Origin: Amycolatopsis sp. 195334CR
GTDB lineage: Bacteria; Actinomycetota; Actinomycetes; Mycobacteriales; Pseudonocardiaceae
Length of the DNA: 64,000 nt
Direction: 5' to 3'
NCBI RefSeq assembly: GCF_017309385.1
Contig: NZ_JAFJMJ010000004.1
Location: 517,447-581,446 of the forward strand
Position 1 is the stretch's first letter. Each line of letters begins with the position of its first letter. Shown in pieces: positions 1-64,000 of this stretch. Under the pieces are notes generated by a model. The model saw nothing but the letters and a program-made list of their open reading frames with translations. It had not been told where the DNA came from and searched no databases. Position numbers and translations under genes: made by a program.

Positions 1-2759
1 TGCTGCGTCCCGACCTCACCGTCAGCCGCCGTGAGCTGCTCGACGGCGTCTGGGGCGACGAGCCGCCGGGCACCGGGGTCAAGGTGCTGCCCGGTTACGT
101 CTTCCGGCTGCGGAAGTCGCTGCGCGGGGACGAGCCGGTGATCGACAGCGACCGCGGCGGGTACCGGTTCGTCAGCCGCGGGGCCGAGGTGGACGTCGCG
201 CGGCTGGAGCCGATCGTCGCCGAGGCGGGGGCCGCGCGGCAGGCGGGCGACCTGACCGCCGCGGTCGGGGCCTACGCCCGCGCGCTGGACCTGTTCACCG
301 GGGAACCGCTGGCCGGGCTGCCGGGCCCGTTCGCCGAGGGGCAGCGCCGCCGGTTGACCGAGCGCCGCACCGAACTGGCCCGCGAGAAGCTGGACGGCCA
401 GATCCGGCTGGGCTGGTACGCCGACTCGATCGACGAGCTGGCCGTGCTGATCGCGGCGAACCCGTACAGCGAGCCGCTGGTCGCGCTCCAGCTGCGCGCG
501 CTGTACGGCAGTGGCCGCCAGGCCGACGCGCTGGCCGCCTTAGAAGCGCTCCGCCGCAGGCTGATCGACGACCTCGGGCTCGAACCGGGCGAGCAGGTGC
601 GCCGGGTGCAGGAGGCGGTGCTGCGCGGGGACGACGAGCTGGCGGAGATCGGCGAACGGCCCGCGCACCGGCCGGTACCGCCCCGCCGGATCCGCGACGA
701 ACTGCCCAACGACCTCGGTGAACTCACCGGCCGCGAACGGGAGCTGGCCGCGCTGACCGCCCCGGGTGACCAGGACGCGGTCGAGGTGCGGGTGGTCGAC
801 GGGGTGGCCGGGGCCGGGAAGACCGCGCTGGTGGTGCGCGCGGCGCGGTCCTTGCGCGAGCGCTGCCCGGACGGCAGCCTCTACGTCACGCTGCACGGGC
901 ACAGCGACGGCCACGAGGCGCTGGAACCGGCGCGCGTGCTCCGGCGGCTGCTGCGCGCCGTCGGTGCCGACGACACCACCCCCGACGACCTCGACGAGCT
1001 GGCCGCCTCCTGGCGGGCGGCGACCGCTTCGCTGCGCCTGCTCCTGGTGCTCGACGACGCCGCCGGTGCCGAGCAGGTGCGCCCGCTGCTGCCCGCCGGT
1101 CCGGGCAGCCGGGTGCTGGTGACCAGCCGCCGCCGGCTGGCCGGGCTGGACGTGACCGGCCGGGTGTCGCTGGGGCCGCTCGACCCGGACCAGGCCGAGG
1201 ACCTGCTGCACCGGCTGGTCGGCGGCAGCAGGGCGGCCGCCGAGCGCGACGCGGTGCGGGAGCTGGCGCGGTTGTGCGGCCGGTTGCCGCTCGCGCTGCG
1301 CATCGCCGGGTCCCGGCTGCAGAACCGTCCGATGTGGACGTTCGAGTACCTGGTCTCCCGGCTGGCCGACGACGGGAACCGGCTGGGCGAGCTGACCGCC
1401 GAGGACCGCAGCGTGGAGACCGCGTTCCGGCTGTCCTACCACCAGCTGCCCGCCGGGCAGCGGCGCGCGTTCCGGGCGCTGGGCCTGGCCACCGCCGCCG
1501 AGCTGGACGAGCTGGCCCTGTCCGCGGTGCTCGGCCGCCCGCTCGCCGAGGCCGGGCGGCTGCTGGAGCACCTGGTGGACGTGAACCTGGTGCAGGAGAC
1601 CGTGCCCGGCCGGTACCGGCTGCACGACCTGGTCGCGGTGTACGCGCGGCGGCTCGCCGCCGAGGACCGGGCCGAGGCGGACGCGGTGCGGGCCGGGTTG
1701 TTCCGGCTGCACCTGGCCGCCGTCCGGTGTGCCGGTCGAGGTGGCATCGCGCGCCTGCCCGCCGAGCCCGGGCCGTTCGAGCGCCGCGAGGACGCGCTCG
1801 CCTGGCTCGACACCGCCGGTGATCTGGCGGACGTGGTCGCCCACGCGGCCGGGACCGGGCACCCGGACCTGGCCTGCCGCCTCGCCGAGGGCGCGGTCGA
1901 CTACCTGGTCCGGCGCGGTCGCTACCACGAGTGCCGGGCGGCGATCGAGGCCGCGCTGCCGGTCGCCGCCCGCGCCGACGACCCGCGGACGACGGCGATC
2001 CTGCGGTTCTGCCTGGGTTACGCGCACCTCGTGCGGGGCGAGGTCGACCGCGCGCGGGCCTGTTTCGCCGAGGGCCAGGGTGACCGGGGCACCGAGGCGA
2101 GGGCACGCGGCTGCCGGGCGTTGATCGACGGGCTGATCGACCGGAACCAGGACGTGGCGGGCGAGCTGGCCGAGGTGCTCGCGCTGGCCGTCGACCTGGA
2201 CGACGACTGGCTGGCCGAGCGCGCCACCTCCACGCTGGGATACCTGCACCTGCGGGCCGGACGGCCCGAGGAGGCACTGGAGCACACCGAACGCGCCCGC
2301 GTGCTGGGGGAGAAGCTGGAGAACCCGCACATCGTCGGCGAGGCGTTGTGCCACATCGGCAGCATCCACCTGCACGTCGGCCGGTTCGCCGAGGCCGCGG
2401 TCGCGTTGCGGGAGAGCGTCGAGCTGGCCGAGCGGATCTCCGACTTGCTGCTGCTGCCGGGCTGCCTGACCAGGCTCGGCACGGCCGAGGAGGGGCTCGG
2501 CCACCTCGGCGTCGCGCTCGACCGGCACCACCAGGCCCTGGGCCTGCTCAGTGAGCAGTACCCGGCGCTCTTCGAACTGGAGATCCGCGTCCGGCTCGGC
2601 AACACCTACCTCGCCGCCGGGCAGCCGGCGCTGGCGCGCAGGCAGTTCGAGGTGGTGCTCGCGCGGGAACACCCGGCCAATTCACTCGACGAGCGGCAGC
2701 ACGCCCTCGACGGCCTCGACCGGTGCGCGGCCGCCGAGGCCGCCGTTCACTCCTCGTAG
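1..2759 (+). CDS. AfsR/SARP-family pathway regulator with NB-ARC and TPR domains, 5' end missing
   Basis: Large SARP transcriptional activator. The reading frame is open from base 3, and the first bases encode the second half of an OmpR-type winged helix (RRELLDGVWGDEPPG, then GYVFRLRKSL), so the true start lies left of the window. A bacterial transcriptional activation domain follows (about residues 35-190, counted from the GTG at 84). Then comes an NB-ARC ATPase with Walker A GVAGAGKTAL (about 238-247) and Walker B-like LRLLLVLDDA (about 318), and a C-terminal half of TPR-like helical repeats. This order is that of AfsR-type regulators. It ends 13 bp inside the convergent cupin gene. A TTA leucine codon at 540-542 suggests bldA-dependent translation. 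SARPs usually activate their own cluster; that role here is inferred from position. Confidence 0.93.
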   Translation, partial: LRPDLTVSRRELLDGVWGDEPPGTGVKVLPGYVFRLRKSLRGDEPVIDSDRGGYRFVSRGAEVDVARLEPIVAEAGAARQAGDLTAAVGAYARALDLFTGEPLAGLPGPFAEGQRRRLTERRTELAREKLDGQIRLGWYADSIDELAVLIAANPYSEPLVALQLRALYGSGRQADALAALEALRRRLIDDLGLEPGEQVRRVQEAVLRGDDELAEIGERPAHRPVPPRRIRDELPNDLGELTGRERELAALTAPGDQDAVEVRVVDGVAGAGKTALVVRAARSLRERCPDGSLYVTLHGHSDGHEALEPARVLRRLLRAVGADDTTPDDLDELAASWRAATASLRLLLVLDDAAGAEQVRPLLPAGPGSRVLVTSRRRLAGLDVTGRVSLGPLDPDQAEDLLHRLVGGSRAAAERDAVRELARLCGRLPLALRIAGSRLQNRPMWTFEYLVSRLADDGNRLGELTAEDRSVETAFRLSYHQLPAGQRRAFRALGLATAAELDELALSAVLGRPLAEAGRLLEHLVDVNLVQETVPGRYRLHDLVAVYARRLAAEDRAEADAVRAGLFRLHLAAVRCAGRGGIARLPAEPGPFERREDALAWLDTAGDLADVVAHAAGTGHPDLACRLAEGAVDYLVRRGRYHECRAAIEAALPVAARADDPRTTAILRFCLGYAHLVRGEVDRARACFAEGQGDRGTEARARGCRALIDGLIDRNQDVAGELAEVLALAVDLDDDWLAERATSTLGYLHLRAGRPEEALEHTERARVLGEKLENPHIVGEALCHIGSIHLHVGRFAEAAVALRESVELAERISDLLLLPGCLTRLGTAEEGLGHLGVALDRHHQALGLLSEQYPALFELEIRVRLGNTYLAAGQPALARRQFEVVLAREHPANSLDERQHALDGLDRCAAAEAAVHSS
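540..542 (+). other. TTA leucine codon (possible bldA control point)
   Basis: The in-frame codon at 540-542 of the SARP gene is TTA, in the context gcc gcc TTA gaa gcg. It is the only in-frame TTA I noticed in any real gene of this window. In streptomycetes and relatives TTA is read by the bldA tRNA, and its presence in pathway regulators ties production to development. The codon is seen directly; the regulatory meaning is inferred. Confidence 0.8.
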
Positions 2760-3205
2760 GTGATGGCGTACCGCGCGGCGATCGGGTTGATCTTCACCGG
2801 GTCCAGCGCGCCCCCGGTGAGCACGGCGGGCCCGGCCTCGAACAGGTCCTCCAGGTAGTGCTCCCAGCCGCCCGGTGAGGAGATCTGCAGCACCCGGGGC
2901 GGCGGCTGCGAAACGGCTCGCAGCGCGTGCGGCACGCCGTGCGGCAGCAGCACGAAGCTCCCCTTCCCGGCGACGTGGGACTCGTCGTCGAAGTCGATCC
3001 CGAGTTCGCCGTCGAGCACGTAGATGCACTCGTCGGCCTCGTGGTGGGTGTGCCGGGGGATGTCGCGGGCCAGGGTGACCTCGAGCAGGGAGAAGCGGGT
3101 CTCGGTGTCCCCGGTCATCGCCTTGACCGAGAACGCGGGCGGCAGCGCGACCCGGCCCGGCCTGGCCTGACCGGGTTCGAGCAGGAGGAAGCGGTCCTTC
3201 GGCAT
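2747..3205 (-). CDS. small cupin-domain protein
   Basis: Predicted single-domain cupin of 152 aa. Cupin motif 1 is PRHTHHEADECIYVLDGELG (His-x-His, Glu, Gly), and motif 2 ends in FVLLPHGVPHAL with the later His. These residues would bind one metal, so an oxygenase, isomerase or sensor role is possible; the substrate is unknown. The ATG at 3205 is chosen because a good ribosome site (GAGAGGG) lies just upstream; the longer open frame to 3412 is not cupin-like and runs through the TetR gene. It is divergent from the TetR gene at 3270 across a 64-bp gap holding a palindrome, so it is the likely TetR target. Its 3' end overlaps the SARP gene. Confidence 0.85.
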   Translation of the reverse strand: MPKDRFLLLEPGQARPGRVALPPAFSVKAMTGDTETRFSLLEVTLARDIPRHTHHEADECIYVLDGELGIDFDDESHVAGKGSFVLLPHGVPHALRAVSQPPPRVLQISSPGGWEHYLEDLFEAGPAVLTGGALDPVKINPIAARYAITYEE

Positions 3206-3224
3206 GGGGTACCCTCTCGATGAA

Positions 3225-3247
3225 GTGGAAACGGACTCCGATTCCAC
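3225..3247. promoter_or_regulatory. 23-bp palindromic operator for the adjacent TetR regulator
   Basis: The inverted repeat has 11-nt arms GTGGAAaCGGA and TCCGaTTCCAC around one central base, with 10 of 11 positions complementary. It lies between the divergent cupin and TetR starts, 19 bp from the cupin ATG and 22 bp from the TetR GTG. Size, symmetry and location are typical of a TetR-dimer operator controlling both genes. Confidence 0.72.
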
Positions 3248-3269
3248 ATTAACCCCGGGAGGTCGGTCG

Positions 3270-3827
3270 GTGTCAACGGAACGCAGGCCCCGCGCCGATG
3301 CCGAGCGCAACCGGACGCGGGTGCTCGAAGCGGCCCGCGAGCTGTTCGCCGACCGCGGGGACGAGGTGCAGCTGCCGGAGATCGCCCGCGCCGCCGGGGT
3401 CGGGGTGGGCACGGTCTACCGGCACTTCCCGGACCGGCGGGCCCTGGTCGAGGCCGCCGCCGAGGCGCGGTTCGCCGAGATCGGGCAGTACGCGCGGTCG
3501 CGGTGCCTCGACGGGCGGTCCGGCCTGGCGCGCTACCTCCGGCACGTCGGGAAGGTGCTGTCCGAGGACCGGGGCCTGTCCGCGGCGATCGAGTCGGCCC
3601 GGAGCGCGCCGGGCAGCGAGCCACGCGGGGACGCGCGGTCCGGGCTGGAAGCGGTGGTGGCGCAGGTGATCGCGCGGGACCAGGAGGCGGGCGTGCTCCG
3701 CGAGGACTGCACGGTCGCGGACGTGTACCTGCTCGTCGGGTGCCTCTCCGCGGTGATCCGCACCGGCAGCGGTGACTGGCGCCGCTTCGTCGACCTCGCC
3801 CTGGACGGCCTCCGCCCCCGGGGGTGA
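3270..3827 (+). CDS. TetR-family transcriptional repressor
   Basis: TetR-type regulator of 185 aa. The N-terminal helix-turn-helix is clear: RVLEAARELFADRG, then LPEIARAAGVGVGTVYRHF at about residues 36-55, followed by an all-helical ligand and dimer domain. I chose GTG 3270 because the gggagg ribosome site at 3257-3262 is correctly spaced; upstream in-frame ATG 3204 would put the operator inside the gene. It probably represses itself and the divergent cupin gene through the palindrome at 3225-3247. The ligand is unknown. Its link to the biosynthetic cluster is positional only. Confidence 0.9.
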   Translation: MSTERRPRADAERNRTRVLEAARELFADRGDEVQLPEIARAAGVGVGTVYRHFPDRRALVEAAAEARFAEIGQYARSRCLDGRSGLARYLRHVGKVLSEDRGLSAAIESARSAPGSEPRGDARSGLEAVVAQVIARDQEAGVLREDCTVADVYLLVGCLSAVIRTGSGDWRRFVDLALDGLRPRG

Positions 3828-4210
3828 ACACCGTTTAGTGGGACATTTCGGCCGCGAGTGTCATCCGGTATTGCACTTGCCATTCCGGGCGAACCGCGAT
3901 ACGTGCGGCCTGACCAGTGAACTCCCGGCAGCTGCACAGATATTCATCGATGCCTGAATCGCCCGAACGGACGAGTCATTTATCACTGGTTGCGGTGAAG
4001 AGTTTTCCGTTGCTAGGGTTAGTTTGTTGGTTTACGCCGAAAGTGCGAGAAAAACTGGGGTCTAGTCGTATGCCGAGCTTGTCGTAGCGCCTTTTCCGGA
4101 CAAGCGCACATCGTTTCCTTTGCCGACCGGAATTGTGGCGCCCGGCTCGGGTGACCATTTGTTCCCTTGTCCTTCCTGTCCTGATGTCTGAATATCCTCA
4201 TGGAGTGCTG
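3828..4210. other. intergenic leader region upstream of the ParB-like regulator
   Basis: A 383-bp non-coding stretch, more AT-rich than the surroundings. It holds a candidate promoter (3990-4019) and, in the inferred long 5' leader, two copies of a TTTGTTYCC-like element (4111-4120 and 4158-4167) that resemble elements upstream of the 11175 operon. I see no RNA gene and no convincing terminator after the TetR gene. Confidence 0.5.
3990..4019 (+). promoter_or_regulatory. candidate promoter for the ParB-like regulator/AT/TEII operon
   Basis: TTGCGG (3990-3995), 18-bp spacer, TAGGGT (4014-4019). The sequence TTTCCGTTGCTAGGGT at the -10 end matches TTTCCGGTGGTAGTGT before the large operon (11015-11030) at 13 of 16 positions, which supports a shared cluster promoter type. 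By eye only. Confidence 0.35.
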
Positions 4211-5236
4211 ATGGTGCAGCCGGGTCGCCCGCCGGGTGGCGGGGTTCGTGGTGAGTCCGGGGCGTGCGCGGACTGGGTGCGGGCTGAGCTGGAGGGTTGC
4301 CCGGTGGAACTGGTGGAGGTCGCGGGCTTGTCGGCGTCGGGATGGGTGCGCAGCGGGGGCGAGGACGGCGCCCACGTCGGCCTGCTCGCGGACGCGGAGG
4401 CGGAATTGCCGCCGATCGTCGTGCACGGTCCGTCGATGCGGATCATCGACGGGGTGCACCGGGTCCGCGCCGCCGTGCGCCGCGGGTGTTCCCGGATCGC
4501 CGCGGTGCGGTATTCGGGCAGCGCGGAGGACGCGTTCGTGCTGTCGGTGTGGTTGAACCGCGCGCACGGGCTGCCGCTGGGCCGCGGGGACCGGCGGGCG
4601 GCGGCCGAGCGGATCCTCGCCTCGCACGGGCACTGGTCGGACCGCCGGATCGCGGCGGCGGTCGGACTGGCCGCGGGCACCGTGGCCGGCTTGCGCGCGT
4701 GTTCGACTGGGCAGAATGATCAGTTGGACAAGCGGGTGGGCCGGGACGGCCGCGGCCGCCCGGTGAACGCGGCGGTCGGCCGCCGCCTGGCCGGGAAACT
4801 GCTGGTGGAGGAGCCGGGCGCGTCGCTGCGCTCGGTGGCCCGCCGGGCCGGGGTCTCGCCCGCGACGGTGCAGGACGTGCGGCGGCGGCTGCGGGCCGGG
4901 GACGACCCGGTGCCCGCGCAGCGGCGCGGTTCCCGGCCCGCACCGGCGAGGCCGGGGCAGTCCTGGGTGGTCTCGGCCGCGGAGATGCGCCGGGCGCTGG
5001 AGCAGATGAAGCGGGATCCGGCGCTGCGGTTCAGCGAATCCGGCCGGATGCTGCTGCGCTGGCTGGACCGGCACGCCACCGGTATCGCCGAATGGGGCCA
5101 GCTGGTGCAGGCGGTGCCCAGCCACTGCCGCGCGCTGGTGGCGGAGTTCGCCAGGGTCTACGCGGCGGCCTGGGCGGATCTGGCCGGTTCGCTGGAGGAC
5201 AGCGGTTCGGCCGAGCTCGAGATCGCCCAGGGCTAG
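4211..5236 (+). CDS. ParB/StrR-like pathway-specific transcriptional regulator
   Basis: Regulator of 341 aa with a ParB-like N-terminal domain: PPIVVHGPSMRIIDGVHRV (about residues 66-84) is the ParB/Srx-type signature. Helix-turn-helix segments follow at WSDRRIAAAVGLAAGTV and ASLRSVARRAGVSPATVQDV. This layout is that of StrR-type activators found in many antibiotic clusters, which bind operators within their own cluster. ATG 4211 has a ggag ribosome site at 4202-4205; in-frame ATG 4184 has none. It is 72 bp upstream of the free acyltransferase gene and probably co-transcribed with it. Likely targets are promoters with shared leader elements such as the one before 11175, but this is inference. 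Confidence 0.8.
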   Translation: MVQPGRPPGGGVRGESGACADWVRAELEGCPVELVEVAGLSASGWVRSGGEDGAHVGLLADAEAELPPIVVHGPSMRIIDGVHRVRAAVRRGCSRIAAVRYSGSAEDAFVLSVWLNRAHGLPLGRGDRRAAAERILASHGHWSDRRIAAAVGLAAGTVAGLRACSTGQNDQLDKRVGRDGRGRPVNAAVGRRLAGKLLVEEPGASLRSVARRAGVSPATVQDVRRRLRAGDDPVPAQRRGSRPAPARPGQSWVVSAAEMRRALEQMKRDPALRFSESGRMLLRWLDRHATGIAEWGQLVQAVPSHCRALVAEFARVYAAAWADLAGSLEDSGSAELEIAQG

Positions 5237-5308
5237 GCGGCGAACCGGCCCACCTGGAGCACGAAGCCCCACCGAGCAGACCCACCGGACAGTGCCGAGG
5301 AGACCGTC

Positions 5309-6604
5309 ATGCTGCACCCGATCCCGCTGACCGGTGCCACCGCCGCGGAACTCGAGGACCGCACCGCCGCGCTGGCCACCGAGCTGGAGACCGCCGCCGG
5401 CGGGCTGGCCGCGGTGGCCAAGGCGGTGCCGGTCGACCCCGCGCACCGCCACCGGCGCTGCGTGCTCGCCTACGACACCGCGCACGCGCTCGCCACCGTC
5501 CGCGACCGGGACACCCGGTGGCTGCTGACCCGGTCACCGGCCGACGGCGAACCGGCCACCGGCACGCCGTCGGTGGCGGTGCTGTTCGCCGGGTTCGGCA
5601 AGCTGTCGGTGGTGCGCGGGTCCGATCTGTACGACCGGCTCGGCCGGTTCCGCGCGGTGGCCGACCGGCTCAGCGACCTGCTCGTGGCCGAGTTCGGCGT
5701 GGACCCCCGGCGGGCCATGTTCGCTCCCGCCGACGACCCGCGGTCCGCGGAGTACGAGGAACTGCTGCGCCGCAACACGATCGGGCACCCGGCGCTGTTC
5801 GTGCTGGAGTACGCGCTGCTGCGGGTGTGGCAGGACTGGGGTGTCGAACCGGCGACGATGCTGTCCCACAGCCTCGGCGAGTACGTCGCCGCCACGGCCG
5901 CGGGCGTGCTCGACGCCGAGGACGCGCTGCGGCTGATCGTGCGCCGCGCGCTGATGGTCGACGAACTGCCGCAGGGCCGGATGCTCGCGGTGTCGTTGTC
6001 CAGGGAAGGGCTGGAACCCTATCTGCGCGAAGGGCTCTGGCTGGCCGCGACGAACGGGCCGGACGTGAGCATCGCGGCGGGCGGCACCGCCGACACCGAG
6101 GAACTGCGGGCCCGGCTGACCGCCGACGGCATCCGGTGCGGGCTGCTCGACACCACCCACGCCTTCCACACGCCGAAGCTGGAGCCGGTGCGCCCGCGCC
6201 TGGTCGACCTGGCCGCGTCGATGACCAGGAAGCCGCCACGCCTGCGGTACGTGTCGTGCCTGACCGGGACCCGGCTGAACCCGCGGCAGGCCACCGATCC
6301 CGAGCACTGGGGGCGGCACATGTGCTCACCGGTGCTGTTCAACGAGGGGCTGCGCGCGCTGTGGCGCCGCCCGCCGGGGGTGGTGCTGGAGATCGGGCCC
6401 GAGCAGACGGCGCTGAACATGGCCACCCGCTTCCTCGCCTCCAGCGGCGCCGAACCGGCGCCCGTGGTGGCTTCGCTGGCACCGTCCCCGTACTGGGAGT
6501 CCGACACCGACAGCCTGCTGGCGGCCGCCGCGCGCCTGTGGCTGGAGGGCGTGCCGGTGAACTGGGACGCGATCCGCTCCGACCGGGCCGCGGCGGAGAA
6601 CTGA
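5309..6604 (+). CDS. free-standing acyltransferase (trans-acting AT derived from a cis-AT PKS domain)
   Basis: Discrete 431-aa PKS acyltransferase. The order is a KS-to-AT linker remnant (about 1-85), an AT core starting VAVLFAGFGKL, the active-site serine in LSHSLGEYVAA (SHSLG instead of GHSxG), the substrate motif HAFH, and a post-AT segment ending GVPVNWDAIR. Both linkers look excised from a modular PKS rather than FabD-like. HAFH is the malonyl-type motif, but discrete ATs can accept amino- or hydroxymalonyl-ACP (ZmaF of zwittermicin). A good aggag ribosome site precedes ATG 5309. The third megasynthase has a dead AT, so this enzyme probably loads that module in trans, plausibly with aminomalonyl-ACP from the operon at 59132-62647. 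The substrate is inferred. Confidence 0.86.
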   Translation: MLHPIPLTGATAAELEDRTAALATELETAAGGLAAVAKAVPVDPAHRHRRCVLAYDTAHALATVRDRDTRWLLTRSPADGEPATGTPSVAVLFAGFGKLSVVRGSDLYDRLGRFRAVADRLSDLLVAEFGVDPRRAMFAPADDPRSAEYEELLRRNTIGHPALFVLEYALLRVWQDWGVEPATMLSHSLGEYVAATAAGVLDAEDALRLIVRRALMVDELPQGRMLAVSLSREGLEPYLREGLWLAATNGPDVSIAAGGTADTEELRARLTADGIRCGLLDTTHAFHTPKLEPVRPRLVDLAASMTRKPPRLRYVSCLTGTRLNPRQATDPEHWGRHMCSPVLFNEGLRALWRRPPGVVLEIGPEQTALNMATRFLASSGAEPAPVVASLAPSPYWESDTDSLLAAAARLWLEGVPVNWDAIRSDRAAAEN

Positions 6605-6621
6605 GAACAGGAGTGCACGAC

Positions 6622-7386
6622 ATGGCCGGAACGACCCGCAATCCCTGGGTGCTCACCCCGCAGCCCCGGCCCGGCGCGGCACTGCGGCTGATCTGCCTGC
6701 CGCACGCGGGCGGCGGCGCGGCGGCCTACCGGGACTGGCCGGGCTGCTTCAGCAGTGACGTCGAGGTCAACCTGGTGCAGCTGCCCGGCCGCGAGAACCG
6801 GATGTTCGACACCCCGCACTCGCGGATGGACACCCTGGTCCCGGCGCTGGCCGAGCACCTCGCCCCGCTCACCTCGGGCCGGTACGCCCTGTTCGGGCAC
6901 AGCATGGGCGCGCTGGTGGCGTTCGAGCTGAGCCGGTACCTCCGCGCGGAGCGGCGGCCGGAGGTGCTGATCGTGTCCGGGCACCACGCCCCGCACCTGG
7001 AGTGCACCGGCCCGCACCGGCACGCGCTGTCGGAGGCCGAACTGGTCGAGGCGCTGCACGAGCTGGGCGGGCTGTCGGCCGAGGTGCTCGGCAACCCCGA
7101 GTACCTGAAGCTGGTGCTGCCCACCGTCCGCGCCGATCTGGCCGTGGTGGAGGAGTACACGTGGCCGGGCGGGGAACCGCTGACCCACGACCTGGTCGCG
7201 CTGGGCGGGGCCGAGGACCGGATGGTGCCGCCCGCCGACCTGCGCGCGTGGGAGCGCCACACCACCGCGCGGTTCAGCCACCGGATCTTCCCCGGCGGGC
7301 ACTTCTACCTGCAGGACCAGCTCGTCGACGTGCTCGACGAGGTGCGCCGCGCGCTCGTCCCGGCGGACCAGCGCGCGGCGCGGTAG
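6622..7386 (+). CDS. type II thioesterase
   Basis: Stand-alone alpha/beta-hydrolase of 254 aa of the RifR/GrsT editing thioesterase family. The hallmark start LICLPHAGGGAAAYRDW is present, the nucleophile is Ser94 in FGHSMGALVAFEL, and a late Asp (GGAEDRM) and His (FPGGHFYL) complete the triad. Such enzymes hydrolyse stalled or wrong acyl groups from PKS/NRPS carrier proteins. It lies 17 bp after the free AT, with the RBS acaggag before ATG 6622, so the two are probably co-transcribed. Its stop codon abuts the stop of the convergent A-PCP gene with no spacer or terminator. Confidence 0.93.
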   Translation: MAGTTRNPWVLTPQPRPGAALRLICLPHAGGGAAAYRDWPGCFSSDVEVNLVQLPGRENRMFDTPHSRMDTLVPALAEHLAPLTSGRYALFGHSMGALVAFELSRYLRAERRPEVLIVSGHHAPHLECTGPHRHALSEAELVEALHELGGLSAEVLGNPEYLKLVLPTVRADLAVVEEYTWPGGEPLTHDLVALGGAEDRMVPPADLRAWERHTTARFSHRIFPGGHFYLQDQLVDVLDEVRRALVPADQRAAR

Positions 7387-9066
7387 TCAGCGTTCGTCCA
7401 GCGAACGCGCCAGCTCGCCCGCGGTTTCGGCGAGCAGGAGGTCGGCGAGCGCGATCGGCAGCCCGGTCGCCCGCCGCAACTCCGCGGCGACCCGGTTCAT
7501 CCGCAGCGAGTCGCCGCCGAGTTCGAAGAAGTTGTCGTCCATGCCGACCGCGTCCACGCCGAGCACCGCCTGCCAGGTCTCGGCGACCAGCTTCTCGGCC
7601 GGGGTGACCGGGGCGGGACCCGCCTCGGTCACCGGCTCGCCGGGTACCGGCAGCGCCGCGGTGTCCACCTTCCCGTTGGGGGACAACGGCAGTGCCGGGA
7701 GCTGGAGCAGCGACGACGGCACGAGGTAGGCGGGCACCCGCTCGGCCAGCCACGCCCGGAGCGCGGTCAGGTCGAGCCCATCGGTTTCGGGCACCACGTA
7801 CGCGAGCAGCCGGGCACCGCCCGCCTGGTCCGGCACCCCCAGCGCGGCGGCGGCACGGACGTCGGGGTGCTCGCCGAGGCAGGCTTCCAGTTCACCGGGT
7901 TCGACCCGGAAACCGCGGATCTTCACCTGCCGGTCGGCCCGGCCGAGGAACTCCAGCGTGCCGTCGGAGAGCCGTCGCACCAGGTCGCCGGTGCGGTAGC
8001 GCCGCGTGCCGCCCGGCCCGGCGACGAACCGGGTGGCCGTCGCGCCGGGCCGGTCGTGGTAACCCCGGGCCAGGTTCACCCCGCTCACGTAGAGTTGCCC
8101 GATTTCCCCGTCCGGCACCGGCACGAGCTTGTCGTCCAGCACCTGCGCGGTGACCCCGGCCAGCGGGTGCCCGATCGGCATCGTGCTCCGGCCGTCCGCG
8201 GCCAGTTCGCCGAGGCCGGGCTGGAGGGTGGTGAAGGTGGTGCACTCGGTCGGGCCGTAGCCGTTCACCAGCCGCGTTCCCGGTGCCAGGGCGGCGGCTT
8301 GGCGCACGACGTCGGCACGCACGGTGTCGCCGCCGGCGAACAGCAGGCGCAGCCCGCCCGGCAGCCGTTTCTCCGCGGTGACGAGTTCGTGGAACAGTCC
8401 CGCGGTGAGCCACGCGACGCTGACCCGCGCCCACTCCAGGAATTCGAGCAGGTCACCGGTGCCCAGCGCACCGGGCGGTGCGATGGCGAGGGTGGCGCCG
8501 CGGGTGAGCGCGCCCCAGATCTCGAAGGTGGAGGCGTCGAAGGCCAGCGGCGCGTACTGCAGGACACGGTCGCCCGGCTCGATGCCGAGCCCCGGCTCGG
8601 ACACCAGGTTCACCACGGCCTCGTGGGTGGCCACCACGCCCTTGGGCACGCCGGTGGAACCGGAGGTGTAGACGAGGTAGGCGGAGTTGCCCGGCAGCGG
8701 CGGCTCCGGAACCACACCGTCCACAGTGTCCAGTTCGGCGGTGCCGGTGAGCACGAGCCGCGCACCCGAGTCGGCGATCACCCGGTCCCGGTGCGCGGGC
8801 GGGTGTCCCGGATCCAGCGGGACGTAGAAACCTCCGCACTTCAGCACGGCGAGCATCAGCACCACGGCCTCGGCGCCGCGCGGGACCTGGAGCGCGACCG
8901 GGGTTTCGCGGCGCACCCCCAGCGCGGCCAGCGCACCGGCCAGCTCGTCCGAGCGGGCCTTCAGCGCGGCGTAGCTGAGCGTGCCGCCGGGATGGTGCAG
9001 GGCGATCGCGTCGGGGGAGACCGCCGCCTGGCGGTCGACGAGTTCGGGCACGGTGTCGCTGGTCAT
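7387..9066 (-). CDS. free-standing NRPS adenylation-thiolation (A-PCP) didomain
   Basis: A 559-aa didomain that activates and tethers one amino acid. The A domain (1-480) has A3 LVYTSGSTGVPKGV, A5 NGYGPTE, A7 YRTGDLV and A10 LPLSPNGKVD; the PCP carries Ser520 in ELGGDSLRMN. Pocket residues read by eye are about D-A-F-W-L-A-G-T-F-K, close to the valine code DAFWIGGTFK, so Val or another branched aliphatic residue is a fair guess. The start overlaps the stop of the ATP-grasp gene by 4 bp (ATGA), implying translational coupling. With no C domain, it may supply a starter or a substrate held for modification, or pass its amino acid to the ATP-grasp partner. Confidence 0.93.
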   Translation of the reverse strand: MTSDTVPELVDRQAAVSPDAIALHHPGGTLSYAALKARSDELAGALAALGVRRETPVALQVPRGAEAVVLMLAVLKCGGFYVPLDPGHPPAHRDRVIADSGARLVLTGTAELDTVDGVVPEPPLPGNSAYLVYTSGSTGVPKGVVATHEAVVNLVSEPGLGIEPGDRVLQYAPLAFDASTFEIWGALTRGATLAIAPPGALGTGDLLEFLEWARVSVAWLTAGLFHELVTAEKRLPGGLRLLFAGGDTVRADVVRQAAALAPGTRLVNGYGPTECTTFTTLQPGLGELAADGRSTMPIGHPLAGVTAQVLDDKLVPVPDGEIGQLYVSGVNLARGYHDRPGATATRFVAGPGGTRRYRTGDLVRRLSDGTLEFLGRADRQVKIRGFRVEPGELEACLGEHPDVRAAAALGVPDQAGGARLLAYVVPETDGLDLTALRAWLAERVPAYLVPSSLLQLPALPLSPNGKVDTAALPVPGEPVTEAGPAPVTPAEKLVAETWQAVLGVDAVGMDDNFFELGGDSLRMNRVAAELRRATGLPIALADLLLAETAGELARSLDER

Positions 9067-10304
9067 CGGGCCACCTCCGGTTCGGCCGCCGCGCGAAGGG
9101 TTTCGCCGACGAGCTGGCTGAGGAATCGCAACTGGGTGTGGTCGGCCACGGCGCCGTACACCGTGCCGATCCGGCTGCTCGCGCCGGTCGCGACGGCGGG
9201 CAGCACACGGGGCAGGTCGGCGAGGTCGACCTTGCTCACCCCGGGCAGGGCGCGGACGGCACCCGCCCCGCTGACCTGCCGCACCACCCGCGCGCCGTCG
9301 GGCGGCAGCACGAAGTACTGGAAGGACACCCGGTCCCAGCGGGGGCGGTCCGGGACCGCGCCGGTGCCGAGCGCGGCCAGCAGCGCGAGCCGGATCAGGT
9401 CCGGGCCACCGGCGCGGCGGACCAGATCGGCCACGTGCCCGCCGAGTCGCCCGTTGACCTCGATCAACCGCGGTCCGGCCGCGGTGAGCTTGAGCTCGGT
9501 GTGGGTGAGGCCGTGCCGGAGCCCGAGGGCGGCGAGCGCGCGCCGGGTCAGGTCCTCGGTCTCGGCCCGCAGCTCGCCGGGCAGGTCGGCCGGGACGAAC
9601 ATGCCGGTCTCCCGGAACCCGGTGGTGAGCGGGAACTTCCCGGTGACCGCGAGCGGCACGGTGGTGCCGCCGGAGGTCAGCGACTCCACGCTGACGTAGT
9701 CGCCCCACGCGCCGAGCGGCTCGCCGACCAGGTATTCCTCCAGCACCAACCGGGTCTCCGGACCGGCGAGCAGGCGGTCGGCCAGTTCCCTGCCTTCCTC
9801 GGCGGAGCGGACCAGGTAGGTGTTCCGGCTGGAGCCGCCGACCGCGGGCTTGAGCACCGCGGGCAGGCCGACCGCGGTCAGCGCGGCCTCGAACTCGTCC
9901 GGGGTGTCGACACGCGCGATGCGGGTGGTGTCCACCCCGGCCGCCGCGAACGCGGCCCGCTGGGCGGCCTTGTCGGTCAGCCGTTCCGCGGTTTCCGTGT
10001 CCTGGTAGGGAAGTCCCAGCAGCTCGGCCAGTTCGGCGGTGCGCCGGAGCTGGTACTCGGCGAAGGTGACGATCCCGGCCACGCCCCGCCGCCGCAGTGC
10101 CGCGGCGGTGCGCCGGGTGTCCCAGCCGGTGGTGTCGAGGGTTTCGCCGAGGTCGGCGAGCAGGCCGGCCACCTCGGCCGGGTGCTCGTCGGCCCGGTCG
10201 TAGACGAAGAGCGGGGTGCACAGCCCCCGCGCGGCCCGCAGCACGTCGGCGGGCCCGGCCGAGCCGAGGTCGTAGACGACCGCGACCTCCGGCGATGTGG
10301 ACAT
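9063..10304 (-). CDS. ATP-grasp carboxylate-amine ligase
   Basis: ATP-grasp enzyme of 413 aa. Visible motifs are the ATP-binding strand and loop AVLKPAVGGSSRNTYLV, LVLEEYLVGE, and the metal-binding LRLLHG-like strand followed by LIEVNGRLGGH. The family activates a carboxylate as acyl phosphate and joins it to an amine (dipeptide ligases, BtrJ-like gamma-glutamyl-ACP ligases) or another nucleophile. ATG 10304 has a GGGAG ribosome site. It is the first gene of a two-gene minus-strand operon with the A-PCP protein. A BtrG-like cyclotransferase elsewhere in the window raises the possibility that this ligase adds a protecting group, but it could equally build a peptide bond outside the assembly line. 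Confidence 0.85.
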   Translation of the reverse strand: MSTSPEVAVVYDLGSAGPADVLRAARGLCTPLFVYDRADEHPAEVAGLLADLGETLDTTGWDTRRTAAALRRRGVAGIVTFAEYQLRRTAELAELLGLPYQDTETAERLTDKAAQRAAFAAAGVDTTRIARVDTPDEFEAALTAVGLPAVLKPAVGGSSRNTYLVRSAEEGRELADRLLAGPETRLVLEEYLVGEPLGAWGDYVSVESLTSGGTTVPLAVTGKFPLTTGFRETGMFVPADLPGELRAETEDLTRRALAALGLRHGLTHTELKLTAAGPRLIEVNGRLGGHVADLVRRAGGPDLIRLALLAALGTGAVPDRPRWDRVSFQYFVLPPDGARVVRQVSGAGAVRALPGVSKVDLADLPRVLPAVATGASSRIGTVYGAVADHTQLRFLSQLVGETLRAAAEPEVAR

Positions 10305-10347
10305 GGATCACTCCCGGGACGGTTTTCGGCGGGGATTCGCGCGGCCG

Positions 10348-10377
10348 ACTCTATCGGCGTTCCCCGGTTCTTGTCAT
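10348..10377 (-). promoter_or_regulatory. candidate promoter for the ATP-grasp/A-PCP operon
   Basis: On the minus strand: ATGACA (10377-10372), 18-bp spacer, TAGAGT (10353-10348). This gives a leader of roughly 35-40 nt before ATG 10304. The match is reasonable but by eye only. Confidence 0.33.
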
Positions 10378-10442
10378 CGACGCCGAACCGCGGGAAATGG
10401 CTGGACAACGAACACGATTGCCCGATCGGGGGGTGCGGTGCG

Positions 10443-10937
10443 ATGGTCCGTTCCATGGCCGATGCGTTGATCCGGAGATTGGTTCCCGACGAGTTGTGGG
10501 AATTGGTGGAACCGTTGTTGCCGAAAGCCCCGAAACGCCCGCAGGGCGGCGGCCGGGCCCGGGCCGAGTCGCGCCGGGTGTTCGCCGCGGTGGCGCTCGT
10601 GCTCAGCGGGCAGACCTCGTGGCGGTCGGTGCCGCCCGCGTTCGGGGTGGCCGTGCCGACCGCCCACCGCTGGTTCGCGCGGTGGACCGTGGCCGGGGTG
10701 TGGGACCGGCTCGCGCTCGCCGCCGAAAGCCGGGAAATCGAACCTGAACTGGCGGAATGGCTGCACGTGCTGGTCGAGTCCGCAGTGCGCAGGGCGGGTG
10801 CGACCGATCAGCGGAGCCTGTCCGCGATGGCCGCGGGCGCGCCGGCCGAGGTGCCGGTGCGGCGGCAGGCCGCGGTGTCCCGCGGCGATGTCCAAATGAG
10901 ACGGCGCGAACCGGGGCCGGTCCGCGTCGCGGTCTGA
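10443..10937 (+). CDS. orphan IS5-family N-terminal DNA-binding domain protein (DUF4096-like), DDE domain absent
   Basis: A 164-aa protein whose first ~85 residues (LVPDELWELVEPLLP..., LVLSGQTSWRSVP..., PTAHRWFARW) match the helix-turn-helix N-domain of IS5-type transposases. The rest does not resemble a DDE nuclease: no catalytic Asp motif, and the tail is basic and low in structure before a clean stop. I see no terminal inverted repeats. It is either a transposase remnant or a co-opted DNA-binding protein. Its intact frame, plausible ribosome site and place between two divergent cluster operons fit a regulator, but this is inference. ATG 10455 is an alternative start. Confidence 0.65.
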   Translation: MVRSMADALIRRLVPDELWELVEPLLPKAPKRPQGGGRARAESRRVFAAVALVLSGQTSWRSVPPAFGVAVPTAHRWFARWTVAGVWDRLALAAESREIEPELAEWLHVLVESAVRRAGATDQRSLSAMAAGAPAEVPVRRQAAVSRGDVQMRRREPGPVRVAV

Positions 10938-11002
10938 ACCGACCTGAGGAAATGTGTTTGTCCCTGCTGTCTTCGTTCGCCGCGAGTGGTGTTCAAGGTG
11001 GC

Positions 11003-11030
11003 TTGCGCCCGCGCTTTCCGGTGGTAGTGT
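11003..11030 (+). promoter_or_regulatory. candidate promoter of the ~36 kb biosynthetic operon
   Basis: TTGCGC (11003-11008), 16-bp spacer, TAGTGT (11025-11030). The -10 flank resembles the candidate promoter at 3990-4019. It would give a leader of about 140 nt before GTG 11175. Confidence 0.35.
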
Positions 11031-11068
11031 CGAAGCCGTCCGGTGGTCGTCGGCAGTTGATTACCGAA

Positions 11069-11139
11069 TTTGTTTCCCGACCGGCGCGGCCGCATCTGTT
11101 CCTTTGTCGGAGCGCAATTCATGGTTCGGTTTGTTTCCC
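11069..11139 (+). repeat. three TTTGTTYCC-like elements in the leader of the main operon
   Basis: TTTGTTTCCC occurs at 11069-11078 and 11130-11139, with a variant TCTGTTCCTT at 11095-11104. Related copies, TTTGTTCCCT at 4158-4167 and TCGTTTCCTT at 4111-4120, lie in the leader of the ParB-like regulator operon. Spacings differ (26, 35 and 47 nt between starts). They may be binding sites for a cluster regulator or RNA leader features; function is unproven. Confidence 0.35.
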
Positions 11140-11174
11140 ATGCTTGCGGCACTAATACCTCGGAGGTTGCTGGC

Positions 11175-12413
11175 GTGTGCGGCGGTCGGATGGAGCTTGC
11201 CGATCCGGAACTGGGCGGCGTGCCGCGCTTCGACATCGCGCGGGCGCGGGCGGAGACCACCGGCTGTGCCGGGGTGATCCATCTGAACAACGCGGGTTCG
11301 GCGCTGATGCCGGCACCGGTGCTGGACCGGGTGGTCGGGCACCTCGAACTGGAGGCGCGGATCGGCGGGTACGAGGCCGCCGAACTGGCCGAGGCGGCGG
11401 TGCTCGGCGTCTACGAGTCGGCGGGTGCCCTGCTCGGCTGCCTGCCGTCGGAGATCGCGCTCACCGAGAACGCCTCGCGGGCCTGGCAGGCCGCGGTGCG
11501 GGCGGTGCCGCTGGCGGCGGGGGACCGGATCGTGGTCGGCGCGGCCGAGTACGTGAGCAACCACCTGGTGCTCCAGGCGGTCCGGCAGGCCACCGGGGCC
11601 AGGGTCACCGTGGTGCCGGACGACGAGCACGGCCGGTTCGACCTCGAGTTCTTCCGCGAAGTGCTCGACGAGCGCACGAAACTGGTGGCGCTGACCCACG
11701 TGCCGGTCTACGGCGGGCCGGTGAACCCGGTGCGCGAGGTCGGGCGGCTGCTCCGCGACGCACCGGCGTTCTACCTGGTCGACGCCTGCCAGACGGCCGG
11801 GCAGCTGCGGCTGGACGTGGCCGACATCGGCTGCGACCTGCTGACCACGGCCGGCCGCAAGTACCTGCGCGGCCCGCGCGGGACCGGGCTGCTCTACGTG
11901 AACTCGGCGCGGATGTCCGAGCTGCGGGGTACCTGCCTGGACACTCGCGGCCTGCGCTGGTCCGGCAACGGTGAGGTCAGCGCCCGCCAGGACGCGCGGT
12001 TGTTCGAGACCTGGGAAGCCAGTTTCGCCATCCGGCTGGGGCTCGGCGCCGCCATCGACTACGCGCTGGACTGGGGCATCGACGCGATCTGGGAACGGAT
12101 CCTGCTGCTGTCGGCGCGGCTGACCGAACGGCTGGGGTACGTGCCGGGCGTGCTCCTGCCCGACGACGCGCTGGTGGCGCCGAGCGGGCTGGTCCGGTTC
12201 CGGCTGCCGGGCGCCGATCCGCACCGCATCCGCGGGGAACTCCACCGCGGCGGGGTGAACGTCTCGGTCTCCGAGCGCGAGCTGGCGCCGCTGGATCCCG
12301 CGCAGCGCCACGAAACCGCGCAGCTGCGTGCCTCGGTCCACTACTACAACACCGAAGACGAGATCGACCGCTTCGGTGACGCACTCGAACTGCTGCTCAA
12401 AAAGGACGCCTGA
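11175..12413 (+). CDS. PLP-dependent aminotransferase class V / cysteine desulfurase-like enzyme
   Basis: Fold-type I PLP enzyme of 412 aa. The cofactor region is clear: [13 protein letters not shown] near the start, the Asp of VDACQTAGQ, and Lys229 in [15 protein letters not shown] as Schiff-base lysine. Overall it is closest in style to the isopenicillin N epimerase/EgtE/cysteine desulfurase-like group, so C-S lysis, epimerisation, elimination or transamination are possible. GTG 11175 has the ideal cggagg ribosome site at 11161-11166; the upstream open frame is leader. It is the first gene of the large operon, 17 bp before the first megasynthase, so it probably makes or modifies a building block. 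No substrate can be read from the sequence. Confidence 0.82.
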
Positions 12414-12430
12414 GAACAGGGGAAGACTCG

Positions 12431-15400
12431 ATGGAGCAAGGAACCGGGCTGGAGATCGCCGTGGTCGGCCTCGGCGGCAGGTTTCCCCAGGCGCCGGACG
12501 TCGCACGGTTCTGGTCCCTGCTGTGCGCCGGCGCCGAAGGCATCCGCGAACTCACCGCCGACGAACTGTGTGAGTCCGGTGTGGACAGTGCGGAGGCCGG
12601 TGCGGCCGGGTACGTGCGCGCGGCGGCGGTGGTCGACGGCGAGGACCGGTTCGACGCCGGCTACTTCGGCTGCACCCCGCGCGAGGCCGCGCTGCTCGAC
12701 CCGCAGCAGCGCCTGTTCCTGGAGTGCGCGGCCGAAGCGCTGCAGTCGGCCGGGCACGACCCGGACCAGGAACCGGGTGCCATCGGCGTGTTCGCCTCGG
12801 TCAGCGTCAACGAGTACGGGCTGCGCAACGTCTACCCGCACCGCGGCCTCGACGACGTGGTCGGCTACCTGCAGAAGCTGCTGGCCAACGACAAGGACTT
12901 CATCGCCAGCCGGACCGCGTACAAGCTCGGCCTGCGCGGGCCCGCGGTGACCGTGCAGACCGCGTGCTCCAGTTCGCTGGTCGCCATCCACCTGGCCTGC
13001 CAGTCGCTGCTGGCCGGGGAGAGCGATCTGGTGCTGGCCGGGGGCAGCACGGTCCGGGTGCCGCAGCGGATCGGGTACCACGGCGGGGAGAACGGCATCG
13101 CCTCACCGGACGGGCACTGCCGCCCGTTCGACAAGCTCGCGGCGGGCACCATACCCGGCAACGGCGCCGGGGTGGTGGTGCTGCGCCGGCTGCAGGACGC
13201 GCTCGACGACGGCGACCCGATCCGCGCGGTGATCCGCGGTTCGGCGATCAACAACGACGGCGCGGCGAAGATCGGGTACACCGCGCCGAGCGTGACCGGG
13301 CAGGCCGAGGTGATCCGCGCCGCGCTGGCCGCCGCGGAGGTGCACCCGGACACCGTCGGCATGGTGGAGGCACACGGCACGGCCACGCCGCTGGGTGACC
13401 CGATCGAGGTCGCCGCACTGACCCAGGCCTACCGGTCGGCGGGCGCCACCGGCGGCGGGTACTGCGCACTGGGCTCGCTCAAGGGCAACATCGGGCACCT
13501 CGACTCGGCGGCGGGCGTGGCCGGGGTGATCAAGGCGGTGCTGGCGGTCGAGGCCGGGCTGATCCCGCCGAGCCCGCACTTCACCGAGCCGAACCCCGAG
13601 ATCGACTTCGACGGCAGCCCGTTCTACGTCAGCACCGGCCTGCACGAGTTCCCCGGCGACGGCCCGCGCCGGGCCGCGGTCAGCTCGTTCGGCATCGGCG
13701 GCACGAACGCGCACCTGCTGCTGGAGCAGCCGCCCGCGAAGGTGTCGCACAAGCGGGGGCGCGCGGCCGAGACGATCGTGGTCTCGGCGCGGTCGGCCGC
13801 CGCGCTGGCCCGGTCGAGCGAGCGGCTCGCCGAACACCTGGCCGCGCACGACGGGCTGAACCTGGCCGACGTCGCGCACACGCTGCAGACCGGCCGGACG
13901 GCGATGACGCACCGGCGGGCCTTCAGCGCCCACGACGTCGAGGAGGCCGTGCGCGCGCTGCGGGATCCCGAGGCGGGCACCACGGCCGAAGCGGGGGAGG
14001 GGACGGCCTCGGTGGCCATGCTGTTCCCCGGCCAGGGCAGCCAGTACGCGGGCATGGGCAGCGGGCTGCACGCCGAGGAACCCGCGTTCCGGGAAGCACT
14101 GGACGACTGCGCGAGCCTGCTGGACTTCGATCTGCGCGCACTGCTGTTCACCACCGGCGACGAAGCGTCGGAACGCCTGGGGCGCACTGAATTCACCCAG
14201 CCCGCGTTGTTCGCCGTGCAGTACGCGATCGCGCGGTTGTGGGAGTCGCGCGGGGTGCGGCCCGCCGCGATGCTCGGGCACAGCATCGGCGAGTTCGTCG
14301 CCGCGCACCTGGCCGGGGTGTTCAGCCTCGAGGACGCGCTGCGGCTGGTGGTCCGGCGTGGTGAGCTGGTGCAGCGGATGCCGGGCGGGGCCATGCTGGC
14401 GACCCGGCTGCCCGCCGCCGAACTGGCCGCCCTGCTCGACGGCGAGCTGGCGCTCGCGGCGGACAACGGCCCGGCCGATTCGGTCGCCTCCGGTCCGGTG
14501 GCGGCGGTCGAAGCCCTGCGGGACCGGCTGACCGGACGCGGGGTGCGCACCCGGTTCCTGCGCACCGCGCACGCCTTCCATTCGCCGCTGGTGGAGCCGG
14601 TGCTCGACGAGTTCCGCGCCGCGTTCGACGGCGTCGAGCTGCACCCGCCGCACATTCCGTACCTCACCAACGTGACCGGCACCTGGGTGCGGCCGGAGGA
14701 GGCGACCGATCCGGCGCACTGGTGCCGCCACCTGCGGGGCACGGTGCGCTTCGCCGAGGGCGTCCGCGCGCTGCGCGAGGAGGTCGGCGGTGTCCTGCTC
14801 GAAGCCGGCCCGAGGCGGACGCTCAGCTCACTGGCCGCCGCGCGGACCGGCGCGGCGAGCGCCGGGCCGACCAATGTCGTGGTGCCCACGTTGCCCGCCG
14901 CCGATCCGGCGACCGAGGGCGCGCAACTGGCCGCCGCCACGGGCGCGGTCTGGGCCGGGGGAGTGCCGGTCGACTGGGCCGGGCCGCGCGGGGCGGAACG
15001 CCGCTCCCGCGTCGAGCTGCCCACCTACCCGTTCGAGCGGCGGCGGTACTGGATCGACCCACCGGAAACCACCGCGCGCCCGGACGGCCCCCAGGTCCGG
15101 ACCTGGGAATCGGGTACCGCGCCCGCCGAGGGCGGCCCGTTCCTGCTCCTGGCCGACGACCCGCTCCCCGAACTCGAAAACGCCGCCGTGGCGACGAACC
15201 CGGACGACCTCGAGGCGGCCGCACGTGAACACGGCCCCCTGCGCCTGGTGACCTCACGAGCCCCGGAACCCTACGAGAACCTGATCGCGGACGGCCTGCT
15301 CACCGGCATCACCGTGCTCACCCACGCCGGCCTCGCGGTGGAAAGCGCCGACCGCGCGAAAGAAACCGTGGTCGCCCTCGCCGCCGCGGGCACCCATCGC

Positions 15401-18400
15401 GTGGTGGACGTGGACCGGCTGCCGTCCGGTGGCCGTCGCCGGGCGGCGGTGCTGCGCTCCCTGATCGCCGACGCCTCGGCCGCCGAGGGGCCGGCAGTCG
15501 TGGCGTACCGAGGAGAACAGCGTTACCTGCCGGGCCTGCGCCCGGTGGAAAGCACCGGATCCGGCTGGCTGCGCGCGGGGACCACCTTCGCCGTGGCGGG
15601 CACCCGCGGACCGCTCGCCGACGCCCTCACCGGCGTCACCGTCCGTCCCGCCGCCGAACTGGACACCGCCGACGGGGTGCTGTTCGAAGGCGCCCCGGCC
15701 GAGGACGTCGACCGGCTCGCGCGCGAACTCCTCGACACCGCCACCCGGCTCGACGCGGAGTCCGTGGTGCTGGTCCTGCCGGGCACCACCGGTCAGGAGC
15801 GGGTTTTCGCCCGGCGCCTGGGCATGGTCGCCCAGGACGCGGAGGTGAACTGGGTCGTGCTGGAGTGGGACGGCGAACGGCGCCCGGCCGAATGGGCCGC
15901 CGCGCTGGCCACCAACCGCGCGACGACGCTGAGCGCGTCTGCTCCCGCCGTGGCCTGGCTCGACACGGGTGACGTGGCGGAAACCCCGGTGGAGGCACCG
16001 AAGCGGACCGTCACCGAGGAGCAGGTCGCCGGGCTGATGGCGAACCTGCTCGGCGTCCCGGACGTGGGCCTGCGCAGGGACTTCTTCGCACTCGGCGGGC
16101 ATTCGCTGCTGGCCACCCAGCTGGCCGCCCAGCTCACCGACCGCTTCGGCGTCGAGCTTTCGGTGCGGGACCTGCTCACCGAGCCGACCGTGGCGGGGAT
16201 CGCCGCCGTGCTCGACGGTCTGCGCGCGGCCCCGGCCGGGCACGCGCTCCCGGAGCTGCGCCCGGCCCCCGCCGACGGCCCGGCTCCCGCGTCCTCGACG
16301 CAGGAAAGCCTGTGGTTCCTCCAGGAACTCGATCCGGGCAGCGCGTTCTACGTGATGGCCAACGACGTCTGGCTGACCGGGGAACTCGACACCGGCGCCC
16401 TGCGCGCGGCACTGGACGAGCTGGTCCGGCGGCACGAGACGCTGCGCACCGCGATGCCGCTGGCCGACGGCCGCCCGGTGCAGGTGGTCGGCCCGCCGCG
16501 CGCGCAGCCGCTGCCGGAGCTGGACCTGTCCGCGCTCGGCGACCCCGAGGCGGAGGTCGCCCGGATCGCCGCCGAGTTCTGCCGGGAGCCGTTCGACCTG
16601 CGTGCCGGTGACCTGCTGCGGACGCGGCTCCTGCGCCTGGCGCCGACGCGGCACGTGCTGCTGGTCTCGACCCACCACATCGTCTCCGACTACTGGTCCA
16701 GCGGCCTGCTGTTCCACGAGATCTTCCGGTTGTACGAGTCCTTCGCGGCCGGTCGCTCACCGGACCTGCCCGAACTGGCCGTGCAGTACCGCGACTACGC
16801 GCACTGGCAGGCCGCCGCGCACGAGGGCCACCACCTCGACGACCAGATCGCGTACTGGAAGCAGCGGCTGGCCGGGGCCGCGCCCCTGCTCGAACTGCCC
16901 GCCGACCGCCCGCGTCCCGCGGTGCAGAGCCGCCGCGGTGGCTGGCAGGAGTTCTCGCTGAGCCCGGCCGCCACCGAGCGGCTCAAGGAACTGGGCCGGG
17001 AGTCCGGCGCGGCACCGTTCATGGTGCTGCTGACCGCGCTGAAGGCCGTGCTGCACCGCTACACCGGCCGCGAGGACCTGCTCGTCGGCACCTTCAACGC
17101 CAACCGGACCAAGGCCGAACTGGAGCCGGTGATCGGCCTGTTCGCCAACACGCTGGTGCTGCGCACCGAGGTCGGCGGTGAGCTGAGCTTCCGCGAGCTG
17201 CTGGCCAGGGTCCGCGACACCTGCCTCGGCGCCTACCAGCACCAGGACGTCCCCTTCGAACGGCTCGTTGACGAGATCGCGCCCGGCCGCGACCTGAGCA
17301 GCAACCCGTTGTTCCAGGTGATGCTGGTGCTCGAATCCGCGCCCGTGGGCGAGATCGGCGCGAGCGGGCTGGAGGTCGACGTCCGCGCGCTGGACAACAA
17401 CACGGCGAAGTTCGACCTGCTGTTCATCGTTTTCCCCGGCGAAGAGCGCGGCGCGTTCCACGGACTCGTCGAGTACAACGCCGATCTGTTCGACCCGGAG
17501 ACCGTCGAGCGGATGGCCGGGCACTTCACCACCCTACTCACCGCCGCCGTCGAAGCACCGGACACCCCGGTCGGCCGCCTGCCGCTGATCGAGGGCGTCG
17601 AGCAGGCCCTGCTCACCGCGTGGGCCGGAAATCCCGATCCCGAACCCGCCGAGGAAACCCTCGTCGACCTCTTCGAGCGCGAAGCCGCGGCACACCCCAC
17701 GCGGGCCGCCGTGCGCACCGCGGACACCACGCTTTCCTATGGCGCGCTGGACGAAGCGGCCAACCGGCTCGCCCGGCGGCTGACCGAACTCGGTGCCGGG
17801 CCGGAAGCACCGGTCGCGGTCTGCCTGCCGCGCGACGAGCACCTGGTCGTCACGCTGCTCGCGGTGCTCAAGGCCGGCTCCGCGTACGTGCCGCTCGACC
17901 CGGCCTACCCGGCCGAACGGCTGACCTTCATGCTCGCCGACTCCGGTGCCTCCGTCGTGGTCACCACCGAGGTGCTCGCGGATTCGCCCGCCTACGTGCT
18001 CCGGCTCGACGACCCCGCCGAGGTGGCCCGGATCGCCGGGCACGCGACGACCCCGCCACCACGGGCACTGACCCACCGGTCGGCGGCCTACCTGCTCTAC
18101 ACCTCCGGCTCGACCGGACGGCCGAAGGGCGCGATCACCGAACACGGCGGCCTGCGGGTGCTGCTGGACTGGGGCCGCGGCCTGTACTCCGACGAACTCC
18201 TCGCGGGCATGCTCGCCTCCTCGTCGGTCTGCTTCGACTCCTCGGTGTGGGAGCTGTTCCTCCCGCTGTGCCACGGCGGTTGCGTGGTGCTGGTGGAGAA
18301 CGTGCTCGCGTTGCCACGGCTTCCCGAGCCGGTGGCCGCCGGGGTCCGGATCGTCAACACCGTGCCCTCGGCCGCCGCCGAACTGGCCAGGACCGGCGGG

Positions 18401-21400
18401 ATCCCCGGTGGCGTCGAGGTGGTCAGCATGGCCGGGGAGGCGCTGCCGAACGCGGTGGTCACCGACCTGCACCGGCTGCCGGGCGTGCGCCGGGTGCTCA
18501 ACCTGTACGGGCTCACCGAGGCCAGCGTCTACTCGACCTTCGCCGGCCTGCCGGGCGGACCGGTGGACGGCAACGCCACCATCGGCGGTCCCGTGCCGGG
18601 GGTCCGCGTCTTCGTGCTCGACGGCAGCCTGGAACCGGTGCCGCTCGGGGTGCCGGGGGAGCTGTACGTGGCCGGACCGGGTGTCGCCCGGGGGTACCAC
18701 GACCGGCCGGGGCTGACCGCCGAGCGGTTCCTGCCGGATCCCTCGGGCACCCCGGGCTCCCGCATGTTCCGCACCCGCGACCTCGCGCGCTGGCGGCCGG
18801 ACGGCACGCTGGAGTTCCTCGGCCGCGCCGACCACCAGGTCAAGGTCCGCGGTTTCCGGATCGAGCTGGGCGAGGTCGAAGCCGCCCTGCGCGGCCGGGC
18901 CGGGGTGCTCGAAGCGGCGGTCACCACGACCACCGAACGCGGCGACACGCAGCTCGCCGGGTTCTACGTGCCGGACGGCGAGGACCCCGGTGAGGACGCG
19001 ATCCGGGCCGCACTGCGCGAGATCCTGCCCGAGTACATGGTGCCCGCGCACCTGCGGTGCCTGCCCGCGCTGCCGCGCACACCGAACGGCAAGTTCGACC
19101 GCGGCGCGCTGCCCGAGGTGTCCGCGCCCACCCGCGGCGGTGGCCGCGGTGCCGCGCGGACCGCGGCCGAAGAGGTGGTCAGCGGGATCTGGGCGAAGGT
19201 GCTCGGGGCCGGTGAAGTCGGTCCGGAGGACAACTTCTTCGCACTCGGTGGCGACTCGCTGCGCAGCCTGCGGGTGCTGGGCCTGTTGCGGGAGCGGGGA
19301 TTCGCCCTCGAACTGCAGGACCTGTTCCGCTGCCAGACCGTGGCCGAGCTGGCCGCCGCGCTCGAACACGGCGGCCGGGTGCCGGAGCCGACCGCGCCGT
19401 TCGACCTGGTGTCCGAAAAGGACGGTGAACTGCTGCCGCCGGGGCTGGCCGACGCCTACCCGATGGCCGCGGCGCAGGCGGGCACGCTCTACCACAGCAC
19501 GATCGACCCGAACACGCCGATCTACCACGATCTGATCGGCTACCACGTCCGCGCGCCCTACGACGAGCAGGCGCTGGGCGCGTCGCTGGCCGCGGTGGTC
19601 CGGCGGCACCCGGCACTGCGCACCTCGTTCGACCTGGTCACCTACAGCGAGCCGATGCAGCTGGTCTGGGCCGAAGCGGAACTGCCGCTGGAATTCGGCG
19701 ACCTGCGCGAGTTCACCGACGTCGAGCAGGAAGAGCGGATCGCGGCGTGGCTGGAGGAGGAGAAGACCCGCGGCTTCACCTGGACCCGCGCGCCACTGGC
19801 CCGGATCAGGGTGTTCCGCCGGGCGGCGGACCGCTTCACCATCGTGATCAGCTTCCACCACTCGATCCTCGACGGCTGGAGCATCTCCACCCTGTTCGGC
19901 CACTGGCTCGGCGACTACCGGCGCCGCCTGCGGGGTGAGCCCGGTGGTCTGGACGAGCGGGACACCGGTGCCTACCGCGAGTTCGTCGCACTGGAACGCC
20001 GTGCCGCCCGCGACCCGGAGCAGCGGGACTACTGGTACCGCAAGACCAGCGCGCTGCCGTCGCTGCGCCTGCCGGATACCGCGGGCACGCCCGCCGGACC
20101 GCGGGGCGCGGCCCGCCAGTACCTGCTCGACGGCGGTGTCGCCGACCGGTTGCGCGAGGCCATGCGGGCCGAGGGCCTCACGGTCAAGTACGCCTGCCTC
20201 GCCGCGCACCTGTGGGTGCTCGGCCAGGTGACCGGGCACGCCGAGGTCTACACCGCGCTCGCTGCGAACGGGCGGCCACCGCAGTCCGGTGTCGCCGAGG
20301 AGTGCGGGCTGTTCGTCAACGGCGCGCTGGTGCGCACCACCCTCGCCGAGGGCAGCTGGACCGATCTCGCGCGCACGGTGTTCGACGCCGAATGCGAGCT
20401 GATGCCCTACCGGCACTTCCCCTACGCCGAGGTGCACCAGCTCGCCGGGTCGGGGCTGGCGGTGGAGACCGGCGTCAACTTCGTCCGCTACCTGGCCTAC
20501 GAATCGCTGGCGGACAACGAAGACGTGCACGTGCTCGACTCGACCCTGTTCGAGGAGACCGAGTTCCCGTTCGCGGTCTACTTCGTCGCGGACCCGCAGA
20601 ACGCCGAGATCCTCATCCGGGTCCAGTACGACGGGCACCGCTTCGGCGCCGACTGGATCGACGAGGTGGCCGGGCGGTACCTGACCGCGCTGGAGCGGTT
20701 CGCCGCCGATCCGGCGGCCCCGTACGGCAGGCCGGCCGGGCTCACCGACCGGGTGGCCGAGCGGTTCGGGTTGCCGCCGGGCGGCATCGAGCGGATCTCG
20801 GCGTTCACCCCGGTGCAGCGCGACCTGTACCTCGAACACGCCGCCCGGCCCGACGTCGGCGCGTTCATCCCGGCCTTCTCGCTGGACCTCGGGCTTGACG
20901 GGGACGCGGACCGGTGGCGCGCCGCTGTCCAGTCGGTCACCGCGGCCGAGGAGCTGATGCGCTCCGCCCCGGTGCTGCTCGACGGCGAACCGGCGCTGGC
21001 CGTGCTGTCCCCGTCCGAAGTGGACTGCCCGTTGCTCGACGTGCGCGAGGCGGCCGAGCAGCCGTACGGCCTGCTCGACGCGATTCCCGAGCACGCGCAA
21101 CGGCCCTACGCCCCGGAGGGCGAGCCGCTGATCCGGCACCTGCTGGTCCGCGACGAGCACGGGCACCTGCAGGCGGTCGTCGGCGCGCACCACGCGGTGA
21201 TCGACGGGCCGTCGGTGCCGCTGATGTTCCGGCGGCTGGTGGACGCCTACCACGGCCGGGACGCGGGCCGGGACGGCGCCGAGTCCTTCCTCGACCGCGT
21301 GCCCGAGATCGCCGCGCGCTTCGACCGCCCGGAAACGCTGGACTACTGGCGCGGCCTGGCTGCGACCTCGGCGGCGCTGGAGATCCCGCCGGTGCCCGAG

Positions 21401-23929
21401 GGCGACGGCCGCGCCGTGCTGCGGCCGGTGGCTTCGCTCGAAGGCGACGACCTGGCCGCCGTCCGCGCCTGGTGCGAGGCCAACGGGCAGCGGTTGCCGG
21501 GCTTCCTGCTGGCGTTGTTCGCCGCCTTCGCCGGACGGCATGCGGCGGGGCAGGACGACTACTTCGTCTACACGCTGGCCGGTGGCCGTCCGCCGGAGCA
21601 GGCCGATTCGCTCGGCTGCTACCTGCACGTCCTGCCGGTGCACGTACCGCGGCCGGGGCCGGCGGAATCGGCGGCCGACTACGCCGCGCGCTTCCGCCGG
21701 CGACGTCGGGAAGCACGCGGGCACGAGGCGGTCTCCGCCTTCCAGCAGCGCCGGATCCTGCCCGAGGACAACCTCCGGTTCGTCTTCAACTTCCTGCCGG
21801 CCAACCTGGTCGCGAAGGTGGGTGGCGACGTCGCGTACGCCACCTACGAGGACGTGCCGTTCGACGAGGCGCACCTGACCCTGCGCGAGTACGACGACCA
21901 CATCGAACTGCTCTTCCAGTGCGCGCCGGACCTGTTGTGGGGTGAGCACTTCGCCGCCGCCTTCGCCCGGTTCGCGGTCGCCGCGGTGTCCGGCGGCCCG
22001 TTGGCCGCGGTGCCGTCGGTGCACGGCGAGGCCGAAGCCTGGCTGCGGCAGGTCAGCGCCGGACCCACTCGAGACCCCGGCTGGGAGACCGTGCTGGAGT
22101 GGGTCGAGCACACCGCGGCCGCCCAGCCGGACACCGTCGTGCTGTCCGAAGGGGACCGACAGCTCACCCATCGCGAACTCGGCGAGCAGGCGAACCGGCT
22201 GGCCCGCGGCCTGGTCGCGCTCGGTGCCGGGCCCGGCGAGGTGGTCGCCGTGGCGGTGCCGCGCTCGGCCGAGCTGGTGGTCTCGCTGCTGGCCGTGGTC
22301 AAGACCGGCGCCGCGTTCCTGCCGGTCGACCCGGAACTGCCCGCCGAGCGGGTGGCGATGATGATCGGCGACGCCGGGGCGAAGCTGGGCCTCACCGTCA
22401 CCGGCACCCTGCCGGTCCTGCCCGAGCTGAAGTGGCTGGTGCTCGATGATCCCGGGGCGTCGGCCCGCCTGGCCGAACTGCCCGCGCACGACCTGAAGCC
22501 GGAGATCTCCGACGGGACACCGATGTACGTGCTGTTCACCTCCGGGTCCACGGGACGGCCGAAGGGCGTGGTCGTCGAACACCGCGGTGTGGTGAACCGG
22601 CTGCACTGGATGCAGGAGGAGTTCGAGCTGACCGGCGCCGACGTGGTGGCGCAGAAGACCCCCGCCGGGTTCGACGTCTCGGTCTGGGAGTTCTTCTGGC
22701 CGCTGGTCGCCGGGGCACGGCTGGAGGTGCTGCCGCCCGGCGCCCACCGCGATCCCGGCCAGCTGGTGAAGGTCATCCGCGCGGCGGGGGTCTCGGTACT
22801 GCACTTCGTGCCGTCGATGCTGAGCGTGTTCGCCGAGGATCCCGAAGCGCCGGAGTGCACCAGCGTGCGCGACATCGTGTGCAGTGGTGAGGTCCTGCCG
22901 GGTGCGCTGCGGGACCGGGTGGCCGGCGTGCTGCCGGGTGCCCGCCTGCACAACCTGTACGGGCCGACCGAAGCCTCGATCGACGTGACGCGCTGGGCGT
23001 GTGCCGAGGATTCCGGTCCGTCGGTGCCGATCGGCCGGGCCGTGCCGAACACCTCGTTGCACGTGGTCGACGCGGGCGGGCGGCTCGTGCCGCCCGGGGT
23101 GGCCGGTGAGCTGTGCATCGGCGGGGTGCAGGTGGCGCGCGGGTACGCCGGGCGCCCCGGGCTGACCGCCGAACGGTTCGTGCCGGATCCCCACGGCGTT
23201 CCCGGCGCCCGGGTGTACCGCACCGGGGACCGCTGCCGGTGGCGCGCGGACGGCGCGCTGGACTACCTCGGCCGCGACGACGGCCAGCTCAAGATCCGGG
23301 GCCAGCGCGTGGAACTGGGCGAGATCCAGACCGTGCTGGCGCGGCACGAGGACGTCCGGGAGGCGGTGGTCAGGGCCCGCGACGGCGGTCGCGGCGAAGG
23401 CGACGTGCTGCTCGACGCCTACCTGGTGCCCGCCGGTGCCGGACTGTCCACAGAGGACGTCCGGGCGCGCGCCAGGGTGGTGCTGCCCGGCTACATGCTC
23501 CCGGCCACCTGGACCGTGCTGGACGAGCTCCCGGTCACCGCCAACGGCAAGCTCGACCACCGCGCGCTGCCCGCCCCGGACGACGTCACCGGGAACTCGG
23601 CGGCGGTGGTGCCCGCCACCGAGCTGGAGGCGGCGATCGCGGCGGTGTGGGCGGAGACGCTGGACCGCCCGGTGCCCGGGGTGACGGACAACTTCTTCGA
23701 CCTCGGCGGGCATTCGCTGTTGCTGCTGCGGGTGCACGCCCGGCTGCAGCGGGCGCTGGACCGTCCACTGCGGATCGTGGACCTGTTCAGCCACCCGACG
23801 GTGCGGGCGCTGGCCGCGCACCTCGGCGGCGCGGACGGGGGCGAGCCCGCCGCGCGGCCGCGGGCGGGCAGGCGGCGGGCCGCCGCGGAACTGCGGCAGA
23901 AGCGCCTCGGGGCCAGGGGCGCGCGGTGA
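12431..23929 (+). CDS. hybrid PKS-NRPS megasynthase: KS-AT-pseudoKR-ACP-C-A-PCP-C-C-A(Ser)-PCP
   Basis: A 3832-aa assembly-line protein. KS (8-430) has Cys179 (TACSSS), [13 protein letters not shown] and [12 protein letters not shown] (535-830) has Ser618 in [10 protein letters not shown] and HAFH, so malonyl is likely. A shrunken KR relic (890-1180) lacks the GGxGxxG and Ser/Tyr residues, so the beta-keto group should stay. ACP Ser1225. C1 (1290-1720) has HHIVSDY. A1 (1725-2215) has an unassigned pocket, about D-S-W-T-S-A-L-V-Y-K. PCP Ser2276. Then two C-type domains in tandem (about 2320-2760, HHSILDGWS; 2775-3190, HHAVIDGPS). A2 (3200-3690) has pocket about D-V-W-H-V-S-L-I-D-K, the Ser pattern. 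PCP Ser3762. There is no terminal TE, so the chain must pass to another protein. Domain borders are estimates. Confidence 0.95.
15098..15971 (+). other. degenerate ketoreductase relic in the first PKS module
   Basis: Between AT and ACP about 290 residues keep the outline of a [16 protein letters not shown] matches [14 protein letters not shown] of the next PKS, and [17 protein letters not shown] stands where GGLGRIG should be. Both the dinucleotide loop and the Ser/Tyr catalytic region are lost. It is probably structural only, so this module should not reduce. Confidence 0.75.
19450..22060 (+). other. tandem condensation-type domains within the first megasynthase
   Basis: Two consecutive C-superfamily domains lie between PCP1 and the Ser-type A domain. 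The first starts at [15 protein letters not shown] and has [10 protein letters not shown]; the second starts at [15 protein letters not shown] and has [10 protein letters not shown]. Both keep HHxxxDG. One may form the peptide bond while the other modifies the residue (for example dehydration, epimerisation or recruitment of a tailoring enzyme). Confidence 0.85.
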
Positions 23930-23956
23930 ACGACGGAATGACTACGAGACGGTCAG

Positions 23957-26900
23957 GTGAGGTTTGTGAGTGATCCGGTAGACGCGATCGCGGTGGTCGG
24001 CATGAGCTGCCGGTTCCCCGGTGCGGACGATCCCGAGCGGTTCTGGGCCAACCTGACCGCCGGCGTGGAGTCCATCTCCACCTTCGACCCGGCCGAGCTG
24101 CGGGCGGCCGGGGTCGACCCGGCGCTGCTGGACCACCCCGGCTTCGTGCCGAGGGGCGGGGTGCTCAGCGACCTCGACCGGTTCGACGCCGCCTACTTCG
24201 GTTACAGCCCGCGCGAGGCCGAGCTGATCGACCCGCAGCAGCGGCTGTTCCTCGAATGCGCGGCGGGCGCGCTCGACGACTCCGGGTACGACCCGGCGCG
24301 GTTCGACGGCGTGGCGGGCATCTACGCCGGGGTCGGGCTCAGCTCGTACATGTGGAACAACATCTACCCGAGCGAGAGCGAGCTGGCCGACGTCAGCCAG
24401 ATGCAGATGATCCTGTCGGTGGACAAGGACTACCTGGCCACGCGCGCGGCGTACAAGCTCGACCTGCGCGGGCCCGCGGTGACCGTGCAGAGCGCCTGCT
24501 CCACCTCGATGGTGGCCATCCACCTGGCCTGCCAGGGCCTGCTCACCGGGGAGTGCGACATCGCGCTGGCCGGTGGGGCGTCGCTGATCCTGCCGGAGGT
24601 CCGCGGGTACGTGTACGAGGAGGGCGGCGTGCTCTCCCCGGACGGGCACTGCCGCTCCTTCGACGCCGACGCCAAGGGCACCGTGCCGGGCAGCGGGGTC
24701 GGCGTGGTGGTGCTGCGGCGCCTGGAGGACGCGCTGGAAGACGGGGACACGATCCACGCGATCGTCCGCGGTTCGGCGATGAACAACGACGGTTCGGCGA
24801 AGGTCGGCTACACCGCGCCCGGCACGCGCGGGCAGACCCAGGTGATCACCGACGCGGTCAGCGCCGCGGGCGTGGACGTGGACACCATCGGGTACGTCGA
24901 GACGCACGGCGCGGCCACCCCGCTCGGCGACCCGATCGAGATGACCGCGCTCGCCGACGCCTTCCGCGCGCTCGGCGCCGACCGGGACCGCGCGTGCGCG
25001 ATCGGCTCGCTGAAGTCGAACATCGGGCACCTCGACTCGGCCGCCGGGGTGGCCGGGTTCATCAAGTCGGTGCTGATGGTCAAGCACGGGAAGGTCCCGC
25101 CGAGCCTGCACTTCCGGGCCCCGAACCCGAACATCGACTTCGCCTCGATGCCGTTCTACGTCAACGCCGAACTCGCCGGCTGGCCGGTGCCCGGGGTGCC
25201 GCGCCGGGTGGGCATGAGCTCGTTCGGCATCGGCGGCACCAACGCGCACATCGTCGTCGAGCAGCCCCCGCCACCGCGGCGGCGGGCACCGGGGGGTGGG
25301 GAGCGGCCGATCCTGCTCTCCGCGCGCACCCCCGCCGCACTGGAGCGGGCCACCGACCGGCTGGCCGAGCACCTGCGGGCGCACCCGGACCTGGTTCTGG
25401 CCGACGTGGCGGGCACCCTCGCCACCGGCCGCCGGGTGCACGCCCACCGCCGGGCCGTGGTGGCGGCCGACCTCGCGGGCGCGGCGAAGGCACTGGAGAA
25501 CCGGGCACCGGAGGTGTTCACCTCGGCCGGGCCCGCCGGGAGCCGGTCGGTGGTGTTCCTCTTCTCCGGCGTCGGCGACCAGTACGTGAACCTGTGCTCC
25601 GGGCTGTACCGGGACGAACCGGTGTTCCGCGCCGAACTCGACCGGTGCGCCGAACTGTTCACCCCGCACCTGGGCTTCGACCTGCGGGAGAAGCTGTTCG
25701 ACAGTTCGGCCGAACCGGCGGGCGAACTGCCCGCCGACCCGTTCGCCCGGCTCCTCCAGGAGCGCGAGGCGGGGCCGCTCGACGAGACGATCGTCGCGCA
25801 GCCGCTGCTGTTCGCCGTCCAGTACGCGATGGCGCGGTTGTGGATGCACTACGGCGTGCGCCCGGACGCCCTGCTCGGCTACAGCGTCGGCGAGTACGTC
25901 GCGGCCGCCGTCGCCGGGGTGTTCTCGCTCGCGGACGCCACCTGGCTGGTCGCCCGCCGCGCGCGGCACATCGGCGGCTTGCCCGGGGGCGCGATGCTCG
26001 CGGTGATGAGCGCGGCCGAGCGGGTCGAGCCGCTGCTGGGCGACCGCCTGTCACTGTCCGCTGTGGACGCTCCCTCGCTGTGCGTGGTCGGCGGCCCGGC
26101 GGAGGAGGTCGACGCGCTCGCCGAACGCCTGCGCGCCGACGGCGTCGCCAGCCGCCGCGTGCCCGCCGAGCACGCGTTCCACACCTGGATGATGCGCCCG
26201 CTGGAGGAAAGCCTGCGGGCCGACTTCGACGGGGTGGGCCTCAAGCCGCCGGAGATCCCGTACCTGTCCAACGTCACCGGGCAGTGGGTCACCCCGGCCG
26301 AAGCGACCGATCCCGGGCACTGGGCGCGGCACAGCGTGGCCACCGTCCGGTTCGCCGACCAGATCGAGGCGATGTGGCAGCTGACCGCGCCGGTGGTGGT
26401 CGAACTGGGGCCGGGCCGCGCGCTGGGGAGCCTGCTCGTGCAGCACCCCGCTCGCGCCGACGACGGCCTCGTGCTGGCCACCTCGCCCGCCGCGCACGAT
26501 CGGGCGGAGGACCGGACGGTCCTGCTCGAAGCGCTGTCCAGGGCCTGGCTCGCCGGGGTCGAGGTGGACTGGCCGAAACTGCACGCGAGCGGTGAATGGG
26601 GCCGGGTGAGCCTGCCCGGCTACCCGTTCGAGCGCACCAGCTACTGGCTGTCCGCGCGGGCGCCGGGCAAGGCCGTCCCCGGTCCGCGGGCCACCGGCAG
26701 GCAGGCCGATCCGGCGGACTGGTTCCACCTGCCGAACTTCTCCCGCGGCCTGCCGCCGGAGGCCGAGGCAGACGCGGCGGCCGGGGAGACCTGGCTCGTC
26801 GCCGGGGACGCCGAGTCGATCGCCGGCGCGGTCGCCGCCCGTTCGGCCGCCCGGGTGATCCGGGTGAGCTGGGGCGAGGCGTTCACCGCGCACGGCGAGG

Positions 26901-28543
26901 ACCGGTACACCCTCGATCCCGGCGAGCTGGACGGCTGGCTGACCCTGCTGCGCGGGCTGAAGGACGCCGTGCCAGGGCGCGTGGTGTTCGGTGTGGACGG
27001 TCCGCAGTGGGACTTCACCGCCTTCCACGGCCTGGTGTCGCTGGTGCGCGCGTGGACCGAATGCGGGTTCGTCGACGACGTGGAGATCGGCGTGCTGTCG
27101 GTGTCCGGGCTGGCCGTGGCCGGGGAGACCGAGGTGCGGCCGGAACGCGGCATGGTGGCGGCGCTGTGCCGGGTGATCGGCCAGGAACTGCCGCAGGCGC
27201 GCTGCCGGTTCATCGACACCGCGCCGGCGGTCTGGACCCGTCAGCGTGAGCGCCTGCTGACCCACCTGCACGCGGAAATCGTGGCGGGTCAAGACGATTG
27301 TGTCGCCTACCGCGGTGACACCCGCTGGGTGCGCGGCTTCGTGCCCGCCCGGCTGGCGGCCACGGGCGCCACGCGCCTGCGTGAGGGCGGGTGCTACCTG
27401 GTTTCCGGCGGGCTCGGCCGGATCGGCGCGGTGATCGGGGAACTGCTGGCCACCCGCAGGGCCCGGATAGGCGTGATCCGGCGTTCGGTGGTGCCCGCCC
27501 GCGACCAGTGGGACGACTACCTGGCGAACGCCGATCCGGACGACTCGGTCGCCGCCGAGATCACCACGATCCGGCGGCTGGAGGCGGCGGGTGCCACGGT
27601 GGCCACCGCCTCGGCCGACGTCGCCGACGAGGAGGCCTTCGCGGGCGCGGTGTCGCGGCTGGAACAGGAACTCGGCCCGTTCGACGGCGTGTTCCACGTG
27701 GCCGGGGTGGTGACCGCGGAGGGCGTGGTGCCGCTGGCCGAGGCGACACCGGACAGCGCGGAACCGCACCTGGCCGCGAAAGCGCGGGGGGTGCGGGTGC
27801 TGGCCGGGGTGTTCGCCGGGCGGGAGCTCGACTTCGTGCTGCTGTGCTCGTCGATCGCGTCGGTGCTCGGCGGGATCGGGTTCGCCGCCTACGCCGCGGC
27901 CAACCTGTACACCGAGTTGTTCGCCGCCGGCCGGTCCGCCGCCGACGGCACCCCGTGGACGGCACTGGCCTGGGAGGGCTGGACCGTCGAGGGCGACGAC
28001 GACGCGGCGGCGACGCTGCGCGAGTACCTCATCGACGAGGACGACGCGAGGGGCGTGCTCGACCGCGTGCTCGCCGGGAGCCTGCCCGCCCAGCTGGTGA
28101 ACTCGACCGGCGACCTGGAGTCCCGGTTCGACCAGTGGTCCGGCGACGGTGACGACGGCGAGCCCGCACCCCGCCACGGCGGCGGGCACGCCCGCCCGGA
28201 CCTGCAAACCGCGTACGTGGCACCGGAGACCGAGATCGAGAAGCTGCTCGCCGGGGTGTGGGCGGGCCTGCTCGGCATCGACCGGGTCGGCGTGCACGAC
28301 AACTTCTTCGAACTCGGCGGCCACTCGCTGCTCGGCACCAGGGTGATCTCGCGGGTGCTGAAGGACCTGCGGGTCCAGGTGCCGCTGCACACCCTGCTGA
28401 CCAGCCCGACGGTGGCCGAACTCGCCGCTGCGGTGGCGGAACTGAAGGCCGCGCCGGCGGCGCCGTCGATCACCCGCGTCGACCGCGGTGGTTACCGGCA
28501 GCGCCGCGAAGCGGCCGAGCCGACAGGAGCGATGACCCAGTGA
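23957..28543 (+). CDS. type I PKS module KS-AT-KR-ACP
   Basis: A single 1528-aa PKS extension module. KS has Cys181 (SACSTSM), [11 protein letters not shown] and [12 protein letters not shown] has Ser643 in [10 protein letters not shown] and HAFH, so malonyl is expected. KR has SGGLGRIG (about 1150), Ser in [11 protein letters not shown] and the YAAAN catalytic tyrosine (about 1312), so it looks active and should give a beta-hydroxy group. The LDD motif of B-type KRs is not seen. ACP Ser1457 lies in [11 protein letters not shown] basic tail follows. GTG 23957 is used, though GTG 23966 is also possible. It is 27 bp after the first megasynthase and shares GTGA with the next gene, so the three are translated together. 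It carries no obvious docking domain. Confidence 0.94.
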
Positions 28544-31500
28544 GCGCAGAGCACGAGCAGATCCACCGGTTCCCGGCGTCCTTCGCCCAGCGGCGGCTGT
28601 GGCTGGTCCAGCAGGTCGATCCGGGCAACCCGTTCTACCTGATCCCGATGGGGATGCGGTTGCGCGGCGAACTCGACGTGCCCGCGCTGCGGCGGGCGCT
28701 GGCCGCCGTGGTCGACCGGCACGAGGCGCTGCGCACCGGGTTCGCCGTCGAGGACGGCGAGCCGGTGCAGGTGGTGCGTGGCCGGGTGGAGGTGCCGTTG
28801 CCGGTGACCGACCTGCGGGCGCACGCCGACCCGGAGGCGGAACTGGCCCGGCTGGAGGCCGAACTCGGCGCGCGCCCGTTCGACCTGGCCGAGCCGCCGC
28901 TGCTGCGCGCGCTGCTGGTCCGGCTGGGCGAGGCCGACCACCAGTTGCTGATCACCATCCACCACATCGTCTGCGACGCCTGGTCGCAGGACATCTTCTT
29001 CCGCGAACTGGGCGAGTGCTACGCCGCCTTCGCCCGTGACGAGACTCCCGAACTGCCCGAACTCGCCGTGCAGTACCCGGATTTCGCGATCTGGCAACGG
29101 GATCTGGCCGAGACACCGGAGTTCGCCCGCCAGCTGGACCACTGGCGCGAGCACCTGCGTGACGCGCCCCGGCTCTCGGCGCTGCCGCTGGACCGGCCGC
29201 GCCAGGCGAAGCGGGACCACCGCGGTGCCTGGCACGACTTCGTGGTCCCCGCCGACGTGCTCGATGAGCTCCGGACGTTGGCCAGAGCGCACAACTGCAC
29301 GTTGTTCATGGTCGTGTTCGCGGCCTTCTCGGTGCTGCTGTCGCGTTCGGCCGGGCAGGACGACCTGGTGATCGGCTCGCCGATCACCGGCCGGGGCCGT
29401 CCGGAACTGGAGGACCTGGTCGGGTTCTTCGTCAACACGCTGCCGCTGCGTGCCGACCTCTCCGGCGATCCGGCGTTCACCGAACTGCTCGCCAGGGTGC
29501 GCCGGACCTGCCTGGACGGGGTGGCCAACCAGGACGTGCCGTTCGAGAAGCTGGTCGAGGAGCTGGCACCGGACCGCGACCCCAGCCACGACCCGCTGTT
29601 CCAGAACATCCTGGTGTTCCAGGGACCGGCGAGCGCCGAGGTCGGCGTCGGCGACCTTTCCCTGGAGTACCAGGGGAAGAACAACAACACCGCGAAGTTC
29701 GACCTGTCCCTGTACGCGGGGGAGGCCGAGGACGGGCTGCGGTGTTCCTTCGAGTACGCCACCGCGTTGTTCGACCCCGGAACCGTCGAACGCCTCGGCC
29801 GCCGGTTCACCACGTTGCTGACCGGGATCACCGCGGACCCCGGCACGCCGCTGTCCGCGTTGCCGCTGCTGGACGGCGGTGAGCGCGACCGCCTGCTGGA
29901 GTGGGGGCGGCGCGGCTGGCCCGAGGTGCCGGTGCCGGAGGCCACCCTGCCGGAACTGGTGCTCGGGTCCACTTCGGACGCGACCGCGGTGTGGCACGCG
30001 GATCGGGTGCTGACCTACGCCGAGCTGGACCGGGAATCCGGCCGGCTGGCCCGGCGCCTGCGGGCCGCCGGGATCGGACCGGACGTGCGGGTCGGCGTGT
30101 GCCTGCCGCGCACACCGGACCTGGTGATCGCGTTGCTCGCGGTATTGCGGGCCGGGGGCGCGTACGTGCCGCTGGACCCGGAGTACCCCGCCGAGCGGCG
30201 GCGGCTCATGCTCACCGACGCGGACGCTCCCGCGCTGATCACCGACGACCCCGGCGCCTTCGACGGCTATGACGGCCAGGTGCTCACCGTCGGGGGCGAT
30301 GGCGCGGAGGCCCCACTGCCGGAAACGCCGCCGTCCGGGCAGAGCGCCGCCTACGTCATTTACACCAGCGGCTCCACCGGCCGTCCTAAAGGGACGGTCA
30401 TCTCCCACGACGCCGTGCGGCACCTGCTGTCCTGGGGCCGCGACCTGCTCGACGACGACGAACTGGCCGGCGCGGTCGCGACCTCCTCGGTCTGCTTCGA
30501 CGCCTCCGTGCTCGACCTGTGGGTGCCGCTGGCCTTCGGCGGCCGGGTGGTGCTGGTGGACAACGCGTTGCACGTCGGCACGCTGCCGGACGAGGCGGCG
30601 GCGATGGCGCGGTACTTCTTCGCGGTGCCTTCGGTGGTCGGTGAACTGCTGCGGGCCGGGCGCCTGCCCAGCGACCTGCGCACCTACATCGCCGGTGGCG
30701 AGGAACTGCCCGCGGCCACGGCACGCGCGATCTTCGACGCCGGTGCCCGCCGGGTGGTCAACGTCTACGGCCCCACCGAAACCACGGTCGTCGCCACCAG
30801 CCTCGAACTGACCGCGGGCGAACAGCCGGACGTGCACCTGGGCCGGCCGCTCGGCCACGCCAGGGTGTTCGTGCTCGACGACACGGGCGCACTCGCGCCG
30901 ACCGGGGTCTTCGGTGAGCTGTACATCGGTGGTTCGGGGGTCGGGCTCGGTTACCTCGGCAATCCGGCGCTGACCGCGTCGCGGTTCGTGCCCGATCCCT
31001 TCGGTGAGCCGGGTGCGCGGCTGTACCGCACCGGTGACGTGGTGCGCTGGCGGTCCGACAGCGGGCTGGAGTTCCGCGGCCGGGCCGACCACCAGGTGAA
31101 GATCCGCGGGTTCCGGATCGAACTGGGTGAGGTGGAGGCGGCGCTGGCCGGGTTCCCCGGGGTCACCGAATCGGCCGCGAAGGTGGTCACCACCGAGGCG
31201 GGGGAGCGGCTGCTGGCCGGGTACCTCACCGGGGACGTGGACACCGGCGCGGTGAAGGCGTTCCTGCGTGAGCGCCTGCCCGCCTACCTGGTGCCCGGCG
31301 TGCTCGTCCGGCTGGACGAACTGCCGCGCACGGTGAGCGGGAAACCCGATCGCTCGCGCCTGCCCGAGCCCCGGCCCGCCGCGCGCGAGACCCAGCGCGT
31401 GGCCCCGCGCAACCAGATGGAACGGCTGGTGCTCGGCATCTGGCAGGACGTGCTGTCGCGGCAGGACGTCGGGCCGCACGACAACTTCTTCGACCTCGGC

Positions 31501-34500
31501 GGGCATTCGCTGCTGCTGATCCGCATGCACACCGCGCTGACCGAGGCGTTGCCGGTGACCGTGCCCTTCGCCGAGTTGTTCCGCCACACCACGGTCAGCA
31601 CGCTCGCCGCCCACCTGCGCGAACTCGCTGAACCCGTCACACCGAAGGCCGTTGTGAAGGAGGAGAAACCGGTGCGCAGCAGCGAGAAACCCAGCGCCCG
31701 CGAGAACGACATCGCGGTCATCGGCATGGCCTGCCGGTACCCGGGCGCGAGCAGCCCCGAGGAGTACTGGCGGGTGCTGCTGGACGGCCTCGAAACGATC
31801 ACCACCGCCACCGCGGACGAGATCCGCGCGGCGGGGTTCGGTGACGACGCCTTCGCCGAGGACTTCGTGCCGCGCGGTGGCGCGCTCCAGGGCATCGAGT
31901 ACTTCGACGCGGGCTACTTCGGCTACAGCCCCAGCGAAGCGGAGCTGATCGACCCGCAGCAGCGGCTGTTCCTGGAGTGCTCGGCCGAGGCGCTGCAACG
32001 CGCCGGGCACGACCCCGAGCAGTTCGAGGGCGGCATCGGCGTCTACGCCGGGGTCGGGCACAGCGACTACATGTGGCACAACACCTTCGTCAACCAGGAG
32101 ACGGTGCCGAACTCCAACGGCGCGCACCTGCTGATCTCCTGGGACAAGGACCATCTGGCCACCCGGGTTTCCTACAAGCTGAACCTGCGCGGCCCGGCGA
32201 TGACCGTGCAGACCGCGTGCTCCACCTCGCTGGTGGCCACCCACGTCGCGGCCCGCGCGCTGCTCGCCGGCGAGTGCGACATGGCGCTGGCCGGTGGCGC
32301 GTCGATCCTCATCCCGAACGTCGGCTACAAGTGGGTCGAAGGCGGGATCTTCAGCCCGGACGGGCACTGCCGCCCGTTCGACGCGGCTTCGCAGGGCACG
32401 CTGCCGGGCAGCGGCGTCGGCGTGGTGGTGCTCAAGCGGCTGGCCGACGCGCTCGCCGACGGCGACCCGGTGCACGCGGTGATCCGCGGTTCGGCGATCA
32501 ACAACGACGGTTCGGCGAAGGTCGGCTACACCGCGCCGGGCGTGGCCGGGCAGGCCGCGGTGATCCGGAAGGCGCTGGCCGCGGCGGGCACCGAACCGGG
32601 CAGCATCGGGCTGATCGAGGCACACGGCACCGGCACGGTGCTCGGCGACCCGATCGAGGTGACCGCGCTGACCCAGGCGTTCACCGAGCACGGCCCGCTG
32701 CCGCCCGCGTCGTGCGCGCTCGGCTCGGCCAAGTCCAACTTCGGCCACCTCGGGACCGCGGCCGGGGTCGCCGGGCTGATGAAGGCGGCGCTCGCCGTCG
32801 AGCACGGGGTCGTACCGCCGTCGCTGCACTTCGAACGCCCGAACCCGAACACCGATCTCGACGGCAGCCCGTTCTTCGTCAGCAGCGAACCGGCCGCTTT
32901 CCCCGGTGACGGCCCGCGTCGCGCGGGTGTCACCGCACTGGGCATCGGCGGTACCAACGCCCACGTCGTGCTGGAACAGCCACCGGCGCGGCAGCCGTCG
33001 ACGCCCGGTCGGGGCTGGCAGATCCTGCCGCTTTCCGCCCGCAGCCGCGGTGCGCTGGACACCGCGACCAAGGAACTGGCCGACCACCTCGCCGGGACAC
33101 CGGACACCGATCTCGCCGACGTGGCCTACACGCTGCAGCTCGGCCGGACCGCGCTGGACCAGCGCCGGGTGGTGCTGGCCAAGACCACCGCCGAGGCGGC
33201 CGAACTGGCCCGCGACGGCGGGGAGGAGTTCCTGCGGGTTCGCGAAAGCGGTGACGCGCGGAGTTCCTGGACGCTGGTGCTGCCGGGTGCTTTCCCGGTC
33301 GCGCCGGGCAGGCTGGCGAAGCTGTACTGGCGGCTGCCGGTGATCCGGGCCGCGGTCGACGAGTGCTGCGACCTGCTCACCCCGGGCCTCGGCGCCGACC
33401 TGCGCGAGTCGGTGTTCCTGGCACCCGCCGACGATCCGGTGGACCCGGGGTTCGAGAAGGCCGCGCGGTTCGTCACGCTCTACGCACTGGCCCGCGGCCT
33501 GACCGAGCTGGGCCTGCGACCGGACGAGATCGCCGCGTCCGGCGCCGGTGAGCTGGTGGCCGCGTGCCTGACCGGCGTGCTGGACCTCCAGCAGGCGGTG
33601 TCCGTGCTGCTGGGCCAGGGCGCGCCGGAGGCCGGTGCCGCGCCGGAGATGCCGTGGAGTTCGGTGGCGTGCGACGGGTTCGTCACCGAGGACGAGCTGG
33701 GTGATCCGGAGTTCTGGACCGACGGCATCTGGGCCGGCGGCGACTTCGGCGAGGTGCTCGAACCGCTGCTGGACGACCCCGCGCAGGTGCTGGTGGTGGC
33801 GGGCGCGACCGGTTCGGTGCCGGGCTGGGAACCGCCGTCGGGTGAGCTGGTCGAGGTGCTGCCGGAGGACTCGGCCGACGCCGAGTACGACTTCGCCGCG
33901 GCGCTGGGCAGGCTGTGGCTCTCCGGTGCGGTGGTGCACTGGAAGTCGTTGTTCGAGGGACAGCGGCGGGCGCGCCTGCGGCTGCCGACCTATCCGTTCG
34001 AGCGCAACCGCTACTGGCTGGAGCCGCCCGCCGAGGCGAAGCCGTCGGCGATCGCGGTACCGGCGGGCGAGCGCGTCGCCGATCCGGCCGACTGGTTCTA
34101 CGCGCCTTCGTGGAAGCGCGCCACCCGCCCGGTGGCGACCGGCACCGGCGGCACCTGGCTGGTGGCCGGCATGGACACGATCGCCGGTGACGTCGCCGAA
34201 CTCGGTGCCGACCGGGTGATCCCGGTCCACTGGGGACGGTCGTTCGCCGATCTCGGCGAGGACGGCTACCTGGTCGACCCGGAATCGCCCGCCGACTGGG
34301 AACGCCTGGTCGAGGCGCTGCGGGATGCCGGCGAGGCGCCTGACCACATCGTGCACGGCGCCGGGGTGATGGACGACGACACCGCGCCCGGTGGTTACGA
34401 CTCGTTCCTCGGTGTGCTGTTCCACGCCAGGGCGCTGGCGAAGGCCGGGGTCACCGGCGTGAACCTGTCCGTGCTCACGGTCTCCGGACTCGCCATCGCC

Positions 34501-36537
34501 GACGAGCCGCGCGTGCTGCCCGAACGCGGCATGATCTCCGGACTGCTGCGCGTGGTCGCGCAGGAGGCGCCGGGCCTGCGCTGCCGGTTCGTCGACGCGG
34601 GTCCGGTGGGGACCGGGAAGCGGCGTGCGCGGCTGCTCGGCAGGCTCACCGCCGAACTGCTCGCCGGGGACGAGCCGTGCGCCGCCTACCGCGGTGAGCA
34701 CCGCTGGGTGCCCGACCACGTCGCGGTTCCCCTGCCGGACGCCGATTCCTCGCTGCTGCGGCGTGACGGCTGCTACCTGATCGTCGGCGGGCTCGGCCGG
34801 ATGGGCACGGAGATCGCGCGGCTGCTGGCCGGGGCCAGGATCGGCCTGATCCGGCGATCGGGCACCGACGACATCCGGGTGATCCAGGAACTGGAGTCCG
34901 CCGGTTCGGAGGTGGCCGCGATCACCGCCGACGTCGCCGACGAGGCCGCGTTCAGCGACGCGGTCGCCCGGCTGGAGGAGCGGCTCGGCCGGTTCGACGG
35001 CGTTTTCCACGCCGCCGGGGTGGTTTCCGGTGAGCGGCTCGTCCCGGTGGCCGACGCGACCGCCGAAGCGGCCCGTGCCCACCTCGCCGCCAAGGCCGAC
35101 GGTGCCGCCGTGCTGGCCAGGGTGTTCGCCGGGCGGGAGCTGGACTTCGTGTTCCTCTGCTCGTCGATCTCCTCGGTGCTCGGCGGTGCCGGTTTCGCCA
35201 CCTACTCGGCCGCGGCCGTCTACGCCGAACTGTTCGCCGCGCGCCAGTCGATGGCCGGGGAGACACCGTGGATCGCGGTCGCCTGGGACAGCTGGCGGAA
35301 CACCGGCAAGCTCGGCCTGGACGGTGGTGAGGCGCGGGAGGTACTGCGCCGGGTGTTCGCCGCCGATCCGCTGCCGCAGCTGGTGGTGTCCACCGGGAAC
35401 CTGCCCGCGCGGATCGCCGAAGCGGCAGGCGGCCAGGAAACCGGTGACCCGGCTCAGGAAACCAGTGAGACCGTCTATCCCCGGCCGGACCTCGCCACCG
35501 AGTACCTGGCGCCGCGCGACGAGACCGAACGCCGGATCGCCGGGCTCTGGCAGGGCTTGCTCGGCATCGACCGTGTGGGCGTCCGGGACAACTTCTTCGA
35601 ACTGGGCGGGCATTCGCTGCTGGCGGTCCGCCTGGTGAGCGCCCTGCAGTCGGAGTTCGGCGACACCACGGTCTCCCTGGCCACCGTGCTCAAGGCGACC
35701 ACCGTCGAACTGCTCGCCGGTGCGGTCGCGGGCACCCCGTCCGGTGGGGACGCCTCCTGCGTGGTGCCGGTGCACACCACCCCGGGCGCACCGAAGTTGT
35801 TCCTGGTGCACCCGCTCGGCGGCACGGTCCTCTGCTACCACGCGCTGGCCGGTCAGCTGGCCCCCGAGTGGTCGCTGTACGGGCTGCAGTCGCCGTCGGT
35901 GTCCGGTGGGGACGGTCCGGAGACGGTGCCCGAACTGGCTGCCCGGTACGTCTCCGACCTGCGTGCCGAACAGCCGGAGGGCCCGTACCACCTCGGCGGG
36001 TGGTCGCTCGGCGGCGCGATCGCCTACGAGATGGCCCGGCAGCTCACCGCCGCCGGGCAGCGGGTGGCCGAAGTGGTGATCATGGACGTTGAGCCGCCGG
36101 ACCCGGACCAGCCGGTGCGCACCACCGAGGCCGAGATCGTGCTGGCCCTGCTCGACGCCCGCGACCTCGCGGTGACCGACCTGCCCGAGCCGGGTACCGG
36201 CACGGTGGCCGAGCGGATGCGTGCCTACGCTGACTGGGCGGGTGAACGCGGGCTGGTCAAGCCCGGTCCGGACACCGACCGCCTGGTGCGGTTGTTCGTG
36301 GCCGCGCACCACAACCTGACGGCCTGGCAGTCGTACCGGCCCGAGCCTTACGCCGGGCGCGTGGTGTTCCTCCAGGCCGAGGAGAGCGGCGCGGACGGCG
36401 CGGACTGCTACGGCTGGCGGTCCTACGCGAGCGCGATCGAGCCGCACAAGGTGCCCGGCGGTCACGAGACGATGCTGCGGGAACCCCACGTGGCCACGGT
36501 CGCCAAGGTGCTGTCCGGATCGCTGGTCGAACCGTGA
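28540..36537 (+). CDS. hybrid NRPS-PKS megasynthase: C-A-PCP-KS-AT(inactive)-KR-ACP-TE
   Basis: A 2665-aa terminal assembly-line protein. C (1-440) has [10 protein letters not shown] near 141. A (455-950) has pocket about D-A-L-A-Y-A-V-V-V-K, not assigned. PCP Ser990. KS (from 1056) has Cys1227 (TACSTSL), [12 protein letters not shown] and [10 protein letters not shown]. The AT slot (about 1575-1830) is short, reads [10 protein letters not shown] where GHSxG should be, and lacks HAFH, so it should be inactive. KR has VGGLGRMG and [10 protein letters not shown], with Tyr in YSAAA where Asn of YxxxN is replaced. ACP Ser2359. TE has Ser2489 in [12 protein letters not shown] and GGHETM. The module needs an AT in trans, most simply the free AT at 5309-6604. 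The TE marks this as the likely release point. It starts in a GTGA overlap. Confidence 0.95.
33262..34020 (+). other. degenerate acyltransferase slot in the KS-AT-KR-ACP-TE part
   Basis: Residues remain recognisable at both ends ([13 protein letters not shown] at the start, [16 protein letters not shown] at the end). The catalytic GHSxG is ASGAG, and the second half with the HAFH substrate motif is deleted. Compared with the two intact ATs in the preceding megasynthases it is about 80-100 residues short. Confidence 0.85.
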
Positions 36538-38093
36538 CGGGGTACGACTGCCTGCTGATCGGCTGGGGCGCGCTGCTGGTGGAGAGCGCCGAGCTGCTCG
36601 CCGCGCGCGGGCACCGGGTGACCGGCGTGGTCACCCGGTACCCGCCCGCGCTCGACTGGGCCGGTGAGCACGGCGTGCCGGTCGCGAGCCGCCTTGGTGA
36701 CCTGCCCGGCCGCCCGGACTACCTGTTCAGCATCACCAACGACGTGGTGCTCCGGGAGGCGGACCTGGCGCTGCCCCGGCGGATGGCGATCAACCTGCAC
36801 AGCTCGCTGCTGCCCAAATACGCGGGTGTGCACCAGACCACGTGGGCGCTGCTGCACGGCGAAACCGAGCACGGCGTGACCTGGCACGAGATGGTGACCG
36901 AGGTCGACGCGGGCCGGATCCTCAAGCAGGCCCGGTTCCCGGTCGAACCCGGTGACACCACGCTCGCGCTGGACGTGCGCTGCCACGAGTACGCGTTGCT
37001 GTCGCTGAAGGAACTGCTGGACGACCTGGAGTCGGACGCGCTGGACCCGATCGCGCAGGACCCCGCCGAGCGCACCTATTTCCCGGCCCGGCGGCTGTTC
37101 CCCGGCGGCGGCCTGGTCACCGGGGAGCGGACGGCGGCCGAACTGGACCGCTGGTGCCGGGCGGGGGAGTTCGGCCGGTTCGACAACCGGTTCGGCAGGC
37201 CACGACTGGTCGTCGGGAACGAGGCGTTCCTGGTGAGCGGGTTGCGCCCGCGGCCGGGGCCGGTCGAGGCCGAGCCGGGCACGGTGCTGGGCACGGAACC
37301 GGTGCGGGTGAGCACCCCGGACGGCGCGGTCGAGCTGACCAAGCTGTCCACAGTGGATGGTGAGACGGTGGCGCCGGGGGCGGTGCTGGGCACCGGGGAC
37401 CGCCTCGGGGCGCCGGAGGGCGATTTCACCGGCTGGTTCGAGGAATGGGCCCGCCATGAGGGTGCCTGGCTCGACCGGCTCACCGCGTGCACCGGCGTCC
37501 CGGACCGGGTGGTGCGTCCACTGTGGACCTACTCGCCGGTGACGCGCGGGACCACGCTGGTCCGGCGTGCGCTGGTCGACCGGCTGCGCGACCCGGCGAC
37601 CGAGCTGCTGACCGCCTGGCTGGCCTGCCTCGGCACCCGGTACGGGACCGTCCGGTACAGCGACGACGACCGGCGTGCCGAGGTGGCCGGGCTGGAGGCC
37701 CTGGTCACCAGGGACGTGCCGGTACCGGTCGAACTGCCGCCGGAACTCGGCTTCGCCGGAGCGACCGCCGCGGTCGACCGCGCGCTGGCCGGAGCACGCG
37801 GCAGCTACCTCCGAGACCTCCCGGCGCGGTACCCGCTGCACGGCCTGGCGAACCGGCCGATGCCACTCGCGCTCGCGGTGACCACCACCGGCACGCGGCT
37901 CGATCCGGCGCCCGGCACGGCCGCGGTGCTGGTGATCGACCTCGCGACCCCGGCGTTCCACTTCGCGGTCACCGAGCACCTCGGGCCGCCGCGCGAGGTG
38001 GTCCGGCAGTTCGCCGGGCTGGCGCAGTCGGTGCTGACCCTGATCGAGGCGGTCGTGGAACGGCCCGCCACCCCGCTCGCCGCCCTGCGCTGA
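36534..38093 (+). CDS. formyltransferase fused to a condensation-domain C-lobe
   Basis: A 519-aa protein. Residues 1-180 are a formyl_trans_N domain of the methionyl-tRNA formyltransferase type: [15 protein letters not shown] carries the catalytic Asn87/His89, and EVDAGRIL carries Asp (about 125). A formyl_trans_C-like region follows. The last ~210 residues ([15 protein letters not shown]..., [11 protein letters not shown]...) resemble the C-terminal lobe of an NRPS C domain without the HHxxxDG half. NRPS-associated formyltransferases use N10-formyl-tetrahydrofolate to formylate a carrier-bound amine. The half C domain may dock to the assembly line. The start overlaps the previous stop (GTGA). 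The product is therefore likely N-formylated, at least transiently; the amine is unknown. Confidence 0.82.
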
Positions 38094-38120
38094 GCGGCCC
38101 CACCCGAAGGAGAGAAGGAC

Positions 38121-38336
38121 ATGGCTTTCGAGGACGACGACCGCACGACCGTCTACACCGTCGTGGTCAACGACGAGGAGCAGTACTCGATCTGGCCGCG
38201 CGAGCGCGACCTGCCCGCCGGCTGGCACGACGCCGGTTACCACGGGCTCAAGGCCGAATGCCTCACCCACATCGAGGGCGTGTGGACCGACATGCGCCCG
38301 CTGAGCGTGCGCCGCCAGATGGACGGCGTGGCCTGA
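38121..38336 (+). CDS. mbtH: MbtH-like NRPS chaperone
   Basis: A 71-aa MbtH-family protein. Signature residues are visible: [19 protein letters not shown], with the conserved Trp residues and the later TDMRPLS. MbtH proteins bind A domains and are needed for folding or activity of many actinomycete NRPSs. The ribosome site gaaggagag precedes ATG 38121. It is placed 31 bp before an NRPS with two A domains and probably serves all A domains in the cluster. Confidence 0.96.
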
Positions 38337-38367
38337 GCCCGAATCCCCGAGTGAGGAGTTCCCTGCG

Positions 38368-41300
38368 ATGAACCTGTCCTTCGGTCAGGAACGCCTGTGG
38401 TTCACCCACCAGCTCGACGCCACCGGGCACGCGCAGAACGTGCCGGTGGCCGTCCGGGTCCGCGGTGAACTCGACGTCGCGGCGCTGACCGGGGCGTGGG
38501 CGCGTGTGGTGGCCAGGCACGAGGTGCTGCGCACGGTCGTTCGCGCCGACCACGGCGAACCGCGGCCCGCCCTGCTGGAGGTCGCCGAGGTCGCCGCCGT
38601 CCGGACGGGCGACCCGTCGCGGGCGGACGAGGAACTGCGGGCCGAGGCGGCGTACCGGTTCGACCTGGCCGCCGGGCCGCTGGTGCGGGTCACCGTGTGG
38701 CGGCTGGGCGAACGCGACCACCTGATCGGGGTGGTGCTGCACCACCTGGTGTGCGACGCGTGGTCGCTGAACCTGCTGTTCGAGGACTGGGCCCGCGCCT
38801 ACCGCGGTGAGGAACTCCCGCCGCCCCCGGCCGCCACGTACGCGGACTTCGCGGTCCGGCAACGGGAAAACGACGCGTTCACGGCACAGCTGGAGCACTG
38901 GGCGGCGAACCTGGCCGGCGCGCCCGCGGACACCGGCTTGCGACCCGACCGGCCGCGCACCGGGGCCCCGTCGTTCCGCGGCGCGCAACTGCGGTTCACC
39001 GTGCCCGGCGAAGCGGCGAACCGGGTGAAGGACCTCGCGCGGGCCCAGCGGTGCACCCCGTTCATGGTGCTGCTGGCCGCCTTCCAGGCCGCGCTGGGTG
39101 CCCGGACCGGGACCGACGACGTGGTGACCGGCACGCCGATGGCCGCCCGCACCGATCCCGACTTCGAGCGGGTCGCGGGTTACTTCCTGAACACGCTGCC
39201 CATCCGGGTCTCCCTGGCCGGTGATCCGGACTTCCGCACCCTGCTCGGCCGCGTCCGCGAGGCCTGCTTCGGCGCGTACCGGCACCAGGACGTGCCGTTC
39301 GAGAAGCTGGTCGACCGGCTCCAGCCGGATCGCGCGCTCGGCGCGAACCCGTTCTTCCGCACCATGCTCGTGGTCCGGGACGAAGGCGCGGAACTGGCCT
39401 TGCCCGGTGCCGAAACCGAGGTCTCGTTCGTGCCGAACGGCACCGCGAAGCTCGACCTGACCCTGTACCTGTCCGAAAAGGACGGTGAGCTGGCCGGGGA
39501 ACTCGAGTACGACACGGATCTCTACGACGAGGACACCGTGTGTGCCTTCGCGGCGCACTTCGGCAGGCTGCTCGACGCGGTGACGGCGAACCCGGACGAC
39601 CGGCTGTCCGCGGTGCCGGTGCTCGACCCCGCCGAAACCCGGCGGGTGCTCGACTGGGGCACCGGCGAACGGACCGATCCGGGCGACGCCACGCTCACCG
39701 AGCGCTTCGCCGAGGTCGTGCGCCGCCAACCCGACGCCGTCGCCGTGGTCTCCGGCGAAGAACGGCTCACCTACGCCGAACTCGACCGGCGCGCGGACCG
39801 TGTGGCGGCTGTGCTGGCCGCCCGCGCGGCGGGTTCGGTGGTGGCCGTGGCGCTGCCCCGGTCAGCGGAGCTGATGGTCGCGCTGTGGGGCGTGCTGAAG
39901 GCGGGCCTGGCCTACCTGCCCGTGGATCCCGAACTCCCGGCCGAGCGGATCGCGGCCATGCTCGCCGACGCCGACGCGAAGACCGGGCTGACCCTGGCGA
40001 AGCACGACCTGCCCGGCGAAGGCTGGCTGGCGGTCGACGACCTGCCCGAGGACGCGGCCGCCGTGGGCGAACGCCGCGACCGGGCGCTGTACGTCATGTT
40101 CACCTCCGGTTCCACGGGACGGCCGAAGGGCGTGGTCGTCGAGGAACCCGGGGTGGTCAACCGCCTCGACTGGATGCAGCGCGCGTTCGAACTGACCGCG
40201 GACGACGTCGTGCTGCAGAAGACGCCGATCGGCTTCGACGTGTCGGTGTGGGAGCTGTTCTGGCCGCTGATCACCGGGGCCCGGCTGGTGCTGGCCGAAC
40301 CCGGCGGGCACCGCGATCCCCGCTACCTGGCCGGCCTGATCCAGGACGAAGGCGTGTCGGTGCTGCACTTCGTGCCGTCGATGCTGGGTGTGTTCGCCGA
40401 GGAGCCGTCGGCGGCGGGCTGCACGAGCGTGCGCGACATCGTGTGCAGTGGTGAGGTCCTGCCGGGTGCGCTGCGCGACCGGGTCGCCGAGGTGCTGCCG
40501 GGCGCGCGCCTGCACAACCTGTACGGGCCGACCGAGGCTTCGGTCGACGTGACCTGGTGGCCGTGTGGCCGCGAGCGCGACCCCGACGTCCCGATCGGCT
40601 TCGCCGCGCCCAACACCCTGCTCTACGTCACCGACGCCTGGGGCCGACTGCTCCCGCCGGGCGTCGACGGTGAACTGTGGATCGGCGGTGTGCAGGTCGC
40701 GCGCGGGTACGCCGGGCGCCCGGACCTGACCGCCGAACGGTTCGCGCCGGATCCCTTCGGACCGCCCGATGACACAGCGGCGCGCAGCGGCTCCGTGGGG
40801 GGTGGTGGCCGGGTGACGGGCGGGAGGATGTACCGCACCGGCGACCGCTGCCGCTGGCGCGCCGACGGCAGTCTCGCCTACACCGGCCGCGGCGACCGGC
40901 AGGTCAAGATCCGGGGCCTGCGCGTCGAACCCGGCGAGATCGAGGCGGTTCTGCGTGCGCACCCGTCGGTGCGGCAGGCCGTGGTGCTCGCCCGTGACGA
41001 CGGCCGGGGTTCGCTGCGACTGGACGCCTACGTGGTGCCCTCGGCCGCGGTCGACTCCGCCGAACTGCGGGCGTTCGCGCGGTCGCGCCTGCCGGAGCAA
41101 CTCGTGCCCGCGACCTGGACGTCGGTGGACACCGTGCCGGTCACGGCGAACGGGAAGCTCGACGTCTCGGCGCTGCCCGATCCCGAGCCGCCGGAGACGA
41201 CCGTCGCGACTGGTGCGTTGACCCCGCTCCAGGAGACCCTGTGCCGCATCTTCGCCGGCGTGCTCGGGGTACCAGAGGTGGGTGTGCACGACGACTTCTT

Positions 41301-44300
41301 CGCGCTGGGCGGGCATTCCCTGCTGGCCACCAGGCTGGTCAGCCGGATCCGCCCGGTGCTCGGCGCGGACGTGCCGATCCGCGCGTTGTTCGAGGCACCG
41401 ACGGTCGCCGCGCTCGCGCCGCGCATCGCCGGATACCGCACGGAAGAAGCCGGGCTGACCGTCGTGCCACGCCCGGAGCGCGTCCCGCTGTCCTCGGCGC
41501 AGCGCCGGTTGTGGTTCCTGCACCACGCTTCCGGGCCCAGCGCGGCGTACCACATGCCGCTGGCCTTCCGGCTTCGCGGCGAACTGGACGTCGACGCGCT
41601 GGAACAGGCGCTGGCCGATCTCGCCGAACGGCACGAAAGCCTGCGCACGGTGTTCCCGGAAACCGACGAGGAACCGGAACAGCTCGTGCTCGCCGACGCC
41701 CGGCCCCGGCTGCACACGGCCGAAATCGATCCCGAGGACCTGACCACGGCACTGGAAACGGCTGCGCGCGAGGGGTTCGACCTGGCGGCCGAGCCACCGT
41801 TGCGCGCCTACCTGTTCACCACCGCCCCCGACGAGCACGCGTTGCTGCTGTCGCTGCACCACATCGCCGGGGACGGCTGGTCGCTGGCGCCGCTGTGCCG
41901 CGGCCTGGCCACCGCCTACCTAGCCCGGCTCGGCGGCCGGGCGCCGGACTGGGAACCGCTCCCGGTGCAGTACGCCGACTACACGCTCTGGCTCGACCGC
42001 GACGCGGCCGCCGACGCCGAGATCGAGTACTGGCGCGAACGGCTGGCGGGCGCGCCCGATCAGCTGACCCTGCCGATGGCACGGCCGCGGCCGGAACGGG
42101 CGAGCCAGCGCGGCCGGACCGTCGAGTTCGCCTTGGACGCCGAGCTGCACGCCGCGCTGGCCGAGGTGGCGCGGCGGCATCGCTGCACGTTGTTCATGGT
42201 GCTGCACGCCGGGCTCGCCGCCCTGCTGACCCGGCTCGGCGCCGGTACCGACCTGCCGCTGGGCAGCCCGATCGCCGGCCGGACCGACGAGGTGCTCGAC
42301 GAACTGGTCGGCTTCTTCGTCAACACGCTGGTGCTGCGCACCGACACCGCGGGCGACCCCACCTTCGCCGAACTGCTCGACCGCGTCCGCGAAACCGACC
42401 TGGCCGCCTACGAACACCAGCGGGTGCCGTTCGAGCGGCTGGTCGAGGAGCTGAACCCGGTGCGCTCGACCGGGCACCACCCGCTGTTCCAGATCATGTT
42501 CGTGCTGCAGAACGCGGGCGGCGCGGCGCTGTCGCTGTCCGGTGTGGACAGTGAACCGGTCACCGTCGCCACCAGCACCTCGCGGTTCGACCTGGTGTTC
42601 AGCCTGACCGAGCGGCCGGGCACCGGCGGGCTCGACGGTGACATCGAGTTCAGCACGGACCTGTTCGACGCCGACGACATCGACCTGCTGATCCGGCGCT
42701 GGCGGCGGTTGCTGCGCGCGCTGGCCGCCGACCCCGGGCAGCGGATCGGCGCGCCCGAGGTGCTGGCCGAGGACGAACGGCACCGGCTGCTCGTCGAGTT
42801 CAACGACGTCGACCGCGAGGTGACCGCGGCGAGCGTGGCCGAACTGTTCGAGGAACGGGCCGCCGCGCTGCCCGGGGCCACGGCACTGGTCCAGGACGAC
42901 ACGACGATGACCTTCGCCGAACTCGAACGGACCGCGAACCGGTTCGCCCACCACCTGATCGACCAGGGCGTCGGCACCGAAGAGGTGGTGGCGCTGCTGC
43001 TGCCGCGGTCCTTCGAACTGGTCGCCGGGATCCTCGGGGTGCTCAAGGCGGGCGCGGCCTACCTGCCCATCGATCCGGAGTACCCGGCCGACCGCGTCCG
43101 CTACATGATCACCGACAGCACCCCCCGGCTGGTGCTGACCGCGCCCGGCCTGGAACACCTGGTGCCCGACGGTGCCCCGCGGCTGGTGGTCACCGGCACC
43201 GGAACGCTCGACGCGCTGTCCACAACGGACACCGCACCGGCGGACGCGGACCGGGTGCGCCCGGCCCTGCCGGGCAATCCCGCCTACGTCATCTACACCT
43301 CGGGGTCCACCGGCAGGCCCAAGGGCGTGGTCATGCCCACCTCGGGCATCGTCAACGTGCTGGACTGGCACCGTGCCACGCTGCGTGGCGGGCCCGGCTG
43401 GCGGACCGCGCAGTTCACCGCGATCAGCTTCGACTTCTCGGTCCAGGAAACCCTGGTCACCCTGCTGATGGGCAAGGCGCTGGTGATCCCGGGGGAGCGC
43501 GTGCGCCGGGACCCGGACGAACTGGTCCGCTGGATCGACCGGCACCGGGTGAACGAATTGTTCGCGCCCCGGCTGGCGATCGAGGCGATGATCGAGGCCG
43601 CGACCGCGCAGGGCAGCGAGCTGGACTCGCTGACCGACGTGCTCCAGGGCGGCGAGGCGTTCATGGTCACCGACGCGATCCGGGAGTTCTTCCTGGCCCA
43701 CCCCGATCGCCGGGCGTACAACTTCTACGGCCCCACCGAAACCCACGCCGCCACCGCGCACCTGCTCGACCCGGCGCCCGGCAGCTGGCCGCACCGCGTG
43801 CCGATCGGCCGGGGACTGGGCAACATGCGCCTATACGTGCTCGACGCGGGGTTGCGGCTGACCCCGCCCGGCGTGCCCGGTGAGCTGTTCATCGCCGGAC
43901 CGCAGGTCGCCCGCGGGTACTTCGGCAGGCCGTCGCTGACCGGCGACCGGTTCGTGCCCGACCCGTTCGGGCCGCCCGGCACGCGGATGTACCGCAGCGG
44001 TGACCTGGTGCGCTGGACGCCGGACGGTTTCCTGGAATACCTCGACCGCATCGACGACCAGGTCAAGATCCGCGGGTTCCGGGTGGAACTCGGTGAGATC
44101 CAGGCCGCGCTGACCGCGCACCCCGACGTCGGCGAGGCGGCGGTCACCGTGCACACCGACGAGGGTGGGAGCAGGCTGGCCGGGTTCGTGGTGCCCAGGA
44201 ACGGGGCGGTCGGTGCCGTCGACCTGTCCGCGGTCCGCGCCTTCCTCGGTGACCGGCTGCCGGAGTACATGGTGCCCGCGGTGCTCACCGAGGTGCCGGG

Positions 44301-44718
44301 GTTGCCCCGCACCCCGAGCGGCAAGCTCGACCGTCGCGCGCTGCCGGTGCCCGATCGCGCCCGTCCCGGCGGGGACAGCGGGTACGTCGAGCCACGTGAC
44401 CGGCTGGAGCGGATCGTCAGCGAGGTGTGGGGCGACCTGCTCGGCATCGAACGCGTGGGCGTGCGCGACAACTTTTTCGATCTCGGCGGGCATTCGGTGG
44501 TGCTGCTGAAACTGCGGAGCAGGCTCAGCGAGGCCACCGGGGTCCGGCTCGGCGTGGTGGAGCTGTTCCGGCACACCACGGTTACCGCGCAGGCGCGGGC
44601 GATCGCCGCGGCCGGTCAGGGGAGCGAGCCGGGTGAACCCGAGCGGACGACGGCGGACCTGGGTGCCCGCGCGGCGGCGGGGCGGGCCCGCCTGGCGCGG
44701 CGCCGGAGCCGGGCATGA
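38368..44718 (+). CDS. dimodular NRPS: C-A(Ser)-PCP-C-A-PCP
   Basis: A 2116-aa NRPS. C1 has LHHLVCDAWS (about 125). A1 (about 450-930) has pocket D-V-W-H-V-S-L-V-D-K, the Ser pattern. PCP1 Ser984. C2 has LHHIAGDGWS (about 1163). A2 (about 1490-1970) has a pocket near D-F-Q-E-L-G-F-A-A-K; DFQ-type codes are known for cyclic imino acids such as pipecolate, but Glu in the fourth position is unusual, so I leave it open. PCP2 Ser2043. There is no TE or epimerase, so the peptide must be handed on, probably to the KS-containing proteins; gene order and biosynthetic order then differ. A1 contains an unusual Gly-rich insertion (801-820). The C-terminus is Arg/Ala-rich. It overlaps the exporter gene by ATGA. 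Confidence 0.95.
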   Translation: MNLSFGQERLWFTHQLDATGHAQNVPVAVRVRGELDVAALTGAWARVVARHEVLRTVVRADHGEPRPALLEVAEVAAVRTGDPSRADEELRAEAAYRFDLAAGPLVRVTVWRLGERDHLIGVVLHHLVCDAWSLNLLFEDWARAYRGEELPPPPAATYADFAVRQRENDAFTAQLEHWAANLAGAPADTGLRPDRPRTGAPSFRGAQLRFTVPGEAANRVKDLARAQRCTPFMVLLAAFQAALGARTGTDDVVTGTPMAARTDPDFERVAGYFLNTLPIRVSLAGDPDFRTLLGRVREACFGAYRHQDVPFEKLVDRLQPDRALGANPFFRTMLVVRDEGAELALPGAETEVSFVPNGTAKLDLTLYLSEKDGELAGELEYDTDLYDEDTVCAFAAHFGRLLDAVTANPDDRLSAVPVLDPAETRRVLDWGTGERTDPGDATLTERFAEVVRRQPDAVAVVSGEERLTYAELDRRADRVAAVLAARAAGSVVAVALPRSAELMVALWGVLKAGLAYLPVDPELPAERIAAMLADADAKTGLTLAKHDLPGEGWLAVDDLPEDAAAVGERRDRALYVMFTSGSTGRPKGVVVEEPGVVNRLDWMQRAFELTADDVVLQKTPIGFDVSVWELFWPLITGARLVLAEPGGHRDPRYLAGLIQDEGVSVLHFVPSMLGVFAEEPSAAGCTSVRDIVCSGEVLPGALRDRVAEVLPGARLHNLYGPTEASVDVTWWPCGRERDPDVPIGFAAPNTLLYVTDAWGRLLPPGVDGELWIGGVQVARGYAGRPDLTAERFAPDPFGPPDDTAARSGSVGGGGRVTGGRMYRTGDRCRWRADGSLAYTGRGDRQVKIRGLRVEPGEIEAVLRAHPSVRQAVVLARDDGRGSLRLDAYVVPSAAVDSAELRAFARSRLPEQLVPATWTSVDTVPVTANGKLDVSALPDPEPPETTVATGALTPLQETLCRIFAGVLGVPEVGVHDDFFALGGHSLLATRLVSRIRPVLGADVPIRALFEAPTVAALAPRIAGYRTEEAGLTVVPRPERVPLSSAQRRLWFLHHASGPSAAYHMPLAFRLRGELDVDALEQALADLAERHESLRTVFPETDEEPEQLVLADARPRLHTAEIDPEDLTTALETAAREGFDLAAEPPLRAYLFTTAPDEHALLLSLHHIAGDGWSLAPLCRGLATAYLARLGGRAPDWEPLPVQYADYTLWLDRDAAADAEIEYWRERLAGAPDQLTLPMARPRPERASQRGRTVEFALDAELHAALAEVARRHRCTLFMVLHAGLAALLTRLGAGTDLPLGSPIAGRTDEVLDELVGFFVNTLVLRTDTAGDPTFAELLDRVRETDLAAYEHQRVPFERLVEELNPVRSTGHHPLFQIMFVLQNAGGAALSLSGVDSEPVTVATSTSRFDLVFSLTERPGTGGLDGDIEFSTDLFDADDIDLLIRRWRRLLRALAADPGQRIGAPEVLAEDERHRLLVEFNDVDREVTAASVAELFEERAAALPGATALVQDDTTMTFAELERTANRFAHHLIDQGVGTEEVVALLLPRSFELVAGILGVLKAGAAYLPIDPEYPADRVRYMITDSTPRLVLTAPGLEHLVPDGAPRLVVTGTGTLDALSTTDTAPADADRVRPALPGNPAYVIYTSGSTGRPKGVVMPTSGIVNVLDWHRATLRGGPGWRTAQFTAISFDFSVQETLVTLLMGKALVIPGERVRRDPDELVRWIDRHRVNELFAPRLAIEAMIEAATAQGSELDSLTDVLQGGEAFMVTDAIREFFLAHPDRRAYNFYGPTETHAATAHLLDPAPGSWPHRVPIGRGLGNMRLYVLDAGLRLTPPGVPGELFIAGPQVARGYFGRPSLTGDRFVPDPFGPPGTRMYRSGDLVRWTPDGFLEYLDRIDDQVKIRGFRVELGEIQAALTAHPDVGEAAVTVHTDEGGSRLAGFVVPRNGAVGAVDLSAVRAFLGDRLPEYMVPAVLTEVPGLPRTPSGKLDRRALPVPDRARPGGDSGYVEPRDRLERIVSEVWGDLLGIERVGVRDNFFDLGGHSVVLLKLRSRLSEATGVRLGVVELFRHTTVTAQARAIAAAGQGSEPGEPERTTADLGARAAAGRARLARRRSRA
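40768..40827 (+). other. in-frame Gly/Ser-rich insertion inside a Ser-type A domain
   Basis: About 18-20 residues (DDTAARSGSVGGGGRVTGG) sit between PFGPP and RMYRTGDRC, where the sister domains of the cluster have only two or three residues. The frame is intact. The loop before the A7 motif is solvent exposed in A-domain structures, so activity may be kept. Confidence 0.75.
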
Positions 44719-46205
44719 GCGCGGCCGGGCCCCGGCGCTGGTGGGTGCTGTTCGCCCTGTGCCTGACGCTGTTCATGACCGTGCTGGACAACACGGTGGT
44801 CAACGTGGCGATCCCGTCGATCATCGAGCAGCTCGGCGCGACCACCGCGGACGTCCAGTGGATGGTGAACGCCTACACCGTCGCGGTCGGCTCGCTGGCC
44901 GTGGCGGCGGGCGGGATCGCCGACCGCGTCGGCTACCGGGCGATGTGGCTGCTCGGGCTGGCGTTGTTCGCCGGGTTCTCCGTGCTCGCGGTGACCGCGA
45001 CCGCGCCGGCGCAGCTGATCGTGGCCAGGGCGGGCATGGGGGTCGGCGGCGCGTGTGTCATCCCGGCCACGCTCGCCGTGCTCACCCGGGTGTTCGACGA
45101 GGCGGACCGGCCGCGCGCGATCGGCATCTGGACCGCGGTGGCCGCGGGCGGGCAGGCGCTCGGGCCGCTGGTCGGCGGGGTGCTGCTGGTCGAGTTCCCG
45201 TGGCAGGCGGTGTTCGCGCTGAACCTCCCGATCGCGGTGCTGTGCCTGGTCTTCGCCCGGTCGTGGGTGCCGGAGTTCCGCGGTACGGGCGGCCGGCGGC
45301 CGGACGTGGCGGGCGCGCTGCTCTCGGCCGCGGCCATGGTCGGCATCGGCTGGGCGATCATCGCCGCGCCGGGCCGGGGCTGGACGGCGCCCGAGGTGCT
45401 GGCCGCGCTGGTGCTCGGGGTGCTCCTGCTGGTGGCCTTCGTCCGGCACGAACTGCGCACCCGCGAGCCGATGCTGGACATGGCGTTGTTCCGGGTGCCC
45501 GCGTTCCGGCTGTCGGTGGTCACCAGCCTGCTCGCCGCCTTCGGCCTGGCCGGCTCGATCTTCCTGCTCACCCAGCACCTGCAGCTCAACTTCGGTTACT
45601 CACCGCTGGACGCCGGGGTGCGCACGCTGCCGATGGCCGCCGGGCTCCTGGTCTGCGGCAGCCTGGTCAGCGCCCGTGCCGGCGCCCGGCTCGGCGCCGC
45701 CCGCGGGATCACCACCGGGATGGCGCTGGCCGCCGCCGGACTGGCCAGCATCGCGCTGGTGCCCTCGTCGGCGGGTTATCCGGCACTGGCACCCGGACTG
45801 CTCGCCGCGGGCTGCGGGCTCGGCATCGCCGGGCCGCTGGTGGCGAACGCGCTGCTCGGCTCGGTGCCGCCGGAACAGACCGGGGCGGCCTCGGGCGTGC
45901 AGGGCATGGTGCACGAAACCGGGGCGTCCCTCGGGGTGGCGGTGCTCGGCGCGGTGAGCGCGGCGCTGTTCACCTGGCGCCTGCCCGGTGATCTCGAAGC
46001 GGGTTCCCTGGCCGAGGCGCTCGGCCGCGCGGAGTCCGGCGGACAGGCCGAGCACGCGCGCTCGGCCTTCGCCGGGGCGATCTCGGCGGCACAGCTCACC
46101 GGGGCCGGGCTGGTCCTGCTCTGCGGGGTGGTGGCCTGGTTCCTGCCCCGAACCGAACCGGCCGTGACGGCCGGGCGAACGACGAACACCGGAGGACAGC
46201 AGTGA
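44715..46205 (+). CDS. MFS drug exporter, DHA2 (EmrB/QacA) family
   Basis: A 496-aa integral membrane protein with about 14 hydrophobic segments. Family motifs are LDNTVVNVAIPSI in TM1, the A-loop DRVGYRAMW and the motif C-like ALGPLVGGVLL. DHA2 pumps export drugs by proton antiport; in a biosynthetic cluster the usual role is product export and self-resistance. ATG 44715 overlaps the NRPS stop (ATGA), and its own stop overlaps the SDR start (GTGA), so it is part of the main operon. Confidence 0.93.
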   Translation: MSAAGPRRWWVLFALCLTLFMTVLDNTVVNVAIPSIIEQLGATTADVQWMVNAYTVAVGSLAVAAGGIADRVGYRAMWLLGLALFAGFSVLAVTATAPAQLIVARAGMGVGGACVIPATLAVLTRVFDEADRPRAIGIWTAVAAGGQALGPLVGGVLLVEFPWQAVFALNLPIAVLCLVFARSWVPEFRGTGGRRPDVAGALLSAAAMVGIGWAIIAAPGRGWTAPEVLAALVLGVLLLVAFVRHELRTREPMLDMALFRVPAFRLSVVTSLLAAFGLAGSIFLLTQHLQLNFGYSPLDAGVRTLPMAAGLLVCGSLVSARAGARLGAARGITTGMALAAAGLASIALVPSSAGYPALAPGLLAAGCGLGIAGPLVANALLGSVPPEQTGAASGVQGMVHETGASLGVAVLGAVSAALFTWRLPGDLEAGSLAEALGRAESGGQAEHARSAFAGAISAAQLTGAGLVLLCGVVAWFLPRTEPAVTAGRTTNTGGQQ

Positions 46206-47029
46206 GCACACCACTGGCGGGCAGGACCGCGATCGTCTCGGGGTCCAGCCGGGGCATCGGGCGCGGGGTCGCCGAACGGCTGGCGGCCGAAGGCGCCGCT
46301 GTCGTGGTCAACGGCATGGACAAGCGCGCGGTGGACGACACCGTGGCCGCGATCACCGAGGCGGGCGGCGCCGCGGTGGCGTGCGTCGGCGACGTCACCG
46401 CGGACGGGTTCCCCGAACACTTCGTGCAGATCGCCGTCCGCGAGTTCGGCTCGCTGGACATCGTGGTGAACAACGCCGGGTTCCCGTGGGACAACGTGAT
46501 CCAGAAAACCACCGACGAGCAGTGGGACACCGTGCTCGACACGCACCTGAAGGCGCCGTTCCGCATTCTGCGCGCCGCCCAGCCGGTGTTGCGGGGGCAG
46601 GTCCGCGAGGACGACGAAAAAGGCCGCCGGGTGCACCGGAAGGTGGTCAACGTTTCCTCGATCGCCGGGATTTTCGGCAATGTCGGGCAGGCCGGGTACG
46701 CCTCGGCGAAGGCGGGCATCCTCGGGCTGACCAAAACCCTGGCCAAGGAATGGGGCCGCTACCGCGTCAACGTGAACTCGGTGGCGTTCGGGCTGATCGA
46801 CACCCGGCTGATCCGCGCGGTCGGTGAGAACGACACGATCACCGTCGGCGACCGGGAAATCCCCATCGGCATCAACGAGGAGGTGCTCGAACGGATCCGG
46901 TCGACGGTGGCGCTGGGCCGGTTCGGCACGGTGGCCGAGGCGGCCGGGTCGATCTACCTTTTCTGCGGGCCCGATTCCGATTACGTCACCGGGGAGGTGC
47001 TGACCTGCGGGGGCGGGGTCACCATTTGA
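46202..47029 (+). CDS. FabG-like short-chain dehydrogenase/reductase
   Basis: Classical SDR of 275 aa. The cofactor loop is SGSSRGIGRG, NNAG is present (VVNNAGFPWD), and the catalytic Ser and Tyr-x-x-x-Lys are in NVSSIAG and GYASAKAG. It probably reduces or oxidises a keto/hydroxy group of a precursor or of the released product. A slightly long middle (REDDEKGRRVHRKV) is inserted before the catalytic Ser. It starts with GTG in a 4-bp overlap with the exporter gene and is the last gene of the coupled operon; the next gene has its own promoter. The substrate cannot be read. Confidence 0.9.
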   Translation: MSTPLAGRTAIVSGSSRGIGRGVAERLAAEGAAVVVNGMDKRAVDDTVAAITEAGGAAVACVGDVTADGFPEHFVQIAVREFGSLDIVVNNAGFPWDNVIQKTTDEQWDTVLDTHLKAPFRILRAAQPVLRGQVREDDEKGRRVHRKVVNVSSIAGIFGNVGQAGYASAKAGILGLTKTLAKEWGRYRVNVNSVAFGLIDTRLIRAVGENDTITVGDREIPIGINEEVLERIRSTVALGRFGTVAEAAGSIYLFCGPDSDYVTGEVLTCGGGVTI

Positions 47030-47062
47030 AACACCGGGTTTTTGTCGCTGTATCGCAATTCC

Positions 47063-47091
47063 TTGAACGGCCTGTCCCCGGACGGTAAATT
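47063..47091 (+). promoter_or_regulatory. candidate promoter for the KAS III gene
   Basis: TTGAAC (47063-47068), 17-bp spacer, TAAATT (47086-47091). This is the best sigma70-like match I found in the window. It lies in the 112-bp gap between the SDR stop and ATG 47142, giving a leader of about 45 nt. Confidence 0.5.
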
Positions 47092-47141
47092 TCGGGATGA
47101 ATCGGCCTTTCCCCGCTCGCCGCGTTGTAAGGAGCTTTGTC

Positions 47142-48113
47142 ATGTCCACAGGAATTCTCGGCGCCGCCGGTTATCTGCCGCCCCGGGTGGTCGGCAACGA
47201 CCAGGTGGGTGCCTGGGTCGGGCAGGAGCCGTCCTGGATCCTCGAACGCACCGGGGTGGTCGAGCGGCACTACGCCGCCGACGACGTGTCCACTTCGGAC
47301 ATCGCCTGCCTCGCGGTGGAGAAGCTGTACGAGGGCTGCCAGGAGAAGCGGGCCAGCGTCGGCGCGGTCATCCTCGGCACCAGCACGCCGGACCACAACT
47401 TCCCGTCCACCGCGGCGATCGTGCAGGGCCGGATGGGGCTGGGCCGGGCGTTCGCGTTCGACCTGAGCGCCGCCTGCTCCGGGTACGTGTTCTCGTTCGT
47501 GATGGCGCACTCGCTGCTGTGTGCCGACCCGTCGCTGGACGAGGTGCTGGTCATCGGGTCCGACACGATTTCGAAGGTGCTCTACAAGCCCGACCGCAAG
47601 ACGGTCACGGTGTTCGGCGACGGTGCGGCCGCCACCCGGGTGGGCCGCGTGCCGGACGGTTACGGTCTGCTCGCGCACTCCCTGATCACCGACGGGTGCA
47701 ACGCCGACTTCGTCGGCCAGCCCGCCGGTGGCAGCCGCCGCCCGCTCGACGCGGAGACGGTGGATTCGCGTGAGCGGTACATGGTGATGAACGGGCGCCC
47801 GGTGCGAGAGTACTTCGAGGACGTGGTGCCGAAGCTGGTGCACGAGGTGGCCGAGCAGGCAGGGGTCTCGCTGGACCAGATCGACCACTTCGTCTTCCAC
47901 CAGGCGAACCCGCAGATGCTGGCGGACTGCATCGAGACGATGGGGCTGGACCCGGCGAAGTGCCCGGTGCCCGGGGTCTACAGCGGGAACACCGGTTCGG
48001 CGTCGATCCCGCTGGTGCTGAGCCAGCTGGAGGCCAAGCGGGGTGACCTGGTGATGATGGCGGCGATCGGGTCCGGGATGACGGCGGGCGCGGCTGTGCT
48101 GCGCTGGTACTGA
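47142..48113 (+). CDS. ketoacyl-ACP synthase III (FabH-like)
   Basis: A 323-aa thiolase-fold KAS III. The Cys-His-Asn triad is intact: Cys112 in SAACSGYVF, His in FVFHQANP and Asn in YSGNTGSAS. KAS III enzymes condense an acyl-CoA with malonyl-ACP to start a chain, and relatives transfer acyl groups to non-ACP acceptors. ATG 47142 has a taaggag ribosome site; the longer open frame from 47097 is leader. Together with the upstream SDR it could make a short starter acid, or it may act as an acyl transferase on the product. Confidence 0.9.
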   Translation: MSTGILGAAGYLPPRVVGNDQVGAWVGQEPSWILERTGVVERHYAADDVSTSDIACLAVEKLYEGCQEKRASVGAVILGTSTPDHNFPSTAAIVQGRMGLGRAFAFDLSAACSGYVFSFVMAHSLLCADPSLDEVLVIGSDTISKVLYKPDRKTVTVFGDGAAATRVGRVPDGYGLLAHSLITDGCNADFVGQPAGGSRRPLDAETVDSRERYMVMNGRPVREYFEDVVPKLVHEVAEQAGVSLDQIDHFVFHQANPQMLADCIETMGLDPAKCPVPGVYSGNTGSASIPLVLSQLEAKRGDLVMMAAIGSGMTAGAAVLRWY

Positions 48114-48132
48114 GTGGAGGGTGGTTTTCGCG

Positions 48133-48555
48133 GTGGAACGGCTTCCGGTTTTTGTGTACGGGACCCTGCGCAGCGGGCAGCGCAACCACGGGCTGATCGC
48201 GGAGCGGGTGGCCGAGCGGTTCCCGGCCAGAGTGAGCGGGCTCGGCCTGTTCGGGGACCGGATCCCGTTCGCGCTGGAACGGCCGGGGCAGCAGGTGATC
48301 GGTGAGCTGATGGTGCTCACCGAGGCCGGCTACGAGGCGGCGATGGCCGACCTGGACCGGCTGGAGCGGTACCACCCCGACCGTCCCGCGGACTGCCTGT
48401 ACACGCGGGTGACGCGGCCGGTCGCCTACCTCGCGGCGAACGGGGAGTGGGCGGAGGTGCCCGCTTGGCTGTACCTGACGGGAGAGGCGGCGGCGGGGCG
48501 GTACGACGAAAACGTGCCGATTCTGGGTGGGGATTGGGTGGCTGTCCAGGTGTGA
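48133..48555 (+). CDS. gamma-glutamylcyclotransferase-like protein (AIG2/BtrG family)
   Basis: A 140-aa GGCT-fold protein with the hallmark VYGTLRSGQ near the N-terminus, followed by GELMVLTEAGYEAAMADLD (the acidic region of the fold) and AWLYLTG. Family members split gamma-glutamyl amines into 5-oxoproline and free amine; BtrG removes a gamma-glutamyl protecting group in butirosin biosynthesis. GTG 48133 is preferred because the ggagggtgg site at 48116-48124 fits it; GTG 48121 is too close. It is 19 bp after KAS III and followed by a strong hairpin. With the GS-like ligase and ATP-grasp ligase of this window it suggests gamma-glutamyl masking. Confidence 0.8.
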   Translation: MERLPVFVYGTLRSGQRNHGLIAERVAERFPARVSGLGLFGDRIPFALERPGQQVIGELMVLTEAGYEAAMADLDRLERYHPDRPADCLYTRVTRPVAYLAANGEWAEVPAWLYLTGEAAAGRYDENVPILGGDWVAVQV

Positions 48556-48614
48556 TTTTGGTGGGTTGGGGGCTTGGTGGGGGCGGTGGGCCACCCCGGT
48601 TTTTTAGTGTGACT

Positions 48615-48673
48615 ACGGCGAAGGCCCCGATGTCAAGGCGGGAAAGATGCCTTGACATCGGGGCCTTCGCCGT
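48615..48673 (+). terminator. perfect 25-bp hairpin followed by a T run
   Basis: Arms 48615-48639 and 48649-48673 are fully complementary around a 9-nt loop, followed by gTTTTT (48674-48679). It lies 60 bp after the cyclotransferase stop and is the likely intrinsic terminator of the KAS III operon. The stem is far longer than needed for termination. Confidence 0.8.
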
Positions 48674-48730
48674 GTTTTTGGCTGTGAACCGGGGATGGGG
48701 AGGGCTGGGTGGGTAGGTGGTGTCGTTTTG

Positions 48731-48766
48731 GTGCCCGGCTGCCGGTAGGTGCCCGGCTGCCGGTAG
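48731..48766. repeat. tandem duplication of an 18-bp unit
   Basis: gtgcccggctgccggtag is present twice head to tail (48731-48748, 48749-48766) without mismatch. It lies between two long hairpins in non-coding DNA. No function is evident. Confidence 0.85.
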
Positions 48767-48776
48767 GTGTTCGTGG

Positions 48777-48831
48777 TGCTGTGAATGTGGCTTTCACTGC
48801 CGATTCCGCAGTGAAAGCCACATTCACAGCA
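48777..48831. repeat. perfect 24-bp inverted repeat (hairpin)
   Basis: Arms 48777-48800 and 48808-48831 are fully complementary with a 7-nt loop; the core is GAATGTGGCTTTCACTGC. It ends 3 bp before the stop codon of the minus-strand FAH gene, so it may end that operon, though no T run follows on that strand. From memory, similar GTGAATGTGGCTTTCAC hairpins are scattered in Amycolatopsis-type genomes. Confidence 0.8.
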
Positions 48832-48834
48832 TGG

Positions 48835-49686
48835 TCAGGCGGGGTGTGGCGGGCGGATGCCGCGGAATTCCCAGTCGCCGCCTTGGGCGGTGGAGAGGAC
48901 TTGTTCGGATTCCGTGGGTTGCGCGCCGATCGGGCCGGTGACCGGGACCGGGCCGGTGACCACGGTGTTCCGCAGGACGCCCAGGCCGTCCGCGGAGATC
49001 TCTACCGTGTCGCCGGGCTGGATCGGGCGTGAGTTCGCCGGGGTGCCGGTCAGCAGGACGTCCCCCGGCTGCAGGGTGATCAGCCGGGCGATGTCCGCCA
49101 CCAGGTAGTGCATGTCCCACGTCATCTCGTCCGTGGTCCCTTCCTGGACCACCTTGCCGTTCACCCGCGTCCGCAGCCACCGGCCGCGCGGGTCCCAGCC
49201 TTCGACCAGCCCCGGCCCCAGCGGGCACAGCGTGTCCGCGCCCTTGACCCGCAGCATCGAGCCTTCGTCGGTGTCGCGGAAGTCGTGCAGGCCGAGGTCG
49301 TTGGCCAGCGTGTAACCCCGGATGTACGCCGGGGCCTCGGCCACGCTGATGTTGCGGGCGGTCCGGCCGATGACCACGGCGATCTCACCCTCGTAGTTCA
49401 GCCACTTGCACCCCTCCGGCCGCACCACGTGGCCGTTGTGGCCGGTCAGGGTGGACACCGGTTTGTGGAAATAAGTCGGTGCTGTGCGTGGTTTGGCGCA
49501 GAACTCCTCGAAGCGGCTGCGGTGGTTGAGGTGTACGGCGATGATCTTGGAGGGACTCACCGGGGGCAGGTGGATGGCGGTCTCCGCGGCGACGGTGCGG
49601 CCGTCCGGGGCTCGAAGCCGGTCGCCCTCGCGGCGGACTTCGGTGGGGGTGCCGTCCAGCAGGATCCTGCGGTATTCGGTGGTCAT
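48835..49686 (-). CDS. fumarylacetoacetate hydrolase-family enzyme (HpaG/HpcE-like)
   Basis: A 283-aa FAH-fold protein. Typical features are VSPSKIIAVHLNHRSR, YFHKPVSTLTGHNG, the metal ligands in NYEGEIAVVIG and the C-terminal PGDVLLTGTPANS. In the homoprotocatechuate meta pathway this family decarboxylates and isomerises the ring-cleavage product; other members hydrolyse C-C bonds or hydrate. The ATG at 49686 overlaps the dioxygenase stop (ATGA) and has a GGAGG site, so a longer start is unlikely. It is third in a dioxygenase/dehydrogenase operon, which supports a meta-cleavage role. Confidence 0.87.
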   Translation of the reverse strand: MTTEYRRILLDGTPTEVRREGDRLRAPDGRTVAAETAIHLPPVSPSKIIAVHLNHRSRFEEFCAKPRTAPTYFHKPVSTLTGHNGHVVRPEGCKWLNYEGEIAVVIGRTARNISVAEAPAYIRGYTLANDLGLHDFRDTDEGSMLRVKGADTLCPLGPGLVEGWDPRGRWLRTRVNGKVVQEGTTDEMTWDMHYLVADIARLITLQPGDVLLTGTPANSRPIQPGDTVEISADGLGVLRNTVVTGPVPVTGPIGAQPTESEQVLSTAQGGDWEFRGIRPPHPA

Positions 49687-50570
49687 CGGGTTCCTCCAGT
49701 CCATCCGCCGGCCGGCCGGTCGAACCACAGGTGGACCTGACCGGTGCCGATCGCGTTCTCGTAGTCGCTGTACCGCCGCGCTGGGGCGGTGCAGTCCTGC
49801 TCACCGAGCGCACCGGCCAGCATCAGGTAGTGCGCGAACCCGGCTTCCGGCTTGAACCGGAGGAAGTCCGGCATGGTGGCCAGCACCTTCGCGTGGTCAC
49901 CCGACTCGAACCAGTCGATGCGCTCGGCGTCGGCGACCACCGCCTCCTGGCTGTGGATGTGCTCGGCGCCCGCCGCCTCGTGGGCGCGCAGGTCGCGCAG
50001 GGAGTGGAAACGGTGGCTGAGCGCACCCGACGCGATCAGCAGTACGCGGCGATCGGTGGCCGCGACGGCGTCGGCGAGGGCGCGGCCCAGGCGCAGGTGG
50101 TCCTCGGCGTCGCCGGTTTGGCAGACGCTGACGCTGAGCCAGCGCTTCCCGGGCACCCCCAGATACGCCCACAGGTTCAAGGTGGCATAGGAAACCGGCA
50201 GGCAGGGGTCGTCGATGGGGGTGATCCACGTGCCGTGCGCGTCGGCGCGGGCGGTCAGGGCGTGCGCCAGGTCCGGGTCGCCGGGATAGTCGTAGGGGAT
50301 TCGGCACATGCCGCGCGGGAGTTCGTCCGAAGTGAACAGTCCGGCCCGGCAGGCGTGCGAGGCGACCACGAATTCCACGGTGGTCGCCCAGTGCGAATCG
50401 AAGACCACCACCGTGTCGTAGTCGGCGGTGTCGAAGACCTCCGAACGCAGGCGGTGCAGGCCGGTGGCCAAAGTGGACTCGTTGCCGTGGTTCAGTTCCC
50501 GCCGCACAGCTTCCGGCAGCATGATCGTCGGCACGTGGGACAGCAGCCCGCCGCCGGCTATCTCACCCAT
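49683..50570 (-). CDS. extradiol catechol dioxygenase, LigB/HpaD superfamily
   Basis: A 295-aa class III extradiol dioxygenase-like protein. The N-terminal GGGLLSHVPTIM supplies the first His ligand, VVVFDSHWATT a second His region, and IASGALSHRF the catalytic His region. This pattern fits 3,4-dihydroxyphenylacetate 2,3-dioxygenase (HpaD/HpcB). It would open a catechol ring using Fe(II) and O2. Its start abuts the aldehyde dehydrogenase stop, and its stop overlaps the FAH gene, so the three are co-translated. Whether it degrades a nutrient or makes a cleaved-catechol building block is unclear. Confidence 0.87.
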   Translation of the reverse strand: MGEIAGGGLLSHVPTIMLPEAVRRELNHGNESTLATGLHRLRSEVFDTADYDTVVVFDSHWATTVEFVVASHACRAGLFTSDELPRGMCRIPYDYPGDPDLAHALTARADAHGTWITPIDDPCLPVSYATLNLWAYLGVPGKRWLSVSVCQTGDAEDHLRLGRALADAVAATDRRVLLIASGALSHRFHSLRDLRAHEAAGAEHIHSQEAVVADAERIDWFESGDHAKVLATMPDFLRFKPEAGFAHYLMLAGALGEQDCTAPARRYSDYENAIGTGQVHLWFDRPAGGWTGGTR

Positions 50571-52031
50571 CTACATCCATCCCTTCGGGCTGGTCACGGT
50601 GTTCTTGACGTCGCAGAAGAAGTCGAAGCTCCAGGTGCCGCCCTCCCGGCCGATGCCGGAGCGGCGGGCACCGCCGAACGGCGCGCGCAGGTCGCGCACG
50701 AAGAAGCAGTTCACCCAGACCGTGCCCGCGGTCAACTCGGCGGACACCCGTTCCGCCCTGGCCGGGTCGCCGGTGACGACGGTGGCCGCCAGCCCGAAGC
50801 GCGTGTTCCCGGCGAGCGCGACGCCCTCCTCCTCGGAATCGAACTCCTCCAGCGTGAGCACCGGCCCGAACACCTCCTCACGCAGGATTTCCGCGCCCGC
50901 GGGAGCGTCGGCGAGCAGCGTGGGCCGGTAGTAGTTGCCGCCGAGGTCGGTGTTCGGCCCGCCGCCTTCGAGCACCCGGGCGCCTTCGGCCACCGCCCGC
51001 CGGACAAAACCGTCGACGCGCTGGAGGTGGTCGGGGTGGATGTTCGGGCCGATGCCGGTCTCGGGCAGCCGGGGATCACCCTGGCGAAGGCCGCGGATGG
51101 CGGCCCGCAGGCGCGAGGTGAACTCCGCCGCGACGGGGGAGTGGACCAGGATCCGGGTGGCCGCCAGGCAGACCTGGCCCGCGTTGTCGAACTGCTCGGC
51201 CGCCAGGTCGACCGCGAGGTCGAGGTCGGCGTCGTCGAAGACCAGCAGCGGGGACTTGCCGCCCAGTTCCATCGACACCGGCGTGAGGTGGTCGGCGGCG
51301 GCCGCCGCGATGCGCCGGGCGGTCGGCTCGGAGCCGGTGAAGCTGATCCGCCGGACGTCCGGGTGCGCGCACAGCGGCGCGCCGGCCTCGGGCCCGAACC
51401 CCTGCACCACGTTGAACACACCGTCGGGCAGTCCGGCATCGGCGGTGATGTCGGCCAGCAGGGACGCGGTCATCGGGGACCACTCCGCCGGCTTGAGCAC
51501 CACGGTGTTGCCCGCCGCCAGCGCCGGGGCGATCTTCCACGACGCCAGCATCAGCGGCGCGTTCCACGGCGTGATCAGCGCGCAGACCCCGGCGGGATCC
51601 CACGACACGCGGTTGCGGTGCCCCCGGGTGTCGAAGTCGGGGAGGGCCAGCTCGCCGGTGAGCCAGTCCGCGAAGAAGCGGAAGTTGTGCGCCACCCTCG
51701 GCATCACGCCGAGCAGGTGCGAGCGCAGCAGGGCACCGTTGTCCTCGGTCTCGACCGCGGCGAGTTCCGGCGTGCGGCGTTCCACCTCGTCGGCGATCCG
51801 GTGCAGCACCTCGGCCCGCCGCGCGGGATCGGTGCGGCGCCAGTGCTCGAACGCGGTGGCCGCGGCTCGCACGGCACCGTCCACTTCGGCCGGACCGCCC
51901 CGCGCGAACTCCCCGAGCGCGCGCCCGTCGATCGGCGACCAGGAAGTGAAGCGCTCGGCGGATTCGACCCGTTTCCCGCCGATCCAATGCCCGGTGCCGA
52001 CCGGGGTTCCGGAAACCGTCGTAACCGGCAT
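50571..52031 (-). CDS. NAD(P)-dependent aldehyde dehydrogenase (HpaE-like)
   Basis: An ALDH of 486 aa. Landmarks are ITPWNAPLMLASWKIAPALA, FTGSEPTARRI (cofactor), the general-base Glu in MELGGKSPLLVF, the nucleophile Cys in NAGQVCLAATRI and the late EEVFGPVLTLEEF. In context it is best seen as 5-carboxymethyl-2-hydroxymuconate semialdehyde dehydrogenase, the second step of homoprotocatechuate cleavage. The ATG at 52031 has GAGGGAG upstream; an upstream start would add residues unlike the family. It is the first gene of the three-gene minus-strand operon and divergent from the GS-like gene. Confidence 0.92.
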   Translation of the reverse strand: MPVTTVSGTPVGTGHWIGGKRVESAERFTSWSPIDGRALGEFARGGPAEVDGAVRAAATAFEHWRRTDPARRAEVLHRIADEVERRTPELAAVETEDNGALLRSHLLGVMPRVAHNFRFFADWLTGELALPDFDTRGHRNRVSWDPAGVCALITPWNAPLMLASWKIAPALAAGNTVVLKPAEWSPMTASLLADITADAGLPDGVFNVVQGFGPEAGAPLCAHPDVRRISFTGSEPTARRIAAAAADHLTPVSMELGGKSPLLVFDDADLDLAVDLAAEQFDNAGQVCLAATRILVHSPVAAEFTSRLRAAIRGLRQGDPRLPETGIGPNIHPDHLQRVDGFVRRAVAEGARVLEGGGPNTDLGGNYYRPTLLADAPAGAEILREEVFGPVLTLEEFDSEEEGVALAGNTRFGLAATVVTGDPARAERVSAELTAGTVWVNCFFVRDLRAPFGGARRSGIGREGGTWSFDFFCDVKNTVTSPKGWM

Positions 52032-52270
52032 GTAGCTCCCTCGAACGAATTCTGGGTGGATGGCGGTGACGTTATCCGGGTGCTTCCGGTACGGCAATCA
52101 ACTGCACCGGGAGCGCTCGCCATTCGAGACAGCGGGTCGCCAACGGAGACGGTTTTCCCATGGCTAGGCGTCTTCCGGATCGCTACGCTGAAACGAGATC
52201 GAGGACGACGCGCCGGCCCCACGGCCATTTCTGTCCCACCATTCATTTCCCGGAAAGGCGATGGTTCATC
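52032..52270. promoter_or_regulatory. divergent promoter region between the ALDH and GS-like operons
   Basis: A 239-bp non-coding gap. On the plus strand TGGCTA (52161-52166), 17-bp spacer, TACGCT (52184-52189) is a weak promoter candidate, with TTCCG just upstream of the -10 as in the other candidate promoters. No clear operator palindrome was seen. Confidence 0.3.
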
Positions 52271-53563
52271 GTGGAGAACGCCGGAACGGTGCGGATCCAG
52301 TATCCCGACCTGATCGGCACCGAACGCGGCCGCGATCTGCCGTCGGAGGTATTCGGTTCCCTTTCCGGCGGACTGCACTTCTGCCGCGCGGTCTACTACA
52401 CCACCACCCAGGGCGGCACGCTCGACGGTGAGCACTCGCTGTCCGACGGCCTGCCGGACGTGGTGTTCCGGCCGGACCGCTCGACGCTGGCCCCGATGCC
52501 GTGGGAACCCGGGTACCAGTCCTGCCTCGGCGACATGCTCGACCCGGCGACCGGACTGGCGATCGGGGAGTGCCCGCGCGGGGCGGTGAAGGCCGCGGTC
52601 CAGCGGCTCTCCGGGCTCGGCAGCCGCGCGGTGATCGGGCCGGAACTGGAGTTCTTCGTGCTGTCCGGCCAGGATGGTGCCTGGACCCGCTACGGGGACT
52701 CCTCCGGCAACGTCTACCGCGTCGGGCACCGCGGTGACCCGGACGGGCTGGCCCCGGCGCTGCTGACCATGCTGCGCGCGGCCGAGCTGGACGTCACCGC
52801 GGTCAACCACGAGTTCGCCGCCGGGCAGTTCGAGGTCAACCTCGGCCACTCGACCGCGCTGGACGCCGCCGACCGCGCCTTCCGGTTCAAGCACGCGGTA
52901 CGCGAGTTCGTCGCCCAGCGCGGGCTGACCGCGACCTTCGTCGGCAAGCCGTTCAACGAGGAGGGCGGGTCGGGTTTCCACCTGCACCTGTCCCTGCTCG
53001 ACGAGCACGGCCGCAACCAGTTCGCCGCCGCCGGAGCGCCCGCCGGGCTGTCGGCCACCGCGCGGCACGCCGTCGGCGGCATCCTCCGCCACGCCCCGGC
53101 GCTGTGCGCGCTGCTGGCGCCCACGGTGAACGCCTATCGCAGGCTCGGCCCGGACACGCTGGCGCCCGCGCTGGCCGACTGGGGCATGGACAACCGCTCC
53201 ACCATGGTGCGGGTGCCGCCCGAGCGCGGCGCCTCCACCCGGCTGGAGGTGCGCCTCGGTGACGCCGCGGCGAGCCCGTACCTGGCCGTGGCCGGGGTGC
53301 TGGCCGCGGTGGCGCTGGGCATCGAGGGCCGCGTGGAACCCACCGACCCGACCAGCGGCTACGGCTACGACGGCACCCGAGCGCCCGCGCTACCGGAAAC
53401 GCTCGACGCCGCGCTGGACGCCCTGGTCGCCGACGACGAGTTCACCGAAGCGGTCGGCAAGGACCTGGTGGCCGCCTTCGACCGGGTCAAACGCGACGAG
53501 ACGGCCCGCTTCCGGCGCTGGGTGACCGACTGGGAGCTGCGTGAGTACCTGCCGCACCTGTGA
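52271..53563 (+). CDS. glutamine synthetase-like gamma-glutamyl-amine ligase
   Basis: A GS-fold ligase of 430 aa. The active-site blocks are present: AVIGPELEFFVL, HEFAAGQFEVNLGHS, EGGSGFHLHLSL, DNRSTMVRVPPERG and LEVRLGDAAASPYLA. The N-terminal domain is short, as in the non-housekeeping GlnA3/GlnA4, PuuA and IpuC groups, which join glutamate through its gamma-carboxyl to amines rather than ammonia. GTG 52271 is a tentative start; its ribosome site is rather far away. It heads an operon with two P450s and a PLP decarboxylase. A decarboxylase-made amine is thus a plausible substrate, with the BtrG-like enzyme at 48133 as remover; this is inference. Confidence 0.83.
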   Translation: MENAGTVRIQYPDLIGTERGRDLPSEVFGSLSGGLHFCRAVYYTTTQGGTLDGEHSLSDGLPDVVFRPDRSTLAPMPWEPGYQSCLGDMLDPATGLAIGECPRGAVKAAVQRLSGLGSRAVIGPELEFFVLSGQDGAWTRYGDSSGNVYRVGHRGDPDGLAPALLTMLRAAELDVTAVNHEFAAGQFEVNLGHSTALDAADRAFRFKHAVREFVAQRGLTATFVGKPFNEEGGSGFHLHLSLLDEHGRNQFAAAGAPAGLSATARHAVGGILRHAPALCALLAPTVNAYRRLGPDTLAPALADWGMDNRSTMVRVPPERGASTRLEVRLGDAAASPYLAVAGVLAAVALGIEGRVEPTDPTSGYGYDGTRAPALPETLDAALDALVADDEFTEAVGKDLVAAFDRVKRDETARFRRWVTDWELREYLPHL

Positions 53564-53597
53564 CGCACTCCCGAGACCGAGCTGACGAGGATTCCCG

Positions 53598-54848
53598 ATG
53601 CGCCTGGACGAAGTGGACCTGTCCGATGTGGACCGATTCCTGGAGCCCGAGGCCCCGTGGCGGATGTTCGACGTCCTGCGCGAGCGGAGCCCGGTGCACT
53701 GGCAGCCCGAAGCGGCACCCAACAGCGGGTTCTGGGCGGTCACCCGCTACCACGACCTGGTCGCGGTCAACCGCGACGCGGCCACCTTCACCTCCGAGCA
53801 GTTCACCAACCTGGAGGAGGTCACCGATCCGGCACTGCGGGACCGGCGGCGCTCGCTGATGGAGACCGACGGCGAGCGGCACCGGGCCATGCGCCTGCTG
53901 CTCAGCCGTGAGTTCAGCCCGAAGCTGGTTTCGCAGTACGCGGTGTTCCTGCGCGGGCTCACCGCCTCCACTTTGGACACCGCGCTGGCCGCGGACTCGT
54001 TCGACCTGGTCGCCGAGATCGCCGCCGAGCTGCCGATCATGGTGCTGGCCCGGCTGATGCTGGACGTGCCTGCCGAGGACACCGGCAGGCTGATCGCCTG
54101 GGGCAACCGGATCATCGGCAACAACGACCCGGACTGCGCCGACGTGCTGCTGGAGAGCGAGGACAGCGAGCGCTACAAGCACGTCCCGTTCCGCAGCCCG
54201 GCCGCGCTGGAGATCTTCGAGTACGGCCGGGAACTGGCCGCGGAACGCCGTGGTGGCACCGGTACCGACCTGGTCAGCAGGCTGGTGAACACGGTGCCCC
54301 GCGACGGCGTCCCGCTCACCCCGACCGATTTCGACAACTACTTCCTGCTGCTGGTGGTCGCGGGCAACGAGACCACCCGGCACGCCATCTCGGCCGCGGT
54401 GCACGCGCTGGCGGAGCACCCGGCGCAGTGGTGGCGGCTCAAGGAGGACCCGTCGCTGGTGGACACCGCGGTGGAGGAGTTCCTGCGCTGGTCGTCGCCG
54501 GTCTACCACTTCCGCCGGACCGCCACCCGGGACACCGAGATCAGCGGGCAGCGCGTGCGCGAGGGCGACAAGGTGGTGCTGTGGTTCGCCTCCGGCAACC
54601 GCGACGAGGCCGCCTTCGAGAAGCCGTACGAGTTCGACGTGGGCCGCAGGCCCAACGAGCACCTGACCTTCGGGCTCGGCGGCCCCCACTTCTGCCTCGG
54701 CGCCGCACTGGCCCGCCTCGAACTGCGGATCCTGTTCGAGGAGTTGCTGGCCAGGGTGGAGCAGATCCAGCTCGCGGGCCCGGTGACCCGGCTGCGGTCC
54801 AACTTCGTCAACGGGATCAAGACACTGCCGGTGACCGTCACCAGGTGA
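53598..54848 (+). CDS. cytochrome P450
   Basis: A soluble bacterial P450 of 416 aa. The I-helix oxygen-activation motif is VVAGNETTRH, the K-helix ExxR is in VEEFLRWSSPV, and the heme loop FGLGGPHFCLGAALAR has Cys366 as axial ligand. All catalytic elements look intact. It is 34 bp after the GS-like gene and shares GTGA with the decarboxylase gene. P450s in such clusters hydroxylate carrier-bound or free intermediates; substrate unknown. Confidence 0.95.
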   Translation: MRLDEVDLSDVDRFLEPEAPWRMFDVLRERSPVHWQPEAAPNSGFWAVTRYHDLVAVNRDAATFTSEQFTNLEEVTDPALRDRRRSLMETDGERHRAMRLLLSREFSPKLVSQYAVFLRGLTASTLDTALAADSFDLVAEIAAELPIMVLARLMLDVPAEDTGRLIAWGNRIIGNNDPDCADVLLESEDSERYKHVPFRSPAALEIFEYGRELAAERRGGTGTDLVSRLVNTVPRDGVPLTPTDFDNYFLLLVVAGNETTRHAISAAVHALAEHPAQWWRLKEDPSLVDTAVEEFLRWSSPVYHFRRTATRDTEISGQRVREGDKVVLWFASGNRDEAAFEKPYEFDVGRRPNEHLTFGLGGPHFCLGAALARLELRILFEELLARVEQIQLAGPVTRLRSNFVNGIKTLPVTVTR

Positions 54849-56242
54849 AGCTTGTCGAAAGGCTGGACACGGTGGATCTTCCCTACTGGATCGGGCGTGC
54901 GGTCGAAGGGCACGGGCAGTGGACGTCGACCTTCGCGCCGTACGCGCGGCACCCCTCGCTGGAGGTCAGCGACGACCGCTTCAGCACGGTCTTCGAGAAC
55001 TACGAGAAGCTGCTGCACGGCAACTACCCGTTCTTCCACCCGCGCTACATCGGGCAGATGCTCAAGCCACCGCACGAGGCCGCGGTGGTGGCCTACCTCA
55101 GCGCGATGCTGATCAACCCCAACAACCACTCCTCCGACGGCGGCCCGGTCACCGACCGGATGGAGCGCGAGGTGATCGACCAGCTCGCCACCATGTTCGG
55201 CTTCGACCACCACCTCGGGCACCTCACCTCCAGCGGCACCATGGCGAACCTGGAGGCGCTCTACGTCGCCCGCTGCCTGCACCCGGACCGGGGCGTGGCC
55301 TACAGCTCGGCCAGCCACTACACGCACGAGCGGATGACCCGCCTGCTGGGCATGGACTCCTACGCGGTGCCCGCCGACCGGTACGGCCGGATGGACCTCG
55401 ACGCGCTGGAGGACCTGCTGCGGACCGGGAAGGTGGGCACGGTCGTGTTCACCCTCGGCACCACCGGTGTCGGCGCGATCGATCCGCTGGCCGAGGCGAT
55501 GGCCCTGCGGGAGCGGTACGACGTGCGGTTCCACGTCGACGCCGCGTACGGCGGTTTCTACTCGGTGCTCGCGGGCACGCACGGGCTGGACCCGGCGCCG
55601 TGGGCGGCGGTCCGCGACTGCGATTCGGTGGTGGTGGACCCGCACAAGCAGGGCCTGCAACCCTACGGCTGCGGTTCGGTGATCTTCGCCGATCCCGCGG
55701 TGGCGAAGTTCTACGTGCACGACTCGCCGTACACCTACTTCACCCCGGCGGACCTGCACCTGGGCGAGATCAGCCTGGAGTGCTCGCGCGCCGGTGCCGC
55801 GGCCGCCGCGCTGTGGTTCACCTTCCAGCTGCTGCCGCCGACCGCGGACGGGCTCGGTGAGGTGCTCGCGGCCAACCGGCGGGCGGCGCTGCGCCTGGCC
55901 GGGCTGATGGCGGACTCGGACCGGCTGCAACTGCACCAGGAACCCGAGCTGGACATCGTCACCTACTTCCCGCGCCTGGCGGGGGCCTCGCTGTCCGGGA
56001 TCGACCGCGAGTGCGCGGCGATGCTGGAGGCGGGCATGCACGACGGCGCCGACCCGGTGTTCCTCAGCCTGATGCGGATCGAGGCCGACACCTTCGCCGA
56101 CCTGCACCCGGCGGTGCGCCCGGACGCGAAGGCCACCCGGATCCTGCGCAGCGTGCTGATGAAACCCGAGTCCGAGACCTATGTGGACGAACTGCACCAG
56201 CGCCTGGAGCGGCTGAGTGCGAGTCAGTGGAAAGAGGGCTGA
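54845..56242 (+). CDS. PLP-dependent group II amino acid decarboxylase
   Basis: A 465-aa fold-type I decarboxylase. Conserved features are LTSSGTMANLEAL, the cofactor Asp in FHVDAAYGGFY, and Lys268 in VVDPHKQGLQPYG as Schiff-base lysine. Group II enzymes decarboxylate aromatic, acidic or diamino acids, so an amine building block is the expected product. GTG 54845 overlaps the P450 stop; an in-frame GTG at 54872 is an alternative. The next P450 starts 1 bp after the stop. Its place between two P450s and next to a gamma-glutamyl ligase suggests that the amine is masked and oxidised. Confidence 0.9.
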   Translation: MKLVERLDTVDLPYWIGRAVEGHGQWTSTFAPYARHPSLEVSDDRFSTVFENYEKLLHGNYPFFHPRYIGQMLKPPHEAAVVAYLSAMLINPNNHSSDGGPVTDRMEREVIDQLATMFGFDHHLGHLTSSGTMANLEALYVARCLHPDRGVAYSSASHYTHERMTRLLGMDSYAVPADRYGRMDLDALEDLLRTGKVGTVVFTLGTTGVGAIDPLAEAMALRERYDVRFHVDAAYGGFYSVLAGTHGLDPAPWAAVRDCDSVVVDPHKQGLQPYGCGSVIFADPAVAKFYVHDSPYTYFTPADLHLGEISLECSRAGAAAAALWFTFQLLPPTADGLGEVLAANRRAALRLAGLMADSDRLQLHQEPELDIVTYFPRLAGASLSGIDRECAAMLEAGMHDGADPVFLSLMRIEADTFADLHPAVRPDAKATRILRSVLMKPESETYVDELHQRLERLSASQWKEG

Positions 56243-56243
56243 G

Positions 56244-57452
56244 ATGACCGAGACCACAGCGGCCGCCACGCACCCGGGGCCGCCACCGCCGCTGACCGAC
56301 GGCGGCGCGGCACAACTGGAGTGGCTGCGGCGGATGCGGGCCGAGGAACCGGTGCACCGCGACGAGCACGGGGTGTTCCACATCGTCCGGTACGACGACG
56401 TGCGGCGGGTGGCCAGTGATCCCGGGGTGTTCTCCTCCGGGCTCAACCGCGACGTGCTCGGCGCGGAGGACATCACCCGCGGCAACCCGGCGTGGACCGA
56501 CCCGCCCGACCACCGCAGGCTGCGCGCGCTGGTCGGCCAGGCGTTCACCAGGACCAACGTGCGCGAGTACGAGCGGCGCACCTACGAACTGGGCAACGCG
56601 CTGCTCGACGAACTCGACGGCCAGGACCGGTTCGACCTGGTGGAGAAGTTCGTCTGGCCGCTGCCCGCGATGCTGATCGCCGAACTGCTCGGCGTGCCGG
56701 TGTCGGACCGCCAGCTGTTCCTGAGCTACGCGGACAAGCTCGCCTCGCTGCAGGTCGGTGATCCGACCGACGACGAAGAGGGTTACGGCGGCATGATGAG
56801 CCGGGTCACCGGCGAGATCCGCGGGTACCTGACCGAGCAGTACCGGGGCAGGCTGGCCACCCCGGGCGACGACCTGATCAGCAAGCTCGCCGCGGCCGAG
56901 GACGACGGCAGCAGGCTGGACGAGGACGAGGTCGTCAACATCTGCCTGGCGCTGCTGTTCGTCGGGCACTTCAGCACCAACGGGCTGATCGGCAACATGC
57001 TGCTCTGCCTGGACGAGCACCCCGAGGTGGCGGCCCGGCTCCGCGCCGACCGGAGCCTGATCCCGGCCGCGGTCGAGGAGGTGCTGCGGTACCGGCCATC
57101 CGGCACCCGGTTCATGCGGGTGACCAGCCAGGACACCGAGGTGGCAGGCACCCCGATCCCGGCGCGGTCGCTGGTGATGCTGTGGTTCTCCTCGGCCAAC
57201 CGCGACGAGCGGCGGTTCGCCCGGCCCGACGAGTTCGACATCGGCCGCACGCCCAACGGGCACATCAGTTTCGGGCACGGCATCCACTTCTGCGTGGGCG
57301 CCCCGTTGTCCCGAATGGAGGCGGCGGTCTCGGCGAACCTGCTGTTCGACCGCTTCGCCGACCTCCGCATCGAAAGCGGTGACCCGCTGCCCTTCTACGA
57401 GCAGGGCATGTGGGCGCCGCGGCGGATCCCGGTGGCGGTGCGCCGGGCGTGA
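56244..57452 (+). CDS. cytochrome P450 with atypical I-helix
   Basis: A P450 of 402 aa. The heme loop FGHGIHFCVGAPLSR has Cys350, and ExxR is in VEEVLRYRPSG. The I-helix reads FVGHFSTNGLIG (about 239-250) where A-G-x-D/E-T-T is usual. The acidic residue is replaced by Phe and the alcohol side is shifted. Such changes occur in P450s acting on carrier-bound substrates or doing non-hydroxylating chemistry, so the reaction may be unusual. ATG 56244 has a gaggg site. The gene lies immediately after the decarboxylase in the same operon. Confidence 0.93.
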   Translation: MTETTAAATHPGPPPPLTDGGAAQLEWLRRMRAEEPVHRDEHGVFHIVRYDDVRRVASDPGVFSSGLNRDVLGAEDITRGNPAWTDPPDHRRLRALVGQAFTRTNVREYERRTYELGNALLDELDGQDRFDLVEKFVWPLPAMLIAELLGVPVSDRQLFLSYADKLASLQVGDPTDDEEGYGGMMSRVTGEIRGYLTEQYRGRLATPGDDLISKLAAAEDDGSRLDEDEVVNICLALLFVGHFSTNGLIGNMLLCLDEHPEVAARLRADRSLIPAAVEEVLRYRPSGTRFMRVTSQDTEVAGTPIPARSLVMLWFSSANRDERRFARPDEFDIGRTPNGHISFGHGIHFCVGAPLSRMEAAVSANLLFDRFADLRIESGDPLPFYEQGMWAPRRIPVAVRRA

Positions 57453-57495
57453 CCGGGGCGCGGAGGCGACCCTGAGACCCAAGGAGAGGAACGAG

Positions 57496-57843
57496 ATGGC
57501 CGAGACCGAAGAGAAGAAGACCGAAGAAGGCAACTTCATCAAGAACTACATCAACGACATCCTCGGCAGCACCAAGGACCTGGTCGAGCGGGACAAGAAC
57601 ACCATCTTCCTGTACCTGGCCAGCATCGTGCGCAGCACCGAGGGCGTGATCGACCGCGTGCTGCGGGAGGTGGAGTACGCCGAGAACGACATCTGGGGCT
57701 CGATCAAGGCGCCGGTCAGCAGCGGGGACAACACCGCGCACATCAACGAACTGACCGAGCTGAAGGCCTCGCTCGACGACCTCAACGCGAAGATCGACAA
57801 GCTCTCGTCCGCCAAGCTCTACGTCGAGCGCGACGACAGCTGA
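57496..57843 (+). CDS. small charged helical protein of unknown function
   Basis: A 115-aa protein not assigned to a family. It is highly charged, begins AETEEKKTEEGNFIKNYIND, and appears all-helical with amphipathic heptad-like stretches; the C-terminal ELTELKASLDDLNAKIDKL looks like a coiled coil. It has no Cys, no signal peptide and no membrane segment. The size and pattern recall phasin-like or scaffold proteins, but this is only a resemblance. The strong aaggagagg ribosome site suggests high expression. It is last in the GS-P450-decarboxylase-P450 operon and is followed by a terminator, so it may be a partner or scaffold for these enzymes. Confidence 0.8.
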   Translation: MAETEEKKTEEGNFIKNYINDILGSTKDLVERDKNTIFLYLASIVRSTEGVIDRVLREVEYAENDIWGSIKAPVSSGDNTAHINELTELKASLDDLNAKIDKLSSAKLYVERDDS

Positions 57844-57860
57844 CGCCGCTTTTCGCGATC

Positions 57861-57893
57861 AGGGCCCCGATCCCGCGCTGGGATCGGGGCCCT
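57861..57893 (+). terminator. intrinsic-type hairpin after the P450 operon
   Basis: A 14-bp perfect stem (57861-57874 with 57880-57893, AGGGCCCCGATCCC arm) around a 5-nt loop, followed by a short ttc. It begins 18 bp after the small-protein stop and closes the operon starting at 52271. Confidence 0.75.
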
Positions 57894-57959
57894 TTCGCGG
57901 GTGCCGCCGCCGAATGCGGCAGTCTTTCCGGCATCGGCACGGCGAAGGGAACGAACTCG

Positions 57960-59081
57960 ATGTCAGGCAGACCGGCGGTGGCGGGCACCCACGTTTTCGT
58001 GGTGCCGGACCGAGAACGCGCGCAGGCACTCGTCACCGCATTGGCGGGGTACGGATTCGCCCGCGTGCTGGCCCGGCCCGGACCCGGGGACGGGTGGCAC
58101 GTCACCGCACTCGACGAGGGGCCCTACCCACCCGGCACGGACGGGCAGCGCGCCATCGACACCGCCGGCCGGGAGGCGGCGGTGCTGGCCCGGCGGCACG
58201 ACGGACGACCGGACGGCGGCCTCCGGTGCGACCCGGACATGCTGCGGCTCCTCCCCGCCCAGGCGCCGATCGTGGCGACCGGCTCGGGAGTGCGTCCGCC
58301 GGTTCCCGTCCCCGCACCTCCCGCCGCTCCGATGGCGTTGACCCCGGATGCGGTCAGGACGACCCCGGCCGACCTGACCGCGCTGGACGCCGTCGACTGG
58401 TCGCGGCTCGAGCACGCGCACGGCCCGGCCGACGACGTGCCGGACCTGATCCGGGCGCTGGCCGCCGGCACCGGCGAGTGGGCGGACACCCTCGACGAAC
58501 TGTACGGCGACGACCTGCTGCACCAAGGAACTTGCTACTCGGCCACGGCCCCCGGCCTCGCCGTGCTCGCCGGCCTGGTGGGTTCCTTCGCCGCGCCCCA
58601 GCGGCTCGACCTGTTGCTGTGCCTGCTCTACGCGGCCGGTCAGTGGGGTGCCGGCCTTCTCGACGATGCCGAACCTGCCGCCGCCCAACGGCGCCTGCCT
58701 CAGGCGGGACCGTGGACCCAGGAGGTGCACCAGGCGATCGGCGGGGAACTGCCCGCGTTGCTCGCGCGGTGGCCCGAGGAGCCACCCGCGACGCGGTACG
58801 TCCTGGCCTGCCTGGCGGCGGTCTACCCGGACCACGGCCGTCCGCTCGCGCGCGAGATCGGCGTGCTGGCCCGCGAATTCGACGGCACCCGGCCCGGCGC
58901 GTTCCTGCGGCTGGCCGAGGCGCTGGTGTGCGGGGACGACGAACGGGCACTCGCGATCGCCGCCGAGATCGCCGCCTGGGCGGAGGACGTCGACCCCGGC
59001 TGGCTCGGCGTACCGGGCACCAGCCCCGCCACGAGGTGCCTGCGCGTGCTCACCGGCGGGGCGCTGAGCATGTCCGGATGA
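57960..59081 (+). CDS. hypothetical protein with helical-repeat-like C-terminal half
   Basis: A 373-aa protein I do not recognise. The first 90 residues look like a compact alpha/beta domain (THVFVVPDRERAQALVTAL). A Pro-rich linker with PPVPVPAPPAAP follows at about 115-125, then a Leu/Ala-rich helical region that resembles HEAT-like repeats (LDLLLCLLYAAGQ, RYVLACLAAVYPDHG, FLRLAEALVCGDDERALAI). It has no signal peptide and no membrane helix. It is isolated between two terminators, so it is a single-gene unit and may not belong to the pathway. ATG 57960 is preceded by gaaggga, a little far. Confidence 0.72.
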   Translation: MSGRPAVAGTHVFVVPDRERAQALVTALAGYGFARVLARPGPGDGWHVTALDEGPYPPGTDGQRAIDTAGREAAVLARRHDGRPDGGLRCDPDMLRLLPAQAPIVATGSGVRPPVPVPAPPAAPMALTPDAVRTTPADLTALDAVDWSRLEHAHGPADDVPDLIRALAAGTGEWADTLDELYGDDLLHQGTCYSATAPGLAVLAGLVGSFAAPQRLDLLLCLLYAAGQWGAGLLDDAEPAAAQRRLPQAGPWTQEVHQAIGGELPALLARWPEEPPATRYVLACLAAVYPDHGRPLAREIGVLAREFDGTRPGAFLRLAEALVCGDDERALAIAAEIAAWAEDVDPGWLGVPGTSPATRCLRVLTGGALSMSG

Positions 59082-59088
59082 CGCGCGA

Positions 59089-59118
59089 AAGCCCCCGCTC
59101 CCACGGAAGCGGGGGCTT
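59089..59118. terminator. convergent bidirectional hairpin terminator
   Basis: The arms aagcccccgct (59089-59099) and agcgggggctt (59108-59118) form an 11-bp perfect stem with an 8-nt loop. It lies between the plus-strand hypothetical gene and the minus-strand ACP gene and could serve both. Confidence 0.72.
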
Positions 59119-59131
59119 CGCACGCCGGGGT

Positions 59132-59386
59132 TCAGCCGACCGGCGCGCCGTTCTTCCCGATGAACGCGGCGATGTCCCCGATGGACCGGAAGTTGTCCAG
59201 GGTGAGGTCACCGCCGCGCACCGCGATGCCGAACTCCTTCTCCAGCCAGACCACGATCTGGACGGCGAACAGCGAGTTCAGGTGCCCGCCGGTGAACAGG
59301 TCCTCGTTGTCGGGCACGGTCTTGCCGCCGAGGTGCGCGGTGATGTACTCGCGCACGGTGGCCAGGTGGTTCTCGTGGTTTTCCAT
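59132..59386 (-). CDS. discrete acyl carrier protein (extender-unit ACP)
   Basis: An 84-aa ACP. The phosphopantetheine site is in GGHLNSLFAVQIVVWLEKEF, with Ser after Asn (NSL instead of DSL). This NSLFA pattern is typical of the ACPs that carry methoxy-, hydroxy- and aminomalonyl precursors (FkbJ, ZmaD/ZmaH type). It is the last gene of the ACAD-ligase-HAD-ACP operon, 17 bp after the HAD gene. It would carry the amino acid during oxidation and present the finished extender unit to an AT. The start ATG 59386 has an aaaggg site. Confidence 0.9.
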   Translation of the reverse strand: MENHENHLATVREYITAHLGGKTVPDNEDLFTGGHLNSLFAVQIVVWLEKEFGIAVRGGDLTLDNFRSIGDIAAFIGKNGAPVG

Positions 59387-59403
59387 GGATGGCACCCTTT
59401 CGC

Positions 59404-60264
59404 TCAGGCGTAGTCGTAGAAACCGCGGCCGCTCTTCACCCCGTGCAGCCCGGCGTCGACCAGCCGGGTCAGCAGCGGGCACGGCCGGTACTTGCTGTCC
59501 CGCAGGCTGTCGTGGATCACCTCCAGCGACAGCAGGACGGTGTCGAGGCCGATCAGGTCCGCGGTGGCCAGCGGCCCCATCCGGTGCCCGAAGCAGTCCT
59601 TGAACAACCGGTCGATGTCGGCGGCCGAATCGGCGACGCCCTCGTGCAGCAGGAAGATCGCCTCGTTCACGGTCAGCATCATCACCCGGTTGGTGACGAA
59701 GCCCGCCGCGTCGTTGACCACGATGCTGTCGCGGCCCGCCTGGCGGAACAGCGCCTGGGTGCGGTCCACCGTCTCGGCGGAGGTGTGCGTCCCGCGGATC
59801 ACCTCGACCAGCGGCTTGAGCGGCGCGGGGTTCATGATGTGCGTGCCGATCACCCGGTCGGGTCGCTCGGTGCGCCCGGCCAGCCGGGTGATCGAGATGG
59901 CCGAGGTGTTCACGCCGATCACGCAGTGCGGCGGGCAGATCGAGTCCAGCTGCGGGTACAGCGCCTCCTTGACCTCCCGCTTCTCGGTCACGTTCTCCAC
60001 CACGAAGTCGCTGTTCTTCAGGTCGTGCGGATTGGCGGAGAACACGATGCGGCCGGTCACCTCCGCCGGGTCCAGCCGCGGCAGGGCGGGATCCACCAGC
60101 GGGTAGAGCGCGACGTTCCGCTCGATCAGCTCGCGGGACCTGGTCAGCGCTGCCTCGGCGGTGTCGACCAGCACCACCTGGTGCCCGGCCGCGGCGAACA
60201 GGTGCGCCACCCCGGTGCCCATGGTCCCCGCGCCGACCACGCCGATGTTCTCTTTCCCAGCCAT
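59404..60264 (-). CDS. 3-hydroxyacyl-CoA dehydrogenase-like oxidoreductase (extender-unit type)
   Basis: A 286-aa dehydrogenase. The NAD Rossmann motif GVVGAGTMGTGVA starts at about residue 8. The catalytic His is in IGTHIMNPAPL, followed by VVNDAAGFVTNR, the family hallmark. Homologues (FkbK, OzmG, ZmaG type) oxidise the CH2OH of a glyceryl- or seryl-ACP to the aldehyde level on the way to hydroxy- or aminomalonyl-ACP. Its ATG shares one base with the stop of the ligase gene (TGATG), so translation is coupled. Neighbouring ACAD, ligase and ACP genes support an extender-unit role rather than beta-oxidation. Confidence 0.9.
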   Translation of the reverse strand: MAGKENIGVVGAGTMGTGVAHLFAAAGHQVVLVDTAEAALTRSRELIERNVALYPLVDPALPRLDPAEVTGRIVFSANPHDLKNSDFVVENVTEKREVKEALYPQLDSICPPHCVIGVNTSAISITRLAGRTERPDRVIGTHIMNPAPLKPLVEVIRGTHTSAETVDRTQALFRQAGRDSIVVNDAAGFVTNRVMMLTVNEAIFLLHEGVADSAADIDRLFKDCFGHRMGPLATADLIGLDTVLLSLEVIHDSLRDSKYRPCPLLTRLVDAGLHGVKSGRGFYDYA

Positions 60265-61466
60265 CACAGCCTCACCTTCGGATTCGTCTCGATGCGCACG
60301 CCGGCGGGCCACCCGGCCGGGTCCACCCCGTGGCGGCACAGGAACGCGTAGGTGAACCGCTCCAGGCCGATGCCCGCGCAGCCGGTGATCACCGGGCCCT
60401 CGCCGCCGTCGTGCGGCCGGATGCCGAACGACCGGCCGAAGAAGTCGTCGTGGAAGTTGAACGAGGCCGCGGCCAGCGTCTTCTCCGGCCCGATCGGCAG
60501 CCGCAGCTCGTACTTGAGTTCCAGCAGCCGCTGCGACCACGCCCGCTGCGGGGACTCGACGCTGCCGAAGAACGGGTCGTTGCCGACCTCGCAGTGCCCG
60601 CCCAGCCCCAGTTCCTCGGCGAACGCGGTGGTCAGCTCCAGCATGCGGCGGCGCTGCTCGAGCACCCGCTCCCGCGTGCCGAGGAAGACGATCTCGCGGA
60701 TGGTGAAGTCCCACAGTCGTTCCAGCGAGCGCCAGTACCGCGACTCGTGCCGGAAGGACTTGCCGCGCGCGGTGATCACCAGGCCGGGCGCGGGCAGCGG
60801 CTGGTCCTGCAGGTGCCGGTAGGTGTGGTAGCACATGGTCGGCGGCAGGCAGTGCGAGGTGTCGCCGCAGTAGTCCAGCAGGCCGGGCAGTTCCCCGTCG
60901 CCCGCCTGGACGTCGGAGAGGAAGCCGCGGTAGTTGTCCGCGTCCGCGTGCAGCCGGGTGACCAGCATCAGGAAGTGCGGGAACGAGGTGAAGTACCCGC
61001 ACCGGCGCATCGTCTCGGTCGCGATCAGCGTCGGGTACCGGTACTGCCGCGCGCCGAACTCGGCGGAGACCAGCTCGGTCAGCCGCCGGTCGAAGTACTC
61101 CATCAGCGCGGTGACGGCCGGGCCGAGCGCGAACTGCCCCGGTCCCATGTGGACCAGTTCCCCCGAGGTGAGCAGTTCCTCGGCGACGTCGTGCACCTCA
61201 CCGGCGTGGGGTGAGCTCCAGACGACCCGCGGTGGCCCGGCGCGCTGCGGGCGGACCTCCTCGTCGGCCATCCGGTTGACCTTGGCCGCCAGCTCGGCGG
61301 TGTCGGCCGGGCCGTCGGTGCTGAGCACCACCTCGGTCAGGTCGCCGCCGGGCCCGGGCAGCTTGAAGTCCACAATGGACTCGGAAAGGAAGTAGATGCG
61401 CTGCGCCAGTTCCCCGGTCAGTTCGGCGGGGAGCGGTGCGGTCAGCGCGATGCGGTGTTCGGCCAT
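60264..61466 (-). CDS. class II seryl-tRNA-synthetase-like amino acid:[carrier protein] ligase
   Basis: A 400-aa protein with a class II aaRS catalytic core but no tRNA-binding coiled coil. Motif 2 is GKSFRHESRYWRSLERLWDF and motif 3 is ITGCAGIGLERFTYAF. A Cys (RRCGYF), a Glu (FRHE) and a Cys (TGCAGIG) match the zinc site of atypical SerRS and of the carrier-protein ligases described in Bradyrhizobium. Those ligases adenylate a small amino acid and load it on a discrete carrier protein instead of tRNA. Here the partner should be the ACP at 59132, giving an aminoacyl-ACP, probably seryl-ACP. ATG 61466 has a perfect GAGGAGG site. In aminomalonyl pathways this loading step is normally done by an NRPS A domain. 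Confidence 0.88.
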   Translation of the reverse strand: MAEHRIALTAPLPAELTGELAQRIYFLSESIVDFKLPGPGGDLTEVVLSTDGPADTAELAAKVNRMADEEVRPQRAGPPRVVWSSPHAGEVHDVAEELLTSGELVHMGPGQFALGPAVTALMEYFDRRLTELVSAEFGARQYRYPTLIATETMRRCGYFTSFPHFLMLVTRLHADADNYRGFLSDVQAGDGELPGLLDYCGDTSHCLPPTMCYHTYRHLQDQPLPAPGLVITARGKSFRHESRYWRSLERLWDFTIREIVFLGTRERVLEQRRRMLELTTAFAEELGLGGHCEVGNDPFFGSVESPQRAWSQRLLELKYELRLPIGPEKTLAAASFNFHDDFFGRSFGIRPHDGGEGPVITGCAGIGLERFTYAFLCRHGVDPAGWPAGVRIETNPKVRL

Positions 61467-61489
61467 GGGTGCCTCCTCGGCGGTCACGC

Positions 61490-62647
61490 TCAGCTGGGCA
61501 CGCCGAGCAGGCTGGCGACGATGTCGCGCTGGATTTCCGAGGTACCGCCGTAGATCGTGCCGCCGAGCGCGTCACGGAGCTCGCGTTCGACGCCGAACTC
61601 GGTGAGGTACCCGCGGGCACCGTGCAACTGGACCGCGTCGAGCATGGAGCTGAGGTGGCTCTCGCTGATCGCCAGCTTGGCGATCGCCGCGTCCAGCGGT
61701 GCCAGGTGGCCCTCGCGCTTGCGCCAGGCGACCTTGTACAGCGCCAGCCTGGCCAGCTCCAGGCGGACCTTCATGTCGGCGATGCGGTGGCGGACCGCCT
61801 GGTTGGTGCCGATCGGCCTGCCGAACTGCACGCGGTCGCGGGCGTGCGCGACGCAGTCGTCGAGCACCCGGTCCATCACGCCGATCTGGCTGGCGAACAG
61901 CAGGCTGCGCTCCCAGTCGATGGAGCTGGTGAACAGGTTGAACCCGTTGCCCTCGGCGCCGAGCAGGTTGGCCGCGGGCACCCGGCAGCCGTCGAGTTCC
62001 ACCTGCCCCATCTCGGTCGACCGCAGCCCGGCCTTGTCCCAGCTGCGGCTCACCGTGACCCCGGGCAGGTCCCTGGTCACCACGAACGCGGTCAGCGCGC
62101 CGGCCGCCGGGGCGTCCGGGCCGCCGGTGCGGGCGAAGGTCAGGAACACGTCGGCGACCGGGGCGTTCGAGATGAAGGTCTTGGTGCCGTGCAACACGTA
62201 TTCGTCGCCCTCGCGGACCGCGGTGGTGCGCATGCCGAGCACGTCCGAACCGGATTCCGGCTCGGTCAGCGCGTGCGCGCCGATCAGCGAACCGTCGGCC
62301 AGTCCCGGCAGGAAGCGGTTCTTCTGCTCCTCCGTGCCGTGCTCGACCAGGTAGACCGCGCACGCCCACAGGTGGTTGTTCAGCGCGAACACCAGGCCGT
62401 TGTCCCGGCAGCCGTACCCGAGCGCCTCCAGCCCGACGGCGATGGTGACCGGGTCGAGCCCGGAACCGCCGTACCCGGTGGGGATCGGCCAGCCGGTGAG
62501 GCCGAAGGCCGCGCACTTCTTCCACGATTCCCGGTCCAGCCGGGCCTGCCGGTCGCTCTCGGCCGCCGCGTCGCTCAGCTCGGTCCTGGCGAACCGGATG
62601 ACCGACCGGCGCAGCGCCGCTTGCTCGGCTGTGATGCTGAAGTCCAC
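61490..62647 (-). CDS. acyl-CoA dehydrogenase-like flavoenzyme (extender-unit type)
   Basis: An FAD acyl dehydrogenase of 385 aa. It starts VDFSITAEQAALRRSV and has ALTEPESGSDVLGM, QFGRPIGTNQAVRHRIADM and IYGGTSEIQRDIVA. The Glu-before-GT used as base in many ACADs is Gly here, as in the isovaleryl-type subgroup. Homologues FkbI, OzmD and ZmaI act on carrier-bound glyceryl or seryl derivatives and complete the oxidation to hydroxy- or aminomalonyl-ACP. GTG 62647 is chosen from the family N-terminus and a gagaggg site. First of the four-gene extender operon, 17 bp after the aminopeptidase gene, with which it may share a transcript. Confidence 0.9.
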   Translation of the reverse strand: MDFSITAEQAALRRSVIRFARTELSDAAAESDRQARLDRESWKKCAAFGLTGWPIPTGYGGSGLDPVTIAVGLEALGYGCRDNGLVFALNNHLWACAVYLVEHGTEEQKNRFLPGLADGSLIGAHALTEPESGSDVLGMRTTAVREGDEYVLHGTKTFISNAPVADVFLTFARTGGPDAPAAGALTAFVVTRDLPGVTVSRSWDKAGLRSTEMGQVELDGCRVPAANLLGAEGNGFNLFTSSIDWERSLLFASQIGVMDRVLDDCVAHARDRVQFGRPIGTNQAVRHRIADMKVRLELARLALYKVAWRKREGHLAPLDAAIAKLAISESHLSSMLDAVQLHGARGYLTEFGVERELRDALGGTIYGGTSEIQRDIVASLLGVPS

Positions 62648-62664
62648 CGAAGGATGCCCTCTCG

Positions 62665-64000
62665 TCAGCGGTTGGTCGGGGGAGTCACGTCGCGCTCGCG
62701 CGCGGCCATCGGCCGCACCAGCATTTCCGTGCGCAGCTCGACGATCAGGCGGTGCAGCGCGGCCGGGTGCGCTCCGGTGAGCCACTCGTCCGCCGCCGCC
62801 AGGTTCTCCGGCGTGAGTTCCCAGCCGGGGAAGAGGTGGACCACCGCGGGCAGCGCGCGTTCGCTGGACCGCCGCGCCCAGAGCTCGCCGATCTCCGCGA
62901 AGTAGCGGGCGCCGTACCCGGCCAGCAGCTCGCGCTGCGCGGGGTGGCGGAACCCGCCGATGATGGCGTCGCTGACCGCGTTGGGCAGGTCGTCGTCGGT
63001 CAGCGCCCGCCGCCACGCCTCGGCCTTGGCCTCCGGGGTGGGGCGCAGGGCGCGGGCGCGCTCGGCCTGGCGGCGGCCCGCGGCGGTGTCGTCGAGTTCG
63101 AGTGCTTCGTCGATTTCCTTGTCACCGGACCGGCCGTGGGCGACCAGGGCGTGCAGCAGCCGCCAGCGCAGGTCGGTGTCCACGGTCAGCCCGGCCAGTG
63201 GCGCGGTCCCGTCCAGCCAGCCGGACAGGTGGTCCAGCAGCGCGTCCTCCAGCGGGGCCGCGGCCAGCGCGTTGACGAAGGTGAGCTGCCGGTCGGAACC
63301 GGGCTCGGCGTCGGCGGCGAGTTCCCGCAGCACGCGGGTGAACTCGGGCCAGCCGTGGTGCCGCGCCCACTCGGGGTCGGCGTAGGAATCGAGCGCGGTC
63401 CGCGCCTGGGTGAGCAGCGCCTCCACCACGCTCAGCTCGGTCTCGGCGGCGATGCCCCCGGCCACCAGCCTGACGTAGTCCCGGGCGCGGAACTCGGCCG
63501 TGCGGGTCATCTCCCAGGCCGCCGACCAGCAGAGGCTGCGGGGGAGCGGGTCGGTGATGTCGGCGATGCGGTCGATCAGCGTGCTCAGCGACCGCGGGTC
63601 CAGGCGCAGGCTGCAGTAGGTCAGGTCGTCGTCGTTGACCAGCACGAGTTCGCCCGCCGGGAGGCCGGTGAGCTCGGGGACCGGGGTCAGCGCACCGGTG
63701 ACGTCCAGCTCGATCCGGTGGGCGCGCACCAGCTTCCCGGTGTCGTCCGAGCGGTAGACACCGATCGCGACGCGGTGGGTCCGGCGTTCACCGGCCCCGG
63801 GCTCGGCGCCGCTCTGCTCGACCTCGAAGCGGCTGAACCGGCCGTCGGCATCGACTTCGTACCGCGGTCGCAGGGTGTTCAGGCCGGTGGTCTCCAGCCA
63901 TTCGTCGCTCCACCAGGACAGATCGCGGCCGGAGGCTTCTTCGAGGGCGGCGAGCAGGTCGGCCAGGGTGGCGTTGCCCCAGGCGTGCTTGCCGAAGTAC
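62665..64000 (-). CDS. pepN: aminopeptidase N (M1 family), C-terminal part, 5' end beyond window
   Basis: The frame is open to the window edge. It encodes the end of the M1 catalytic region (YFGKHAWGNATLADLL, SWWSDEWLETTGLN) and the C-terminal ERAP1-like helical domain (RWRLLHALVAHGRSGD, HPAQRELLAGYGARYFAEI). The HExxH zinc site lies outside the window. PepN is a broad cytosolic peptidase, usually housekeeping, and probably marks the right border of the cluster. Its stop is only 17 bp before the ACAD start on the same strand, so read-through into the extender operon is possible. Confidence 0.93.
   Translation of the reverse strand, partial: YFGKHAWGNATLADLLAALEEASGRDLSWWSDEWLETTGLNTLRPRYEVDADGRFSRFEVEQSGAEPGAGERRTHRVAIGVYRSDDTGKLVRAHRIELDVTGALTPVPELTGLPAGELVLVNDDDLTYCSLRLDPRSLSTLIDRIADITDPLPRSLCWSAAWEMTRTAEFRARDYVRLVAGGIAAETELSVVEALLTQARTALDSYADPEWARHHGWPEFTRVLRELAADAEPGSDRQLTFVNALAAAPLEDALLDHLSGWLDGTAPLAGLTVDTDLRWRLLHALVAHGRSGDKEIDEALELDDTAAGRRQAERARALRPTPEAKAEAWRRALTDDDLPNAVSDAIIGGFRHPAQRELLAGYGARYFAEIGELWARRSSERALPAVVHLFPGWELTPENLAAADEWLTGAHPAALHRLIVELRTEMLVRPMAARERDVTPPTNR

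What the first reader, a model, noticed from the sequence alone, without database searches (positions are those of the whole stretch)
59132..62647. Aminomalonyl-ACP-type extender operon in which a seryl-tRNA-synthetase-like ligase replaces the loading A domain
Seen: ACP (NSLFA), HAD, class II aaRS-like ligase with the Cys/Glu/Cys zinc site, and ACAD in one coupled operon. Known: HAD + ACAD + ACP make hydroxy-, methoxy- or aminomalonyl-ACP; the glyceryl route uses an FkbH-like protein, absent here, and zwittermicin uses an A domain for Ser. aaRS-like ligases load small amino acids on carrier proteins. Inference: Ser-ACP is made by an aaRS relative and oxidised to aminomalonyl-ACP, a merger of translation-type and PKS chemistry.
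Basis: partly seen in the sequence, partly recalled or inferred. Interest (0 to 1): 0.88.

Follow-up and report, generated by a model that had tools for sequence, protein, structure and literature searches.

The report
aaRS-like ligase feeding aminomalonyl pathway
In an antibiotic-type gene cluster of a soil actinomycete, an enzyme related to the protein-synthesis machinery appears to load serine onto a carrier protein so that two partner enzymes can turn it into a rare nitrogen-bearing polyketide building block, and the same gene set recurs in other actinomycetes.

The parts
61490..62647 (-). ACAD-like flavoenzyme, predicted to oxidise the aldehyde of aminomalonyl-semialdehyde-ACP to the acid
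   Evidence: Acyl-CoA_dh N, M and C domains; nearest solved chain 4irn prolyl-ACP dehydrogenase 393 bits, FkbI 1r2j not among the 60 shown; ACADs of 58-62% identity beside the ligase in 11 of 28 ligase-seeded relatives and 94% in sister L008
60264..61487 (-). class II aaRS-like amino acid:[carrier protein] ligase, predicted serine:ACP ligase
59404..60264 (-). 3-hydroxyacyl-CoA-dehydrogenase-like enzyme (HAD), predicted to oxidise the serine hydroxyl on the ACP
   Evidence: 3HCDH_N 180 bits and 3HCDH 104 bits; start codon overlaps the ligase stop
59132..59386 (-). freestanding acyl carrier protein with NSLFA at the phosphopantetheine serine
   Evidence: PP-binding 27.8 bits; in the 20 relatives whose ACP is printed the carrier serine reads [N/S/R/T]S[L/M]F
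23957..28543 (+). PKS2: KS-AT-KR-ACP; AT with GYSVGE at 25877, predicted to take the aminomalonyl unit from the ACP
   Evidence: domains; motif; in one clade with nine ATs of ligase cassettes, support 98/97 and 99/97
28540..36537 (+). PKS3: C-A-PCP-KS-degenerate AT-KR-ACP-TE; the AT serine motif reads ASGAGE at 33535, so this module probably needs an AT from elsewhere
   Evidence: no Acyl_transf_1 match; pairwise alignment with PKS2 AT; position
12431..23929 (+). PKS1-NRPS with AT GHSIGE and a serine-type motif in its second A domain (at 22670)
5309..6604 (+). freestanding AT (SHSLGE), possible supplier for the PKS3 module; lies just outside the ligase-linked AT clade
   Evidence: Acyl_transf_1 116 bits; sequence; tree
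7387..9066 (-). freestanding A-PCP didomain with a valine-like code, so probably not the serine loader
   Evidence: sequence; code read by eye, specificity table recalled

Best explanation
The four genes are an aminomalonyl-ACP supply unit. The aaRS-like ligase adenylates an amino acid, most likely L-serine held by its zinc ion, and transfers it to the phosphopantetheine of the small ACP. The HAD oxidises the serine hydroxyl to the aldehyde, the ACAD oxidises the aldehyde to the carboxylate, and the resulting aminomalonyl-ACP is taken by the AT of PKS2 and used as an extender unit, giving an alpha-amino-beta-hydroxy segment after the KR. Shown here: the genes, their operon layout, the ligase's predicted fold and metal-site residues, the recurrence of the set, and the AT clade. 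Inferred: serine as substrate, loading of this ACP, the order of the oxidations, the product and its use by PKS2.
For: The ligase is a relative of an amino acid:[carrier protein] ligase with the Cys/Glu/Cys residues; R264 and K325 are shared with the Bradyrhizobium ligase and not with the two archaeal SerRS. HAD on the same strand within 3.5 kb (midpoints) in 18 of 28 ligase-seeded relatives, all 18 with the ACP; 12 of the 18 with an ACAD of at least 58% identity, 4 (L081, L082, L090, L092) with one of 32-36%, 2 (L086, L088) with none; 0 of 20 distant ligases with a HAD. Gene order HAD-ACP-ACAD-ligase-AT in eight loci (L076, L084, L085, L087, L089, L098, L099, L108). The nine ATs of at least 750 nt in cassettes with the close ACAD have GYSxG, the nine in the other loci GHSxG; the window PKS2 AT joins the nine. 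ZmaF and ZmaA, which take ACP-tethered units, have GYSLG and GYSFG, the CoA-type ATs tabled have GHSxG (PMC4207774, passages). Zwittermicin uses a shared HAD, an ACAD (ZmaI), an ACP (ZmaH) and a serine A enzyme (ZmaJ) (PMC6395733, passages). ACADs at 47-50% identity sit with A domains and no HAD hit in the six loci looked at. The cluster is collinear in a sister genome.
Against: The nearest solved ligase takes glycine, and residues near the active site do not separate glycine from serine. 10 of 28 ligase-seeded relatives have no same-strand HAD within 3.5 kb, so the family has other uses. The ACAD is nearest to prolyl-ACP dehydrogenases, which make double bonds, not acids (reaction recalled); no ZmaI sequence was at hand. 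The published RXR rule is met only in part: the first Arg is lost in PKS2 and in the eight ligase-linked ATs printed, but seven of those eight and PKS2 keep the last Arg, and several GHS ATs lack the first Arg too. Serine-type A domains inside PKS1 and the second NRPS could in principle load the ACP in trans. PKS1 to PKS3 end 22 kb from the operon. The window's freestanding AT lies next to the GYS clade (96/97 with it) and could compete for the role given to PKS2.
Confidence: 0.77

Rival explanations
1. The ligase loads glycine or another amino acid on the ACP for a different purpose, and HAD and ACAD act on another acyl chain of the cluster.
For: The solved ligase it matches uses glycine; 10 of 28 relatives have no same-strand HAD nearby.
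Against: HAD, ACP and ligase recur together in 18 of 28, with a start-stop overlap in the window; no HAD in 20 distant ligase loci; a HAD needs a beta-hydroxyl, which glycine lacks (known chemistry).
Confidence: 0.1
2. The unit makes another serine-derived acyl-ACP (for example the semialdehyde or a dehydro-aminoacyl group) that is handed to a condensation domain rather than used as a malonyl-type extender.
For: The ACAD is closest to prolyl-ACP dehydrogenases; L081, L086 and L088 have HAD-ACP-ligase followed by ACP-C-AT and no close ACAD.
Against: GYSxG AT in 9 of 13 cassettes with the close ACAD, and in PKS2 here; in seven of these (L076, L084, L085, L087, L098, L099, L108) a KS followed by only an AT remnant and a carrier domain lies upstream.
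Confidence: 0.1
3. A pyrrole-type pathway: the ligase loads proline and the ACAD makes pyrrolyl-ACP.
For: ACAD best NCBIfam models are PigA 412 and RedW 405 bits.
Against: Both under their cut-offs (500, 650); ACADs at 47-50% identity that sit with A domains have no HAD hit in six loci; a HAD has no known role in that pathway.
Confidence: 0.03

Closest known systems
Zwittermicin A aminomalonyl-ACP genes (ZmaG, ZmaH, ZmaI, ZmaJ, ZmaF)
   Same: HAD, ACAD, freestanding ACP and an AT with a GYSxG motif (PMC4207774 and PMC6395733, passages)
   Different: serine is loaded there by the A enzyme ZmaJ, here predicted by an aaRS-like ligase; here the matching AT is inside PKS2, in nine relatives beside the cassette
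Colibactin ClbD-ClbE-ClbF-ClbG
   Same: ClbD-F make the aminomalonyl unit and ClbG transfers it to ClbK (PMC10924459, passage); the gene order of the relatives resembles it (recalled)
   Different: an A domain loads serine there (recalled); its sequences were not fetched or compared
Bradyrhizobium glycine:[carrier protein] ligase (Bll0957, PDB 3mey, 4h2s, 4h2w)
   Different: the window protein has about 98 more residues at its N-terminus and sits with HAD, ACAD and polyketide synthases; glycine there, serine predicted here
Archaeal-type seryl-tRNA synthetases (2cj9, 3w3s)
   Same: catalytic core and Cys/Glu/Cys residues
   Different: alignments start at model residue 77 or later; R264 and K325 as in the carrier protein ligase; the genome has its own SerRS at 441 bits
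FkbH-FkbI-FkbJ-FkbK glyceryl-derived extender genes
   Same: HAD, ACAD and ACP classes (recalled)
   Different: no FkbH in the window; ACAD far from FkbI

Membership tests
amino acid:[carrier protein] ligase (class II aaRS type) | class II aaRS catalytic core closest to this family | tested here: met
amino acid:[carrier protein] ligase (class II aaRS type) | Cys/Glu/Cys zinc ligands | tested here: met
   C219, E265, C370; metal itself not shown
amino acid:[carrier protein] ligase (class II aaRS type) | NCBIfam PRK07080 curated cut-off | tested here: not met
   162 of 357 bits: a relative, not that equivalog
amino acid:[carrier protein] ligase (class II aaRS type) | no tRNA-binding domain | tested here: inconclusive
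amino acid:[carrier protein] ligase (class II aaRS type) | transfers an amino acid to a carrier protein | not testable with these tools
   needs assay
aminomalonyl-ACP pathway of zwittermicin type | HAD, ACAD and freestanding ACP together | tested here: met
aminomalonyl-ACP pathway of zwittermicin type | AT with GYSxG instead of GHSxG | tested here: met
   PKS2 GYSVGE
aminomalonyl-ACP pathway of zwittermicin type | hydrophobic residues in place of RXR in the AT | tested here: inconclusive
   PKS2 has A-S-R; does not separate GYS from GHS ATs across the set
aminomalonyl-ACP pathway of zwittermicin type | dedicated serine A enzyme | tested here: not met
   six A domains in the window, one freestanding, with a valine-like code; serine-type motifs are inside NRPS modules; the code of PKS1's first A domain was not worked out
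aminomalonyl-ACP pathway of zwittermicin type | ACAD of the ZmaI lineage | not tested
   no ZmaI sequence obtained
prolyl-[carrier protein] dehydrogenase | NCBIfam RedW or PigA cut-off | tested here: not met
   405 of 650 and 412 of 500 bits
seryl-tRNA synthetase | NCBIfam SerRS cut-offs | tested here: not met
   126 of 611 and 95 of 490 bits; cellular SerRS elsewhere
glyceryl (FkbH) extender route | FkbH in the cluster | tested here: not met
   two FkbH matches in the genome, on other contigs

The most novel reading that the evidence does not exclude
Actinomycetes hold a family of aaRS-related serine:[carrier protein] ligases, mostly annotated as hypothetical or as SerRS, that is a widespread way of starting aminomalonyl extender units; a HAD-ACP-ligase core has recruited ACADs of two lineages and GYS-type ATs, so that translation-type amino acid activation feeds polyketide assembly across many unexplored clusters.
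Probability: 0.5. Interest if true: 0.82.

Novelty: new variant of a known kind. Interest (0 to 1): 0.73.

Why it matters
If true, an enzyme of the aminoacyl-tRNA synthetase class supplies an amino acid to a polyketide extender pathway, a job done by an adenylation enzyme in zwittermicin. It would give a biological role to a group of carrier protein ligases, offer a small standalone enzyme for loading serine on carrier proteins, and give genome miners a marker (ligase next to HAD, ACP and a GYS-type AT) for clusters that put free amino groups on polyketide chains.

Tried and rejected
SerRS paralogue: rejected, models far under cut-off and a normal SerRS is elsewhere. FkbH route: none in the window. 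Freestanding A-PCP as serine loader: valine-like code. Serine against glycine from residues near the active site: did not resolve; the S-F-N-x-H stretch is the same in the glycine ligase, M. kandleri SerRS and the window protein. N-terminal domain: a fold search listed small alpha/beta domains, mostly heavy-metal-associated ones; SerRS N-terminal domains were not among the 50 rows, which shows nothing. ZmaI or ZmaF sequences: a search of plasmids with the ZmaA AT gave no match above 46% identity among the ten rows shown of 60 records, so the validated ACAD could not be compared. Promoter and terminator scan: 0 sites, uninformative here. Streptomyces search with the ACAD: 5 of 295 genomes at E 1e-110 or better, three the ligase cassettes of G532, G590 and G602 and two beside A domains; only 6 candidates per genome were scored, so it is no census. 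The ligase searches likewise scored at most 4, 4 and 7 candidates a genome. Papers: ten searches of an open-licence library; six returned no paper, four returned 9, 3, 4 and 51 (40 listed). Passages were read in PMC4207774, PMC6395733, PMC10924459 (used) and PMC5318452, PMC11253843, PMC10204066 (not used). Subscription papers are not held.
Full report
WHAT IS THERE. The window is the last 64 kb of a 581,446-base contig of a 9.9 Mb genome; of the two named loci that one search returned, the nearer (90% identical ligase) is Amycolatopsis dendrobii. On the minus strand four genes follow each other: ACAD 62647-61490, ligase 61487-60264, HAD 60264-59404 and ACP 59386-59132. The gaps are 2 bases (ACAD to ligase), a one-base overlap (ligase to HAD, TGATG) and 17 bases (HAD to ACP). 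Pfam gives three Acyl-CoA_dh domains, 3HCDH_N and 3HCDH, PP-binding, and for the ligase only a match under the cut-off to the class II core.

RECURRENCE. Searches seeded by the ligase covered 60 relatives, 394 genomes of the class, 80 of the genus, 392 of the genus of G114 (called Streptomyces here because its matches share contig lengths with Streptomyces records) and 250 of the family of G440; the sets overlap. They gave two tiers of homologue. The close tier, 39-90% identical, is represented by 28 loci found through the ligase: 26 regions plus L008 and L009. L008 stands for G456, whose contig has the same length, 312,433. A 29th, L108, was found through the ACAD and is left out of the ligase-seeded counts. 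In one search, 18 of these 28 have a HAD on the same strand within 3.5 kb of the ligase (midpoints), all with the ACP; 12 of the 18 have an ACAD of 58-94% identity next to the ligase, four have an ACAD of 32-36% (L090 and L092 within 2.4 kb, L081 and L082 about 5 kb away) and two (L086, L088) none. L083 has ACP, ligase and an ACAD of 33%, with a HAD 7 kb away on the other strand, and is not counted. The other nine (L009, L078, L080, L091, L093-L097) have no HAD hit; three of them have weak ACAD hits (25-29%). As a control I fetched 20 of the 31 distant rows, the best 22 less G186 and G079: 0 of 20 have a HAD hit, 2 of 20 a weak ACAD hit (30-31%). Fisher p is 1.8e-6, without correction for relatedness; some loci are near copies (L077/L079, L086/L088). 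On the ligase tree the close set is one clade (99/97), and the window lies in a ten-row clade (96/93), all ten with HAD and close ACAD. The 14 rows with the close ACAD fit one change on that tree, but with support of only 75/82.

THE ACYLTRANSFERASE LINK. In nine of the 13 cassettes with the close ACAD (eight of the 12 seeded by the ligase, plus L108) an AT lies beside the cassette: seven times as HAD-ACP-ACAD-ligase-AT with a stop after the AT or as a separate annotated gene, once (L076) in the same order but with no stop before a C domain, once (L100) as AT-ACAD-ligase-HAD-ACP. All nine have GYS[VIL]G at the catalytic serine. Nine further ATs of at least 750 nt in the other loci searched have GHSxG. 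Shorter pieces were dropped before that count, among them those at L081:1 and L084:5235 and two in L107. The published table gives GYSLG for ZmaF, the aminomalonyl-ACP AT of zwittermicin, GYSFG for ZmaA-AT, which takes hydroxymalonyl-ACP, and GHSxG for the ATs that use CoA (PMC4207774, passages). In the window the AT of PKS2 has GYSVG and that of PKS1 GHSIG. On the AT tree PKS2's AT joins the nine with support 98/97, and 99/97 after the window's freestanding AT was added. ZmaA-AT itself is not in that clade. The freestanding AT (5309-6604, SHSLGE) lies just outside it, in a twelve-row set with it (96/97). The second published sign, loss of Arg in the RXR motif, is met only for its first residue and is seen in some GHS ATs too, so I do not rest on it. 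PKS3 carries an AT remnant whose serine motif is gone (ASGAGE); which AT feeds PKS3 is open.

READING. Zwittermicin makes aminomalonyl-ACP with an ACP (ZmaH), an ACAD (ZmaI), a HAD shared with another unit and a serine-activating enzyme ZmaJ (PMC6395733, passages), and a review states that ClbD-F make and ClbG transfers an aminomalonyl unit in colibactin (PMC10924459, passage). The window has the same set of functions with the aaRS-like ligase where ZmaJ would be. A HAD needs a beta-hydroxyl on the acyl chain; serine supplies it and leads to a malonyl-type unit (inference from known chemistry). Six A domains were found in the window. The only freestanding one (7387-9066, minus, an A-PCP) reads as valine-like by eye (sequence; code table recalled). 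Serine-type motifs are in PKS1's second and the second NRPS's first A domain; PKS1's first A domain was not decoded. The cluster, PKS2 included, is collinear in G456, taken to be A. dendrobii, a close species and so weak evidence.

RESULTS AGAINST. The ACAD's best solved match is prolyl-ACP dehydrogenase 4irn (393 bits), its best NCBIfam models PigA and RedW, both under cut-off. ACADs at 47-50% identity sit with A domains and have no HAD hit in the six loci looked at: four taken from the 40 rows (L104-L107) and both such hits (L135, L136, with only 1.5 kb of flank). That fits a prolyl-type origin from which a HAD-linked group branched; whether ZmaI belongs there could not be tested. Residues near the ligase active site do not tell serine from glycine. 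Ten of 28 relatives have no same-strand HAD nearby, so the ligase family is not tied to one pathway.

NOVELTY. RefSeq calls the ligase of L108 a hypothetical protein, and most of the names in the 120 listed hits (of 681) are 'hypothetical protein', 'seryl-tRNA synthetase' or a class-II aaRS name. Ten searches of an open-licence library brought up no paper that, by its listing, joins an aaRS-like ligase with aminomalonyl formation; the searches for joint terms returned none. Subscription papers are not held, so this does not prove novelty. I rate it a new variant of a known kind.

Noticed in passing
window 28540-36537, motif at 33535: PKS3 has a degenerate AT (ASGAGE in place of GxSxG), so the module probably needs an AT in trans; a freestanding AT (SHSLGE) lies at 5309-6604.
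   Followed up: partly
L081, L086, L088: HAD-ACP-ligase followed by ACP-C-AT with no close ACAD; the AT has GHSxG but C-A-M in place of RXR, a possible further use of the ligase.
   Followed up: partly
L009, L078, L080, L091, L093-L097: Nine close ligases with no HAD hit nearby, several next to NRPS or P450 genes: the ligase family has other uses.
   Followed up: no
window 48835-57452: LigB-type dioxygenase, FAA hydrolase and aldehyde dehydrogenase, then a glutamine-synthetase-like enzyme, a PLP decarboxylase and P450s between the NRPS genes and the operon; looks like aromatic ring cleavage or tailoring.
   Followed up: no
window 57960-59081: A 373-aa open frame without Pfam or NCBIfam match, not found in the collinear region of the sister genome.
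   Followed up: partly
window 7387-10304, minus: A-PCP didomain and an ATP-grasp ligase whose frames overlap by four bases.
   Followed up: no
window 36534-38093: A 519-aa protein with a partial formyltransferase domain between PKS3 and the second NRPS.
   Followed up: no
window 62665-63999: Aminopeptidase-like gene (ERAP1_C) directly upstream of the ACAD on the same strand, cut by the contig end; also upstream in L008.
   Followed up: no
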